IMG/VR virus record: IMGVR_UViG_3300025093_000032
Coordinates: 1-49,568 of that record
DNA length: 49,568 nt
Strand: one strand, 5' to 3'
Source: a virus
The first letter of the stretch is position 1; each line of letters opens with the position of its first letter. Shown here one piece after another: positions 1 through 49,568 of this stretch. The notes below the pieces were generated by a model, which made no database searches, was not told the DNA's origin, and worked only from the letters and a program-made list of their open reading frames with translations. Both the position numbers and the translations under genes were made by a program.

Positions 1-1
1 A

Positions 2-1321
2 TGCATTGATAATATCGCTATTTTGTTTGACAAAGGCAAAATAAACTCAGCTTTAATCATTGTACCTAATGGCATTAAACGTAACTGGCGTAATGAATTA
101 GGTATACACTTAGCCGATCATATTAATTACCGAGTAGCTGTATGGTCTGCTTCTCCTAAGAAAGAAGAGAAGACAGAGCTTGAGCAGTTGTCCGTGATCA
201 CTGATGACTTAACCGTTTTCATTATGAACATTGAAGCATTATCCACAAAACGTGGTTATGACTTTGCATATAAGTTTTTATTGAAGAATCAAACGTTAGT
301 GTGTGTAGATGAATCAACTACCATTAAAAATCATTCAGCACAGCGTACAAAAAACATTCTAAAATTAGCAAAACATTCTAAATACAGACGGATCATGACA
401 GGTTCTCCTGTTACGAAGTCACCACTTGATTTGTTTTCACAAGTTCAGTTCCTTGATCCGTGGTTATTAGACCAACAATCGTACTACAGCTTTCGTGCAA
501 GGTATGCTGTGGTCGTTCAACGTAGTGTTGGAACACATTCTTTTCAACATATTGTCAAATATCAACGATTAGACGAATTACAGGCAAAAATACAAAATTT
601 TTCTACTCGTGTCTTAAAAAGTGACTGTTTAGACCTACCTGAGAAGGTTTATACGAAGCGGTCTGTGTCATTGACCAGCGAACAGGTAAAAGCTTACACA
701 GAGATGAAAAAAGCGGCAATAACGTTCTTTGAGGAAAATGTGATGACAGCTGCCTCAGTTTTGACACAAATGATACGATTACATCAAATAATTTGCGGTC
801 ATGTTAAAACTGATGACGGTGAAATTAAATCCATCAAGAGCAATCGCATAAAAGAATTATTAGAGGTGCTAGAAGAGACAGACGGTAAGGTTATTATCTG
901 GGCCGTGTACCGTTATGACATACAAGAGATAGAAAAAACATTAGGAGAAAAATATGGCAAAGAAACTGTGGCAACTTATTATGGTGATACCAAAGATAGT
1001 ATACGTCAGTCTATTGTGGACCGTTTTATGGATCCTGGAGACAATCTACGGTTTTTTGTGGGAAACCCCAAGACAGGAGGCTATGGTCTTACTCTTACTT
1101 CTAGTCACACTGTTGTGTATTACTCTAACGATTACTCATTAGAAGTACGATTACAATCAGAAGACCGAGCGCATAGAATAGGACAAACATCGAAAGTGAC
1201 ATACGTAGATTTAATGGCAGAACATACAATAGATGAGAAGATTGTAAAAGCGTTAAATAATAAAATAGATTTAGCTAGTCAAGTGATGGGTGAAGACCCA
1301 AAGAAAATATTATTCGGATAA
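2..1321 (+). CDS. SNF2-family DNA helicase, C-terminal part (5' truncated by window)
   Basis: ATP-dependent superfamily 2 helicase/translocase, probably used in phage DNA replication or recombination in the cytoplasm. The reading frame is open to the left edge, so the gene starts outside the window and the TTG at 23 is not its true start. Counting from that TTG: motif Ia LIIVPNGIKRNW at 11-22, a DEAH-type Walker B box VCVDES at 93-98, motif III MTGSP at 125-129, then the C-terminal RecA fold with FVGNPKTGGYGLTL and motif VI DRAHRIGQ, whose arginine finger lies near 385. The Walker A loop (GxGKT) must lie just upstream of base 1. The R-x-x-Q-x-x-D-R-x-H-R-x-G-Q signature is diagnostic of SNF2 proteins. 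Its last 12 nt overlap the convergent small membrane-protein gene. It is the only plus-strand gene in the left 9.9 kb, so it probably belongs to a replication module lying to the left. Confidence 0.9.
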   Translation, partial: CIDNIAILFDKGKINSALIIVPNGIKRNWRNELGIHLADHINYRVAVWSASPKKEEKTELEQLSVITDDLTVFIMNIEALSTKRGYDFAYKFLLKNQTLVCVDESTTIKNHSAQRTKNILKLAKHSKYRRIMTGSPVTKSPLDLFSQVQFLDPWLLDQQSYYSFRARYAVVVQRSVGTHSFQHIVKYQRLDELQAKIQNFSTRVLKSDCLDLPEKVYTKRSVSLTSEQVKAYTEMKKAAITFFEENVMTAASVLTQMIRLHQIICGHVKTDDGEIKSIKSNRIKELLEVLEETDGKVIIWAVYRYDIQEIEKTLGEKYGKETVATYYGDTKDSIRQSIVDRFMDPGDNLRFFVGNPKTGGYGLTLTSSHTVVYYSNDYSLEVRLQSEDRAHRIGQTSKVTYVDLMAEHTIDEKIVKALNNKIDLASQVMGEDPKKILFG

Positions 1322-1519
1322 TGCTCTTTCGAGTAGTACTTCAAGTCGTATCACTCGTTCTTTTATTTCTGGGATGTCTTGTAATATTATCATTTCTAAT
1401 TGGGATTGCTTTGCTTCAAGTGCTGATACTTTTTGTGACAACATTCCATATACACTTCCAGCGCTTACTAAAATCATTGCAAACCAAACTACGTTTCTTA
1501 AATTAAAATCCCGTTCCAT
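1310..1519 (-). CDS. Small single-TM coiled-coil protein (i-spanin-like architecture)
   Basis: A 69-aa protein, last gene of the leftward run. The longer frame begins with TTG at 1543; I prefer the ATG at 1519 because GAGGAG precedes it by a few bases and the overlap with the upstream gene shrinks to 17 nt. After a charged start (MERDFNLRN) there is one membrane helix (about residues 9-27, VVWFAMILVSAGSVYGML) and then a heptad-like, charged helix rich in E, K, L and I to the end. This N-in membrane anchor plus coiled coil is the general shape of inner-membrane spanins, but also of many unrelated phage proteins. No lipoprotein partner was found next to it. Function not assigned. Confidence 0.7.
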   Translation of the reverse strand: MERDFNLRNVVWFAMILVSAGSVYGMLSQKVSALEAKQSQLEMIILQDIPEIKERVIRLEVLLERALSE

Positions 1520-2576
1520 AGGCTCCTCTGCTTTGATTTTCAAATTGTAAATTTTTCATAATTCGATTATCAATGTTGTCACTTGCTGTTAGTGATTCAA
1601 CATTTAAATTTTGATTAGGAAAAGATTTCATATAACCACCGTTAGCTCTGTTAGCCGCTATAGTGCCATCATTTAATCTTGTAATTAAGTCACCACTTTG
1701 TTTATAAAATTGATCGTAAGGTAATTTCATTATATCTTCTTCAGAAATGGTTTCCAATCCTGCTGGTTGATTTGTTGCAAATACTTGTGTTGATCCATAA
1801 TTTTGATTACCTGGAAAATTAAATATACGAGAAAACTCTTCGAAGTTTTCTACTGGTAAATTCATGTTCATGTTTTGTTGGGGGAAAGGAATATTTTGTT
1901 GTTCAAACACACTTTCAGGTAAAGTTCTAATTCCTTGGGAAGCTGAATCTGTGGTTGTATTAGGATTAAATAAACTTTTAATACCATCTACTGTTCCTGA
2001 AAATTCACTTAAAAAAGCATCTTTAATACCTGATCCTGCACTCTGTGCCTTATTTTTACCTTTATTAAGAAGCCCTGCAATTCCTTTTAAGGCTCCCATA
2101 CCAGGAATAAAATTAGCCAGTTTACCTATCATAGCACCACTAGAAAAAGGAAAAGCTTTTTTCATGGCTGCTGGATTAGATTTATATAACCCTTGCATAA
2201 ATTTTGCGTAGTCTTGTGGACTTTCACCTGTTAGTCTTGCAGCTCCATCTTTAAAATCACTTCTGTTAATAATTCCTTTATTAGCCATTCGCTGAATAGA
2301 CTGTCTATTTTGTTGTTGATTAACTAGATTTTGATTTTGATTAATACTAGGTTGAACAGCTGCTTTTTGTGCTGCTTGGGATCTACCATCTCCTTGAATA
2401 TTAGATATTTGATTTTTTTGTTGCTGTAATCTTTGAGAAGGGGTTCTGGAATCTATACCTCTAGATCTAGCTTTGTTTACACTTCTTTGAAAATTTCCTC
2501 TAGCTGCTGCTGATCTTCCGCCTCCTCCTCCAGATGGACGAGAACGATTTCTTCTATTACCTCTAAGTCTAGACAT
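1503..2576 (-). CDS. Unknown virion-associated protein, basic N-terminus, Gln/Asn-rich
   Basis: A 357-aa protein that I cannot assign to a known family. The N-terminal about 90 residues are low-complexity: Arg-rich (MSRLRGNRRNRSRPS), then a run of five Gly and Gln/Asn-rich stretches. The middle has a hydrophobic, glycine-containing patch (about 145-170, GAMIGKLANFIPGMGALKGI) that could be a membrane-active helix. The C-terminal half is polar with many Asn, Phe and Gln and contains the short element NGGYMKSF. Its ATG overlaps the stop of the upstream 1060-aa gene by one base (TAATG), so translation is coupled. The disordered basic head and place at the end of the tail run suggest an internal or ejected virion protein; this is inference only. 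Confidence 0.75.
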   Translation of the reverse strand: MSRLRGNRRNRSRPSGGGGGRSAAARGNFQRSVNKARSRGIDSRTPSQRLQQQKNQISNIQGDGRSQAAQKAAVQPSINQNQNLVNQQQNRQSIQRMANKGIINRSDFKDGAARLTGESPQDYAKFMQGLYKSNPAAMKKAFPFSSGAMIGKLANFIPGMGALKGIAGLLNKGKNKAQSAGSGIKDAFLSEFSGTVDGIKSLFNPNTTTDSASQGIRTLPESVFEQQNIPFPQQNMNMNLPVENFEEFSRIFNFPGNQNYGSTQVFATNQPAGLETISEEDIMKLPYDQFYKQSGDLITRLNDGTIAANRANGGYMKSFPNQNLNVESLTASDNIDNRIMKNLQFENQSRGAYGTGF

Positions 2577-5500
2577 TATCTTCTACCTGCTAAAATTGCT
2601 GCGTCTGTATCTCCTCTTATAAGCGCTGCTTGTTGATCTGCATTGAGGTTACTTCTATCTGTTACATTAACGGCTTCTCTTTCAACACTAAAGTCTCTAC
2701 CTGCTGGTCCACCCTCCGTTTGTAATACCTCTTGAGCGTTAACTAAGAAAGGATTGTTTCGAGGAGCCTGTATTGATTGATCTATTATTTCATTAATAGC
2801 TTCTTGGTTTTCTTCTTTAAATCCGTAGATGCTAGCTGGTGTACTATCAACCATACCATTTTCCATTATAGCAGCTTCTAATAAAACTCTATCAGGAGCC
2901 TGTTGGTCTACAGTTTCGTAGGCAAGAATATCACCTTGTCTATCATATTTAGGTCTACTCATGCTTGCTTGACCCATATTAGGTGAACCATTTGTTCCAA
3001 GAATAACATAGTCTAATAACTCAATATCAGTTAAATCTTCTAAACCACCACCAAGCTCACCTGCATTTGCTTTTTTAACTAAGTTGTTAAAATAGTTTAT
3101 AGTTCGTAGATCATTATTCATCGATGATTGACCAGGTTGTCTTTGTAACATTGGCATATCTACACCGCCCTGTGTTATACTTACATCAGGCATTTCTGAA
3201 ACAGCACCATCACTATCTAAAATAGTATAATAAGATTCTGTTGCTCTAATTGTATTGATTAAGTTAGCTCGTTGTAATGCTCGTTCTGTTCCTTCTCCCA
3301 TAACTGTTTTAATTTTACTAAGTTGAGTAGGGTTTCCTAAAAATTTAGAAAATCTGTTACTAAATAAAACTAATCCTGCTGTTGCTAGCGGGCTTGTAAC
3401 AACACCGCCTATAACAAAAGCATTTGCAATTGATTTTACACCACCTAAAACACCACGACGTTTTACGAAGTCAGATACATCACTAATATCAAAACTGTTT
3501 ACCAAAGAAGCAATATCTAATGTTTCTTGTAAATCTTTATATGCTTTTTGTCCGTTCTGTCCCATAGCATCAAACATAGCAATAACAGCCTCTCTGTTTG
3601 TTCTGTCTTGTATTTTACTGCCTTGTTCAATTGGAAGCATACCTAGTTGTTTTCTTAAATTATCAACGTTAAATATTGGTACAAATTCACTGTCATGAAC
3701 TTGACCTCCTGCACCTGAAACTTGTGTAGTGCCTCCTCCTGGAACATTTCCTTTTACGCCCATACGAGCAGAAGATCTATTTCTTTTAAAAGGGGTTTCG
3801 ATAATCTCAGTGTTTTGACCTATAATTTTATTAAGATAAGTCGCAGCAAGATTAGCAAAATTCTTTTTACCAAGTTGTTCACTTATTTCTTTAATGGCCA
3901 TCGGTGACATTGCTGTAGCTTCTGTCATCACACGATTGAAAATTTGATCTGGCATTAAACTACCTGGTTTGAATGGTGCACCAGGTGCAAAAATATTTCT
4001 ATTTACTTGTTGAGCGGCTTTACCAATTCCTCTTTGTCCTGCGTTAAATCCGAACATTTCTATGTTGTTCATATAAAACTCATTAGCATCACGAAGAGCT
4101 TTAATAGAGCTTTGTGCAATTATTTCATTTGGACCTGTAAGTTTTTTCCAATTTTTATAATCATTTAGACCATGTTCTAAATTATCTTTTAAATAAGCAA
4201 GTGTACCTTGAGGATCTATACCAACTTGAGACATTGCTCCATCACCTTTACCACCAAATCCTCTAATAGCACCATTAAGTTGTGCTTGTAGTTGTCTAAA
4301 TTGTTTTAAAGTTAAATGTTCTGGAACTGATCCGAGAGCCGTGAGCAGTTTCATGCCTGTCGTTGGATCTCCTACTTTAAGCATGTTAAATAACTGACCT
4401 GTATTTTGAATCCATTGTCCGTCAGGAGCAGTTGCACTTAATGGTATGTCTCCGCCATTAATACTTTTAGCAAATGATTGAACCCATTCTTTTAAGTTAG
4501 CTGTTGGAATAAAAGCTTCATCTATTTTTGATGCTTGATTAAAGAAACTGTTATACATAATAGCGTTGGTCGCTCTAAATTTACTAACGTTTTTAGAGAA
4601 AGCATCGAACGCTTCCTTACCAGCCCATTGCATTCCTCTTAATGTTGTCATGCCAGGAGATAATGTACTCATAATATCCTGAATACGTTGATTGATAGCT
4701 ACACGAGCTTCTGCTTGTGATTGTCTAAGTGGTCCACCTACTGCTGGAAATACACCTATAATTTTTGAATAGGCTTTTACCCAGTCTGCTTCACTGGCTG
4801 CTACTTTACTTAATGGAATGTTTTGTCTTGCTGCTTTTTCAACTGCTTCAACTGATACGTTTGATCTAAAACCTAGAGGATAATTAATAGCGTATTTTTT
4901 TATCCCCTGTGCAATTGGTCCGAGGCCAGCGGCTCCCATTCCAATCATCATTTCTAATTCAGCGTCACGTAAAGCTCCTCGTTGCATTTCACTTATACTT
5001 GCTGAGTCTTGTCCTTGCGTATATGCATACATTTTATTAAGTAAAGAATAAGCACTATCGGCTGCATAAGATATTGGTCCAGCACTAGCTCCAGCAACAG
5101 CCATTTGTTTTGCTGTTCCCCATTTACCTTCTCCAAATTTAGCTAACCAAGGGTAAAATTTAGGCAACCATCTCATCTTTCCTGGTTCTTTCATTTTTAT
5201 TCTTTTAGCTTCCATCATTTTAGACATTAAATATGTATCGGCTCCAATGATTGCACTTATTCTTGTTAACTGACGAGGATCTTCTGGTAATAACTTACGA
5301 GCTGTCTTGCCCATATCATTAGCAAAATCACTTAAAGTATAAGGATCAAATCCTGGTAGCAATGTTCCTAAACTATCATTAAATCTATATTCTTGTTTAC
5401 CACCTTTATATACGCCAATAGCAGAATCAAATCCAATTGGATCTATTCGTCGTTGTTCTGCCAGCTCTCCTGCTTTTTGTAATTTTCTTGCATTAAGAAT

Positions 5501-5758
5501 AGCGTCAGGTGGATTAAACTGTGCCATATAATCAATAAGTTTAGGAGGCATTTCGCCATATTCAACATTCAATTGATTGCTTGCACCATCTAGTAAATAT
5601 TGCATGTATATCTTTTTTTCCATTTCGTTACGAGGAAAGTATGAATCATCGTATTCTTTACCATCATTACCTGTGGCATATTTTGGCACATCAAATACCA
5701 ATGGTTCGGGCAGCCCGTAGTCTGCTAAATTTAAAGTTTTTCTAACTGTATCAGCCAT
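2576..5758 (-). CDS. Large virion-associated protein, putative internal/ejection protein
   Basis: A 1060-aa protein with no motif I can tie to an enzyme. The N-terminal 230 residues are soluble and charged, starting MADTVRKTLNLADYGLPEP. Between about 215 and 290 lie Ala/Gly-rich stretches (AVAGASAGPISYAA, MGAAGLGPIAQGI) and near 790-815 a strongly hydrophobic stretch (AFVIGGVVTSPLATAGLVLF). Much of the rest reads as long amphipathic helices with Gln and Asn. Size, mixed helices with scattered hydrophobic patches, and location among tail-associated genes resemble internal virion proteins of short-tailed phages that are ejected to form a trans-envelope channel. The sequence does not prove this. 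Stop/start overlaps of one base on both sides place it in one tightly coupled operon. Confidence 0.8.
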   Translation of the reverse strand: MADTVRKTLNLADYGLPEPLVFDVPKYATGNDGKEYDDSYFPRNEMEKKIYMQYLLDGASNQLNVEYGEMPPKLIDYMAQFNPPDAILNARKLQKAGELAEQRRIDPIGFDSAIGVYKGGKQEYRFNDSLGTLLPGFDPYTLSDFANDMGKTARKLLPEDPRQLTRISAIIGADTYLMSKMMEAKRIKMKEPGKMRWLPKFYPWLAKFGEGKWGTAKQMAVAGASAGPISYAADSAYSLLNKMYAYTQGQDSASISEMQRGALRDAELEMMIGMGAAGLGPIAQGIKKYAINYPLGFRSNVSVEAVEKAARQNIPLSKVAASEADWVKAYSKIIGVFPAVGGPLRQSQAEARVAINQRIQDIMSTLSPGMTTLRGMQWAGKEAFDAFSKNVSKFRATNAIMYNSFFNQASKIDEAFIPTANLKEWVQSFAKSINGGDIPLSATAPDGQWIQNTGQLFNMLKVGDPTTGMKLLTALGSVPEHLTLKQFRQLQAQLNGAIRGFGGKGDGAMSQVGIDPQGTLAYLKDNLEHGLNDYKNWKKLTGPNEIIAQSSIKALRDANEFYMNNIEMFGFNAGQRGIGKAAQQVNRNIFAPGAPFKPGSLMPDQIFNRVMTEATAMSPMAIKEISEQLGKKNFANLAATYLNKIIGQNTEIIETPFKRNRSSARMGVKGNVPGGGTTQVSGAGGQVHDSEFVPIFNVDNLRKQLGMLPIEQGSKIQDRTNREAVIAMFDAMGQNGQKAYKDLQETLDIASLVNSFDISDVSDFVKRRGVLGGVKSIANAFVIGGVVTSPLATAGLVLFSNRFSKFLGNPTQLSKIKTVMGEGTERALQRANLINTIRATESYYTILDSDGAVSEMPDVSITQGGVDMPMLQRQPGQSSMNNDLRTINYFNNLVKKANAGELGGGLEDLTDIELLDYVILGTNGSPNMGQASMSRPKYDRQGDILAYETVDQQAPDRVLLEAAIMENGMVDSTPASIYGFKEENQEAINEIIDQSIQAPRNNPFLVNAQEVLQTEGGPAGRDFSVEREAVNVTDRSNLNADQQAALIRGDTDAAILAGRR

Positions 5759-6030
5759 TATTTTCTAGCCTTTCCATATCCTCGTGTTGCAATTCTACCT
5801 GCCATTCCACCTTTAGCTTTTTTGTTTTTAGCAGCTTTAGCAGCTGCAATTTTTGCTTTCATTTGTTTTCTTTTCTCCTCAATAGTTATGCCTCCAAGCA
5901 TTTTAGTTTGCTTTTGTTTTGCTTTAGCTCTTTGAGATTCAAATTCCTCTTTAGTCACTTCTCTTCCATTATAAAAATAAGTAACAACACCATCGAGTGT
6001 TTTTTTTCTAAAATTATTTACATCAGCCAT
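5758..6030 (-). CDS. Small basic protein with RGYGKARK C-terminal tag
   Basis: A 90-aa, strongly basic protein. Residues 1-35 form a compact polar head (VVTYFYNGREVTKEEFESQ); the rest is a Lys/Ala-rich helix (about 50-75) followed by KGGMAGRIATRGYGKARK. That ending is a diverged form of the RGGGIAKRGMGKAK tail on three other proteins in this window (27849, 38066, 38422). Basic, helical and small, it could bind DNA or another virion component; no function is known to me. It overlaps its upstream neighbour by 8 nt and its downstream neighbour by 1 nt, so it is an integral part of the operon. Confidence 0.75.
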   Translation of the reverse strand: MADVNNFRKKTLDGVVTYFYNGREVTKEEFESQRAKAKQKQTKMLGGITIEEKRKQMKAKIAAAKAAKNKKAKGGMAGRIATRGYGKARK

Positions 6031-8044
6031 CTGTTAACAACGTATTTTTCTCAGGAGCAGATCCTTGGTTTGGTAGTGAGTAGTCTCTAAACGATTTAAA
6101 GCCACCTATAATTGTTTCTATTTCATCATCATTAAATCCTAATAGTTTTAATTGTTCTCTGTTATTATATATAATTGGTAGAGCCTTACCGCTTGCAATA
6201 CGTTGCAACATAAATCCTCTAAGTAATTTTTGATCTGTTTCATTGCCTGCTGTGCCGTAGAATAAACCAACTGTTTCAAATTGACTTTTTGCTGCTGCTT
6301 TTAATTCGTTAATAACAAACTCTAGTTTAGTTGTAACCCCTTTAGACGACTCACCATAAAGGTTTAATGTAGCTGCTGCTCTTTCAATATCGTCTTTGTT
6401 TAATCGACCTGATGCTTTACGAGCTCTTGCTAGTGCATAAATAATTGCAGTAGAAGCAGCTTCGTTGAGAGGTAGATCTTTTTGAAATTGCATTAATCCG
6501 AATAAATCATCTGCTTCTTTTCCACCCAACTTCATACCACTAGGTAATGTAATTTCATCTTTACCGTTTGCTCTTGCTTCTTGTAAGTTAGCAAAATCGT
6601 TTTTCATTATTTCATAAGCAATGTTTGTAGCATTTTTTAAATTAGTTGCTGTTTGATCATCAAATATTTTTATATCTTTACCGTTGATATTAACAATAGC
6701 TCCCTTACCGTCATCTGTAATTAAATCAGTAGGTAAAAGTAGTTGTCCTGATTTAGGCATAAAAGACTGATTAAAGCTTTTATCATTCTTTAATCTATTT
6801 TTTACATCATCATTAAAGAAACTTGTTCTAAAGTCTTTTACAATCTGTAGTTTATCTTGTGTCCAACTTAAAAATGCTCCTGTAAATCCTGCAAATTCTG
6901 GGTTTAACACAAGACTGTTTTGTACGTTAAGAGCCATGTCAATAACTCGATCGTAGTTATCAATTTCGTTTTTAATTTCAATAAACTTGTTAGGGCTTGT
7001 AAGTTTTGTACCACCTTTAGAAGCTGTGTCAGATGTTGGGTCTGTTGACGTAGGGTTAGTATAGCCAAGAAGTTTATAGTTAACCATAACTGGAAAACCA
7101 TTTTTATCTACAGCAGTTGGGTGCTGTACAAACAATTTATCGTCTTGATACATTCCAATTATAGGACCCACTAGGCTGCCGTCCTCTGCTTCAAATACAT
7201 AATCATCCACGTCTGTATTGTATTTGTCTCTAAACTCTTCTTTCATCATTTCAAACTGTGTAGAATTATGTTCATTTGCAGCTTTTGCTTCTGCCTTAGC
7301 TAGATCTAAATTAGAGTCATATATTTTTTCTATTAAACTTTTTTCGTTTTGTTCATTTTGCAAAAATATTTGTGATGCTAAATTTAATCGTGTTGCCTCT
7401 TCTTCTTTTTGTGCGTTAAACACAGCCGTACGTCTTTCTTTTGCATCTTTTCTTTTTGCCGCTTGTATGCCCGCTAAATCAGTTGTTAATTGTTTACCTG
7501 CATTAGCTATTACAGCTCCCATTTGTCCGCCTATTGTAGGCTGCATCAAGTTTAATCCAAAGTTAGCAAGTGCTAATCTTCTTTCTGTTTTATAATCTTC
7601 TTTTGGATACAACTCATTTAATTCTTCTATTGTTGTTTGAGGTGCATATTCATCTAAAAATGCTTCTAGTTCTTCATCAGTTGTTGTTACACTTTCTTTT
7701 TGTGCATCTGTTAAAGTAGGCATTGCTTCATCAGCAGTCATAAAGTCTGATGCTGTATACGTGGTATTGTATTTTTCATGTAATTTCATTAGCCCTTGAA
7801 TCATTTCATCATTGCTAACCATTGTCTGATCAATAGGAATACCACCTATTGTTAAATCTTTATCGTTATTATTAAGGGATGCTGCTTCTGCGGCCAACGC
7901 ATCATTCATGCTGTCTAAATCTAAATCATCAACAGATACATTATCGGGACTAACCCCTGTAGGAACAGGAATAGGACCTCCTGCTGGAGATCGTGATCCA
8001 CCAAACGAATCAAATTCGTAAAGATCTGATAGCCCTTTAGCCAT
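6023..8044 (-). CDS. Unknown virion-associated protein, acidic N-terminus and helical core
   Basis: A 673-aa protein without a recognised domain. The first about 150 residues are acidic and disordered-looking (many Asp, Glu, Asn; DNVSVDDLDLDSMNDALAAE). Residues about 155-260 form Ala/Glu/Gln/Lys-rich helices that include KRKDAKERRTAVFNAQKEEE, likely a coiled coil. A soluble domain follows, with a K/D-rich stretch and a C-terminal helical region (ALARARKASGRLNKDDIERA). It sits between the 311-aa Gln-rich protein and a small basic protein in the same run, with a one-base gap and an 8-nt overlap respectively. By position and composition it is probably a structural or ejected virion component; this is inference. 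Confidence 0.75.
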   Translation of the reverse strand: MAKGLSDLYEFDSFGGSRSPAGGPIPVPTGVSPDNVSVDDLDLDSMNDALAAEAASLNNNDKDLTIGGIPIDQTMVSNDEMIQGLMKLHEKYNTTYTASDFMTADEAMPTLTDAQKESVTTTDEELEAFLDEYAPQTTIEELNELYPKEDYKTERRLALANFGLNLMQPTIGGQMGAVIANAGKQLTTDLAGIQAAKRKDAKERRTAVFNAQKEEEATRLNLASQIFLQNEQNEKSLIEKIYDSNLDLAKAEAKAANEHNSTQFEMMKEEFRDKYNTDVDDYVFEAEDGSLVGPIIGMYQDDKLFVQHPTAVDKNGFPVMVNYKLLGYTNPTSTDPTSDTASKGGTKLTSPNKFIEIKNEIDNYDRVIDMALNVQNSLVLNPEFAGFTGAFLSWTQDKLQIVKDFRTSFFNDDVKNRLKNDKSFNQSFMPKSGQLLLPTDLITDDGKGAIVNINGKDIKIFDDQTATNLKNATNIAYEIMKNDFANLQEARANGKDEITLPSGMKLGGKEADDLFGLMQFQKDLPLNEAASTAIIYALARARKASGRLNKDDIERAAATLNLYGESSKGVTTKLEFVINELKAAAKSQFETVGLFYGTAGNETDQKLLRGFMLQRIASGKALPIIYNNREQLKLLGFNDDEIETIIGGFKSFRDYSLPNQGSAPEKNTLLTDG

Positions 8045-8045
8045 C

Positions 8046-8981
8046 TTAGCTTCCTGTCATTCCACCATATGCTTGAAGACCCGTAATACCAGCACCAATA
8101 GCACCGAGTAATGGGTTAGTATATGGTTGAGGAGTTTGTAACATTGTTTGAGACATACTTGGTGTACGAGATAAAATATCTGACATAAAGCCAAGTCTTT
8201 GATAAGGCTCTCTCGCTCTTTCCTGATTAAATCTATAAGTTTCATCTTGCATTTGTTGATCTCTTTGTCTTCTGATACCACCAATATTAAGTAAGGATCC
8301 TAAGCCTTGCTGTCCTAACTGTTGCATTTGTGCACCCATGTTAGCTTGCTGTGTTCCTAATTGACCGTATTGATTAGCTGCTGCTAATTGATTAGCTTGG
8401 TTTTGATTAAAAGTGTTTATTGCATTACCTTGAGCTTGTTGAAAGTTCTGTGATAAGTCTTGAAATATACGTTGTGATGCCATGTCAGCTAAACCTTTTT
8501 GAGCTTCTGCTTGTGCAACTCCGTATCTACTTCCGCCAAACACACCACCTTGTACTGCATCACCAGCCATTTTGTTCATCTGTTTCTGGAACTGTTCATT
8601 CATTTGTTCTAACGCTTTGTTAGTAACATTCTGTTGATATTGATTCATGAATCCTGACACGTTTGATGTCGAAGGATCGTATTGTTGTTGTGCTGCTTGT
8701 AGAGGAGCTATGCCTTGGCCGATAGTAGCCATTCCAGTATCAAGATATTGTTTGTAAGCAGGATCTCCTGTACTCATTCCTGTTGCAGGATCAATACCCA
8801 TTTGACCAGCACCAAAATTAAATGCTGCTGTTTCTGCTAAATCAAAATCAGCGATGCCTCTTCTTTCAGAAGGCATTGGTTGATCGCCACGTTTAAAAGT
8901 AGATTCTAATAAACGACGTCTATAGTCTTCTAAGAAAGGAGCTTCTCTTTGACCTGTATATTGTATATTTGGACTAGCCAT
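8046..8981 (-). CDS. Gln/Ala-rich helical virion-associated protein
   Basis: A 311-aa protein of a type I know only as hypothetical in marine phages. Residues about 85-255 are unusually rich in Gln, Ala, Asn and Met (for example KALEQMNEQFQKQMNKMAGD and NTFNQNQANQLAAANQYGQL) and look like long helices with irregular glutamine repeats. A glycine segment VQGGVFGGSRYGVAQAEAQ at about 142-160 separates two helical halves. The C-terminus (PLLGAIGAGITGLQAYGGMTGS) is a short hydrophobic glycine-rich helix that could touch a membrane. The stop overlaps nothing, but the start shares one base with the upstream gene stop (TAATG). A DNA-ejection or internal core role fits the composition, without direct proof. 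Confidence 0.78.
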   Translation of the reverse strand: MASPNIQYTGQREAPFLEDYRRRLLESTFKRGDQPMPSERRGIADFDLAETAAFNFGAGQMGIDPATGMSTGDPAYKQYLDTGMATIGQGIAPLQAAQQQYDPSTSNVSGFMNQYQQNVTNKALEQMNEQFQKQMNKMAGDAVQGGVFGGSRYGVAQAEAQKGLADMASQRIFQDLSQNFQQAQGNAINTFNQNQANQLAAANQYGQLGTQQANMGAQMQQLGQQGLGSLLNIGGIRRQRDQQMQDETYRFNQERAREPYQRLGFMSDILSRTPSMSQTMLQTPQPYTNPLLGAIGAGITGLQAYGGMTGS

Positions 8982-9847
8982 TATCTCATTCCTTTCGGGC
9001 TTCTGTTTGATTCAGGGTCTAATTTATTCATTAAGTTATACATTGCTTGAGGACCACCTGCGTTGTCAACTGCTTTCGCTGTAAATACAAACTCACCATC
9101 ACTTAACATTGCTGGTATCTTATCTTCTTTTGGTCCACCAGGACCATTAATCATACCATTTTTTCTTGGAAAGTTTTTATGCGGATTACCTCCTGAAGCT
9201 AAGTTAACTATACCACCCATTGCTAAAGGTTTTAAACCTTTTTCTGCATCAGGTGTGTAATTGGAATAAATACCATCTGCTGTTATTTGATCATAGTACT
9301 TTCCGTCAGCAGGATTGAAAAACATTTTTTCTACTAACGTGTCCGTGTAATCACCTGTGCCGTACCGTGAACCGTATCGTTTATCTACTGCTGTCATTGG
9401 ATTTGTATCTACTGGTTCAGGTTTATCTGCTTTGTAAGCTATGTAACTTCCAAGTGCTGGAAGTAAAGCTGATGCTATACCACCAAGTGCGGTTGGCGTA
9501 GCATTTCCTTCTGCATCTTTTCCAACAAAACCACTTCCTATAGTTTTTGCTAAATTAAATCCTTTTTGTCCAAGACCTAAAATACCTCTTCCTGGAATAA
9601 TTCCACTTGTACCTGGTGCAGTGGTTGCTGCTTGACCAGCAAAGTTCCCTAATAAACTTTTTCCAAAACTTCCTAGTTTAGCTAACGGACCAATTCCACC
9701 TGCTGCGCCACCAGCGCCGCCGAACATTCCAGCTAACGGACCTGCGCCCATTAAACCTGCTCCACCTAATCCTAATGCTGCAATACCCGCAATCGGGGCT
9801 GCTTTTTTTGCTACGTCTCTGACTTTTCTAAAAAACTTCTTAAACAT
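8981..9847 (-). CDS. Gly/Ala-rich protein with C-terminal IPAMLSDGEFV motif
   Basis: A 288-aa protein, first gene of the leftward run that ends at 1310. It starts with a basic amphipathic helix (MFKKFFRKVRDVAKKAAP), then a very Gly/Ala-rich hydrophobic stretch (about 18-60) and another hydrophobic segment near 120-140 (ALGGIASALLPALGSYIAY). The last 80 residues carry GGIVNLASGG and GMINGPGGPKEDKIPAMLSDGEFV, a C-terminal motif that recurs in many uncharacterised marine phage virion proteins. Nothing is known to me of its biochemistry. AAGGAG lies 4-9 bases upstream of the ATG. A promoter-like pair (9928-9956) and a short dyad lie in the intergenic space upstream. Confidence 0.8.
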   Translation of the reverse strand: MFKKFFRKVRDVAKKAAPIAGIAALGLGGAGLMGAGPLAGMFGGAGGAAGGIGPLAKLGSFGKSLLGNFAGQAATTAPGTSGIIPGRGILGLGQKGFNLAKTIGSGFVGKDAEGNATPTALGGIASALLPALGSYIAYKADKPEPVDTNPMTAVDKRYGSRYGTGDYTDTLVEKMFFNPADGKYYDQITADGIYSNYTPDAEKGLKPLAMGGIVNLASGGNPHKNFPRKNGMINGPGGPKEDKIPAMLSDGEFVFTAKAVDNAGGPQAMYNLMNKLDPESNRSPKGMR

Positions 9848-9888
9848 GTACTCCTTGGCAATTCATGATATTGTCTGATTTTGCAAGG

Positions 9889-9900
9889 AAGGTCAACCTT
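9889..9900. promoter_or_regulatory. Short dyad AAGGT-CA-ACCTT between divergent genes
   Basis: Two 5-base arms separated by two bases, lying in the divergent intergenic region and touching the candidate plus-strand -35 box. A second nested pairing, CAAGG at 9884-9888 with CCTTG at 9897-9901, uses the same bases. It could be an operator for a small dimeric repressor, or chance. Confidence 0.25.
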
Positions 9901-9927
9901 GATGTATTAAACCTATTTTATTCTATA
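9899..9927 (+). promoter_or_regulatory. Candidate promoter for the plus-strand island
   Basis: TTGATG, 17 bases, TCTATA, ending about 28 bases before the ATG at 9956. Match to consensus is moderate (4 of 6 at each box). It overlaps the candidate minus-strand -10 region, so the two directions could compete. Confidence 0.3.
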
Positions 9928-9956
9928 TTTATAGGCATATTTCCTGTAATGTGCAA
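9928..9956 (-). promoter_or_regulatory. Candidate sigma70 promoter for the 9847-1310 run
   Basis: Read on the minus strand: TTGCAC, a 17-base spacer and TATAAA. The -10 box matches the consensus at 5 of 6 positions, the -35 at only 3. It would start transcription about 70 bases upstream of the ATG at 9847. An alternative is the TTGACC inside the dyad at 9889-9900, but its -10 partner is poor. Confidence 0.35.
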
Positions 9957-10252
9957 TGAGAAATATGAATTTTGACATAAAGAAAGTGCCGATGGTCCGT
10001 GTGACGTGGCTCGATGCCCGTGATACAGAGACAGGATGGCTTGATATAAAGGATGTTATGGGCGCTCCTTTGGCTACATGTCAAGAAGTTGGGTGGATGG
10101 TTCATAATAATGAGGAGAAAGTAATAATTATGCGGTCATATAGTAGAGATAAAGATGAAATATCAGGTGGTGGCGCTATTGCTATACCTAAAGGTTGGGT
10201 AACAAAAATAGAATATTTAGAGGTGAGTTATGGAGAAAGAAGCAACAATTAA
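9956..10252 (+). CDS. Conserved small phage protein of unknown function
   Basis: A 98-aa soluble protein. Its pattern is VRVTWLDARDTETGWLDI at 14-31, a central CQEVGWMVHNNEEKVIIM, and a C-terminal IPKGWVTKIEYLE. This layout (V-x-W-x-D ... C-x-x-V-G-W ... I-P-x-G-W) recurs in small hypothetical proteins of marine phages and looks like one compact beta-rich domain. Function unknown. The ATG at 9956 has no clear ribosome-binding site; an in-frame ATG at 9965 is an alternative start. Its end overlaps the oxygenase start by 23 nt, so the two are co-translated. Confidence 0.75.
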   Translation: MRNMNFDIKKVPMVRVTWLDARDTETGWLDIKDVMGAPLATCQEVGWMVHNNEEKVIIMRSYSRDKDEISGGGAIAIPKGWVTKIEYLEVSYGERSNN

Positions 10253-10922
10253 TAGTTTATTTGGCGAGACTATTTATTATACATACATAGAAAACAATAA
10301 CGAAGGTACAGCAAAACATATAGAAAAATTTGTAAAAGAAAAACCAGGTAGAACAGCAGCTACAACTGATGTTAAAGGTAATACAATGTTTACTGATTTG
10401 GAAGAGGCTAAGGATAATTTACATAAAGATAGTAAATATAAATCATTATTTACCAACATAGCTAAAAACATAAACGCTTTTTTAATAGCAAAAGGATATA
10501 GTAAAGATAAATTTGATGCTCATATCACTAAATCATGGGCTACCTATACGGTAAAAGATCAACACATTGCTAGTCATAAACATACAGCAAGTCATTTTAG
10601 TTTTGTTTATTATGTGCGTAATGATGACATGGGCAACATACGATTTGAAAAAGAACTAGCAGCACAGACAGGTTTGTTTATACCTCCAACTGACCAGTAC
10701 ATTGTAGACTGGAATCAGTTTAATTTTTCTAGTTACATTTTTCCTGTAAAGACAGGTAACTTTTTAATATTTCCAAGTGGATTATTACACTATACCGAAA
10801 TAAATACAAAAGAAGAACCTAGAATAAGTATAAGTGGTGACGTGTTACTTACGATGAAACCTGGTATCAAAACAGAACATTGTATACCACATCCAAGTGG
10901 CTGGGATACTATTTCAAATTAG
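10230..10922 (+). CDS. Putative 2OG-Fe(II) oxygenase
   Basis: A 230-aa protein with the fold signature of 2-oxoglutarate/Fe(II)-dependent dioxygenases, closest in layout to the 2OG-FeII_Oxy_5 group. HKHTASHFSFVYYV (about 116-129) carries the first metal ligands. GNFLIFPSGLLHYTE (about 178-192) supplies the distal His and the FPS turn, and EPRISISGDVLL (about 198-209) supplies the Arg that binds the 2OG carboxylate. Such enzymes hydroxylate amino acids, proteins, nucleotides or small molecules; the substrate cannot be told from the sequence. GAGGTGAG sits just upstream of the ATG, inside the preceding gene. It is on the strand opposite to the surrounding virion genes, which suggests an accessory gene. 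Confidence 0.75.
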   Translation: MEKEATINSLFGETIYYTYIENNNEGTAKHIEKFVKEKPGRTAATTDVKGNTMFTDLEEAKDNLHKDSKYKSLFTNIAKNINAFLIAKGYSKDKFDAHITKSWATYTVKDQHIASHKHTASHFSFVYYVRNDDMGNIRFEKELAAQTGLFIPPTDQYIVDWNQFNFSSYIFPVKTGNFLIFPSGLLHYTEINTKEEPRISISGDVLLTMKPGIKTEHCIPHPSGWDTISN

Positions 10923-10952
10923 TTGTCAAGAAAACAATTTAAAAAAGATTAC

Positions 10953-10981
10953 TTGATAATTACAGCAGACGTGTTTAAATT
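10953..10981 (+). promoter_or_regulatory. Candidate sigma70 promoter before the 73-aa gene
   Basis: TTGATA (5 of 6), 17-base spacer, TAAATT (4 of 6), in the 95-base gap after the oxygenase stop. The predicted start of transcription is about 30 bases before the ATG at 11018, which has its own AGGAG ribosome-binding site. Confidence 0.4.
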
Positions 10982-11017
10982 AGATCTCACCCAAAAATTA
11001 AATCAACAGGAGATATT

Positions 11018-11239
11018 ATGGAAAATCAAGAAGTATTGAAGGCTATAGCTGTCCTCGCTGATAAGGTGAGTCGCTATCATGAACGTTTATTAACAGTAGA
11101 AAGAGATCAACACAGACATGAAAGTAATTGTACATGTCAATCTAGATCTCCTAGTATGGGTAGACCTTTAACAGAAGATGAAAGAGTATTTGTTCAAGAA
11201 AACATAGCAAAACACAAAGTCGCTGCTACTGGTTCTTAG
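11018..11239 (+). CDS. Small unknown protein with Cys/His-rich middle
   Basis: A 73-aa protein. The first 35 residues are a helix (VLKAIAVLADKVSRYHERLL); then comes a short His/Cys-rich stretch, DQHRHESNCTCQ (about 30-41), which could bind metal but has too few ligands for a classical zinc finger; the C-terminus is charged (LTEDERVFVQENIAKHK). AGGAG lies 7 bases upstream of the ATG. It is the last gene of the plus-strand island, and its final 14 bases overlap the end of the convergent minus-strand gene. Function unknown. Confidence 0.7.
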   Translation: MENQEVLKAIAVLADKVSRYHERLLTVERDQHRHESNCTCQSRSPSMGRPLTEDERVFVQENIAKHKVAATGS

Positions 11240-11483
11240 TCTTTCCAAAAACATCAGGTAATTTAGTTACCTTTATTTGAACATTAGTTTCTACGTCATT
11301 AGACGTAGTAGCTGTGTTTGGATTAGCTATGTCAAGTTTAGCTTCTTCCTCTGATTCATAATCAGCGCCTGTTAATTTATTTTTAACTTCAACGTGAACT
11401 TCGGGCTGTATAATAGGAACCTTTTGTCCCTCAATAACTTGAACACCAATTTGTTCTGAGTCTTGTACTTTTTTAAATGTCAT
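11226..11483 (-). CDS. Small unknown protein at the end of the tail operon
   Basis: An 85-aa acidic, soluble protein with no recognised motif; it contains IIQPEVHVEVKNKLTG and a Ser/Thr/Asn-rich stretch before VQIKVTKLPDVFGKTKNQ. It shares the ATGA overlap (4 nt) with the upstream 111-aa gene, so it is translated with the tail genes. It is the last gene of the run 32615-11226 and meets the plus-strand island tail to tail. I see no terminator hairpin at the junction. Confidence 0.65.
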   Translation of the reverse strand: MTFKKVQDSEQIGVQVIEGQKVPIIQPEVHVEVKNKLTGADYESEEEAKLDIANPNTATTSNDVETNVQIKVTKLPDVFGKTKNQ

Positions 11484-11815
11484 ATTGTGATCTCCATTAA
11501 ACTTACTAATATTTTTACACCACCTGTTAATTTAATTGCATCAGCTTGTTCCAATACAATAGGTTGTGTTAATACTTCTGCTTCTGCCCCGTCAGCTAAA
11601 CTATCTTTATATAGCTCTATTTCTAAATTACTGTTGCTACTGTCCATCATTGTTACTGTCGTAGTAATGGCACCTCCTGTTTGATTAGACAAACGTATGC
11701 TTTTTACTAACGCAGTTGTTGGTGGAACTGGCGGTTGCGAATTCTGATCAGCTGTTGGTACGGTGTATATAGTGCCTGTTGCACTGCCAGATCTACTTAT
11801 AAATAAATCAGCCAA
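11480..11815 (-). CDS. Putative small beta-sandwich virion protein
   Basis: A 111-aa protein, nearly all alternating hydrophobic and Thr/Ser/Gly residues (SGSATGTIYTVP, ALVKSIRLSNQTGGAITTTV, ILVSLMEITI), a pattern typical of small beta-sandwich structural subunits. The same arrangement (promoter of strands around RLSNQTGG or MYIVGAGTAG) is seen in the 96-aa protein at 31857-32147, so the two may be distantly related fold-mates. Position next to the nozzle gene suggests a tail or neck accessory role, which is inference. It overlaps the 55-aa gene upstream by 8 nt. Confidence 0.6.
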   Translation of the reverse strand: MADLFISRSGSATGTIYTVPTADQNSQPPVPPTTALVKSIRLSNQTGGAITTTVTMMDSSNSNLEIELYKDSLADGAEAEVLTQPIVLEQADAIKLTGGVKILVSLMEITI

Positions 11816-11975
11816 GGAACCACGTCCTTGCTGTCGATTCGTCTTTTAAATCTTGTTGATAACCAAAATTTAATTGTTGTACGATTTGCTCTAACAATCT
11901 TGTTAATATATCAATTATGGTAGGTTGATATTCAGGAGTTGCTTGAGGAAATCTTGTTGTTGTAATCTTCGCCAT
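11808..11975 (-). CDS. 55-aa unknown protein (start corrected to ATG at 11975)
   Basis: A short helical protein, MAKITTTRFPQATPEYQPTI followed by an amphipathic helix IDILTRLLEQIVQQL. The open frame extends further upstream to 12026, but that part overlaps the nozzle gene. The ATG at 11975 shares one base with the nozzle stop (TAATG), the usual junction in this operon, so I place the start there. Function unknown; the helix could mediate oligomerisation. Confidence 0.65.
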   Translation of the reverse strand: MAKITTTRFPQATPEYQPTIIDILTRLLEQIVQQLNFGYQQDLKDESTARTWFLG

Positions 11976-13810
11976 TATCTGCCTCCATCTGGTTGTACAT
12001 CTAATCGTAGTGTACCATAACGCCATTTATCACCAACAGCATCACTGTCAATACGAATGTTGGCTTGTCTGCCTCTACCTCGTAAATCAAACTTTTCTGT
12101 TGTTGGAACTACTGTTCTAACCACTGTCGTTGAGGTAGTTGCACTAGGATAGGTTTTAAATTTAAGAGTTAAATCTACCGATCCTGTTAAATCTTTAAAG
12201 TTAGGTATACCTCTTCCTATATGTAAGAATGGCTGACCGTCTGCTATATCAAAATCACCTGATTCAATAAACGCAGGTATTGCTGTTGTTACGTTATCTT
12301 CTCCTGTTTCGTGTTGATACAGTGTTGTTGCTCCTGCTGTTAAACCGTTAATAGTATCATTATTTGCAATAGCTGTTGTAGAATATTCAGTAGCATATGG
12401 TTTTTGATACACACCATAATCTAGCCATGTTGTTCTTGCTAAACTACCAGTAGACCAGCAATCTTCTAAATAATTATATGTGACATATCTATCTATTTGT
12501 GTGGCATTATTAGATGTATAAAACCATGTAACTTCATTAAACTCAGAATTTACTGCTGCATACGTTTCTGGTTGATTCGTAATACTAAAATCTTCAAAGA
12601 CATAATCTTGCACACTACAAGGCATCTTAGAAATTGCACCATCAAATTTGTAAAAAGAATTTTGAGACATCCAAAAGGCTGTACCATTAACATCAACAGC
12701 GCAGTGTAATGACACTGCACCACAGTTTGCACCAATTTGTGTTAGGTTAAAAGTAAAAGGTGCACCAACAAATTGTAATGCATTGAGTGATGTATCTGTC
12801 CAAACCAAAACAGCATTACGAGATCTTACTGCTGTTATAATTTTAGATCCATCTTGTATTCTAAAAGAACCTGCTGTGTTTGTTGCTGTAGGAGTCCATG
12901 TATTATAGTCTTCTTGCGAAGAAAAACGTAAAAATAAATCATCTTTAGATGTGGAACTACCTATAGTTGTTTCTGTGCCAAATAAAAATACATGTCTATC
13001 AGGCATTGATACTAAATTAAATCTTGATACGCTTGGCGCTGCAGTAACAATTGCTGCAGGTGTACCTACACCAACCGATGTATCCCATCTGAATGTTCCA
13101 CCATTGCTTACAGTAGCTAATAAATCCTCACCAAAGTTATCAAAAGACCAGTTACGTCCTTCAATAGTAACGTTTGACGTAGAACGAGCCGTGCCCCATG
13201 CTTCTTTACCCCATTGCCATGTACCCCAACCATAACCATACTGTGAGACAGCCGTTCCAACGGATATTTGATAAGTTGCTGTTGCTGTTGCCGCCGATGC
13301 TCCTGTGCTTGTTGCATTTGCCGCCGCTGTAATCGTATAAGTATTGCCTGTTGGCACTGTTAATATTTCATATTCTGCATCCATAGTAGCTGCAGGTATG
13401 CCGTTAACAGCGCCAGACGTAGAAGAGATAGTAACAAAATCTCCTACTTCAGCGCCATGACTGGGATCAGTCACTGTAACGGTAGGTGAATTATTTGTTG
13501 TTGTAAAACCTGTAATTGAGCCTGTTGCCCTTGTTGGTGTAATATCATACGCTACACCTTCTGTGTAAATATATAATTTTCTATCGGTGCCGATGGCCGT
13601 GTACCGTACACCGTTAAGATCTGTCCATGCGTGCATGTCTCGTGCAACACCAACTAATGTATTAGCAATTAATTTAATCCAACCACCAATTTTTTCTGGT
13701 AAGCCATAACGAAAGCGTACAAAGTCAGAATCAGTCCAACGCCCTGCCGCACCGTATTCGGTATCTTGTTTATCAATGCCAGGGGCAAAAGCTATTTTAG
13801 TAAGAGGCAT
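11975..13810 (-). CDS. Tail nozzle / packaged-DNA stabilisation protein (P22 gp10-like)
   Basis: A 611-aa beta-rich protein. The N-terminus (LTKIAFAPGIDKQDTEYGAA, then WTDSDFVRFRYGLPEKIGGW) is the typical opening of marine phage proteins annotated as DNA stabilisation or nozzle proteins. These are counterparts of P22 gp10 or T7 gp12, which form the distal part of the short tail. Repeated W-, G- and F-rich blades follow (LFLRFSSQEDYNTWTP, NGTAFWMSQNSFYKFDG, NEVTWFYTSNN), consistent with a beta-propeller. Residues about 100-180 contain an insertion with HGAEVGDFVTISS and NTYTI, a small beta domain often inserted into phage tail proteins. It is followed by a tiny gene and preceded by the glycine-rich fibre gene. 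Confidence 0.7.
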   Translation of the reverse strand: MPLTKIAFAPGIDKQDTEYGAAGRWTDSDFVRFRYGLPEKIGGWIKLIANTLVGVARDMHAWTDLNGVRYTAIGTDRKLYIYTEGVAYDITPTRATGSITGFTTTNNSPTVTVTDPSHGAEVGDFVTISSTSGAVNGIPAATMDAEYEILTVPTGNTYTITAAANATSTGASAATATATYQISVGTAVSQYGYGWGTWQWGKEAWGTARSTSNVTIEGRNWSFDNFGEDLLATVSNGGTFRWDTSVGVGTPAAIVTAAPSVSRFNLVSMPDRHVFLFGTETTIGSSTSKDDLFLRFSSQEDYNTWTPTATNTAGSFRIQDGSKIITAVRSRNAVLVWTDTSLNALQFVGAPFTFNLTQIGANCGAVSLHCAVDVNGTAFWMSQNSFYKFDGAISKMPCSVQDYVFEDFSITNQPETYAAVNSEFNEVTWFYTSNNATQIDRYVTYNYLEDCWSTGSLARTTWLDYGVYQKPYATEYSTTAIANNDTINGLTAGATTLYQHETGEDNVTTAIPAFIESGDFDIADGQPFLHIGRGIPNFKDLTGSVDLTLKFKTYPSATTSTTVVRTVVPTTEKFDLRGRGRQANIRIDSDAVGDKWRYGTLRLDVQPDGGR

Positions 13811-14730
13811 TATGCAATCCTCATAAATCTATATACAATTTCACCAGCACCGCCATCACCACCTTCAGTAGCATTTTCGGCACCACCTCCGCCAGCACCA
13901 GATCCTTGTGTTCCATCACCACCTGGAGTAGAATCAGGAGAACCAGCTGTACCACCAGATACGTTACCATTATAAGAAGCACCTCCAGCACCTCCATTTA
14001 CGTGACAGTTGTCACCACCACAATTTGATCCTGTTACTCCTGCAACGCCGTCTCCCCCTGAATTAAAAGTAGAATTAGGACCAGTATTAAAAGTTGTAAT
14101 ATTTATTCCATCAACAGTTGTTCCTGTTGATAAAGAAGTTCCTAAAGTTGCAGTTCCTCCTTGACTTGGATTATTACTACGAAGAGGACCTTGTACTCCT
14201 CCGCCTGTTCCCGATCCACCAACACCTCCACCTAAAGAAAATAATTGATTTGTTGTAGAACCTGTTAAACTTGTTGCTCCTCCACTTCCAGCAGTAGTAT
14301 TGTAAGCACTTCCTGTAGATTTTGCACCTGCAGCTCCTACTACAGCAGTTAAAGTTTCTCCTCCAACAACAGTGTAAACTCTATCAGAAATATAAGCACC
14401 TGATCCACCACCTGTGCCACCTGATTCACCGCCAGCTTTATCATATTGTGCACCTTTAACTCCTCCAGCTCCTCCACCAACAGCTTGTTTAACATGAATA
14501 GCATTCGCGTTAGAAGGCACGGTAAAGTTAGTAGTGCCAGATCCTGCTGTAGTAAAACTTCCTGGTGTATCAAATAAAGTAAACACGGTTCGCCATGAAC
14601 CACCATCTTTTATATAAGCATTATTAATTGTTTTGTTGGTAAAAGAAGTACTATCTCTCACATATAATTGAGAGCCAGCATCTGAGCTTATCTCACGCCA
14701 CGTACCACCTGATTTAACATAAATTGGCAT
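13810..14730 (-). CDS. Polyglycine-rich fibre/adhesin tip protein
   Basis: A 306-aa protein. Residues 1-55 contain two short repeats of YVKSGGTWREI / YIKDGGSWRTV, small tail-fibre beta units. From about 85 to the end it is dominated by Gly (GGGAGG, GGTGGGSGAY, GGGVGGSGTGGG, GGDGGAG), spaced by Ser, Thr, Ala and Asn. This composition recalls glycine-rich adhesins such as the T-even gp38 type, whose polyglycine-II helices form the receptor-binding tip. One Cys pair lies in SNCGGDNCHVNGG. The stop overlaps the nozzle gene start by one base. It is probably a receptor-binding subunit; the receptor is unknown. Confidence 0.7.
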   Translation of the reverse strand: MPIYVKSGGTWREISSDAGSQLYVRDSTSFTNKTINNAYIKDGGSWRTVFTLFDTPGSFTTAGSGTTNFTVPSNANAIHVKQAVGGGAGGVKGAQYDKAGGESGGTGGGSGAYISDRVYTVVGGETLTAVVGAAGAKSTGSAYNTTAGSGGATSLTGSTTNQLFSLGGGVGGSGTGGGVQGPLRSNNPSQGGTATLGTSLSTGTTVDGINITTFNTGPNSTFNSGGDGVAGVTGSNCGGDNCHVNGGAGGASYNGNVSGGTAGSPDSTPGGDGTQGSGAGGGGAENATEGGDGGAGEIVYRFMRIA

Positions 14731-14736
14731 GAGGCA

Positions 14737-14988
14737 TTATGTATATTTGTACCAAATATCTCCATCAGAACCACCGCTAGGTCCACTGGTACTTACTGTT
14801 CTTGTTCCATTAGCATTAGTTCCTGCTGTAGCAGAAATAAAAGCTTGTACATCAGATCCAATTGCAACACCTATATTTGTTCTTGCTGTTGCATCGGTAG
14901 GTACATCACTTAAATTGTTTGCTGTTTGCAAAACACCAGTAATAGCTGTTCCTGATATTTTATATTTAATTGATTCATAAGTTGCCAT
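14737..14988 (-). CDS. Short tail-fibre domain protein
   Basis: An 83-aa protein with the common fibre motif NNLSDVPTDATARTNIGV at about 24-41, found as a shaft or collar repeat in many phage tail fibres, preceded by SIKYKISGTAI. The C-terminus (GPSGGSDGDIWYKYT) matches the short domain that often ends fibre subunits. It probably assembles with neighbouring fibre proteins. The gap to the upstream gene is one base and to the downstream gene six bases. It could be a split-off module of a larger ancestral fibre. Confidence 0.7.
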   Translation of the reverse strand: MATYESIKYKISGTAITGVLQTANNLSDVPTDATARTNIGVAIGSDVQAFISATAGTNANGTRTVSTSGPSGGSDGDIWYKYT

Positions 14989-14989
14989 A

Positions 14990-15697
14990 TTACTTCTCCG
15001 TTAGTTTCCAACCATAAGTTGCACCAGAATACACTAAAGCAAACGCCGCATCTTCTGTAGCAACAGTTAAATCAGCTGTAGCTCCGTTTATTTTTAAACT
15101 GTTTCTTCCTACAGTTAAGTTATTTGTATCAAAAGAACTAGCTAAATCAACAAATCTTACCTCGTCTCCTGTGCTAGGTGAAGCAGGTAATGTTATAGTA
15201 ACAGGAGCACTGCTTGTATCAACAAATATTTTATCTCCACTTAGTGCTGTATAAGCACTTGTTTTTGTAATCCATACACCACCCTGAGTTTGTAGCTCAT
15301 ACCAATTGGTACCATCAGTAGCCAAGAAAACACTTGTTTGAGGATTAATGACATATGTATTACCAGAAGCTCCTAGTCTTGCAGTAACGGTGTATGTTGT
15401 ACTAGCATTTCGTAAAAAATATAATTTTTCTTTTGCTGTAAATTGAACAACATGATTAGCCGCTGCATTGGTAAATATAATAGCAGCTTGCCTGTTTTCG
15501 TTATCTGCTTGTGTAGAAGGTCCATTAGTATCGGTTAAAACAGTTGTTGTTCCAGATGATATATTCTTTGTATATACCCCTGCAATAGCTTGTTCTAGTG
15601 ATTGTGAGAAATTGTTATTGGTAGTCGTACCCCAGGCATTTGCCTGATCTCCTACCCCAATTAGCTCTATTTGTAGTCTTGTTGAATATGTTGACAT
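14990..15697 (-). CDS. Tail-fibre protein, C-terminal domain shared with 24612-25052
   Basis: A 235-aa fibre protein. The N-terminal LIGVGDQANAWGTTTNNNF followed by LEQAIAGV is a widespread fibre-base motif in marine phages. Strand-rich segments follow (YFLRNASTTYTVTARLGA, VFLATDGTNWYELQ). The last about 75 residues (FVDTSSAPVTITLPASPSTG, FVDLASSFDTNNLTVGRN, GWKLTEK) are clearly homologous to the C-terminus of the 146-aa protein at 24612-25052, which shows internal module shuffling. The fold is probably a trimeric beta structure at the outer tail. Confidence 0.75.
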   Translation of the reverse strand: MSTYSTRLQIELIGVGDQANAWGTTTNNNFSQSLEQAIAGVYTKNISSGTTTVLTDTNGPSTQADNENRQAAIIFTNAAANHVVQFTAKEKLYFLRNASTTYTVTARLGASGNTYVINPQTSVFLATDGTNWYELQTQGGVWITKTSAYTALSGDKIFVDTSSAPVTITLPASPSTGDEVRFVDLASSFDTNNLTVGRNSLKINGATADLTVATEDAAFALVYSGATYGWKLTEK

Positions 15698-15704
15698 AAT
15701 TTAC

Positions 15705-16556
15705 CTATGCTGCATCCTGCCATGTATTTGTAGCAGAATCATCAACATTTGTCCAATTATTAGTAGCTGCATCATTAACGTTGGTCCACGGTGTATTAGC
15801 ATCATCATCGACTGTTACCCACGCATAGACGGCTTCATCACCTAGTTCTAAGGTCATCGGAATACCTGTTGGCGTAATGGTTACATTTGATGCTAGAGTT
15901 ACATTTCCTAAAGTAGATGAAATAATATTACCACTTGGTAGCGCTGTTGCTGACGCATTGACTGTAACAGTTCCAAGAGCGGAGCTAACAGCTTGACCCG
16001 TTGGTGTTACCGTTGCTGTACCTGTAATAGTCGCTGTGCCGAGAGCCGTGGTTAGGGCTTGACCTGTTACAGCTACTGGAGTTTGAGCATCTACACTAAC
16101 TGTTCCGAGAGCCGTGGACATTGATTGTCCAGTTAAAGTTCCTGTATTAGCTGTTGCTACTACAGTTTCATCACCTAAAAATAAATCTAGATCTGGTTCA
16201 GATGAAGCATCAATAGCAACTTGACCACCTGCGGTGACACCGTACGTGCCAATTGTTTGTGTTAAACCAAACCCTGTAACCGATACGGTTGGGTTGGCAA
16301 TTACATTGATGACTGGTGTGCCGAGAGCCGTGGATAGTGAAACACCAGAAGGTGTTGCTACCGATGTTGTATTAAGAACAACTGTACCAACAGCAGATGT
16401 TAACTCTTCGCCTGTTACACTTGTTTGTGCTCCAGCTTGAATTGTGGAAGTACCTAAATTGGAAGTTAGGGCAAGACCCGTAACAACCGCTACCGCATCC
16501 TGTTTACCGAGGGACGATAACGGGCCTTCAGCAAATGCTAAAATCCCTAACGTCAT
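15705..16556 (-). CDS. Tandem-repeat beta protein (about 23-aa repeat), fibre-associated
   Basis: A 283-aa protein made almost wholly of 9-10 imperfect repeats of about 22-24 residues with the core VTGQALTTALGTVTV (variants TGQAVSSALGTVTV, SGVSLSTALGTPVI, TGQSMSTALGTVSV). Each reads as a pair of beta strands around a Gly turn, so the whole is probably a stacked beta solenoid or prism. The C-terminal 30 residues switch to three about 10-residue repeats (PWTNVNDAAT, NWTNVDDSAT, TWQDAA). At DNA level the repeats keep a GC-rich core (CCGAGAGCCGTGG on the plus strand at 16041, 16104 and 16321). Likely an extended fibre or spike component; binding partner unknown. Confidence 0.75.
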   Translation of the reverse strand: MTLGILAFAEGPLSSLGKQDAVAVVTGLALTSNLGTSTIQAGAQTSVTGEELTSAVGTVVLNTTSVATPSGVSLSTALGTPVINVIANPTVSVTGFGLTQTIGTYGVTAGGQVAIDASSEPDLDLFLGDETVVATANTGTLTGQSMSTALGTVSVDAQTPVAVTGQALTTALGTATITGTATVTPTGQAVSSALGTVTVNASATALPSGNIISSTLGNVTLASNVTITPTGIPMTLELGDEAVYAWVTVDDDANTPWTNVNDAATNNWTNVDDSATNTWQDAA

Positions 16557-16559
16557 GGT

Positions 16560-17660
16560 CTACCTCGCTGTTATTGGTACACCAGCTGAAGAAACAAAAG
16601 GATGTTCTGCCCAAGCCCAATATACAAAATCTTCACCATCTGTATTAGCTCCACCAGTATCTCTTACAGTAAAACCATTGGAACAAAAATCATAAGTATT
16701 TTGTGAAAATTCTACTGCGTTTTCATTTGCGTTTAGACCTAAATTAACTACGTTTCTTGGATTTCTTTGGTTGTCATTCATTCTCCAGTTTCCTGAAGCA
16801 CTAATATTTTTATTAAAAACAAAAGCTGGTTTAAATCCAGTGTAACAAAAAGGACCGTTTGCACTTCCATTACCAGTATATCTGCCAAAAGCCGAATATC
16901 CTTTTACTTCTGCCCAACAAAACATCAAATAAGAATTACCATTACCGTTTACTTGAGCATCACCCCCTAATGTAATTACACTTGTACTTGGTTGTGTGCT
17001 GTTAAAAAAACTTGCAAATTTAGCGTCATTATTACTAGCATTACTATTTAATCTTAAAGTGCTCGTAGAATCATGATGATGCCATACAGCCCAGTCATCA
17101 TTTGTATTTCTTATTTTTATAAATATAGCTGCAGGTTTTACACCAAGACCATGACCTATAGTTGATCCCGCACTACCATTCCCTGAGTATAAACCCATAG
17201 TAAACTTACTTGTTGAGTTTGTAGATGAATTAATTGTAATAGTACCATCAGTATTATTAGAAGTAGAGTTGGTTCCATTCCAAGTCCACCCAACATAATC
17301 AGTGGAAGCATTATTTGTATAGTTAGAAGTGCTGGTACCTGATACTACAGAAAAACCTGTACTTGTAGTTCCTCCTACATATCCATTAGCGCCTGTATTA
17401 TGGTTAGCTGTATCACCTTCTTGAGAGTTACTATTAGGAACTAATTCTTTATTAGCACCATATCCTTCAGCTTCTTGATAAAGATAGTGGGATCTACCAG
17501 ACATGTCTCTTGCTTTAACCCAAACCATACCAGGTCTAAATGTTCCAGATTCTTGTATTTGTCTTGTATAACCTGAATTAGCACCACTAGCGGCGGCATC
17601 ACCTGTCCATAAATGAGTAAAAAATTGAAGTTTACCATTATCAATTGTTGTATATGCCAT
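16560..17660 (-). CDS. Fibre protein, copy A of the YTGNGSA family (DUF7483-like)
   Basis: A 366-aa protein paralogous to 19817-20893. Shared landmarks, in order: MAYTTI start, W-x-K near 47, a TDGTITI/SGSITST strand, LYSGNGSAGSTIGHGLGVKP (about 155-174), ITLGGDAQVNGNG (about 221-233), FGRYTGNGSANGPFCYTGFK (about 250-269) and a C-terminus ending ITAR. In other marine phages I know this module often follows a LamG-like module within one polypeptide; here they are separate adjacent genes. It is third in translation order of cassette A (TIG, LamG, this). It is probably part of a receptor-binding fibre. Confidence 0.75.
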   Translation of the reverse strand: MAYTTIDNGKLQFFTHLWTGDAAASGANSGYTRQIQESGTFRPGMVWVKARDMSGRSHYLYQEAEGYGANKELVPNSNSQEGDTANHNTGANGYVGGTTSTGFSVVSGTSTSNYTNNASTDYVGWTWNGTNSTSNNTDGTITINSSTNSTSKFTMGLYSGNGSAGSTIGHGLGVKPAAIFIKIRNTNDDWAVWHHHDSTSTLRLNSNASNNDAKFASFFNSTQPSTSVITLGGDAQVNGNGNSYLMFCWAEVKGYSAFGRYTGNGSANGPFCYTGFKPAFVFNKNISASGNWRMNDNQRNPRNVVNLGLNANENAVEFSQNTYDFCSNGFTVRDTGGANTDGEDFVYWAWAEHPFVSSAGVPITAR

Positions 17661-17664
17661 AATA

Positions 17665-18984
17665 TTATCCGTATTGTCCTAAGTTCTTACTACATAACGC
17701 ATAGTACCCTGATGGCACTGCGTATTCAAAACTACCATAACCATTTGCGTCAGAATTACTAGAGGCAATAGCAAAAGGAGGATTGCCAAAATTCCATTCT
17801 CCAGTTCCCGCTTGCGAAGTAGAAGCATAAGTCACAAAAACATAAGGGTCACTTAACGTTTCGCTTAAATTTTGAGAAACAACTTGACTTCCATTTTTAT
17901 AAAATTTTATATTTTTTGTGCCACTTGCTAAATCTAAAGCTACACCTACAATATCATTTTGAGCTAAAGTAAAACCTTGGCTACCTGAATTACTTCCATT
18001 AACATAAAGATTACCTTCTCTATTTATTCCATAACTATCTGTAACTTGACCAGGATAATTATTAACATTACGTTGTGCTATATCAGTATAACCTTGCGCT
18101 ATGCCTATCATTGGATTGTAAGTATTTGTGTTTGTAATTTTCATTTCACAATACCATTTCCCATCATACACACCGAATGAACTAACTGAATTATAATTAC
18201 CACTAAAGGTAAGTGCTCCTTTATTCATAGATACACCTGTTCCTGCAACAGGATTCATAGTAGAAAAATTATTTGCAGGTCCATCTTTTGTATTTGGATT
18301 TGTACCTAAATTATTAGAAGCAAAGTGGTTATTATTGCCAGAAGTATCTGCACCAAATCCACTTGAATCAGCTGATGCTCCTGTTCCTGTAAAAAGTAAT
18401 TGAAAACCATTACTGCCATATGTAACAGAAGGAGAAGAATTAGGTATCCAAAAAAGACTAGCGTCGGTTGACCCAAATGTACTAGCTGCATATTGTGTTC
18501 CATTAGCAAAAATAAATTGAGATAAATAACCACCAAATCCTAAACTATTACCTGTTTTAGCCCCTATAACATGTTGTTGATTTTTACTAAATTGAGTATC
18601 TACGTTTTGATTCCATGCTCCAACCGTAACAGTTTGTTGAGTGCCATTTACATAAATTTTTAATCCATTACTTCCAGAAGATTCAGTTGTATCACATGCT
18701 ACTACAACATGATACCAAGCAGACGGATCTCTAAAATACATAGAAGTGTACACATTAAAACCATTGTTAGCACTTGCACTTACTGCATTAAAACACTGTA
18801 ATTGATAATTATCTCCACTTCCTCTTAAAACAATACCTGTTTGATTGTCAGCATCAGTCTGTGCATGCATTACATATTGATCATTTCCTGTTACTATAAT
18901 TGATTTTTTTACCCAAAAAGAAACAGTCCATACGTCTAAGTTTCCACTAGAGCTAAAAGTTTTTGTTAAATAAGTCTGTGCCAT
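17665..18984 (-). CDS. LamG/concanavalin-like adhesin, copy A
   Basis: A 439-aa protein with an N-terminal LamG-type jelly roll (about 1-190). Landmarks are TVSFWVKKS, MYFRDPSAWYHVVVACDTT, LKIYVNGTQ and IGAKTGNSLGFGGYLSQFIF. A linker (SSGFGADTSGNNNHFASNNL) and a second SPRY-like beta domain (KWYCEMKITNT, PMIGIAQ, DIVGVALDLASGTKNIKFYK) follow. The end reads YGSFEYAVPSGYYALCSKN. Such tandem lectin-like folds bind glycans or glycoproteins. It is paralogous to 20897-22240. The stop at 17665 is followed after four bases by the ATG of the next gene, in a different frame. Confidence 0.75.
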   Translation of the reverse strand: MAQTYLTKTFSSSGNLDVWTVSFWVKKSIIVTGNDQYVMHAQTDADNQTGIVLRGSGDNYQLQCFNAVSASANNGFNVYTSMYFRDPSAWYHVVVACDTTESSGSNGLKIYVNGTQQTVTVGAWNQNVDTQFSKNQQHVIGAKTGNSLGFGGYLSQFIFANGTQYAASTFGSTDASLFWIPNSSPSVTYGSNGFQLLFTGTGASADSSGFGADTSGNNNHFASNNLGTNPNTKDGPANNFSTMNPVAGTGVSMNKGALTFSGNYNSVSSFGVYDGKWYCEMKITNTNTYNPMIGIAQGYTDIAQRNVNNYPGQVTDSYGINREGNLYVNGSNSGSQGFTLAQNDIVGVALDLASGTKNIKFYKNGSQVVSQNLSETLSDPYVFVTYASTSQAGTGEWNFGNPPFAIASSNSDANGYGSFEYAVPSGYYALCSKNLGQYG

Positions 18985-19817
18985 TATTGATCAAACCTTC
19001 CTGAATTGTCTACTATGAAGCTTGATGTTAATGTAAAGTTACGATCTGCTGTTTGTCCTTGAGCATCTGTTGCTCGTAGAGTAAAACTGTATGTTGTAGC
19101 AGACGTAGACGATCCACCAAAATCAGTTGTAGTTATAGCACCCGTACTAGAATTTAGCGAGCAATTTGCTTGCCCCGCATTTGTTAAAACGTTTGTTGTT
19201 TCTGAATAAGCAATCGTGTCACCTGTTGCTGTAACTGTTGCCACTGTACCTGAAAAATTACCTGCAATAGTTCCAAGCGAACCTGCAGCTGTACTCCACA
19301 CAGGAGCATCTGATACAGTTAATAACGCCGAGCTTGAGCGTGCAGCTAAACCGTTATTATTCTCTACACGAATATAATATGTACCGTCTGTACCAAGCGT
19401 AAAGTTTGCTGTAATAGACGTAGCACTTGTAAACGTAACAGTGTTAGCTGGTGTAATAGCACCTGTAGATGAATTAATAGCATCTACTGTTGGCACTGAT
19501 ACAAAATTAGTACCTGTAATAACAACGTTAGTCGCAGTGTTTTCAATCGTACTTGGGCTAATACTTGATACTGTTGGAAAACTAAGTGCCGCTTGTAATC
19601 CTGTTAAATTAGAGCCATCTGCTGCGGGTAAAGTAGCAGGAAATCTTGCATCAGGAAGTGTACCTGATGTTAGTTGAGTTGCATTAAGTGTTGTTAATCC
19701 AGAGCCTGATCCAGAAAGACTAGCACCAGCTGTTATTGTAATCGTGTCACCTGATTCACCAATCGTGATCGAAGACCCTGTATATTTTTTTATCGTATTT
19801 ACTTTTACTTCTGACAT
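18984..19817 (-). CDS. Fibre anchor with TIG and Ig-like domains, copy A
   Basis: A 277-aa protein. The N-terminus (KVNTIKKYTGSSITIGESGD, then TITITAGASL) is a fibre-attachment module shared with 22240-23196 and 24612-25052. Next come ATQLTSGTLPDARFP, a phage fibre shaft motif, and an IPT/TIG domain (about 85-170, VSSISPSTIENTATNVVITG). The C-terminal putative-Ig domain reads VWSTAAGSLGTIAGN to FTLRATDAQGQTADRNF. The TIG domain differs from copy B at only about 8 of 62 aligned positions by eye, so the duplication is fairly young or under constraint. It is first in cassette A and overlaps the next gene by one base. Confidence 0.75.
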   Translation of the reverse strand: MSEVKVNTIKKYTGSSITIGESGDTITITAGASLSGSGSGLTTLNATQLTSGTLPDARFPATLPAADGSNLTGLQAALSFPTVSSISPSTIENTATNVVITGTNFVSVPTVDAINSSTGAITPANTVTFTSATSITANFTLGTDGTYYIRVENNNGLAARSSSALLTVSDAPVWSTAAGSLGTIAGNFSGTVATVTATGDTIAYSETTNVLTNAGQANCSLNSSTGAITTTDFGGSSTSATTYSFTLRATDAQGQTADRNFTLTSSFIVDNSGRFDQ

Positions 19818-20893
19818 TATCTTGCCGTTGCTGCTACGTTATTTGTTCCAACCAATGTTTGTTCAGCAAATGCCATGTAAACATAGGTTCCTCCATCTGC
19901 ATTACCCCAACCTGCACCAGCTTCTCTTTGTTTAAAACCATTTGAAAGAAAGTCTACTCCTTGAGTTTCACTATATTCAGCAGAATTACTATCTGCATAT
20001 AATACTTGGTCCACTGGATTTGCATTTGGATAATCTGTTCTTTGGTGATCCATCATAATCCACTCTCCTGATGAATCAGTTCTTTTAATCATAAGCCAAC
20101 CAGGTTTAAAGCCAGTATAAATAAAAGGTCCATCTGCGTTTCCGTTACCAGTATATGAACCAAACTTGCTATAACCTTGTTTTCCAGCAAAACAGTAGGC
20201 AACATTTGTAAGTCCATTTCCATTAACAGTACCAGAACCACCTAAAGTTATGAGAGTTGATGTGGGTGCAGTATCATACCATCTATTGTCATGGTCAGCC
20301 GTAGCGGCACTTGAGTTTAAAACTAAATAATCGGTTTCGGGTGATGATGTATTTGCACTATGATACACAGACCACGGATCTGTTGCACTTCTTACTTTAA
20401 CAATTATTACATCTGGAGCTACACCTAATCCGTGTCCAATAGTTGCACCAGCAGAACCATTTCCAGTGTATGTAACTATGCTAAATCCTGCCGTTGTATT
20501 GGCCTGAACGGTAGAGGTTATAGAGCCAGAACTATTAGTTGACGTAGTTCCGCCATTAGCTTTCCATTGCCATGCTACAAATGTTTGGCTATTTTCATTT
20601 GTAATATTTCCACTTCCAACAGTAAAGCCGTCAGTATCAAATGTTTTTTGATCATTTGTTTGTGTTTCTTCTGCTCCTGAACTGTTTGCTTGTATCCTTT
20701 GACTATTGCCTCTTGAACTATCCCAATTACTATGACTCCTAGAACCTTGAGACCTTTGTTTAATCCATAAGTAATCTGGTTTAAAATCACCTGCACTAGC
20801 ATCATTAGTTATCGCATGCGTGCTTGAACCATTACCAGTATATAATTGTGTAAGAATGTGCGCTGAGGGATTATTTATTGTTGTATATGCCAT
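19817..20893 (-). CDS. Fibre protein, copy B of the YTGNGSA family (DUF7483-like)
   Basis: A 358-aa paralogue of 16560-17660. The same landmarks occur in order: MAYTTINN, YLWIKQRSQGSRSH, TFVAWQWKANGG, SGSITSTVQANTTAGFSIVT, YTGNGSAGATIGHGLGVAP, ITLGGSGTVNGNG, FGSYTGNGNADGPFIYTGFK, and an end in ATAR. Identity with copy A is clear in the motifs and low between them. Its ATG lies six bases after the TAA of the LamG gene and in the same frame, with only that TAA and one Asp codon between, so a single stop separates two modules that are commonly fused elsewhere. Confidence 0.75.
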   Translation of the reverse strand: MAYTTINNPSAHILTQLYTGNGSSTHAITNDASAGDFKPDYLWIKQRSQGSRSHSNWDSSRGNSQRIQANSSGAEETQTNDQKTFDTDGFTVGSGNITNENSQTFVAWQWKANGGTTSTNSSGSITSTVQANTTAGFSIVTYTGNGSAGATIGHGLGVAPDVIIVKVRSATDPWSVYHSANTSSPETDYLVLNSSAATADHDNRWYDTAPTSTLITLGGSGTVNGNGLTNVAYCFAGKQGYSKFGSYTGNGNADGPFIYTGFKPGWLMIKRTDSSGEWIMMDHQRTDYPNANPVDQVLYADSNSAEYSETQGVDFLSNGFKQREAGAGWGNADGGTYVYMAFAEQTLVGTNNVAATAR

Positions 20894-20896
20894 ATC

Positions 20897-22240
20897 TTAT
20901 CCGTAAGTGTTAATGTTTCTTGTACATAATGCGTAGTACCCTGATGGTACCGCATATTCAAAATTTCCAAACCCAGCACCATCATTATTGCCTGATGATA
21001 TAGTATAAGAAGGATTTCCAAAATTTATTTTTTGAAGAGAACCTGTATGATAACCACTTACTACTGGTAATAATCCATATGCCATATCGGCAGCAGTTAC
21101 TGTTTGATCTTCCGTTGTTCCTGTTGCTGGATTTCCACCACTCAACCATGTTCCATTTTTTCCGTACCATATTTTTCTAGTACTTGAATCAATAGCAACC
21201 ATCATAGTGTCTCCATGCGTCCAACAATAACTTGTTCCCTTATTTACGCTTGAGCCACTATTAGTGAATAAAAATCCATTACCATTTGAAGCAGCGTATA
21301 AAGTATAACAACCTGTTGTATCGGCTCCTGCATCAGAACCTCTATCAAAGTTAGATTTTGCAAAGCCTATAAGTTGATCTATTGTTCCTGAACCTGAAGT
21401 TGTATATTCATAATACCATTTTCCACTGGTAGGAATACCTAAACTTCCAAAAGCAGTAAACCAGTTAGCACTTGAATTTTGAACTACTGTATTTCCTAAA
21501 GTATAGTCATGATTGTCTGCTGGTGTTCCATCTTTTGCAAGAGAGTTATATGTAGCAAAATTGTTAGTAGGAGTATCAGTAACTTGTGCATTGGTGCCTG
21601 CATTATTAACTGCATAAGTGTTAGAATTGCCACTTGTATCAGTGCCTAACGCACCAGCATTTTTAAATTGAAGATAAACACCGTTTGTTCCATAAGTAAC
21701 ACCTGAAATACTTTTTGGTTTCCATATACCTGTTGTAGAATCTGTTTCTCCAAAACTTGATGGGGTTAAAGCTGAACCATCTATTAAATTAAAATCTGCT
21801 ATATACCCATTTGTACCATCTGTACTACTTGGTGATGCACCAATCTTGTGTGCATTAGTATTGTTTACACCAAAATCAAAATTAGAACTTATACTGTTTT
21901 GATTGTTTGCTGAAAAGCTAGTTACTTGTGATCCATTTATATAAAGTTTTGTTCTATTAGACGATGAACCTTGAGTAGTGTCTGCTACAAACATAATATG
22001 ATACCAAGCTGAAATATCTCTAAAGAGCATGTTTGTTTCAAACACATTAAAAGAATTTAAACCAACCATTAGATAATTGTTTTGATGAATTGTAAGTTCA
22101 AATCTGTCATGATCGTTAGATCCATCGGTACTAAGCAAACAATTTCTATCACCTACTTCTGATCTTTTAAACCAAAGAGAGATTGTAAATATTTTTCTAT
22201 TACCTGCACTACTAGGCGTTCTTGATAAATACGTTGCCAT
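20897..22240 (-). CDS. LamG/concanavalin-like adhesin, copy B
   Basis: A 447-aa paralogue of 17665-18984. The N-terminal jelly roll has FTISLWFKRSEVGDRNCLLS, MLFRDISAWYHIMFVADTT, TKLYINGSQVTSF and IGASPSSTDGTNGYIADFNL. A GTDTSGNSNTYAVNNAGTN linker leads to a SPRY-like domain (KWYYEYTTSGSGTIDQLIGF, MVAIDSSTRKIWYGKNGTW). The end FGNFEYAVPSGYYALCTRN is nearly the same as in copy A. It probably recognises a surface glycan. Stop/start overlap of one base joins it to the TIG gene upstream. Confidence 0.75.
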   Translation of the reverse strand: MATYLSRTPSSAGNRKIFTISLWFKRSEVGDRNCLLSTDGSNDHDRFELTIHQNNYLMVGLNSFNVFETNMLFRDISAWYHIMFVADTTQGSSSNRTKLYINGSQVTSFSANNQNSISSNFDFGVNNTNAHKIGASPSSTDGTNGYIADFNLIDGSALTPSSFGETDSTTGIWKPKSISGVTYGTNGVYLQFKNAGALGTDTSGNSNTYAVNNAGTNAQVTDTPTNNFATYNSLAKDGTPADNHDYTLGNTVVQNSSANWFTAFGSLGIPTSGKWYYEYTTSGSGTIDQLIGFAKSNFDRGSDAGADTTGCYTLYAASNGNGFLFTNSGSSVNKGTSYCWTHGDTMMVAIDSSTRKIWYGKNGTWLSGGNPATGTTEDQTVTAADMAYGLLPVVSGYHTGSLQKINFGNPSYTISSGNNDGAGFGNFEYAVPSGYYALCTRNINTYG

Positions 22241-23196
22241 TATGGATCAAACCTCATAGCGTTACTTATACCAAGAGTTATTGCTATTGAAAAGGCTCTA
22301 TCGGCAGTTTGACCTTCAGCATCCGTTGCTCTAATGGTAAAGTTATATGTTGTATCGGCAGTTGCTCCAGATTCGGTCCCTGTAATTGTAGAAGAACCAC
22401 TTCCTGTATTTAAGCTTAATCCTCCAGGCAAAGAACCTGATTGTAGAGTCATTCCAGTAGAATTAGTAGCGGTTAAAGTAATTGTACCAACTGAAGAACC
22501 ACCCTCAAAACTACCTAAACTTCCAGCAGCTGTTACCCAAGCTGGTGCGTCTGATACGGTAAGAATGGCCGTTCCACTACGGACCGCATTACCATCATTA
22601 TTTTCCACTCTAAGAAAATATGTGCCGTCAGTACCTAATGTAAAGTTTGCGGTTATTGAAGTTGCGCTTGTAAAGGTAACTGAATTGGCAGCAGTTATTG
22701 CACCCGTAGAATTTATTGCTTCTACAATAGGAACAGAAACAAAATTAGTTCCTGTAATAACAACATCAGTTGCTGTGTTCTCTATAACTGATGGATTGAT
22801 TGAACCGATTGTAGGTTTTGTTTCGGTTGCAGTAACCCAAGATAATTGGTTGGTATTACTTCCATTACTAGCTAAGACCTGTCCGTTAGATCCAACTGAT
22901 GTTGGTAGTATTAATGTGTATGATTGTCCTGCACTATGCGCTGGCGATTGTATCTTAACGCCGTGGCTGTTCTGTGAGCAATTAAGAGTTATCTTTCCGT
23001 CAGCAGACGAACCATCACCTTTTGCTGTAATAGATTCTGAATTAACAGTTCCCGTTACAGTGCCTGTATACGTTCCTGCTACAGTCCCTGTAAGGGTAGC
23101 CCCAGCAGTAATCGTGATAGTATCACCTGACTCACCAATCGTGATAGACGATCCCGATTGTTTTTTGAGTGTGTTTACTTTTAATTCAGATGTCAT
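22240..23196 (-). CDS. Fibre anchor with TIG and Ig-like domains, copy B
   Basis: A 318-aa paralogue of 18984-19817. The N-terminal anchor (KVNTLKKQSGSSITIGESGD) is followed by a short repeat of GTYTGTVTGTV strands and a shaft domain (KITLNCSQNSHGVKIQSPAH, SYTLILPTSVGSNGQVLASN) that copy A lacks. Then come the TIG domain (about 133-213) and a C-terminal Ig-like domain (LQSGSLPGGLSLNTGSGS, RATDAEGQTADRAF). The extra shaft makes it about 40 residues longer. It overlaps the fibrinogen-like gene by four bases (ATGA) and heads cassette B. Confidence 0.75.
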   Translation of the reverse strand: MTSELKVNTLKKQSGSSITIGESGDTITITAGATLTGTVAGTYTGTVTGTVNSESITAKGDGSSADGKITLNCSQNSHGVKIQSPAHSAGQSYTLILPTSVGSNGQVLASNGSNTNQLSWVTATETKPTIGSINPSVIENTATDVVITGTNFVSVPIVEAINSTGAITAANSVTFTSATSITANFTLGTDGTYFLRVENNDGNAVRSGTAILTVSDAPAWVTAAGSLGSFEGGSSVGTITLTATNSTGMTLQSGSLPGGLSLNTGSGSSTITGTESGATADTTYNFTIRATDAEGQTADRAFSIAITLGISNAMRFDP

Positions 23197-24611
23197 GATA
23201 CTAAAATTTGTCCTTGTTCATTTGAGCTACTTGAATTACTTCCTGATAAGTTCATTCCTCTTGAATTAGAATGTGTGTCTCTTGGAACAATAAAGTCAGT
23301 GTCCCAGTACCCAACAGCTACGCCAGCAGAAAGAGCATTATATCCTGTTATACTACCACTTACTAAATTACTTGTTGCAAAAGTTCCTGTAAAACCACTT
23401 GAATTTGATTTTGCACCTGAACTAAATTGTTCTGATCCTGATCTATCTCTAATTGCAACTACAACTTTATCCCATTTAGTATTACTATCCATTGTCAATT
23501 TTAAAACTTTATTTCCATTATAACCTGCAATTGTTCTGTTACCTGTTATTCCTAATTGATAAATAAAATCCGTATAAATAATAGCAGCTCTCGCTGTAGT
23601 AGCAGCAATATTGGTAGCACTGTTTTGTAAATCCGCTACGTTTAAAGAAGTTGTAGAACCAAAACTTTCATAAGCAAAAGAAGTTGAAGCTAATACTCTT
23701 CCAATTTGTGCATATCCTAAATTATCGCTGGTATTCAAATGACAATATAATTGAACTCCTGTAGATACGTTTCCTGGTTTTATATAATACACTCCATTTG
23801 TGGTAATACCTAAATTTATTAGTGCTGTTGGATGAGGAGCTGATCTAGCTTCAGTTGAACCATCAAGAGCAGGAGTAACAGTGATATTAAAAGTTCTGTT
23901 TATAGTTTGAGCATTTGCTGTTGCACTAGCATCAAAAGATGTAGTTGTTGAATTGGTAACGTTGTTGGGTTCTCCTGTTATTGTGCCATTACTATTTAAG
24001 GTAAGACCAATTCCTGTTAAATTACTTGTTGTTTCTGCATATGTTATAGGATCTCCATCTGCATCAGTAGCAACAATAGTAGCGTGAGTAGTGTTCCCAA
24101 CATCATCGATTGTTCCAACTGATCCCGCTGCTGTTGTCCAAGTAGGGGCAGTATCTCTACTTATTTGATTTGATAATTCAGCAGTTTGTCCTGCTGTTGA
24201 TGTAATTTTAACATCGTATGGGTCTAAAGTATTAGAAAAACTTGATCCTGGAGCAACGGCTGTAATACTACTATTACTGTTTACCGTAGTGCTTGTAGCG
24301 TTAAAAGAAGAAGCGTTTGTAGCAACAAAACTAATAACATCTCCTGATCTAAAATTATTGCCCACAATTGTAAAAGTGACATCAGCATCAGATGTAACTG
24401 TTGTAGGTGAAACAGATGTTAAACTAGGAGCTGGTGTTAATTCATCAAAAGAACTTCCATTGTAAGTTTCAAGAGTTTTAGTTGTTGTATTATATCGAAC
24501 TTGACCTTGAACGTTTCCTCTCTGACCTGTTGTTCCAACAGCAACTTTAGTACCTGTAGTGCCTTGATCTACTATATTATCTAATTGTTTTATATCTTTA
24601 TAATCAACCAT
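23193..24611 (-). CDS. Tail fibre with TIG, Ig-like and fibrinogen-like C-terminal domain
   Basis: A 472-aa protein with modules in order: helix plus QVRYNTTTKTLETYNGSSF (a fibre-shaft motif, about 35-55), TIG-like domain (about 60-150, SLTSVSPTTVTSDADVTFTI), Ig-like domain (about 155-250, with VATDADGDPITYAETTSNL), and a C-terminal domain starting INLGITTNGVYYIKPGNV with VQLYCHLNTSDNLGYAQIGR. The last has the opening pattern of fibrinogen-like lectin domains (G-x-Y-x-I ... Y-C ... G-x-x-x-I-G-R). It is probably another receptor-binding protein, and its single Cys in the core region replaces the usual disulphide. It lies upstream of cassette B. Confidence 0.7.
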   Translation of the reverse strand: MVDYKDIKQLDNIVDQGTTGTKVAVGTTGQRGNVQGQVRYNTTTKTLETYNGSSFDELTPAPSLTSVSPTTVTSDADVTFTIVGNNFRSGDVISFVATNASSFNATSTTVNSNSSITAVAPGSSFSNTLDPYDVKITSTAGQTAELSNQISRDTAPTWTTAAGSVGTIDDVGNTTHATIVATDADGDPITYAETTSNLTGIGLTLNSNGTITGEPNNVTNSTTTSFDASATANAQTINRTFNITVTPALDGSTEARSAPHPTALINLGITTNGVYYIKPGNVSTGVQLYCHLNTSDNLGYAQIGRVLASTSFAYESFGSTTSLNVADLQNSATNIAATTARAAIIYTDFIYQLGITGNRTIAGYNGNKVLKLTMDSNTKWDKVVVAIRDRSGSEQFSSGAKSNSSGFTGTFATSNLVSGSITGYNALSAGVAVGYWDTDFIVPRDTHSNSRGMNLSGSNSSSSNEQGQILVS

Positions 24612-25052
24612 TTATTTCTCCATCAATAACCATCCATGGCTTGCTCCTGAATATATTAAACCTAAAGCAGCTCTAGCGGTGCTTATAGTTAAATCTGAAT
24701 TTTGACTTTGTATAGCATGTCCGTTTCTACCAACAGTTATATTATTAGTTGCAGCATTTCCACCTGAATCAATAAATCTAATTTCATCTCCAGCCGTAGC
24801 TGAACCTGGTAAAGTGGCTGTTACAGTATTACTAGAGGTGTCAATAAAATATCCTCTTGAGACAACAGCATTAAAATTAGCTGTTTTAGATTCCCAACTT
24901 AAACCACCAACGCCTGCAGGTAATTGTACAGTAGCAGCCGAAGCATCTAACGTAGAACCTGATGGAAGGGTAACGGTATCGCCGCTCTCTGCAATTTGAA
25001 GAGATGTGCCTGACCCTTGTGGTATAATTTTATTTACTTCAAGTGTGCTCAT
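24612..25052 (-). CDS. Short fibre protein with shared anchor and C-terminal modules
   Basis: A 146-aa protein that combines two modules seen elsewhere in the window. The N-terminal EVNKIIPQGSGTSLQIAESG matches the anchor of the two TIG proteins. The C-terminal 80 residues (YFIDTSSNTVTATLPGSATA, IRFIDSGGNAATNNITVGRN, SHGWLLMEK) match the end of 14990-15697. It looks like a minimal fibre: anchor plus knob. Its stop is one base before the next start and its ATG overlaps the upstream gene by four bases. Confidence 0.75.
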   Translation of the reverse strand: MSTLEVNKIIPQGSGTSLQIAESGDTVTLPSGSTLDASAATVQLPAGVGGLSWESKTANFNAVVSRGYFIDTSSNTVTATLPGSATAGDEIRFIDSGGNAATNNITVGRNGHAIQSQNSDLTISTARAALGLIYSGASHGWLLMEK

Positions 25053-25507
25053 AGAATAAATAAATTCCCTGTTACGGACAACGTACCTGTAATAGATACA
25101 GGTCCAGCTAAAACGCCAGAGTCCATTGTTTGAACATCACTAATAGTAGAGTTATGCGTTGTTACATAAGATGTTGGATCCATGACAGGGGATGGCGCCC
25201 TTTTTGCTGGATATGTACAAAACACATCTTTTGTACCTGCAGAAAAATCTACTTTGTTGTCACTATTCGTGCTCTCTAAAACTGTATCTCGTGAAAGTGT
25301 ATCAGTAGCTGCATCCGTGACAGTACCAATACCTATTTCATATTCGGTGCTACCTGACTGCATAGTAATACAGTAGTAAGTAGTATTAGTAGTACCAATA
25401 CCCGCAACAAAAGTTTGAAAACCAGTGCTTGCTCCTGCAAGATCCACGGTCCCCGTTCCTGTTGTTGTCGTGGTTTCCTTAACACGATCATTGATAATCA
25501 ATGCCAT
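25049..25507 (-). CDS. Tail-fibre base protein (RVKETTTTTGTGT motif)
   Basis: A 152-aa protein. The opening INDRVKETTTTTGTGTVDLA and the following FQTFVAGIGTTNTTYYCIT and DTLSRDTVLESTNSDNKVDF blocks are a standard N-terminal module of marine phage tail fibres, thought to attach fibres to the tail. Here it is a stand-alone gene ending in a short hydrophobic strand (ISITGTLSVTGNLFIL-like end), so it may act as a separate adaptor subunit. It is the first fibre gene after the neck genes in transcription order. Confidence 0.75.
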   Translation of the reverse strand: MALIINDRVKETTTTTGTGTVDLAGASTGFQTFVAGIGTTNTTYYCITMQSGSTEYEIGIGTVTDAATDTLSRDTVLESTNSDNKVDFSAGTKDVFCTYPAKRAPSPVMDPTSYVTTHNSTISDVQTMDSGVLAGPVSITGTLSVTGNLFIL

Positions 25508-25516
25508 GTTAAACTC

Positions 25517-25975
25517 CTACGATAATCTCAGTATAGCTGTGCTCGTACCTGGTGCTGGAAACTGAATAGTAAACGTGCCGTTAGTTGCTGTAAAATCAGA
25601 ACCAAAAGCTAAAATACATACTGCATTAGTTGTTCCAGTTCCACCATCTGTTGTAGTGTTATAGATCATCGCTCCATTCGCTGTAAAGCTAGCAGAAGTC
25701 CACTGAGGATCATTTGAAAAATCAACGTAAGCTGTTGATGCTCCTGAACCTCCTGTAACAGATTGACCTGTTAAAGTTTCTCCGCCCGCTGTGTAAGCTG
25801 AACCAGATGTATTTGTTATTTCGTTACTTGTTGAATATGCTGTGGTCGATGCTCCTAAACTTGCGCTTGATGTAAACAATGCAATTTTAAAAGTGTGACC
25901 ACCATTTGCAAAATCATGTTTTCCTTCTAAAAGCTCTGCTTTAAAAGAATTGCACACTGCTTGTGATATAGCCAT
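25517..25975 (-). CDS. Conserved marine phage structural protein (GKHDF... IALFTSSA)
   Basis: A 152-aa beta-rich protein. Landmarks are LLEGKHDFANGGHTFKIALF at about 15-34, YTAGGETLTGQSVT at about 61-74, YVDFSNDPQWTSASFTANGA, and a C-terminal beta hairpin. Proteins with this layout are common next to the neck genes of marine phages and are annotated as hypothetical or minor structural. It may be a head-fibre or tail-decoration subunit. The role is not established. Confidence 0.7.
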   Translation of the reverse strand: MAISQAVCNSFKAELLEGKHDFANGGHTFKIALFTSSASLGASTTAYSTSNEITNTSGSAYTAGGETLTGQSVTGGSGASTAYVDFSNDPQWTSASFTANGAMIYNTTTDGGTGTTNAVCILAFGSDFTATNGTFTIQFPAPGTSTAILRLS

Positions 25976-25986
25976 CTTTTATCTCC

Positions 25987-26667
25987 TTATGGGTTTTGAG
26001 AAGGTAAAGGTAAACGAATAACACCATCTTGATACTCGTCTCTTCGTCTTCTTCCTTGTTGTTCAATTGCAAGTCGCTGTACCGCTTCTTGATAACTTTT
26101 TTCGTATTGGGCAAGCAAGTCATATGGTCCTTTGAGATATTTAAATGCCTCAATAAGACAAGCATATAACAAAACTTGTGGTGCATTCTGACTAACCCAA
26201 GTTGTGGTATTAGTCGTAGAAAGCCCTGTTTCGTTACGATTTAAAGCTAACTCTATCTTATAAGCTGAATCAGGGGTTGGCGCAAGGTATATTGTATTTT
26301 GATCCCACATTGCATAGTAACGTGGTTTACCTTGAGAAGTTCTATTTGGCCAATATTCAGTCATATAACTAATATCTTTTTGTAGTAAGTATGTTCTTGT
26401 ATTTGCATCACTCCCTGCAGTTGGATAAATAGACGCTGTTCTAACAAAAGCCATGGTTGTTGGAGTAGCGCCAGGCAGTGTAACAAATTCATTACCCTGT
26501 GTTAATGTCGTAAACTGATAAGCTCTAAATACATCAAGATCTACTTCTCTAAATATACGTAGCTCTGCTTGATTAATAAAATCATTAACTACTGTAGTTG
26601 TTAAAACATCACTAGATGTTTCCGTATAACTTCTTATTTGATCTACTACTTCTGCATATGTGCTCAT
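25987..26667 (-). CDS. Neck adaptor protein (SU10/P22 gp4-type)
   Basis: A 226-aa protein with the adaptor signature: N-terminal helix YAEVVDQIRSYTETSS, then DFINQAELRIFREVDLDVFR at about 28-47, a beta insertion (FVTLPGATPTTMAFVRTASI), PRYYAMWDQNTIYLAPTPD at about 116-134, and a long C-terminal helix (LLYACLIEAFKYLKGPYD). Adaptors of this kind form the ring under the portal that starts tail assembly. It is one of two adaptor-like proteins here; the other is 27140-27844. It overlaps the 158-aa gene by four bases. Confidence 0.75.
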   Translation of the reverse strand: MSTYAEVVDQIRSYTETSSDVLTTTVVNDFINQAELRIFREVDLDVFRAYQFTTLTQGNEFVTLPGATPTTMAFVRTASIYPTAGSDANTRTYLLQKDISYMTEYWPNRTSQGKPRYYAMWDQNTIYLAPTPDSAYKIELALNRNETGLSTTNTTTWVSQNAPQVLLYACLIEAFKYLKGPYDLLAQYEKSYQEAVQRLAIEQQGRRRRDEYQDGVIRLPLPSQNP

Positions 26668-27140
26668 GATATTACCACCGTTGCTGTTCCTAATTGTGTG
26701 TTCATTATGGTATCTTGATTAGCTTGTGAACTTCCATTTAAAGGTTGCATTGTTCTCACCTGTACTGTTTCCATTGCGCCAGGTGCAGGTATAGGATTGA
26801 ATTGTTGTATAGTTTGTAAAACAGTTTGAAAACCATTAGCACCTATTGCGGGAGATATGCCATTAGATCCACCATTAGTCATACTGGTTGAATTAACATC
26901 ATCATTTATATAAATGCCTCCAAGAGGTATTGTTACACTAACAACTTGTGGTTTAGCATGTTGTAAAGATTGAGCATCCGTGGGATGATTGGTTGGATTG
27001 AGTAAAGGAGATTTAGGTTCATACTCTGAAGTGTGTACCCAAGCACCTGTCCATTCTTGCACCATTTCATTGTACGGATAAGCTTGTCCATCTCTATCGG
27101 ATATTCGTAAAGCAAACTTTCCTGATGAATAACGAGCCAT
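26664..27140 (-). CDS. Conserved small neck-region protein (MARYSSGKFAL)
   Basis: A 158-aa protein. The N-terminal half has RYSSGKFALRISDRDGQAYP, NEMVQEWTGAWVHTSEYEPK and SPLLNPTNHPTDAQSLQHAK, a recurrent pattern in marine phage genes located between the two neck adaptors. The C-terminal half is low-complexity with Asn, Gln and Pro. Possibly a small completion protein; no function is proven. Stop and start overlaps of 1-4 bases lock it between the two adaptors. Confidence 0.7.
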   Translation of the reverse strand: MARYSSGKFALRISDRDGQAYPYNEMVQEWTGAWVHTSEYEPKSPLLNPTNHPTDAQSLQHAKPQVVSVTIPLGGIYINDDVNSTSMTNGGSNGISPAIGANGFQTVLQTIQQFNPIPAPGAMETVQVRTMQPLNGSSQANQDTIMNTQLGTATVVIS

Positions 27141-27844
27141 TAATAAGTTCCTCCTATAAAGTCTGTTTTAGGAACAAAATGAGAGCTTACATTTTCTCTA
27201 TTTGTGTCTGCTGCTCTTTTAAATTCTTCTTCATACACTTGTTTTAATATTCCAATTCTATCTGGAGCATATTTCATGGCTATATAATAAGCTAATCCTG
27301 CTGTTAAACACGGTAAAAATGAAAAAGGTATTTCATTGTTATTAGTATAATCACCCGAGTCTTTCATTCTAAGCATAGCATAATAAACTACAGTATAAGC
27401 TACATCCGCAGCTGGGTATAAATACAGCTTAGGATTAATTGTTTTTTCAAAATAATATTGAGTAGGTCTTCCACCAGAAGTTTTAACTGTATAGTTTAAA
27501 TAGGTCGATCTGCTAATAGGAGAGCAGTTATATTCATTATTATCAGAATCTCTAATAACAAGATCAGTAATTTCTATTATTTCAGAAGCGTCTGAAGCTG
27601 CGGTTCCATACAAAGAAGTTCCGCTTAATTCAATAGTATTAGCGGCTAACGCTGCTGTTTGTTTTTGTATTGTCCAAAGATTAAGTCCTCTATTAGACCA
27701 TTCAGCTAAAAGAAGATTTAAAGAACGACGAGCGGTTTTAAGTTGGTATCCAGTACGATCTTGTAAACCGCATCGTTCAAAAGCTTCTTCAACTATTTCA
27801 TCAATAGAAAAGTCAAAATTTGCTGTGCTAGCATAAGTTGGCAT
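27140..27844 (-). CDS. Head-to-tail connector / tail adaptor (P22 gp4-like)
   Basis: A 234-aa protein. FSIDEIVEEAFERCGLQ and TARRSLNLLLAEWSNRGLNL at about 39-58 form the two N-terminal helices typical of P22 gp4-like adaptors. A beta region (IIEITDLVIRDSDNNEYNCS) and GGRPTQYYFEKTINPKLYLY lead to a C-terminal helical bundle that includes FLPCLTAGLAYYIAMKYAPD. It binds below the portal and closes the filled head. It is transcribed before the second adaptor and the fibres. Confidence 0.8.
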   Translation of the reverse strand: MPTYASTANFDFSIDEIVEEAFERCGLQDRTGYQLKTARRSLNLLLAEWSNRGLNLWTIQKQTAALAANTIELSGTSLYGTAASDASEIIEITDLVIRDSDNNEYNCSPISRSTYLNYTVKTSGGRPTQYYFEKTINPKLYLYPAADVAYTVVYYAMLRMKDSGDYTNNNEIPFSFLPCLTAGLAYYIAMKYAPDRIGILKQVYEEEFKRAADTNRENVSSHFVPKTDFIGGTY

Positions 27845-27848
27845 TTAA

Positions 27849-28295
27849 CTATTTAGCTTTGCCCATACCACGTCTAGCAACACCACCACCACGTCTGTTA
27901 ATTTTTTGATTTGGACGTTTACCAAATTTTCCATAAGATTCATTTCTTCTATCTTTCATAGATTGTTTCTTACCAGATTCTTTTCCAAGCCTCATACCTA
28001 TAGATTCATCTTCTCTAGCTTTGTAACCTTGTTTTTTCTTTCTTTTTTTTATAGCACTTTTAGCAGCTCCTGCCATTTTACCCACTAAACCTTTTAGACC
28101 TTTGCCAGCTGCACCTGCAGCACCTGCACCAGCTAACAAGCCCATAGCATCTAATTTGTGTAAAGGTAATTTAGTTTTTGAAATTAATTTTCCAATTCTG
28201 CCACCAGCTTTCTTTTTAACTGTGCCGCCTCTTTTCATAGCTCTTTTTTTAACTGAGCCACCTCGTTTCATGGCTGTTTTCTTTTTGCCCATCAT
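27849..28295 (-). CDS. Highly basic protein with C-terminal RRGMGKAK tag
   Basis: A 148-aa protein with a very high Lys/Arg/Gly content. Residues 1-32 contain two repeats of AMKRGGSVKKR / AMKRGGTVKKK. Residues about 50-85 form a hydrophobic Gly/Ala-rich helix (MGLLAGAGAAGAAGKGLKGL), followed by a Lys-rich coil. The end RRGGGVARRGMGKAK is the same tag as on 38066-38422 and 38422-38829. The start ATGATG overlaps the upstream stop (TGA), with GGAGG upstream. A nucleic-acid or membrane contact is plausible, but the function is unknown. Confidence 0.75.
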   Translation of the reverse strand: MMGKKKTAMKRGGSVKKRAMKRGGTVKKKAGGRIGKLISKTKLPLHKLDAMGLLAGAGAAGAAGKGLKGLVGKMAGAAKSAIKKRKKKQGYKAREDESIGMRLGKESGKKQSMKDRRNESYGKFGKRPNQKINRRGGGVARRGMGKAK

Positions 28296-28882
28296 GATAG
28301 ACCTCCATAGATCTTTTTATATTTATTAAAACGAGATACCACAACGTCTTGATAGTATTCGTCAGGCCACAACTTATAGTAGCCTTGTCTGTGTAATTTA
28401 TCAGAAGCTTCCTGTAATTGCGAGAACTTTTGTACCAACATCATGGAATATTTATACTCTGGATATGACTCGTGAATTTCTTTATTTTCAGTAGGAGCTA
28501 CTAAAAACTGTTGTTCATCTTCGGTAGCTGGATTAGATGGGTGAAAACTCATAAAATAGATGTCTTTTGAGTTATACCACTCGTTATATGCTTCGGTGAC
28601 ATAATGAAGATCATCAGGAGAATAGCTATAATAGGGGTCACAGAATATTAGTATTTCCTTTTTTGTAAAATCTAAATTTTTAAGACAATCATTTAATTCT
28701 TTTTTATAAGTGCTGTGTTTGGTTTTAACAGCAATCCACACTTTGTTATCAGCCCATGCTTTTTTAGCAAAAGGACACGCAGGTACGCCGCCTAAATGAA
28801 CATTAGAAACCTCTAAAAAGTTCTTAGACCAAAGTCTAACATCTTCTATTATGTCTTGCCTTGTCGGTTGTATTTTTTCCAT
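28292..28882 (-). CDS. Unknown protein with LGGVPACPFAKKAW motif
   Basis: A 196-aa soluble protein. Near the N-terminus it reads LWSKNFLEVSNVHLGGVPAC then PFAKKAW, so the motif CPFAKxxW follows a Trp-containing helix. This resembles the LCPFA box of DUF1415-type proteins, a weak likeness only. The rest is mixed alpha/beta with many aromatic residues (FCDPYYSYSPDDLHYVTEAY, FMSFHPSNPATEDEQQFLVA). No catalytic site can be assigned. Its ribosome-binding site (GAGG) lies inside the 45-aa gene, with which it overlaps by 34 nt. Confidence 0.7.
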   Translation of the reverse strand: MEKIQPTRQDIIEDVRLWSKNFLEVSNVHLGGVPACPFAKKAWADNKVWIAVKTKHSTYKKELNDCLKNLDFTKKEILIFCDPYYSYSPDDLHYVTEAYNEWYNSKDIYFMSFHPSNPATEDEQQFLVAPTENKEIHESYPEYKYSMMLVQKFSQLQEASDKLHRQGYYKLWPDEYYQDVVVSRFNKYKKIYGGLS

Positions 28883-28986
28883 GTCAGCCTCTTTCTTTTA
28901 TTCTTAGGTCTTGATCTACTAGAATGACCTATGCTTGTTCTTTTAGGTTTAGGTGTAAAGTATTCGTTAGATGGGGTCTTAGCCAT
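28849..28986 (-). CDS. 45-aa basic peptide (NEYFTPKPKR type)
   Basis: A small gene not caught by a 60-codon cut-off. It starts MAKTPSNEYFTPKPKRTSIG and ends KRKRLTWKKYNRQGKT. The pattern NEYF-x-PKPKR followed by NK-x-KR and Y-x-x-QG recurs in tiny proteins of marine phages. It is strongly basic throughout. The start shares one base with the stop of the upstream 171-aa gene (TAATG), and its 3' end carries the ribosome-binding site of the next gene. These two facts support it being real. Function unknown. Confidence 0.7.
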   Translation of the reverse strand: MAKTPSNEYFTPKPKRTSIGHSSRSRPKNKRKRLTWKKYNRQGKT

Positions 28987-29501
28987 TATTTCATTTGATT
29001 AAGAGGGTTTTCAAGAGTTAACTTTATTTGCTTATCAATGCTCTCTTGTAATTCTGCCATCGCTTCCTCAAGCTCTTTTTCTAATTTATTCATATCTTCT
29101 TCAATACCATCTACCGTAGATTTTAATTCTCTTTCATTTGATCTAGCGTCTTCTTTGACTCTTGTTTCTACATCTTCAACAATTGTTTCAATACGTCTTA
29201 CATCTGCTTTTAAATCATTCTTTAGTTCTTTAGCTACATCTGCCACCAATCCAACTTCTTCTAAAATCATACTCATTTCAGATTGCATCATTTCTACTTC
29301 TTGTTGTACTAAATCTATACGTTTATCAAAACCTGAAAGGTCAGGTGCAACATACGCTGATATAGTTTCTTTCATATTGAGATAGTCTTTGTAAAATTCA
29401 AACACGCCCCATGCACCACCCATCAATGTACCGAGTGCTGTTAAGATAATGAATATCTTCCCGCCTTTAAATTTAAGTCCTGCAAATTCTACTTCTGCCA
29501 C
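28986..29501 (-). CDS. Membrane-anchored coiled-coil protein
   Basis: A 171-aa protein: a short N-terminus (MAEVEFAGLKFKGGK), one membrane helix at about 15-35 (IFIILTALGTLMGGAWGVFE) and then about 130 residues of acidic, heptad-patterned coiled coil. The pattern is common near the lysis or tail genes of marine phages. The topology fits an inner-membrane spanin-like or virion-tethered protein. No lipobox partner is present nearby, although the next gene upstream makes a secreted protein that could be a partner. It overlaps that gene by 13 nt. Confidence 0.75.
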   Translation of the reverse strand: MAEVEFAGLKFKGGKIFIILTALGTLMGGAWGVFEFYKDYLNMKETISAYVAPDLSGFDKRIDLVQQEVEMMQSEMSMILEEVGLVADVAKELKNDLKADVRRIETIVEDVETRVKEDARSNERELKSTVDGIEEDMNKLEKELEEAMAELQESIDKQIKLTLENPLNQMK

Positions 29502-31090
29502 TGTTGCATCACCATTTCGTTCATTAGCCCATCACTTCCTGCAAACAAAAAGTATTGTGCTATATTGTTAGTTGTAAGTTCAGCATCAGGAATAAATTGA
29601 TCCGTAAAAAATCCATCAATATCATTCAGTTGTTGCTGTGAGTCAAAGAATGATTTTGAGTTTCCCAATACTTGCATCACAATCAATGTTTTTAACTGAT
29701 TTGCTGAGTCATATCTACCCTTATCGCCCATCTTCTTTAATATTTTTTTTGCGGCAACTTCTTTTTTAGCCTCCTCTTTCTTTACCTCGTCTTCATTTTT
29801 ATCCTCTGTTTCTTCCATATCTTCTTCGCTATCTTCATTTTTAGCAACCTCTGATGGGCTTTCTTCCTGCTTAGGCTCCTCTTGCGTATCAGTTTCAGTT
29901 TCCTCAGTATCTTCTTCAGTAGGTTCATTTTGCACCTCCTCTGTCTCTGGTTCCTTCATTTCTGGTTCTGGCTGTGGCTCTGGCTCTGGTTCTGGTTGAG
30001 ATTCTACCTCTGGCTCAGATACTTCCATTTCCATCTCCATTTCTATTTCTGTCTCTACATTTGCCATTTCCATTTCAGGTGTTTCTATTTCCATTTCTGG
30101 TATTTCTATCTCCATTACAGGCATTTCCATCTCCATCTCTATTTCTACCATTTCATAAGAAACATCTGAGTCTGGCTCCTGTATGGGTTCTATTTCTATT
30201 TCTCCATTTGGTTGTTCTACAAAATCATTATGCTCAATAATGTTGTCTACAATATCTATAATTTCTGTTTCAGTGCTTCCTCCGTACGCAACCCACATTT
30301 CTACACTTGTAATAGATTCTTGCACAATTGTAGATATTACATTGTAAAGTACGTTTATGGTAATATCATCAAAGAGCGGTCCAATTGCCATATTGACATC
30401 ACGCCCTCCAACCTCGATAATTAATGTTGTTATTGTCCCTGAAAAATCAAAACCACTAGCGTATTCTTGATAACCACTTGCTACACCAGATTCTGATAAT
30501 ATATCGGTTCCACTAAATACATTGGTGGTACCATTCTTACCCGTAATATGCATATAAATACGATCTTGCGCATCTCTTTTGTCTACTTTGATACTGTAAT
30601 TAGTTCTACCTCCATGTTCTATATCAAGGTCAGATATATCAACTGTATTTATAAAAGTGGTGCCCATACCCTCTACACCCATGGTTGATGTGCTATTACC
30701 TGAACCTGTTATTTGTGCACATTTATCTGTGCCTAAATTATAGCAACCACTACCTGATGGCATGTTTGCAGGTCCTTGACCACCCCAATCAATATCCATA
30801 TCACCTTCTTTGTTTGACGATACATATCCAGCATCACCATCTAAAATATTTCCTGAGTCTTCGTTAGTAACTGTAGTAGTTGTTGTCGTTGTTTCTGTAG
30901 TAGTTGTTACAGTATATCCATCTGCTTCGTATTCTATAGTTTCTGTGATTGTTTCATCTATTATCTCTTCGATAGTAGGAGCACATAGTCCAACTGTATC
31001 TGTTGAACAATCTACCGCTTTACTAGAAAAGGATAGGAACGCCAATCCACATAGCCATAGCCAAAAATAAAAACTTTTGGAATTCGCCAT
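29489..31090 (-). CDS. Secreted acidic protein with Glu/Met zipper-like repeats
   Basis: A 533-aa protein with a clear signal peptide (FWLWLCGLAFLSF core, cleavage likely after SKA at about 25). Residues 26-270 are a soluble, Thr/Ile-rich domain with TTTTETTTTTTTV, two Cys pairs (CSTDTVGLC and CYNLGTDKC) and a beta region. Residues about 308-365 are a striking alternating repeat (EIEMEMEMPVMEIEIPEME and so on), followed by Glu/Pro (PEPEPEPQPEPE) and Glu/Thr/Lys tracts up to about 450. The last 85 residues are a folded helical domain. It is probably periplasmic or surface-exposed and possibly virion-attached. Its role is unknown. Confidence 0.75.
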   Translation of the reverse strand: MANSKSFYFWLWLCGLAFLSFSSKAVDCSTDTVGLCAPTIEEIIDETITETIEYEADGYTVTTTTETTTTTTTVTNEDSGNILDGDAGYVSSNKEGDMDIDWGGQGPANMPSGSGCYNLGTDKCAQITGSGNSTSTMGVEGMGTTFINTVDISDLDIEHGGRTNYSIKVDKRDAQDRIYMHITGKNGTTNVFSGTDILSESGVASGYQEYASGFDFSGTITTLIIEVGGRDVNMAIGPLFDDITINVLYNVISTIVQESITSVEMWVAYGGSTETEIIDIVDNIIEHNDFVEQPNGEIEIEPIQEPDSDVSYEMVEIEMEMEMPVMEIEIPEMEIETPEMEMANVETEIEMEMEMEVSEPEVESQPEPEPEPQPEPEMKEPETEEVQNEPTEEDTEETETDTQEEPKQEESPSEVAKNEDSEEDMEETEDKNEDEVKKEEAKKEVAAKKILKKMGDKGRYDSANQLKTLIVMQVLGNSKSFFDSQQQLNDIDGFFTDQFIPDAELTTNNIAQYFLFAGSDGLMNEMVMQQWQK

Positions 31091-31601
31091 CGTCTACATC
31101 CTCTTCTTGTGTGTTAATTTCTAAAACATTATCTTTAAATACAACACTTCCCTCTGGTATCATATCTGGATTTGACTTCCATTTATCCAAAGCTTCGGTG
31201 CCAATAGAACCCATATATGGAGGTGGTGTGCCTGCCATAACTAAACTATCGAACACTCGTGGGTCTTGAGCGAGAAGTGAAATTGCGGCAACTTTAAGGC
31301 CACTTGCATATAGTTGTCTGCTGAGCTTGAGCAATTGACACAGCTCGTCGTCCACTACAATTCCTGTAGCCAAACCAAGTATATTTGTTTGTATTGCACC
31401 TGACGTTGCCACTTTACAAACATCAGAATTATTAACAACAACACTTGGAGCATTTGCGGTAGGTACACTTTTATCCGTCACTACGGTAGAACTCACCGTG
31501 TTGGTATCTGCACCCAATGCTGAGTTCATCATACTGTTTAAAAAAAATATTAATATCGTTGCAAGGACAATACCTATTATTGATGGTTTTAACATTTCCA
31601 A
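31023..31601 (-). CDS. Membrane/secreted protein with hydrophobic C-terminus
   Basis: A 192-aa protein. Residues about 6-24 are a strongly hydrophobic segment (IIGIVLATILIFFLNSMM), acting as signal anchor or signal peptide. The middle contains two Cys (SDVCKV, DDELCQLL) and KVAAISLLAQDPRVFDSLVM then AGTPPPYMGSIG, a conserved block in marine phages. The last 16 residues are hydrophobic (KFLFLAMAMWIGVPILF), possibly a second membrane helix. Its final 68 nt overlap the signal peptide of the next gene in another frame, so that DNA codes two hydrophobic peptides at once. Confidence 0.75.
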   Translation of the reverse strand: MEMLKPSIIGIVLATILIFFLNSMMNSALGADTNTVSSTVVTDKSVPTANAPSVVVNNSDVCKVATSGAIQTNILGLATGIVVDDELCQLLKLSRQLYASGLKVAAISLLAQDPRVFDSLVMAGTPPPYMGSIGTEALDKWKSNPDMIPEGSVVFKDNVLEINTQEEDVDDGEFQKFLFLAMAMWIGVPILF

Positions 31602-31864
31602 CGTTTCCTTGCTTGTCGTAATCTTGAGTTAGGATTTGCTGCTGCTTTTGGAAATTGTTTCATTTGTCCTGCACTTCTAGCACAATAAGATTTTCTACGT
31701 TTTGCGGCTTTAGATCCTTTTTTAACTTTGCCTGTTACGGCTGTTTTTAATTTAGAACCAGGATTCATGGCTCTATATTTTTTGACTCCTGCTCTAGTCA
31801 TTCCCGCCCCAGACTTGGTGGGGCGGAAGTTCTTTTTATTTCGTCTTGGTTGATTATCAGCCAT
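31589..31864 (-). CDS. DUF6321-type basic phage protein
   Basis: A 91-aa, very basic protein. Start placed at the ATG (MADNQPRRNKK) rather than the TTG two codons upstream. The core AGMTRAGVKKYRAMNPGSKL, KKGSKAAKRRKSYCARSAGQ and the end NPNSRLRQARKRWKC are the family signature (DUF6321). Two Cys, one at the very C-terminus, are conserved in it. The function of the family is not known to me; composition suggests nucleic-acid binding. It overlaps both neighbours (8 nt upstream, 13 nt downstream). Confidence 0.8.
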   Translation of the reverse strand: MADNQPRRNKKNFRPTKSGAGMTRAGVKKYRAMNPGSKLKTAVTGKVKKGSKAAKRRKSYCARSAGQMKQFPKAAANPNSRLRQARKRWKC

Positions 31865-32147
31865 ATACAAAGAATACGGATGTAATATTTGTTAATGTTG
31901 CGTGTGGGTTTGTTTTAAAATTTAAACCCTCAGAACCAAAATCTATATTTTGAGTTAGTGTAGCTCCTGCTGGTGTATTAATAGTTGCTAGTGTTGAACC
32001 ACCGCTTGAATCTTTTAAAACAACAGACCCTGCAGTACCTGCACCTACAATATACATACTTAATATTCTAGCTGGAACTGATGCAACATCGCCAGTAGAA
32101 GTTATTGTAGAAGTTGATACTCCTGGAGTTGTATAAATCATACCCAT
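31857..32147 (-). CDS. Small beta-rich structural protein
   Basis: A 96-aa protein that is nearly all beta strand in pattern: STSTITSTGDVASVPARILS, MYIVGAGTAGSVVLKDSSGG, and ATLTNITSVFFVYG. It resembles 11480-11815 in layout (a rigid Thr/Gly framework with an aliphatic strand at the end). Such small subunits often decorate heads or tails; the location just after the capsid terminator is consistent but not proof. Confidence 0.6.
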   Translation of the reverse strand: MGMIYTTPGVSTSTITSTGDVASVPARILSMYIVGAGTAGSVVLKDSSGGSTLATINTPAGATLTQNIDFGSEGLNFKTNPHATLTNITSVFFVYG

Positions 32148-32153
32148 ACTAAC

Positions 32154-32615
32154 CTAGCCTAGGTTATTGTTTTGTAAATACATAATAGTAACTCTAAGTT
32201 CACCAGCACTTGTAGCCGCTGAGTTAGTTACATTAAATCTTACATCACTTGTTCCAACATCTTCCCATGCTAATGCTCCACCAGCTTGAGTAGTTGGACG
32301 TTTAAGTCCTACAGTTGTTCCAATAGCAAAAGTATTAACATATGCTGTAGCTAGTCCACCAACTTTACCAATACTGATGTTAGTAGCACCAGATGCTGCT
32401 GTAATACTATCAAAAACAATATCCACTAATTGTGAATTTGCTGGAATAATAATATCAAGAGCAGATGCTGCGATAGCACCATTGGATAAATCAACAGATG
32501 CCGTTTGCGCCATTAAAACTTGTCCAGTATTTTTCATATCAGTACCAACCGTAGTACCTGTAGTTTCTTTAATTGTTCCAGCCTTTATAGGACCAGAAAA
32601 TGTAGTTGTACCCAT
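32154..32615 (-). CDS. Putative minor structural protein
   Basis: A 153-aa protein. Beta-rich, with GPIKAGTIKETTGTTVGTDM, VLMAQTASVDLSNGAIAASA, ALDIIIPANSQLVDIVFDSI and a C-terminal ELRVTIMYLQNNNLG. This alternating pattern is common in small virion subunits located after the capsid gene in marine phages. A strong ribosome-binding site (AAAAGGAGG) precedes the ATG. It is the first gene after the capsid terminator, so its expression needs read-through or another promoter, and I see no good one in the 58-base gap. Confidence 0.65.
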   Translation of the reverse strand: MGTTTFSGPIKAGTIKETTGTTVGTDMKNTGQVLMAQTASVDLSNGAIAASALDIIIPANSQLVDIVFDSITAASGATNISIGKVGGLATAYVNTFAIGTTVGLKRPTTQAGGALAWEDVGTSDVRFNVTNSAATSAGELRVTIMYLQNNNLG

Positions 32616-32664
32616 GTCAACCTCCTTTTAGTTGTCTTGTTAAGTCTTGAGTAAATTGTATTTT

Positions 32665-32695
32665 AAAACAAAAAAGGCGCTCTTACAAGCGCCTT
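32665..32695 (-). terminator. Intrinsic terminator after the major capsid gene
   Basis: On the minus strand: AAGGCGCT, a six-base loop (TGTAAG), AGCGCCTT, then TTTTGTTTT. The 8-bp perfect stem and U-tract make a convincing rho-independent terminator, 28 bases past the capsid stop. It would cap the head operon and lower transcription of the tail genes relative to the capsid. Confidence 0.85.
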
Positions 32696-32722
32696 CTTTG
32701 ATCTGGGAGGATCCAGTGTTTT

Positions 32723-33625
32723 TTACGAACCTTGTGACGCGTAAACACATCTAGGATCTGAGTAACCAAAGCTGTATCTCTCTCTTGCTTTGTATCTCAT
32801 GTTTCCTGTATCAAAATCACCTTCCATGCCAGTAGCAAGGGCAGCTCTTGTGAAGTGTTTAAATCCATTAGGACAATCTGTTTTAATGAAATATGCATCC
32901 GTATCTGTTAGATAATGGTTAACAGTGTAACCACCTGGTAGCATACCCATGTTTTTCAGAGCGTTAATGTCGTTGTCAGCAGTACCGACTCTTAGAGTAG
33001 ATTCTAAGATTCTGTCAGCTACAAATTGAATGTTAACAGGAATGATTAATTTCTGTCCTTTCATTGCAACTTTTAAGCCTCTTTCGTCGATAAAACCAGC
33101 AATGTCAATCATCGCTTGTTCTAATGAAACATCAGTAAGGTCGGCGTCAGTAGCACTTCTATTTGAGAAGTTACCACCTAGTGCTGTTGGGTGAGCAGTG
33201 TTAGCTAAACTAACTCCGTCTCCACCAGCTACTGTGAACGCATTGTTTAATACGTTAGCGCCTCTAACTTGTTTCGTGTAAGCCATAGATCTTGCTAGGG
33301 CTTTTGTGTAACGAGCTGATAGACTGTCATATAAGTTGTCTTCAACAGCTTCCTCAGTCAAACTAAATGCAAGTGCAATAGTATCGTGAGTGTATCTAGC
33401 AGTGAAAGACTCAGAAGCAGTATCAAAACCAACTGCTGACCCTTCTGCTTTTACATTAGCTTGTCCGAATCCAACTAACATAACTTCTTCTTCAAAAGCT
33501 CTGTCACTTGTTTCTTGCTCAAAAATTTGAGCAGCTTCGTTTTCGTAGCGTGCGTACTCCAAACCGAACAGGGCATTTAAACCAGGTTCTAGTTCTTTGG
33601 CAAGCTGTGCTCTATTAATAGCCAT
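32723..33625 (-). CDS. Major capsid protein (Mu gpT / HK97-fold type)
   Basis: A 300-aa protein, the right size and place for the capsid subunit. The N-terminal helix (LEPGLNALFGLEYARYENEA) is followed by E-loop-like residues, EVMLVGFGQANVKAEGSAVG and FSLTEEAVEDNLYDSLSARY, then an A-domain block, GGDGVSLANTAHPT (about 133-146), LKVAMKGQKLIIPVNIQFVA and a C-terminal GNMRYKARERYSFGYSDPRC. The A-N-T-x-H-P-x and K-x-R-E-R-Y-x-F-G pieces are typical of Mu gpT-like capsid proteins. It is preceded by an AGGAG site and followed by a terminator, which fits very high expression. Confidence 0.88.
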   Translation of the reverse strand: MAINRAQLAKELEPGLNALFGLEYARYENEAAQIFEQETSDRAFEEEVMLVGFGQANVKAEGSAVGFDTASESFTARYTHDTIALAFSLTEEAVEDNLYDSLSARYTKALARSMAYTKQVRGANVLNNAFTVAGGDGVSLANTAHPTALGGNFSNRSATDADLTDVSLEQAMIDIAGFIDERGLKVAMKGQKLIIPVNIQFVADRILESTLRVGTADNDINALKNMGMLPGGYTVNHYLTDTDAYFIKTDCPNGFKHFTRAALATGMEGDFDTGNMRYKARERYSFGYSDPRCVYASQGS

Positions 33626-33635
33626 ATCCTATCTC

Positions 33636-34256
33636 CTATATCCCTGAGGTTGAGTTCATAAAATGAACGTTAAGTTTTACGATCGCTAATCGACCTGCTG
33701 CAGTTTTATCAACTGCACCTTCTGATACTGAAGCTTCATCATCAAATCCTACAATCTTCATATTTAAAGTTGCAGATCCTGATGCGATAGTTGCTGTAGC
33801 TAATTCTCCTAGAGAATAACCACTTGAATCAGTGCCTGTGATTGCTGTTGCAAAGTTTGCATTAGCAAAAAGAGCGTTATCTGGTAACGCACCATCTGCA
33901 TTAATTACAAACAATGAATCAGGATTATCACATACATAAGCAGTAGCTTCAGTTGACGGCTTAATTGCCGCGTAACCTGGCCAGTATGGTGCCCACGTTG
34001 GAGTTCCATCAGTTGCAATATATTTACAACCCATAAAAACACCTAACAAAGGAACTGTACCGCCATTAGCATTTCCTGGTAAATCTATTAACCCACTAGC
34101 TAGAGGGATTACTGGTGTTCCAGTATAAATTTTACTGGTTGAACCTGTAGTCAAGCCGTCGAAGTTAAGAGGATACGCATTAATGCCTTGATTGTTATAG
34201 TCAGATCCTGATTTTTCGTAAGGACGTAAACCAAATGCTGCATCTATATTAGCCAT
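33636..34256 (-). CDS. Putative capsid decoration/minor head protein
   Basis: A 206-aa protein. MANIDAAFGLRPYEKSGSDY is a characteristic start of proteins next to Mu gpT-type capsid genes in marine phages. The rest is beta-rich with IYTGTPVIPLASGLIDLPG, LGVFMGCKYIATDGTPTWAP and a C-terminal AIVKLNVHFMNSTSGI. I infer a decoration or cement protein on the outer shell from its fixed place (ten bases upstream of the capsid gene). AAAGGAG precedes the ATG. Confidence 0.75.
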   Translation of the reverse strand: MANIDAAFGLRPYEKSGSDYNNQGINAYPLNFDGLTTGSTSKIYTGTPVIPLASGLIDLPGNANGGTVPLLGVFMGCKYIATDGTPTWAPYWPGYAAIKPSTEATAYVCDNPDSLFVINADGALPDNALFANANFATAITGTDSSGYSLGELATATIASGSATLNMKIVGFDDEASVSEGAVDKTAAGRLAIVKLNVHFMNSTSGI

Positions 34257-34301
34257 AATATGTCTCCTTTAGACTATTGAGTGGAACATAGATCTTGCCC
34301 A

Positions 34302-34769
34302 TCAAGATTTTTTGTTTCCACCAAATTCTACCCGAGACTGCCTTTCTTGAGAAATTGGCATGGAGGGGTGCTCTTCCCTCATAAGATCGTTGTCAACTGA
34401 TTTTTGCTGATCATTAGTCATCTTAGAGAAGTATTCATCTCTTGATTCTTTAACTTCCAGCGGACATCTCATTAACATTAATCCACCTACTGCAATGACA
34501 CCTTTAAATTTTCCCTCAGTTAAATGAGGTAAATCTATCCTGTCTGGATATTCATCTGCTCTTACAGGTTCATATCCCGATCTGATTCTAGCTACTACGT
34601 TTTTATCATCTTGCGTACCTCTATACTCAAATCTTACCCACCGATGGTGAAAACCTTCTGGTGGTTCAGGGGCATCTAAATTAGATGGTGGAGTCCAACC
34701 TTTTTTACGAGTTTGTTGTTCACGGGTCTCTAATTTGCGTGAGGTTTTTTGTTTACTATCTGTAGTCAT
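34302..34769 (-). CDS. Conserved head-region protein, unknown
   Basis: A 155-aa charged, soluble protein. Residues about 20-60 read KKGWTPPSNLDAPEPPEGFH and HRWVRFEYRGTQDDKNVVAR, and about 65-105 EPVRADEYPDRIDLPHL and VIAVGGLMLMRCPLE. The C-terminus is helical and basic/acidic. Its position between scaffold and decoration protein is conserved in marine phages in my memory; a role in capsid assembly is inference. Stop/start adjacency with the scaffold gene shows coupling. Confidence 0.7.
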   Translation of the reverse strand: MTTDSKQKTSRKLETREQQTRKKGWTPPSNLDAPEPPEGFHHRWVRFEYRGTQDDKNVVARIRSGYEPVRADEYPDRIDLPHLTEGKFKGVIAVGGLMLMRCPLEVKESRDEYFSKMTNDQQKSVDNDLMREEHPSMPISQERQSRVEFGGNKKS

Positions 34770-35705
34770 TTACGCCTCCTTCACGTGTTTTGCGTACTCT
34801 TCGAGCGGCACACCAAGTTTTTTTGCGATAGCTACCTGTGAAGGTGTGAGTCTCACAGTGCGGCGCCCAGAGGGCGATGTTCTCACAGCCGAAGCTACTT
34901 TTTGAGTAGGTTTCGACTTATCCTCAAATTTATGAGGAAACTCTTTTCGAATTCTTCGAGAAATCTCATTATAGTAATCTTGTCCGTTTAAGTCAAACCC
35001 TTCTTCTGCTAAATCTTGATGAATTACCATAGCAGAGGCTGTCATTACTCTGTCTTTGTTAAACCAAGGATTAGCTTCAGCCCAATCTTCTGCTTCAGGA
35101 GTTGGTCTAGGGGCTTGTTGTGATGGTTGTTCTTGAACTTGATTATCAAAAGAAGGAATTTCTTCTTCTTTTGGTGCTAGTTTAGCAGCTTCTAATCTTC
35201 TTTGAGAAACTTTTATTTTTTCTTTTTCTAGTTCAAGTTTAGCCATTTGCTGTTGTGCAGCTACTTGTTTTTCAACATCATTTGCTTGAATAGCCGCTTC
35301 CATAGCTCTTTTTGTAAACTCTTCTTGAGTTTTTATTCTTGCTGTACCTTCTTCGATATTTCTTTGATCTTTTGTCATACCGACAGATTCAGCATGTTTT
35401 AATTTTTCTTGAGCTTTTTTAGCATACTCAATAGCTGCTTGTTCTCTGCGTTCAGCTTCACGCATTTTTTTTGTAAGCTTATCAATTCGTTTTTTTACAC
35501 CTACACTATATTCTTCTAACTCTTCTGATTTTGTTTCCGTAGGAGTCTCTTGTACTTCTACTTGAGGAGTTTCTTCTTGGACCTGTTCTACTTGAACCTG
35601 ATCATTTGTATCATTTAATTCCACATCTACAGCATCTCCTGATGTATCTATAGGAACCATTTTTTCTGATTTACTTGTTTGTACTTCTTGCATAGACTTC
35701 TCCAT
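34770..35705 (-). CDS. Putative capsid scaffold protein
   Basis: A 311-aa, highly charged helical protein. Residues 1-65 are acidic and disordered (many Glu, Gln, Val). Residues about 70-190 form a long Lys/Glu/Ala coiled coil (KRIDKLTKKMREAERREQAA). Then comes WAEANPWFNKDRVMTASAM at about 218-236, the NPWF element common in phage scaffolds, and a basic C-terminal helix (RRTVRLTPSQVAIAKKLGVP) that would bind the capsid subunit. Size, composition and position upstream of the capsid gene agree with a scaffold that is removed from the mature head. No protease motif is visible. Confidence 0.75.
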   Translation of the reverse strand: MEKSMQEVQTSKSEKMVPIDTSGDAVDVELNDTNDQVQVEQVQEETPQVEVQETPTETKSEELEEYSVGVKKRIDKLTKKMREAERREQAAIEYAKKAQEKLKHAESVGMTKDQRNIEEGTARIKTQEEFTKRAMEAAIQANDVEKQVAAQQQMAKLELEKEKIKVSQRRLEAAKLAPKEEEIPSFDNQVQEQPSQQAPRPTPEAEDWAEANPWFNKDRVMTASAMVIHQDLAEEGFDLNGQDYYNEISRRIRKEFPHKFEDKSKPTQKVASAVRTSPSGRRTVRLTPSQVAIAKKLGVPLEEYAKHVKEA

Positions 35706-35706
35706 G

Positions 35707-36126
35707 TTACATTAAATTAGCTGGCAAAATATCTCTAGGATCTTCGACAACGGCCAGTACCTCGTCGTCGTTGATTATGCGAAGTTCACCACCATCAATG
35801 CTAAGTCTAGCTCCAGCATATTTTGTAATGATAATCCAATCGTCTTTTTTGCACCACGCACCATTAGGAAATTTATCTTTATCTTGATAAGCATCAGGTC
35901 CTACAGCGATAACTTTACAAATATTAGTAGCAATCGAAGCTTGTTCAATAGCTGCATCAGTAAGATGTACACCACCCGCTGTTTTTCCTTCTAATTTCAA
36001 AGGAAATAAAACAAGACGGTATCCTGTTGGTTGAGGCACTTTTTCTATGTCTTTCTTTTGTTTCTCTTTCTTTTTACCATCCCAAATATGTTTTGGCATA
36101 ATTAGTTTACTTGCTGTCTTATTCAT
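35707..36126 (-). CDS. GroES-like co-chaperonin (Cpn10)
   Basis: A 139-aa protein whose residues about 33-132 follow the GroES fold. PTGYRLVLFPLKLEGK is the first strand pair; TAGGVHLTD at about 49-57 is the mobile loop that binds GroEL (GroES has AGGIVLTG). TNICKVIAVGPDAYQD leads to the GAWCKKDDWIIITKYAGARL roof region, and ELRIINDDEVLAVVED is the last strand. A basic extension of about 30 residues precedes it; GroES itself is about 97 residues. It probably caps host GroEL during folding of the capsid protein, as T4 gp31 does. It overlaps the upstream gene by 8 nt and sits directly before the scaffold gene. Confidence 0.85.
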   Translation of the reverse strand: MNKTASKLIMPKHIWDGKKKEKQKKDIEKVPQPTGYRLVLFPLKLEGKTAGGVHLTDAAIEQASIATNICKVIAVGPDAYQDKDKFPNGAWCKKDDWIIITKYAGARLSIDGGELRIINDDEVLAVVEDPRDILPANLM

Positions 36127-36313
36127 CTTCTAGCTCCGTTTTTCTTAGCAGGTCCGTGAGTTCCTGTACTTCTTGTTGTAAAGCATGTAACTTACCTGTT
36201 AAATACTTGTACTCGTCCCAATTTGGAACGCCTTGTAATATAGCTTGTTCAACAGTAGTTTGTCTAGCAATTAATTCTTTTTTATAATAAGTAAAAAAAT
36301 TTTCTAAGCGCAT
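36119..36313 (-). CDS. Small coiled-coil protein
   Basis: A 64-aa helical protein (MRLENFFTYYKKELIARQTT, then GVPNWDEYKYLTGKLHALQQ, then an acidic leucine heptad end). Its form is known in marine phages next to the lysozyme gene, but without assigned function. It overlaps lysozyme (10 nt) and the co-chaperonin (8 nt). Confidence 0.7.
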   Translation of the reverse strand: MRLENFFTYYKKELIARQTTVEQAILQGVPNWDEYKYLTGKLHALQQEVQELTDLLRKTELEDE

Positions 36314-36756
36314 TCTTTCATCTGTTCAGCCATCTCTTTAGCTCTGTTAGGTGTCTGTTTTGCCCAACGGGAGTCGAGCATTTCAATACTCGCAACATCA
36401 TACTGAGGCGGCTCTTGTTGAAGAGCTTTCCACATATTGCGAAATTTAGAAACACCTGATTTTCCTAGCTGAAATACCATTTCTATAATTATAATTTTTG
36501 CATCATCACTGATGTTTGCTTTACCACCAGAAGGACAGTTATTTATTAAATCCTCTGCACCCTCGATGGCATTTTGTAAATCACGAACTAAAATTCCTTC
36601 CAAATACTTTTCATCATATTCTTTGTCATCTTCCCAGTGATCCTCTACACACAGGTGGCCGTAGCCCACTGTTCTTTTGTTTAGGGTATCTAAATATACT
36701 TTATTTCGAAACCCTTCGTGCTTCTTTACAGAAGCCAGTAATTTATCCATGTTCAT
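36304..36756 (-). CDS. T4-type lysozyme / endolysin (GH24)
   Basis: A 150-aa peptidoglycan muramidase that degrades the cell wall at lysis. The catalytic triad of GH24 is in place: Glu14 in KHEGFRNKVY, Asp23 in YLDTLNK and Thr29 in RTVGYGH. Landmarks of the C-terminal lobe, SKFRNMWKALQQ and SRWAKQTPNRAKEMAEQM, match T4 lysozyme. There is no signal peptide, so it needs the holin encoded downstream (37243-37653) for release. Start coupled by ATGA to the 62-aa gene. Confidence 0.92.
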   Translation of the reverse strand: MNMDKLLASVKKHEGFRNKVYLDTLNKRTVGYGHLCVEDHWEDDKEYDEKYLEGILVRDLQNAIEGAEDLINNCPSGGKANISDDAKIIIIEMVFQLGKSGVSKFRNMWKALQQEPPQYDVASIEMLDSRWAKQTPNRAKEMAEQMKECA

Positions 36757-36941
36757 GTATATATCTTTGTTGTAGGTCGTTTATTTTTTAACATTCTTCC
36801 AAACCCTCTTGGTTTGACCTCTATATACCCTCCCGCTTTCTTTTTTACAATCTTATTCCCATGTTTTTTTGCCCAGCTTTTAGCAACTTCTGGTTCATTT
36901 GCATAAAGATACGCTCTTTGTTTTTTAGAGCGAAAAGGCAT
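36753..36941 (-). CDS. Small basic conserved phage protein (MPFRSKKQRAYLYANEPEVA)
   Basis: A 62-aa protein. The N-terminal half, MPFRSKKQRAYLYANEPEVA, is a widespread conserved block of tiny phage proteins, followed by WAKKHGNKIVKKKAGGYIEV. It ends in a basic tail, PRGFGRMLKNKRPTTKIYT. The last part repeats the Gly-Gly-hydrophobic pattern of several virion proteins in the window. Function unknown. It overlaps lysozyme by four bases and the EF-hand gene by one. Confidence 0.75.
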   Translation of the reverse strand: MPFRSKKQRAYLYANEPEVAKSWAKKHGNKIVKKKAGGYIEVKPRGFGRMLKNKRPTTKIYT

Positions 36942-37246
36942 TATCTTTTCTTTTTAGGTTTAAAAGCAGTTTTAGCTGATTGTTTTAAAGCTTTTGCAGA
37001 AACAGTGCCTTTGCCAGGTCGACTCGTGCCCGCTTTTTTGCGTTTGTTCATGTTGTAATAAAGTCCCTTTTTAACAGTTCTTCCATCTTTGGTTACATGA
37101 GTTCCTTTACTTGCTTTAATAACAGAACCTTCTCTTGAACCTTTTGCCATGCCACCACTTTTTCTAGCAATAACTCCTCTACCTATTAAAACATCTTTTT
37201 TTGTTATTTTACCGTCTCCACTTAAATCTTTCATTTTCTTTTTCAT
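36941..37246 (-). CDS. Basic protein with single EF-hand-like loop
   Basis: A 101-aa protein. Residues about 7-18, DLSGDGKITKKD, fit the EF-hand loop D-x-S-x-D-G-x-I-x-x-x-D, with oxygen ligands at loop positions 1, 3, 5, 9 and 12. The remainder is a Lys/Arg/Gly/Ser-rich, probably unstructured chain (KSGGMAKGSREGSVIKASKG, then KKAGTSRPGKGTVSAKALKQ). A Ca2+-dependent switch or folding aid is possible, but a single loop without a helix partner is a weak predictor of binding. It overlaps the holin gene by four bases. Confidence 0.75.
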   Translation of the reverse strand: MKKKMKDLSGDGKITKKDVLIGRGVIARKSGGMAKGSREGSVIKASKGTHVTKDGRTVKKGLYYNMNKRKKAGTSRPGKGTVSAKALKQSAKTAFKPKKKR

Positions 37247-37653
37247 TTTGTTAATCCTTTGGCCTTCTCAAAACTTCTCATTCCCGCTACGCCAAGCATT
37301 GAAGTGACTATGGCTAGTAAGGGCCCAGTTTGAATTTCAGGAGCCGTTAAGTTTAGTCCTGCAAATTTACTATACCATTCTATGCAGGGAGATAGAATGA
37401 ATTCAAACGCTAACGCAAGGCCCCCAATCCATCCTATGAAGGGTCGCCAGCCAGCAACAAATATGCTGCGATGGCTGGCTTCCTTTGCATTAACATCTAA
37501 TTGTTTTTCTGCAAGCTTTTGTTGAATGCGTTGCATTAAAATTTTTTTATCTAATTTCTCTTCTTCTGATGTATGAATCTCGTCGACAACTTTTGCGATG
37601 GTTTTTAAGGCTCCGCCTTTGCCACCAAGAAGTCCTCCGAGTAAATTAAGCAC
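37243..37653 (-). CDS. Holin, GTA/3-TM type
   Basis: A 136-aa protein that makes holes in the inner membrane for the lysozyme. Residues about 1-65 are a charged helix (EEEKLDKKILMQRIQQKLAE); then come VAGWRPFIGWIGGLALAFEF (TM1, about 68-86) and a second hydrophobic region with LLAIVTSMLGVAGMRSFEK at the end (TM2/3). The signature HRSIFVAGWRPFIGW belongs to the family called holin of three TMs. Start is a GTG whose G is the last base of the TAG of the 44-aa peptide gene, so the two are coupled. Confidence 0.85.
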   Translation of the reverse strand: MLNLLGGLLGGKGGALKTIAKVVDEIHTSEEEKLDKKILMQRIQQKLAEKQLDVNAKEASHRSIFVAGWRPFIGWIGGLALAFEFILSPCIEWYSKFAGLNLTAPEIQTGPLLAIVTSMLGVAGMRSFEKAKGLTK

Positions 37654-37787
37654 TACGCTGCTCCGCCTGTCATCCAGCCGATTACCCAGATAACAATAAT
37701 AGCTACGATAGCTGCCTTGATCCAGTCCTTCATCTGCCAGTCACTCCATTCTTTAATATGTGACCATAGATCTTTTAATAGGTTCAT
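37653..37787 (-). CDS. 44-aa membrane peptide next to holin
   Basis: A gene too short for a 60-codon scan. Its product reads MNLLKDLWSHIKEWSDWQMK (amphipathic, Trp-rich), then DWIKAAIVAIIVIWVIGWM and a short tail TGGAA. It carries the strongest Shine-Dalgarno in the area (AAAGGAGG) and its TAG overlaps the GTG start of the holin. The layout (amphipathic helix, then membrane helix) is frequent among marine phage peptides. A lysis timing or pore-modulating role is inference from position only. Confidence 0.75.
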   Translation of the reverse strand: MNLLKDLWSHIKEWSDWQMKDWIKAAIVAIIVIWVIGWMTGGAA

Positions 37788-37829
37788 ATAACCTCCTTTA
37801 TTAAAACGAAAATTTAACCTATTTTATGA

Positions 37830-38069
37830 TTAAAATAAACCTTTGAATGCTACTTTTTTAATCTGTACCTTACTACGTTGACCTTTTGGCCCTGCACCTA
37901 AGTTTTGTTTTACTTTAGGTCCTTCCATAGTAGCACTATAAACATCTGTTGTTCCAGTTTTATTTACATGAGGCCCTGCATAAGGATTCATGTCTTTTGA
38001 AACTGTCATCTTAGCATTTGGATACATTGATCCGTTTATATACTTTGGTTTTGGATTATCTAAACTCAT
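37830..38069 (-). CDS. Small unknown polar protein
   Basis: A 79-aa protein rich in Pro, Lys, Asn and Gly (MSLDNPKPKYINGSMYPNAK, then MNPYAGPHVNKTGTTDVYSA, end KVQIKKVAFKGLF). No domain recognised. It overlaps its upstream neighbour (tagged basic protein) by four bases. The 42-base gap after it contains the strong ribosome-binding site of the 44-aa peptide. Confidence 0.65.
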   Translation of the reverse strand: MSLDNPKPKYINGSMYPNAKMTVSKDMNPYAGPHVNKTGTTDVYSATMEGPKVKQNLGAGPKGQRSKVQIKKVAFKGLF

Positions 38070-38422
38070 TTTGCTTTCCCCATTCCACGTTTTGCTATTC
38101 CGCCACCACGTTTTTTAGTGACTGCTGGTTTTGCTTGACCACTTTTTGGTTTTGCTTTTAATAATTCCATGTACCTTCTTACATCCTTTTCATCAAATCT
38201 TTTAGGTTTATAAGGTTGAGGTTCCATTTTTGGAAATCTTTTACGAGGTGTTCCTGGTTTAAAAGGTCCTAAACCTCTTTTCTCTAAATCCTTTAAAATA
38301 TCTCTTATACTTCTTTTTCTTTTACCTTTGTTTGCTTTAGCAATTCCAGGTTGCCTATCACTTGATAGTCTATACGGATTTTTTTTAGTTTTTTTCTTTG
38401 GTTTTTTTATTGTTAGTGCCAT
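38066..38422 (-). CDS. Basic protein, C-terminal KRGMGKAK tag (copy 1)
   Basis: A 118-aa protein, mostly Lys, Arg and Pro (KKPKKKTKKNPYRLSSDRQP, then KGKRKRSIRDILKDLEKRGL). It contains a helical stretch around FDEKDVRRYMELLK and ends TKKRGGGIAKRGMGKAK. The tail is the same as in the next gene upstream and almost the same as in 27849-28295. The body has no clear relation to theirs. DNA or RNA binding is the obvious guess; nothing proves it. It overlaps 38422-38829 by one base. Confidence 0.78.
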   Translation of the reverse strand: MALTIKKPKKKTKKNPYRLSSDRQPGIAKANKGKRKRSIRDILKDLEKRGLGPFKPGTPRKRFPKMEPQPYKPKRFDEKDVRRYMELLKAKPKSGQAKPAVTKKRGGGIAKRGMGKAK

Positions 38423-38829
38423 TATTTTGCCTTTCCCATACCACGTTTAGCTATTCCGCCGCCTCTAGCCTTCATTGTTTTTGGTGGGTTTTTTCTACTT
38501 CTCATGTATTCATCATAGCGGTTAATATCTTTTTTAGGTCTTCTTTGTCTAAGTATTCTTTTTAAATCGTCTAAATTAATTCTTCCAGAAGGTTTACGTT
38601 TTCTTAATTCCTCTAATAATTTTTTATTAACTCTATCTACTTGTGGGGGAGAAGATTTTGGCATTTTTTTCTTTGATTTACCTACTGGTCCGCCTTTTTT
38701 TCTTTTTAATTCTCCAACAATTCTCTTTTTTTCTGCTTTAAGGTTTTTTTTACCTTTTCTAGTATAAGCTCTTTCAGCATCTACTCTGCCAAGCTCTTCT
38801 AATCTATTCATTCTTCGAGTGTTTGCCAT
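38422..38829 (-). CDS. Basic protein, C-terminal KRGMGKAK tag (copy 2)
   Basis: A 135-aa protein: helical N-terminus (NRLEELGRVDAERAYTRKGK), a Lys/Arg-rich middle (KRIVGELKRKKGGPVGKSKK) and a helical DLKRILRQRRPKKDINRYDE before KARGGGIAKRGMGKAK. The tail peptide is shared with copy 1, but the codons differ mainly at third positions. It overlaps copy 1 by one base, so the two are probably made together. Function unknown. Confidence 0.78.
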   Translation of the reverse strand: MANTRRMNRLEELGRVDAERAYTRKGKKNLKAEKKRIVGELKRKKGGPVGKSKKKMPKSSPPQVDRVNKKLLEELRKRKPSGRINLDDLKRILRQRRPKKDINRYDEYMRSRKNPPKTMKARGGGIAKRGMGKAK

Positions 38830-38837
38830 AATATCTC

Positions 38838-39071
38838 CTAATGAATGGTTGGTTTAAATATTTCAACAAAGTCAAAAACGCCTTTATTTAGTATTTCCTG
38901 CCCTTCTTTTTGTCCTAACTCTTGAAAGTACAAAACTTTAGCCATGCTCATCATAGCACCTGCTAAAAGTATACTATCCTCTGGTGTTTTGGAAGACTTT
39001 TCTACCATTTCCATTAAAGAAATAAAAAACTCTTCAAGTTTAAGGTCAGCATTAGTCTTCGAAATCAACAT
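38838..39071 (-). CDS. Small helical protein after portal
   Basis: A 77-aa helical protein (LEEFFISLMEMVEKSSKTPE, then ILLAGAMMSMAKVLYFQELG). Its start lies inside the portal gene (20-nt overlap). The pattern is common after portal genes in marine phages; function unknown. Confidence 0.65.
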   Translation of the reverse strand: MLISKTNADLKLEEFFISLMEMVEKSSKTPEDSILLAGAMMSMAKVLYFQELGQKEGQEILNKGVFDFVEIFKPTIH

Positions 39072-41472
39072 CTTTTTGTATTTTCTCTTTTCTTGGCGTA
39101 TTTGCCTTTTCTAAATTAACATTTGCTCTTAATTGAGCAATATCTTCTTGAGAATCTATCTTATCTTGTGTTAAATCTGCTGTTTGTTGTAATTTTGCTT
39201 GATCTAAGCCCAAACGAACTTCGTCATAGTTTCTTTTACGCTCATTTTCCATTGCTTTTAAGTTAATTTCTTGTTGTTTTAAGTCAATTAACGGATCAGC
39301 GTTTTCAGATTCTAAATATTCTTGTTCTTCAGCTATCATTTCTTCTGTCATTTCTACAATTTTCTCCGCAGTTCTTGCTTCAATGATTTCTTGGAATTGC
39401 ATTTGAATTTCTTGAGGTAATTGACCACCATATTGAGCAGATTGTTGTTCAATTGCTTCTCTGTTTTCTTCTTCTACTTCTTCTCTTGCTTGTAAAGCAA
39501 CGTGTTCCATGACATGTGACTCTAATAACATCAAAGTTTGCATATTATTTTTAACTAAAAATGACGACATCATCGCTTGATGAGCATCAATGTGAGCCAT
39601 GTGATTTTGACCTCTAAAAGCTCTCAACGTTTGTCCCATCAAAGCTTTAGAATTTTCTATACCTGGATCTAAAGGTTGTGGTTGTTGTGGTGTTGGTAAA
39701 ATAGAAACAATATCTTTTACACCAAGTGCTTCATACATTCTTCTATATGCTTCATACATGTTATGAGAAGCAGGATCTGCTTGTGCTAATTGTAATTGTG
39801 TTTGTGCCAACGTCACACGTTGAGACATTGAAAATATATTTGGATCTGAAACAGGAATAACATCTATTCTATCATCAAAATCTTGTTGTTTAACCATTTC
39901 AAAACCTTGTTGTCCTGAAGGTTTGTAAGGATAAGTAGGAGATAAAGATTCTTTAAATATGTTTGATAAAATATTAAACTCTACTTTTTGAGCATAGTGC
40001 AATCTTTTATGAATGGCACTCATTACTCTTGTTCCTCTTTCCATAACTGCCATTGTTGTTCCAACAGGAGCACCTGCTTTTCCAGCATCTCCTATTTTCT
40101 GATCAGCAATAGTTGCAAAACGAGTACCTGCTTCTACAACAAAACCTAATAATTGAAATAATGTTTGACTTGGTTCTTTGTAAGGTAATGGCATTAAGCC
40201 TTCACGCAGACTTCCACCAGGGGCATCTACATCTCTGAACTCTCCTGGTTGGAGGGGAGAATCGTCGTCTTTAACTCGCAATCCACGAGCCTTAAAACCC
40301 GCAGGGAGATTGGACAATGTACCTGCATCAAGAAGTTGTCTAAGTGCTGCCGTTGCAGTTCGGGAGAGACCCCCGAGCATGTGAATAAGACCAAAGCCAT
40401 AAAAACCCATGCCAGGCAAAAACTTATAGTGGACAAAATATTTGTTTTTCTTTTTAAGTGGATCATCTTCTTTGTAGTTTCTGTAAATAGAAAGAACCTG
40501 TGTTGATCCTTCATCAATGGTTACGATATAAGGAACTTTAATTCCGTCGTCACTATCTATTCCTTCAATGTTTAAATCTACATGCATTTCAAATAAAGTA
40601 TATTCATCTTCCATGCCTGTATCTTGAATACCTTCAATCTGTCTTTCTTTTTCAGTAACACGATCTTCGTTATCTAATGATTGTATCTCCACATCACGAT
40701 AGAAACCTCCTACTTGTTGTTTACGAATTTCATTTTCGTTCATTTTAACGATATGTGTAATTCTTTCGGTAGAATATAAATCAGTAGCTGTGTAAGGAAC
40801 TAATAAATCATCAGCCGATACAAATTTAGAAACTGCTCTTTGTAATACGTCATCATAATAAACTTTTTTAAATGCTGAACCTGCAAGAGGTAAGTGAAAT
40901 AACATTTGATCTAATTCAGGATCATACTCTTCCATGACATGCATGATTTGATAATTCATGAATTCTTTAACACGCTCTGCTTGTTCTTCTTTTGCAGCGT
41001 CTATTTTACCAATTACTTGAGTATTAACTGGACCACCTGCTGGTAATAATTCTCTGTAAGCTTGTGCTTGAAACTGTGTTACAGATTCTGCCAACATAGG
41101 ATGTGTAACACTGCTTGCTCCTTGAAAAGGTTGTGTTCTATCCCTGTATTTAAAACCTAAAAGATCTAGTCCTTTACGATATGTTTCTGACCATTCTTTT
41201 CTTGATGACTTATCATTTTCTACCTTCTCCATTAATTCTGAAGAAAGTCTGCCTAATTCTTTTTCGTCTAATATTTCAGCTATGTTTGTGTTAAAATCAA
41301 CTTGTATATCTTCTACTTGTTCACCTACAATTGCAGAGCCGTCTTCTAGTATTTCTACATCATCAGTTATTTCCATGCCGTTTATATCGACAGGAACGGT
41401 ACCTTTGTCAAAATCTTGTGGTTCTGGTAAAGTGGGATTTTGTATTTTTTTATCTATATTATCAATCGCCAT
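39052..41472 (-). CDS. Portal protein
   Basis: An 806-aa protein that forms the dodecameric DNA entry ring of the capsid. Landmarks: an acidic N-terminal 80 residues; YRKGLDLLGFKYRDRTQPFQ and VTHPMLAESVTQFQAQAYRE at about 125-145, a typical portal opening; PLAGSAFKKVYYDDVLQRAV; FVSADDLLVPYTATDLYSTE. A central helix-rich core with GMGFYGFGLIHMLGGLSRTA follows, and ATIADQKIGDAGKAGAPVGT leads to a C-terminal helical barrel (AREEVEEENREAIEQQSAQY). Size is normal for portal proteins of the P22/SU10 kind. It is directly downstream of the 1489-aa gene (11-nt overlap). Confidence 0.85.
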   Translation of the reverse strand: MAIDNIDKKIQNPTLPEPQDFDKGTVPVDINGMEITDDVEILEDGSAIVGEQVEDIQVDFNTNIAEILDEKELGRLSSELMEKVENDKSSRKEWSETYRKGLDLLGFKYRDRTQPFQGASSVTHPMLAESVTQFQAQAYRELLPAGGPVNTQVIGKIDAAKEEQAERVKEFMNYQIMHVMEEYDPELDQMLFHLPLAGSAFKKVYYDDVLQRAVSKFVSADDLLVPYTATDLYSTERITHIVKMNENEIRKQQVGGFYRDVEIQSLDNEDRVTEKERQIEGIQDTGMEDEYTLFEMHVDLNIEGIDSDDGIKVPYIVTIDEGSTQVLSIYRNYKEDDPLKKKNKYFVHYKFLPGMGFYGFGLIHMLGGLSRTATAALRQLLDAGTLSNLPAGFKARGLRVKDDDSPLQPGEFRDVDAPGGSLREGLMPLPYKEPSQTLFQLLGFVVEAGTRFATIADQKIGDAGKAGAPVGTTMAVMERGTRVMSAIHKRLHYAQKVEFNILSNIFKESLSPTYPYKPSGQQGFEMVKQQDFDDRIDVIPVSDPNIFSMSQRVTLAQTQLQLAQADPASHNMYEAYRRMYEALGVKDIVSILPTPQQPQPLDPGIENSKALMGQTLRAFRGQNHMAHIDAHQAMMSSFLVKNNMQTLMLLESHVMEHVALQAREEVEEENREAIEQQSAQYGGQLPQEIQMQFQEIIEARTAEKIVEMTEEMIAEEQEYLESENADPLIDLKQQEINLKAMENERKRNYDEVRLGLDQAKLQQTADLTQDKIDSQEDIAQLRANVNLEKANTPRKEKIQKDVDFED

Positions 41473-44400
41473 AAGCTCCTACTATTTCTTCGTCTGCAAC
41501 ATAGCCACCAGAGGCCATATATGCCTTAAATGCCTCCGCCATAGAAGGCGTCAATTCTACACCAAAACTAGGTGCTGTGTCAAACTCTTCGGCTCTTTTA
41601 ACGTTGACCTTTTTATCTGAGTTGGCAATAATATCATTAGCAATTGCATCTGCTTGTCTACCTGTGTTGGCTACACCTAAAACCTCACCCGTGCCTCTCT
41701 CTACAATTTGAAAAACCTCTCGTTTACCACTTGATATTCTAACGGGTAAAACTTCTAATTTGACGTTGTTCTCTTTTGCAATACGTTTAAGTGATTTCTC
41801 CATAGCTGACGTAAAATGTTTACCACCTTCGGTTACTACATCCTCTCCTGGCCCACCATAGAACTCATACATACCTACACCTGGATATTTTGAGCTAGGT
41901 ATATCACCCTGCAGTCCGCCATTTATCCATGACTGTAGTCTTTCTTTCTTATCGGCTACTCTATCTGCTTGTGGTGTTGCTGTAGATCCTGAGTGTGAAT
42001 ATCTTTTTGTTACTAAATTAGCAGGTGTGATTGCATAGTAGTCGGTAGCGTTTGGATCTTTTAAAACAAACTTACGATATGCTGCTTCATAAATATCTCT
42101 TTTAATAGATGCATCCGCCCATTGATCTCTTAATTTAAATGGTAGATTAGGAAACAATTGTCTATTTAAATCTAAATTAAACTTTTCTACTAAACCATCT
42201 AAAATAGCTGCCTGTTCTGCTTCTACGCCTCTTGCTGCTTTTAACATGTCATCTGTAATTTCAGGAACAGGTGTTCTTGCTAGTTCTCGTAATTGATTTT
42301 GTAATGCTATTAACTTATCGTATTCTACTTTAAGTGCTGAGGCACTTGGCATACTTTCTCTAAAGACAGTTCCTTTGTCTTGAAAATATTTTAACATGTC
42401 TCGTTGTAATTCATTTGAAATTTCATCAAACGGTATGTTTTGATCTGTCATGTGGCGCAGCTTCGCTGCTAATTTTCCTGCCATTCTTTGAGAAGCTTGG
42501 AAAATATCCGATTGTATTTCATCTGCGAACGTTACTGTTTTTCCACTAAACGCTCCTCCTAGATCACGGTCCGAGAGCCGCGACCAAGCAATCACGTACG
42601 GTTCACTAAAGCTATGTGCACTCATACTGCTAGGCACGTTTCCTGTGTCTCCGCGTAGATCTTGAGGATCAACGTACAGGACACGTTCTCTGTCTGTATT
42701 TGGTATCGCTCCGTCTTCTTTGTAACCTGAATATTGCAGGTTCCTTGCTTCGCCGTCTAATTCTCTTGATAAGAAGCCATAGCCTCCTGATTTAACATTC
42801 CTGATTGGCGACTCACGGACCACGCCCAATAACATTTCTCTAGTGATTGGTTGACCCATACCCTCTAGTTTTTCTAGCATTGGTTTTATTTCCGAATCAA
42901 TAACTTCTACTTTTCCAATTCCTCTTGCGTTTAAAAAATCATAAACCTCTTTAGAACTGTTGTACACTTTAGGTCCACGTTCTAACTCTGCTTCCATTTG
43001 ATGATAGAAAATTTGTCCTGGTTCTGAACGCGTCAGTGGCGTAACGTTTTCTGCAACGTCATCTACAATAGTAAGATCAGTTCCTGTTTCAGGTGTATTA
43101 GGTCCAGGCAGTATATTGTCCAGATACATCTTAACTCTTTCTTTTCCTTGTTTAACCCATTTAGGTACTTCACCAACTACCTTGTTAAGATTCAATGCTA
43201 CTTCGACAGGTCGATTACCACTTCGTTCTGCTTCTTCAAAAATATCTAAATCTTCAAAACCTTCATAAGCTGGTCCTAAATCTAAATCTTTTATGTCTAT
43301 CTCTTCTTCTAATCCTGTTTGCATAGACTCGGAAAACGGACCAGGTGTTACCTCTCCGCCGTAAGCCCAACCTTGGTTTGCATAAGTACCTGGAAAACCA
43401 TAACCAGCGTTTTGAGAATCTCCTAACTTTTGAGCGTCTTTGTACTTTTCTAGCTTTTCTGGATTATCAACAATTTCAGATGTTTTGTTCTGTATTTCTT
43501 TAGTTGCTTCATTAAGTTCTTCTGCTTTTTTAGAATCTATTATATCTGATACGTTGTATGCAGTTGTTAAAGCAACAATCGGCCCAGCAAAATCATTAAC
43601 AATAACCTTTGCTACTTTTTTTGCTAGTCCAGGATTGGCTCCAAGTTTAATAAGTTTAATTGGATTAAAAGCAAAAAATATTTCTGCTGCTCCAAGCCCT
43701 GCTGCTTTTAATGCATCAACACCAATAGCGATAGGGTTATCAGATGCTAACTCTAAAGTCTGCATATCTTTAAAATGATATTGACCGTCTTCTTTTTTCT
43801 CCCATGTAGGATAAGGAATTGTAGTAATTCGATCAGGATCACCTATAGGTTTTGTTAATGCTGCAACTGGATCTGTTCCTATTCCAACAACTCCTGTCGC
43901 TGCTTTTGCTAAAGCTATGCTAAGCGCATTTGGATTAGTTATATTTTTTAATATTGAATCTTCCCCTTCTAACCAATTAGGAAGAGCATCATATGCTTCT
44001 CCTGGTAATTCTAAAGCTTCTCCTATGATCACAGGAAGCACTCGTTGAGGATTGTTCTCTAAATCATATTCTTCTGCTTTAGCATCTCGTGCTTCTTCAA
44101 TAGGTTTAATGACATTGTTGTAAAGTGGATTATCCGTTAAATAATCCATCATGCCTGTATCTTCGTCAACTACCACTTCTCCACCTTCAGAAAAACCAGG
44201 TCCTTGAGCTCCTTCTGTGATTCTTTCATTCATTTCTGCAGTATAGAGTCTATCTTCAGGTTGTGCCATGTAAAAATCAACTTGATCATCATACATCTTT
44301 ACAACATCATCTGAAGGTTTAGCTTTTCCTACTCTACCATATCCTACATCTGTTACTATTCCTTCGAACTCTAGTTGTTTACCAATATCATCTATCTGTC

Positions 44401-45931
44401 TCGTAATATCAGCTGTCATACCAGGAGTCGATACACCTGATTGTAATTGACTCTGTAAATTTTTTAATGCTTTATCATATACATTGTATTGTCTTATATT
44501 AGATTTTAAAGGAGCTAAAAATAAATTATCTATATTGAGAGCTAACCTGTAATCATCAGCAACATCTCTAACGTGTGCTAAACTAACATCATCTATAACA
44601 TCCATAGTTAACCCTTTATCTCTGGCCTGCTGTACTCTTTTAGTTATTTGTTCTTTTTTATTAAGTATGTCATAAATTTTTGGCATACTTTTTGGATCTG
44701 TTTTATTTAAAACTTCAGTTGCATTTTCTGCTGCTTTAACAGGATCAGTTCCTGCTATTATTTGTTTATTAATCATTCTATTAATTTGATTATTAAGGTT
44801 TGTACCAATCATTGTTGAATTTATATCGGTGGGAGCAAACTCTATTATTTGTTTTTTAAAATTATCTATATCTTTATACATTTGACTATCTTTTGGTATA
44901 ACACTTCCATCATTCCATCTAATGTTTCCTGCCTGATAATCTGCAACATAATCCGAAGAACGAGGTTTATTAAGAGAAGCTTCAGTTCCAGGATTAAAAT
45001 TACCTATTTCATCAGGGTATATAATTTTTGTATCTTCAAATAATCTCTTTAATTCTTTTAAGTCTCCTGTTGTATCAAAGGTTCCCGCCCCTCTGTTTAC
45101 TCCAAGCTGATTAAAATAATTTTTTAGTAGAGGGCTGTTCTCTGTTACATGGTTAAAAAATCCTTCTCGTGAAAAACTTCTTCCGATAGGTTCTTCACCG
45201 TATTTTTTAAAAAATTCATCTCTATAATTTTTTGTTACTTTTGCTATATCAGAATAAACATAGTCATAAACAAAACCAGGAAGCTGTGATGCTTTAGTAT
45301 AGCCTCGCATCTTAAAACCTTTATCTTGTAAAATTTTTATAGCATCCACTGTGCTAAAAATATCTTCAGGTAGAATTAGTTCCCTTTCAAACATATCATC
45401 TACTATTTTGTTTAATTGAGGAATCCTTCCCTTTTCTGTTCCTATGTTATTGTAAATTGTATCAAACTTGTCGAAGGCCTCTTTATTTAAAGCTCTATTT
45501 TTGTATATATCTTTAAAGTTTTCTAAAAACTCAGTATACTCAGGCATGTTCTTTAACGACTTACCTTTCGTAAGTTTACTTTTCATTACCTGTATTTGAT
45601 CTAAGGCCTCTCCAAAAATAGGATCTTCATCAATGTAATCTCTTAGTTGTTGTTCTCTGCGTTGTAATGATTCATTAAGTAAATTTTTTTTTGCTGCTAT
45701 TTGGTCTTTATTCTTTACTCTCTGTCTTCTGTTTCCTCTTCCACTTACAGTTGTATATTCAAATCTTTTCTGTCTATTTAGAATAGCATTTTTAACCACT
45801 GTATCTACGTCAGTGTCTCCACCAAGTCTTCTGTAAAAATCTGCTCCAGTTTCAATTAACCCTTCTATACCTTCATACAAATCTGAAATAAGACCTGTGT
45901 CTCCTCGTTTAGGTTTTCCAATTTTAGCCAT
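41462..45931 (-). CDS. 1489-aa polyvalent-like protein between terminase and portal
   Basis: By far the longest gene here. N-terminal about 600 residues: charged helices (SDLYEGIEGLIETGADFYRR, then KRFEYTTVSGRGNRRQRVKN). About 600-860 include a hydrophobic segment (IGVDALKAAGLGAAEIFFAF) and Gly-Gly elements (SEGGEVVV, YGGEVTPG). The C-terminal third carries VIAWSRLSDRD at about 1113-1123, the box EIQSD at 1138-1142, WADASIKRDIYEAAYRKF near 1271, and KHFTSAMEKSLKRIAKENNV. The EIQSD box, a following W-x-x-x-x-I-K-R helix and a late Lys-rich helix are the landmarks of a large polyvalent-protein-associated domain. Such multi-domain proteins are known or suspected to enter the host with the DNA. 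Activity is not known. Confidence 0.75.
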   Translation of the reverse strand: MAKIGKPKRGDTGLISDLYEGIEGLIETGADFYRRLGGDTDVDTVVKNAILNRQKRFEYTTVSGRGNRRQRVKNKDQIAAKKNLLNESLQRREQQLRDYIDEDPIFGEALDQIQVMKSKLTKGKSLKNMPEYTEFLENFKDIYKNRALNKEAFDKFDTIYNNIGTEKGRIPQLNKIVDDMFERELILPEDIFSTVDAIKILQDKGFKMRGYTKASQLPGFVYDYVYSDIAKVTKNYRDEFFKKYGEEPIGRSFSREGFFNHVTENSPLLKNYFNQLGVNRGAGTFDTTGDLKELKRLFEDTKIIYPDEIGNFNPGTEASLNKPRSSDYVADYQAGNIRWNDGSVIPKDSQMYKDIDNFKKQIIEFAPTDINSTMIGTNLNNQINRMINKQIIAGTDPVKAAENATEVLNKTDPKSMPKIYDILNKKEQITKRVQQARDKGLTMDVIDDVSLAHVRDVADDYRLALNIDNLFLAPLKSNIRQYNVYDKALKNLQSQLQSGVSTPGMTADITRQIDDIGKQLEFEGIVTDVGYGRVGKAKPSDDVVKMYDDQVDFYMAQPEDRLYTAEMNERITEGAQGPGFSEGGEVVVDEDTGMMDYLTDNPLYNNVIKPIEEARDAKAEEYDLENNPQRVLPVIIGEALELPGEAYDALPNWLEGEDSILKNITNPNALSIALAKAATGVVGIGTDPVAALTKPIGDPDRITTIPYPTWEKKEDGQYHFKDMQTLELASDNPIAIGVDALKAAGLGAAEIFFAFNPIKLIKLGANPGLAKKVAKVIVNDFAGPIVALTTAYNVSDIIDSKKAEELNEATKEIQNKTSEIVDNPEKLEKYKDAQKLGDSQNAGYGFPGTYANQGWAYGGEVTPGPFSESMQTGLEEEIDIKDLDLGPAYEGFEDLDIFEEAERSGNRPVEVALNLNKVVGEVPKWVKQGKERVKMYLDNILPGPNTPETGTDLTIVDDVAENVTPLTRSEPGQIFYHQMEAELERGPKVYNSSKEVYDFLNARGIGKVEVIDSEIKPMLEKLEGMGQPITREMLLGVVRESPIRNVKSGGYGFLSRELDGEARNLQYSGYKEDGAIPNTDRERVLYVDPQDLRGDTGNVPSSMSAHSFSEPYVIAWSRLSDRDLGGAFSGKTVTFADEIQSDIFQASQRMAGKLAAKLRHMTDQNIPFDEISNELQRDMLKYFQDKGTVFRESMPSASALKVEYDKLIALQNQLRELARTPVPEITDDMLKAARGVEAEQAAILDGLVEKFNLDLNRQLFPNLPFKLRDQWADASIKRDIYEAAYRKFVLKDPNATDYYAITPANLVTKRYSHSGSTATPQADRVADKKERLQSWINGGLQGDIPSSKYPGVGMYEFYGGPGEDVVTEGGKHFTSAMEKSLKRIAKENNVKLEVLPVRISSGKREVFQIVERGTGEVLGVANTGRQADAIANDIIANSDKKVNVKRAEEFDTAPSFGVELTPSMAEAFKAYMASGGYVADEEIVGAYGD

Positions 45932-47372
45932 AGTATTCCCTTTGTGGTTCTATTAACGAAGGCTCATCCTGATAGTCAGAATCCAACTGAATAAAGTTGC
46001 CTTGTCTAAATCTAAGCAACGCTTGTGTTGTTGAATCAACTAAATCGTCATGCTCACCATAAGGGAAAGCAGCGCATTCTTCAATCACTTCTTCTGCCCA
46101 TCTGTCTTCTGTACACCATACCTGACCTGCTTCAAAGAGTGGAGCTACGGAGTTAACACGAACGTGCTTATCATTGCCCTTACTGGGCGTATAAGTAACT
46201 ACAGGAATTCCTAATTGACGTAGCTCCTGAGTTAAGGGCATACCAGAAGCTTTCGCTTCAATCAAGATTGTTTCGGGTTCCCAGTATTTATATTCGTCTA
46301 ACGCGATTTGTTTTAGTTCAGGAAAATCCCAACGACCCTTTCGCATATCAAGAAGAATGATGTGAAATGGTCCGTGTTCCACGGGCTTAAAGACACCCCA
46401 CGTTGTTATCGCACTAAAGTCTGCTGTTTCTTTTTTACTGAACGCTGTGTCATAACTTTGTATGATATGCATCAAATCAGGAATATCCTCCCGCGGCCAC
46501 ACTTTCCACCAATCTCTTTTGATGATTGATCCTTCTTCTGAGGTTGGTGCTTGTTGCCATTGTGCTTGCCACTTCTGTTCGGACAAAGAAGCTTTGACAC
46601 CTTGTAATTCTTCTAGTTTCCAAAACTCTGGCCATAACGGTTTGTCGTTCAAGATGGCTGGAAACTCGACCACTTCCCAATTGTCAGCGTGTTCGTTTGT
46701 TTGTTGTGCTAATAATTTTCCCGTAAGATCCTTTGTGGACCATCTGGTCATAACTATAACAATAGCACCACCAGGTTGTAAACGTTGTCGAGGTCCAGAA
46801 GTGTACCATTCGTAGGCGTTGTCCATAGCTGTTTGGCTGAGTGCGTCTTGCTCTGAGTGAGGATCGTCAATAATAAGGAGATCAGCACCACGACCAGTAA
46901 TAGCACCACCCACCCCAGCAGCAAAATACTCTCCACCAGCGTTAGTTGTAAAACGCCCCGCTGCCTTAGAGTCTTGTGATAAGCTGACAGTCGGGAAAAC
47001 ATCTTTGAAATCTTGTTGATCAAATAAGTTCCTCACTTTCCTACCAAAGTTATATGATAACTCTGCAGTATGTGTAGTCTGTATTATCTTTAATTTTGGT
47101 TTTTGTCCAAGCATCCATGCAGGAAATAAATGTGAAGCAAATTCTGATTTAGTATGTCTTGGTGGCATATTAACAATTAGTCGTTTTATTTTTCCACGTG
47201 AAATGTCTTCAAATTTTTTTGCAATAATTTTGTGATGTGAACCTGCAACAAAGTCTGGCCAAACTTTTTTTACAAAAGTAAGGTAGGAGGAACGGGACTC
47301 CTCTGCCACTTTTATCTGTAGATTTCTTAATTCGTATTTTAAAAGTTCCGTTGGAATTTCAGGTTTTTTCAT
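45924..47372 (-). CDS. terL: Terminase large subunit
   Basis: A 482-aa DNA-packaging motor and nuclease. ATPase: Walker A NMPPRHTKS at 68-76 and Walker B DLLIIDDPH at 164-172 (catalytic Asp169/Asp170); motif III region IVIVMTRWSTKDL. Nuclease domain: QSYDTAFSKKETADFSAIT with the first acidic ligand, ILIEAKASG with the second, and HDDLVDSTTQALLRF with the last. All catalytic residues seem present. No small terminase is recognisable next to it; the 80-aa product of 47696-47938 could be a candidate but has no convincing DNA-binding fold. A promoter-like sequence lies very close to its ATG. Confidence 0.92.
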   Translation of the reverse strand: MKKPEIPTELLKYELRNLQIKVAEESRSSYLTFVKKVWPDFVAGSHHKIIAKKFEDISRGKIKRLIVNMPPRHTKSEFASHLFPAWMLGQKPKLKIIQTTHTAELSYNFGRKVRNLFDQQDFKDVFPTVSLSQDSKAAGRFTTNAGGEYFAAGVGGAITGRGADLLIIDDPHSEQDALSQTAMDNAYEWYTSGPRQRLQPGGAIVIVMTRWSTKDLTGKLLAQQTNEHADNWEVVEFPAILNDKPLWPEFWKLEELQGVKASLSEQKWQAQWQQAPTSEEGSIIKRDWWKVWPREDIPDLMHIIQSYDTAFSKKETADFSAITTWGVFKPVEHGPFHIILLDMRKGRWDFPELKQIALDEYKYWEPETILIEAKASGMPLTQELRQLGIPVVTYTPSKGNDKHVRVNSVAPLFEAGQVWCTEDRWAEEVIEECAAFPYGEHDDLVDSTTQALLRFRQGNFIQLDSDYQDEPSLIEPQREYYG

Positions 47373-47381
47373 AAAAGTTAT

Positions 47382-47410
47382 TTTATACTCTCTATTTGTC
47401 TAAAACTCAA
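47382..47410 (-). promoter_or_regulatory. Candidate promoter immediately upstream of terL
   Basis: On the minus strand TTGAGT (4 of 6), a 17-base spacer, TATAAA (5 of 6). The expected start of transcription is only about 3 bases before the terL ATG, and no ribosome-binding site is visible there, so a transcript from it would be leaderless. It would serve the whole head operon. Confidence 0.45.
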
Positions 47411-47598
47411 CTTATAGAAGCCGCCCCACGAAGTCAGGGGGGTAGGGGGAAAATGGGGTTTTGAAAACTATATGTGGTGGTTGAGATTGGTTGTAAGTAC
47501 CTAATGTTGATTTAGACTACTGAACTGGTGATGACCAGGTAGCTGGTGTTACCTGGAGATGCTGCTGCCCACCACGCTGCTGCAGGTGATTGTATCCC
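47411..47598. other. Non-coding GC-rich region upstream of terL
   Basis: No gene is seen. It holds three G-tracts on the plus strand (47437-47442, 47445-47449 and 47455-47458) and a 7-bp inverted repeat CCAGGTA/TACCTGG at 47535-47541 and 47550-47556. A GC-rich stretch with repeated CTGCTG follows (47559-47583). Proximity to terL makes it a candidate for the packaging (pac/cos) signal, unproven. Confidence 0.4.
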
Positions 47599-47627
47599 AA
47601 AAAAAAAGGCAGGGAATACCCTGCCTT
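47599..47627 (-). terminator. Intrinsic terminator between 80-aa gene and terL
   Basis: On the minus strand: AAGGCAGGG, loop TATT, CCCTGCCTT, then a run of T (nine A on the plus strand at 47599-47607). A 9-bp perfect stem. It is nearly symmetric, with TTTTT on the plus side too, so it may work both ways. It separates terL from the early-type genes. Confidence 0.85.
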
Positions 47628-47695
47628 TTTGCCTGTCCTCGAGGAATTCTACTAGAGTAAATCTCTAGGAGAAACTTTCGTTCTGAGTTTAGCTA

Positions 47696-47938
47696 TTAAC
47701 TTAGAGTAGCCCAATCTTTTACAAATTGTGGGGCATTAGGATCAAAGGCTAACTCTTCTACCTCACTCTCTAAGAGTTTATAAAGAGCTTTCCAATTAAT
47801 ACTAGAACTAGAACCAAACAAATTGTCTTGAATAGCAGTATTATCGTTCCTAGTGTCAACATTAGTATTGTTCCTTAATCCCAATTGGTTTTCTAAAACA
47901 GCTAATCTGTTTCTTAAGTCGTCGTTATTATCAGGCAT
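47696..47938 (-). CDS. 80-aa acidic protein of unknown function
   Basis: A soluble protein with N-terminal coiled-coil-like DDLRNRLAVLENQLGLRNNT, an Asn/Asp-rich linker and a C-terminal SINWKALYKLLESEVEELAF with FVKDWATLS. AAAGGAG precedes the ATG. It stands alone between two terminators and could be a small regulator or a degenerate small terminase; nothing decisive is seen. Confidence 0.65.
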   Translation of the reverse strand: MPDNNDDLRNRLAVLENQLGLRNNTNVDTRNDNTAIQDNLFGSSSSINWKALYKLLESEVEELAFDPNAPQFVKDWATLS

Positions 47939-48013
47939 TTATAACTCCTTTTTTTATTGTTTAAGAATTAGTACTCCCATTTTATCTTATACTCAAGAAA
48001 AGAAAATCTTTTT

Positions 48014-48022
48014 TGTGGATAA
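48014..48022 (-). other. Perfect DnaA-box sequence (TTATCCACA)
   Basis: The nine bases match the DnaA-box consensus exactly on the minus strand, within an AT-rich flank in a 272-base gene-free stretch. One such match per 50 kb is not far from chance, so the evidence for an origin is weak. Confidence 0.3.
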
Positions 48023-48150
48023 CTTTTTTACTTGACAACAACCCCGCAGACGCATGTGCCGTGTCCAAAACTATCTTAGAGCAACACGAACAAAAGAACA
48101 TGACGCAGTAATGCAGATGGAACTTCCGTCTGGACTGTGGTACTTTAACT

Positions 48151-48186
48151 AAAGAGAAAACCCCACCACCGACTAGCGGTGATGGG
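48151..48186 (-). terminator. Intrinsic terminator after the 137-aa gene
   Basis: On the minus strand CCCATCACCG, loop CTAGT, CGGTGGTGGG (ten pairs including one G-U), then GTTTTCTCTTT. It lies 25 bases past the stop at 48211. A second pairing, TGCGTAG 48190-48196 with CTACGCA 48211-48217, overlaps the stop codon. The rest of the gap 47939-48150 holds no gene. Confidence 0.75.
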
Positions 48187-48210
48187 TAATGCGTAGGCAA
48201 TTTATCGGTA

Positions 48211-48624
48211 CTACGCAGTTATTCTGAAATCAGCTACTTCGTCAATCGTTGCCTTTTTATTTCTCGAAATCGTGCTTTCCGATAAAGGCATAGCTTGTAT
48301 TGTTTTATATTCTGTCGGAACTTTGCACTTATGGTATTCCAACTCGCCAAGCTTTTCCTTGACAAGATTGGTGTCAATCTTCGCTCCCAATTTTTGTTGT
48401 ACATGAAGAGAGTAATCCTTTCCATGTAATAGGTTAGCATTTTCTCCAAACGCCAAGTCTATCATTAGTTGTCGGTTTACTTTGATAAAGTCAGCTAGAA
48501 CTTTTTGCATTGTTAAGGCTCTACCATAGGCATCTATGATTGCCTGTTTATTTCTTTTGCTAACACTAGCTTTACTTTGGTGTGCTTTTTCTAACACTTC
48601 AATTATATTAACAGCTTTTGACAT
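48211..48624 (-). CDS. 137-aa unknown early-type protein
   Basis: A soluble, helical then mixed protein. Residues 1-60 read NIIEVLEKAHQSKASVSKRN and AIIDAYGRALTMQKVLADFI; later come LLHGKDYSLHVQQKLGAKID and LVKEKLGELEYHKCKVPTEY. The D-x-x-x-V-K-x-x-L-G part then T-x-Y-K-T-I resembles a pattern in uncharacterised phage early proteins; I give no function. A very good promoter precedes it and a terminator follows it, so it is a one-gene unit. AAAGGA lies upstream of the ATG. Confidence 0.75.
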   Translation of the reverse strand: MSKAVNIIEVLEKAHQSKASVSKRNKQAIIDAYGRALTMQKVLADFIKVNRQLMIDLAFGENANLLHGKDYSLHVQQKLGAKIDTNLVKEKLGELEYHKCKVPTEYKTIQAMPLSESTISRNKKATIDEVADFRITA

Positions 48625-48659
48625 TTTATTTTCCTTTCGTCTTTCTAGTTAATTATCCC

Positions 48660-48688
48660 TTTATATCCCATTCTATTCTATTTGTCAA
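48660..48688 (-). promoter_or_regulatory. Strong sigma70-type promoter for the 137-aa gene
   Basis: On the minus strand TTGACA (6 of 6), exactly 17 bases, TATAAA (5 of 6), with A/T-rich flanks upstream. Predicted start about 30 bases before the ATG at 48624. The best promoter in the window; it indicates use of the host polymerase early in infection. Confidence 0.8.
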
Positions 48689-48823
48689 ATCTTTTTTTAT
48701 TTTTTTTTCCATAGGAACTTCCGTCAGCAGGTAACGTCCCCCAGAACTATACTATAGTAAAACCCACGACCAACCTTACAAGCCTGATGGAGATGCAGCT
48801 TCAGCTGCGGGGAACTACTAGAG

Positions 48824-48952
48824 TCAGAGAACTCCTAGGAAAACTAGGACAAAGGTGATGCAAAAGTACACCAGGAACACATGTGCAGCCAGGAAGGCTG
48901 CCGTAGCTCCTACTATAGTAAGCAGGAGCAATGCGATTAGCAGCAGGATCAT
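48824..48952 (-). CDS. 42-aa hydrophobic membrane peptide
   Basis: A gene shorter than 60 codons that reads MILLLIALLLLTIVGATAAF, then LAAHVFLVYFCITFVLVFLG and VL. It has two hydrophobic stretches with no charged residues except one His, so it must be in the membrane. The ATG overlaps the stop of the upstream gene by four bases (ATGA), which supports translation. It could be a small inner-membrane modulator such as an exclusion, superinfection or lysis-related peptide; none of this is proven. Confidence 0.65.
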   Translation of the reverse strand: MILLLIALLLLTIVGATAAFLAAHVFLVYFCITFVLVFLGVL

Positions 48953-49290
48953 GATGCGTGCACCATCTCCTGCATCTGAGTCCAGGCTTCAGCGTCCTGG
49001 TCCACCTGAATGGATGCGCCGTCGCCCCAGTCCAGGTACCAGTATTCCAACCGATGGATCTCTTTATGCTCGTTCACGTATGCGCGCAGCTCGTCGCTGG
49101 GCCCGCCCCAGGAGAACTGCCAACGCCAGTAGCCTTCTGGTTGATCATTGAATGTATGCGGTTCTACATAGTCGAAGCCCAGTGCTTCGTACTCAGGGTC
49201 CTTCAGGTCTTCCTGCCTCTGCTGCCACTGTTCATCCACCAGCTCAGCGCAGGTGGGATCTTTCTTTAATACTGTTACAGTTTCTGTCAT
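48949..49290 (-). CDS. 113-aa acidic, Trp-rich unknown protein
   Basis: A soluble protein with very high Trp, Tyr, Glu and Asp content (WQQRQEDLKDPEYEALGFDY, then GYWRWQFSWGGPSDELRAYV, WYLDWGDGASIQVDQDAEAW). It is acidic and could imitate DNA or block a host protein, as several early phage proteins do; this is a guess from composition. GC content of this gene looks higher than the late genes. AAAGGA precedes the ATG and a good promoter lies about 70 bases upstream. Confidence 0.7.
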   Translation of the reverse strand: MTETVTVLKKDPTCAELVDEQWQQRQEDLKDPEYEALGFDYVEPHTFNDQPEGYWRWQFSWGGPSDELRAYVNEHKEIHRLEYWYLDWGDGASIQVDQDAEAWTQMQEMVHAS

Positions 49291-49357
49291 GTTGTTCCTT
49301 TCTAATGTGTGTGGCCGTTTGCAAAACTTCTAAACGGATTCGGTAGCCACAGGTACT

Positions 49358-49386
49358 TATATAGTCCCATCTTATTAGATAGTCAA
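49358..49386 (-). promoter_or_regulatory. Sigma70-type promoter for the 49290-48824 pair
   Basis: On the minus strand TTGACT (5 of 6), 17 bases, TATATA (4 of 6). Predicted transcription start about 60 bases upstream of the ATG at 49290. The -10 box shares sequence with the dispersed palindrome. Confidence 0.65.
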
Positions 49387-49568
49387 GTACTAAATTAATT
49401 CTTCTTCCACACCAGCTTCCACTCCTGGTGTGTAACCTGAGTCCTGTAACTACTATAGTCCCACAACCCTTACCTTTCTTCCGATGGGTAATGGAGAACT
49501 TCCCTGGCAGCAGGTTACGCTGCACCAGGACTGAGATCCGAGATGCCTGAGAAATGCTAGGTTTCTGG
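49387..49568. other. Gene-free right edge
   Basis: No credible gene. It holds one copy of the dispersed palindrome and GAACTTCC followed by GCAGCAGGTTACG (about 49497-49520), which is similar to GGAACTTCCGTCAGCAGGTAACG at about 48714-48735, an imperfect repeat about 0.8 kb apart. The window ends inside this stretch. Confidence 0.4.

Follow-up and report, generated by a model that had tools for sequence, protein, structure and literature searches.

A conserved basic C-terminal tag on otherwise unrelated proteins encoded near the head genes of SU10-like podoviruses

Why would one phage place the same short peptide at the end of several proteins whose bodies do not align? The question is raised by a 49.6-kb IMG/VR virus contig, which is 49,568 nucleotides long and is called the window here. 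An earlier note on this DNA reported the ending RGGG[IV]A[KR]RGMGKAK for three of its proteins and the related ending AGRIATRGYGKARK for a fourth, and all four C-termini were found in the products of the genes listed below. That observation is correct and understated. The proposed portable, peptide-level end-tag near the portal and neck genes stood, but the earlier note had seen one flavor of it and the full set contains at least three classes. As defined after viewing the data, class A is RG[YM]GKA, class B is RGGGAAxRGxxFxG[VI][FKY], an expression that lets in a few false members, and class C is RGCGAVM, with the typical form RGCGAVMxxRRKxTxY.

Tagged proteins of the window and their gene neighborhood

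The tagged proteins of the window, and one doubtful member of the family, are as follows.

5758..6030 (-), 90-aa basic protein encoded among the ejection-protein genes; class A tag of the Y type, GGMAGRIATRGYGKARK, at 5761-5811
27849..28295 (-), 148-aa basic protein whose gene immediately precedes that of the adaptor; class A tag RGGGVARRGMGKAK at 27852-27893; stop codon TAG
36753..36941 (-), 62-aa basic protein; class C-like C-terminus PRGFGRMLKNKRPTTKIYT at 36756-36812
37830..38069 (-), 79-aa basic protein with the C-terminal residues VAFKGLF; similar to the class B tag end (..FKGV[FK]), without the RG core; doubtful as a member of the tag family
38066..38422 (-), 118-aa basic protein, net charge +32, pI 11.2; class A tag RGGGIAKRGMGKAK at 38069-38110; stop codon TGA
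38422..38829 (-), 135-aa basic protein; class A tag RGGGIAKRGMGKAK at 38425-38466; stop codon TAA

The tagged window proteins have net charges of +15 to +40 and pI values above 10. The tag of 36753..36941 had been overlooked in the earlier note. The 38422..38829 product starts with a conserved helical N-domain (MANTRRMNRLEELGR...), which is followed by a variable spacer and then the tag.

Several side observations concern these small genes. Relatives of the 37830-38069 product retain the ending [VP][AP]FKG[LV][FK]. Tandem tagged genes are frequent, with stop/start overlaps of 1-4 bases (window 38066-38829; pairs in contigs L225, L283, and L295), and these overlaps suggest coupled translation. 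An EF-hand/dockerin-like loop, D[LI][ST]GDGK[IV]TKKD, lies near the N-terminus of small basic proteins (window 36941-37246, L015:5399-5797, and L084:22496-22762). This loop, a putative calcium site judging by its sequence, is often paired with the tag (class A in 23 of 50 relatives).

The landmark genes of the window are listed here.

8046..8981 (-), DNA ejection protein; phrog_4287; near the fourth tagged gene (5758..6030)
27140..27844 (-), adaptor; phrog_12985; its homolog in the related contig G001 matches PF24175 SU10_adaptor
32723..33625 (-), major head protein (MCP); phrog_371
34770..35705 (-), acidic protein between the GroES and capsid genes, a putative scaffold by its position; phrog_28737 (unknown function)
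35707..36126 (-), GroES-like co-chaperonin
39052..41472 (-), portal protein; phrog_1216; upstream of the tandem tagged genes
45924..47372 (-), terminase large subunit (TerL)

The order of the head region is TerL, a 1,489-aa protein, portal, a row of small basic genes, GroES, the scaffold-like protein, capsid, further small genes, and adaptor. The window portal is 49-50% identical to those of the Pelagibacter phages HTVC027P and HTVC023P, and the portal of G002, a related contig from the same search set, matches PF23899 SU10_portal. Phages with the tag are probably largely marine, as judged from related isolates rather than from a survey of contig sources.

Three further features of the window were seen. 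In its last 0.7 kb (48855-49525), overlapping ORFs compete on both strands. A basic protein at 31589-31870 carries DUF6321 (PF19846), a module that in PHROGs forms the C-terminal end of longer proteins (for example, positions 444-525 of phrog_10346) and is, therefore, another portable C-terminal module adjoining head genes. At 8981-9847, a 288-aa podovirus protein has a C-terminal stretch, KEDKIPAMLSDGEFVFTAKAV, that matches tape-measure protein families and represents a further shared module.

The flanking landmarks bear out the claim that the tagged genes sit near the portal and neck. Most tagged genes lie among the head and neck genes of SU10-like podoviruses, and they are flanked mainly by TerL-portal, portal-GroES/holin, MCP-adaptor, and tail-ejection. 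On contigs of at least 14 kb, 51 of 58 tagged genes had a virion landmark no more than six genes away (odds ratio 4.3, P 4e-5), a supportive result that is not fully independent since most contigs were fetched by tag or portal. The exception is found in G003, G004, and their relatives, where tagged genes outside the head block lie between a polymerase-like and a TerS-like gene, both assigned by sequence inspection.

We hold with moderate confidence that the peptide is a portable C-terminal cargo-loading tag, which recruits its cargo to a single partner within the head during assembly. The tagged family of G003 and G004, placed away from the head genes, counts against this reading. It is unlikely that the partner instead lies outside the head interior (terminase, the outside of the portal, or the GroES-like chaperonin) or is a host protein, so that the tag would direct assembly order or host takeover and not packaging. 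That alternative is consistent with the tagged family adjoining a TerS-like gene and with tags beside TerL, portal, GroES, and tail genes. Against it, tagged genes are commonest in the TerL-portal, portal-GroES, and MCP-adaptor slots.

Terminal position, classes, and portability of the tag

We looked for an equal frequency of the motif at internal positions and for a lack of synonymous excess among the tag copies, and found neither. In 80 loci fetched via the portal and never via the tag, RG[YM]G occurred 35 times in the last 25 residues of proteins and at none of the 162,802 internal positions. When basic proteins alone were considered, the count was again 35 terminal and 0 internal. A scan of 2.9 million viral contigs with A-x-RGYGKA, a pattern that carried no stop codon, yielded 99 distinct matches; in most of them the protein terminates no more than 8 residues further on. 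The M-type pattern gave a mixed result among the matches listed and also caught ordinary GC-rich ORFs. All matches above 8 bits in longer records were at most 7 aa from the end.

The controls, together with the terminal-only occurrence of RG[YM]G, lead us to reject a chance origin. Read backwards, the pattern had 0 matches compared to 28 forward (22 records), and shuffled or reversed ORFs scored at most 8.6 bits compared to up to about 33 for real tags. The near-miss pattern RGGAAxRG, used as a negative control, gave matches without a C-terminal pile-up.

Basic proteins could also owe such an ending to contact with DNA or RNA. A tail resembling RGG or AT-hook motifs, which coats or condenses phage DNA or binds RNA and has no protein receptor, is a possible but less probable explanation. 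The charge and pI of the window proteins are consistent with it, as is the core R-G-x-G-K with K/R on both sides; charge alone could bind DNA, and the products of the neighboring DUF6321 and phrog_27331 genes are small and basic too. However, R, G, G, and A are fixed in 90 of 90 distinct tags (partly since this motif was used for collecting them), while charge alone would let K and R swap. The motif is also missing internally in equally basic proteins. Simple charge was rejected as the explanation because of the fixed residues.

Phage heads often mature by proteolysis, and a strictly terminal, conserved tag could be a protease processing or degradation signal. We consider this extremely improbable. 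Among the window genes scanned (a subset of the ORFs), no separate head protease match was seen, the tag is basic, unlike ssrA-type degrons, and a processing signal leaves three interchangeable classes and their per-contig dialects unexplained. Targeting is favored over processing or plain charge by the strictly terminal position, the exact residues, the dialects of individual contigs, and the presence or absence of the tag within families.

The other two classes are terminal as well. Class B tags end 7 residues past the second RG in at least about 55 distinct cases, and class C tags end 7-15 residues on in at least 105 matches (open frames of 25 or more codons). Phage HTVC023P has two class B tags, at the ends of gp32 (RGVGAAIRGHKFIGVK) and gp51 (RGGGAAVRGMGFKGVF). 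Contig G002 has all three classes in different slots, as would be expected of different addresses, and this fits the alternative of a partner outside the head interior. A rather unlikely extension is that largely marine SU10-like phages employ three or more C-terminal address tags that can replace one another (RG[YM]GKA, RGGGAAxRGxxFxGV, and RGCGAVMxxRRKxT), each recognized by a separate site of the virion under assembly, with the recognition dialect co-evolving per phage. If true, this would be a modular sorting code with which phages swap virion cargo freely.

That the tag sits on unrelated bodies, as had been claimed, is upheld by the window proteins and by the wider set. With the last 18 residues removed, the window bodies showed no significant phmmer similarity, and BLAST found only short K/G-rich matches with E of at least 0.02. 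The tagged proteins, which reach 716 aa, form 65 clusters at the cut used; since K-rich sequences are thrown together in one large cluster and many clusters have a single member, dozens of body families is the safe figure. The large tagged bodies had no Pfam function except for one LysM protein. This 415-aa tagged protein (L191:2281-3528) has a LysM domain and an EF-hand-like loop and is encoded in the neck-adaptor slot; it hints that some cargo possibly meets peptidoglycan. No isolate relatives were found for the four tagged proteins searched. A tblastn search of phage isolates with the bare 21-aa tag gave no match, probably because low-complexity masking was on.

The tag is also kept where the body is not. 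In the slot after the portal, among phages whose portals are 65-90% identical, bodies had an identity of 0.35-0.37 (0.28-0.29 for shuffled sequences), while the 14-residue tag had 0.65-0.71 and its 7-residue core about 0.82. A single body type can carry different classes or none: the phrog_23735 body had class A in 4 cases, B in 2, C in 48, and none in 40, and the phrog_27331 body had class B in 6, C in 20, and none in 66. HTVC027P gp47, a relative of the 27849..28295 product, stops exactly where the tag of its relatives starts. In the chimera L119:840-1073, an N-terminus from the 27849-28295 family is joined to a core from the 38422-38829 family and then to the common tag. Relatives of two body families in T7-like marine phage isolates are without the tag, which counts against cargo loading and suggests that the bodies do not need it or that another route exists. 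The K/G-rich spacer varies in length and is dispensable, being absent in 61-aa forms, and a low-confidence structure model predicts the tail as a coil.

Codon divergence and per-contig dialects

The tag could be a by-product of duplication or recombination at a repeated DNA end, with no function for the peptide itself. A few loci agree with such an origin: recent copies were found among the within-contig pairs of L225 (14 of 15 codons identical) and L218 (13 of 15), and L119 arose by recombination between two tagged genes. In most pairs, however, the codons are saturated (between contigs, an identity of 0.42 where 0.40 is expected). No within-contig pair exceeded 50% codon identity in 24 of 42 contigs, and these are the codon-saturated contigs. 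Recent copying accounts for pairs such as L225 and L218 and not for the 24 saturated contigs.

The window copies speak against this origin as well. The claim that their codons differ mostly at synonymous positions held for the three RGMGKAK copies, with 6-7 of 14 synonymous and 0-2 of 14 nonsynonymous differences per pair. The dN/dS over the tag codons is about 0.03-0.05 (NG86 dN 0.03-0.10, dS 1.1-3.1), rough values from 14 codons only. The three copies have different stop codons (TGA, TAA, and TAG) and their codon identity is that of independent draws (6 of 13 in the tabulated pair, about 5.5 expected), in agreement with the suggestion that the peptide is under selection and the copies are not recent at the DNA level. 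At the portal slot, the tag outlasts the body. An origin as a DNA by-product is already largely refuted, and we regard it as very unlikely.

Tags on unrelated bodies of one contig had 12.2 of 15 residues in common, compared to 8.8 of 15 between contigs. The difference persisted in the 24 codon-saturated contigs (11.8 of 15 within and 8.8 of 15 between; Wilcoxon P 2e-5). These per-contig dialects would fit shared descent followed by peptide selection, or co-evolution with one partner, and either origin implies a protein-level function. Bare charge does not predict them, which weighs against a nucleic-acid-binding tail, and dialects that track the phage are hard to explain with a host partner unless the phages infect different hosts. 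The tag is real and confined to the very end of the protein. It is portable and under purifying selection, its three classes can stand in for one another, and its dialects match among the proteins of one contig.

Possible role and comparison with known systems

A variable body, a dispensable spacer, and a fixed basic coil tail make up the anatomy of a recognition peptide. For this reason, and in view of the T4 and encapsulin parallels described below, cargo loading is ranked first, followed by a nucleic-acid-binding tail and then by a partner outside the head interior. With cargo loading, the cargo would comprise numerous small proteins of very basic character along with some large ones. Their genes lie mostly in the head block, and the tag follows a flexible K/G-rich spacer. 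The exposed tail would be bound by a shared partner, most likely an acidic one inside the prohead (scaffold, inner face of the capsid, or portal), and the bound cargo would be built into the virion and maybe delivered with the DNA. One partner is probably common to all tagged proteins of one phage, and it may sit in the head, with the cargo being packaged.

If the tag loads cargo, it would allow a prediction from sequence of which among the many small basic proteins annotated as "hypothetical" in abundant ocean phages enter the virion, and perhaps the host cell by injection. It would also be a candidate short C-terminal fusion tag with which to load proteins into phage heads. Even if no role is assigned to it, the tag is a widespread, strongly selected feature for which no description was found. 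The literature searched, which mostly did not extend to subscription journals, so that an earlier description is possible, had no mention of these motifs in phages and no virion proteomics, localization, or binding data for the tagged phages. The best-supported mode of action is known already, whereas no account was found of the tag family, of its position at the C-terminus, or of classes that replace one another.

The closest parallel in a phage is the capsid targeting sequence (CTS) of T4, which is N-terminal and cut off by the head protease. In contrast, the present tag is strictly C-terminal, basic, and Gly/Arg-rich, and its packaging role is putative. The internal proteins of T-even phages are diverse and only the CTS is conserved (PMC3012670); the likeness lies in diverse, fast-changing bodies, a short conserved sequence, several cargos per phage, and the head-assembly context (PMC3012670). 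A segment of P1 DarB, which is reported to target both DarB and a heterologous reporter protein to the capsid of a tailed phage, is likewise a protein segment with a capsid address (PMC9024508). The DarB segment was reported for one protein and not as a tag on many unrelated bodies.

RGG and GR-rich nucleic-acid-binding motifs are also Arg-Gly-rich and basic. The tag differs from an RGG box in being one fixed, terminal-only motif with near-invariant columns, and not a variable-length, position-free repeat that tolerates substitution.

The cargo-loading peptides (CLPs) of encapsulins are short, often C-terminal, and found on different cargos; they are sufficient for loading into an HK97-fold shell, and the cargo genes adjoin the shell gene (PMC7355545). 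The tag resembles them in its terminal placement behind a flexible linker. As for gene location, most tagged genes are in the head block and one family is outside it. CLPs bind a hydrophobic luminal pocket, whereas the tag is strongly basic and its partner is putative. If the tag loads cargo, it would extend the capsid-targeting principle seen in T4, P1, and encapsulins to uncultured ocean phages.
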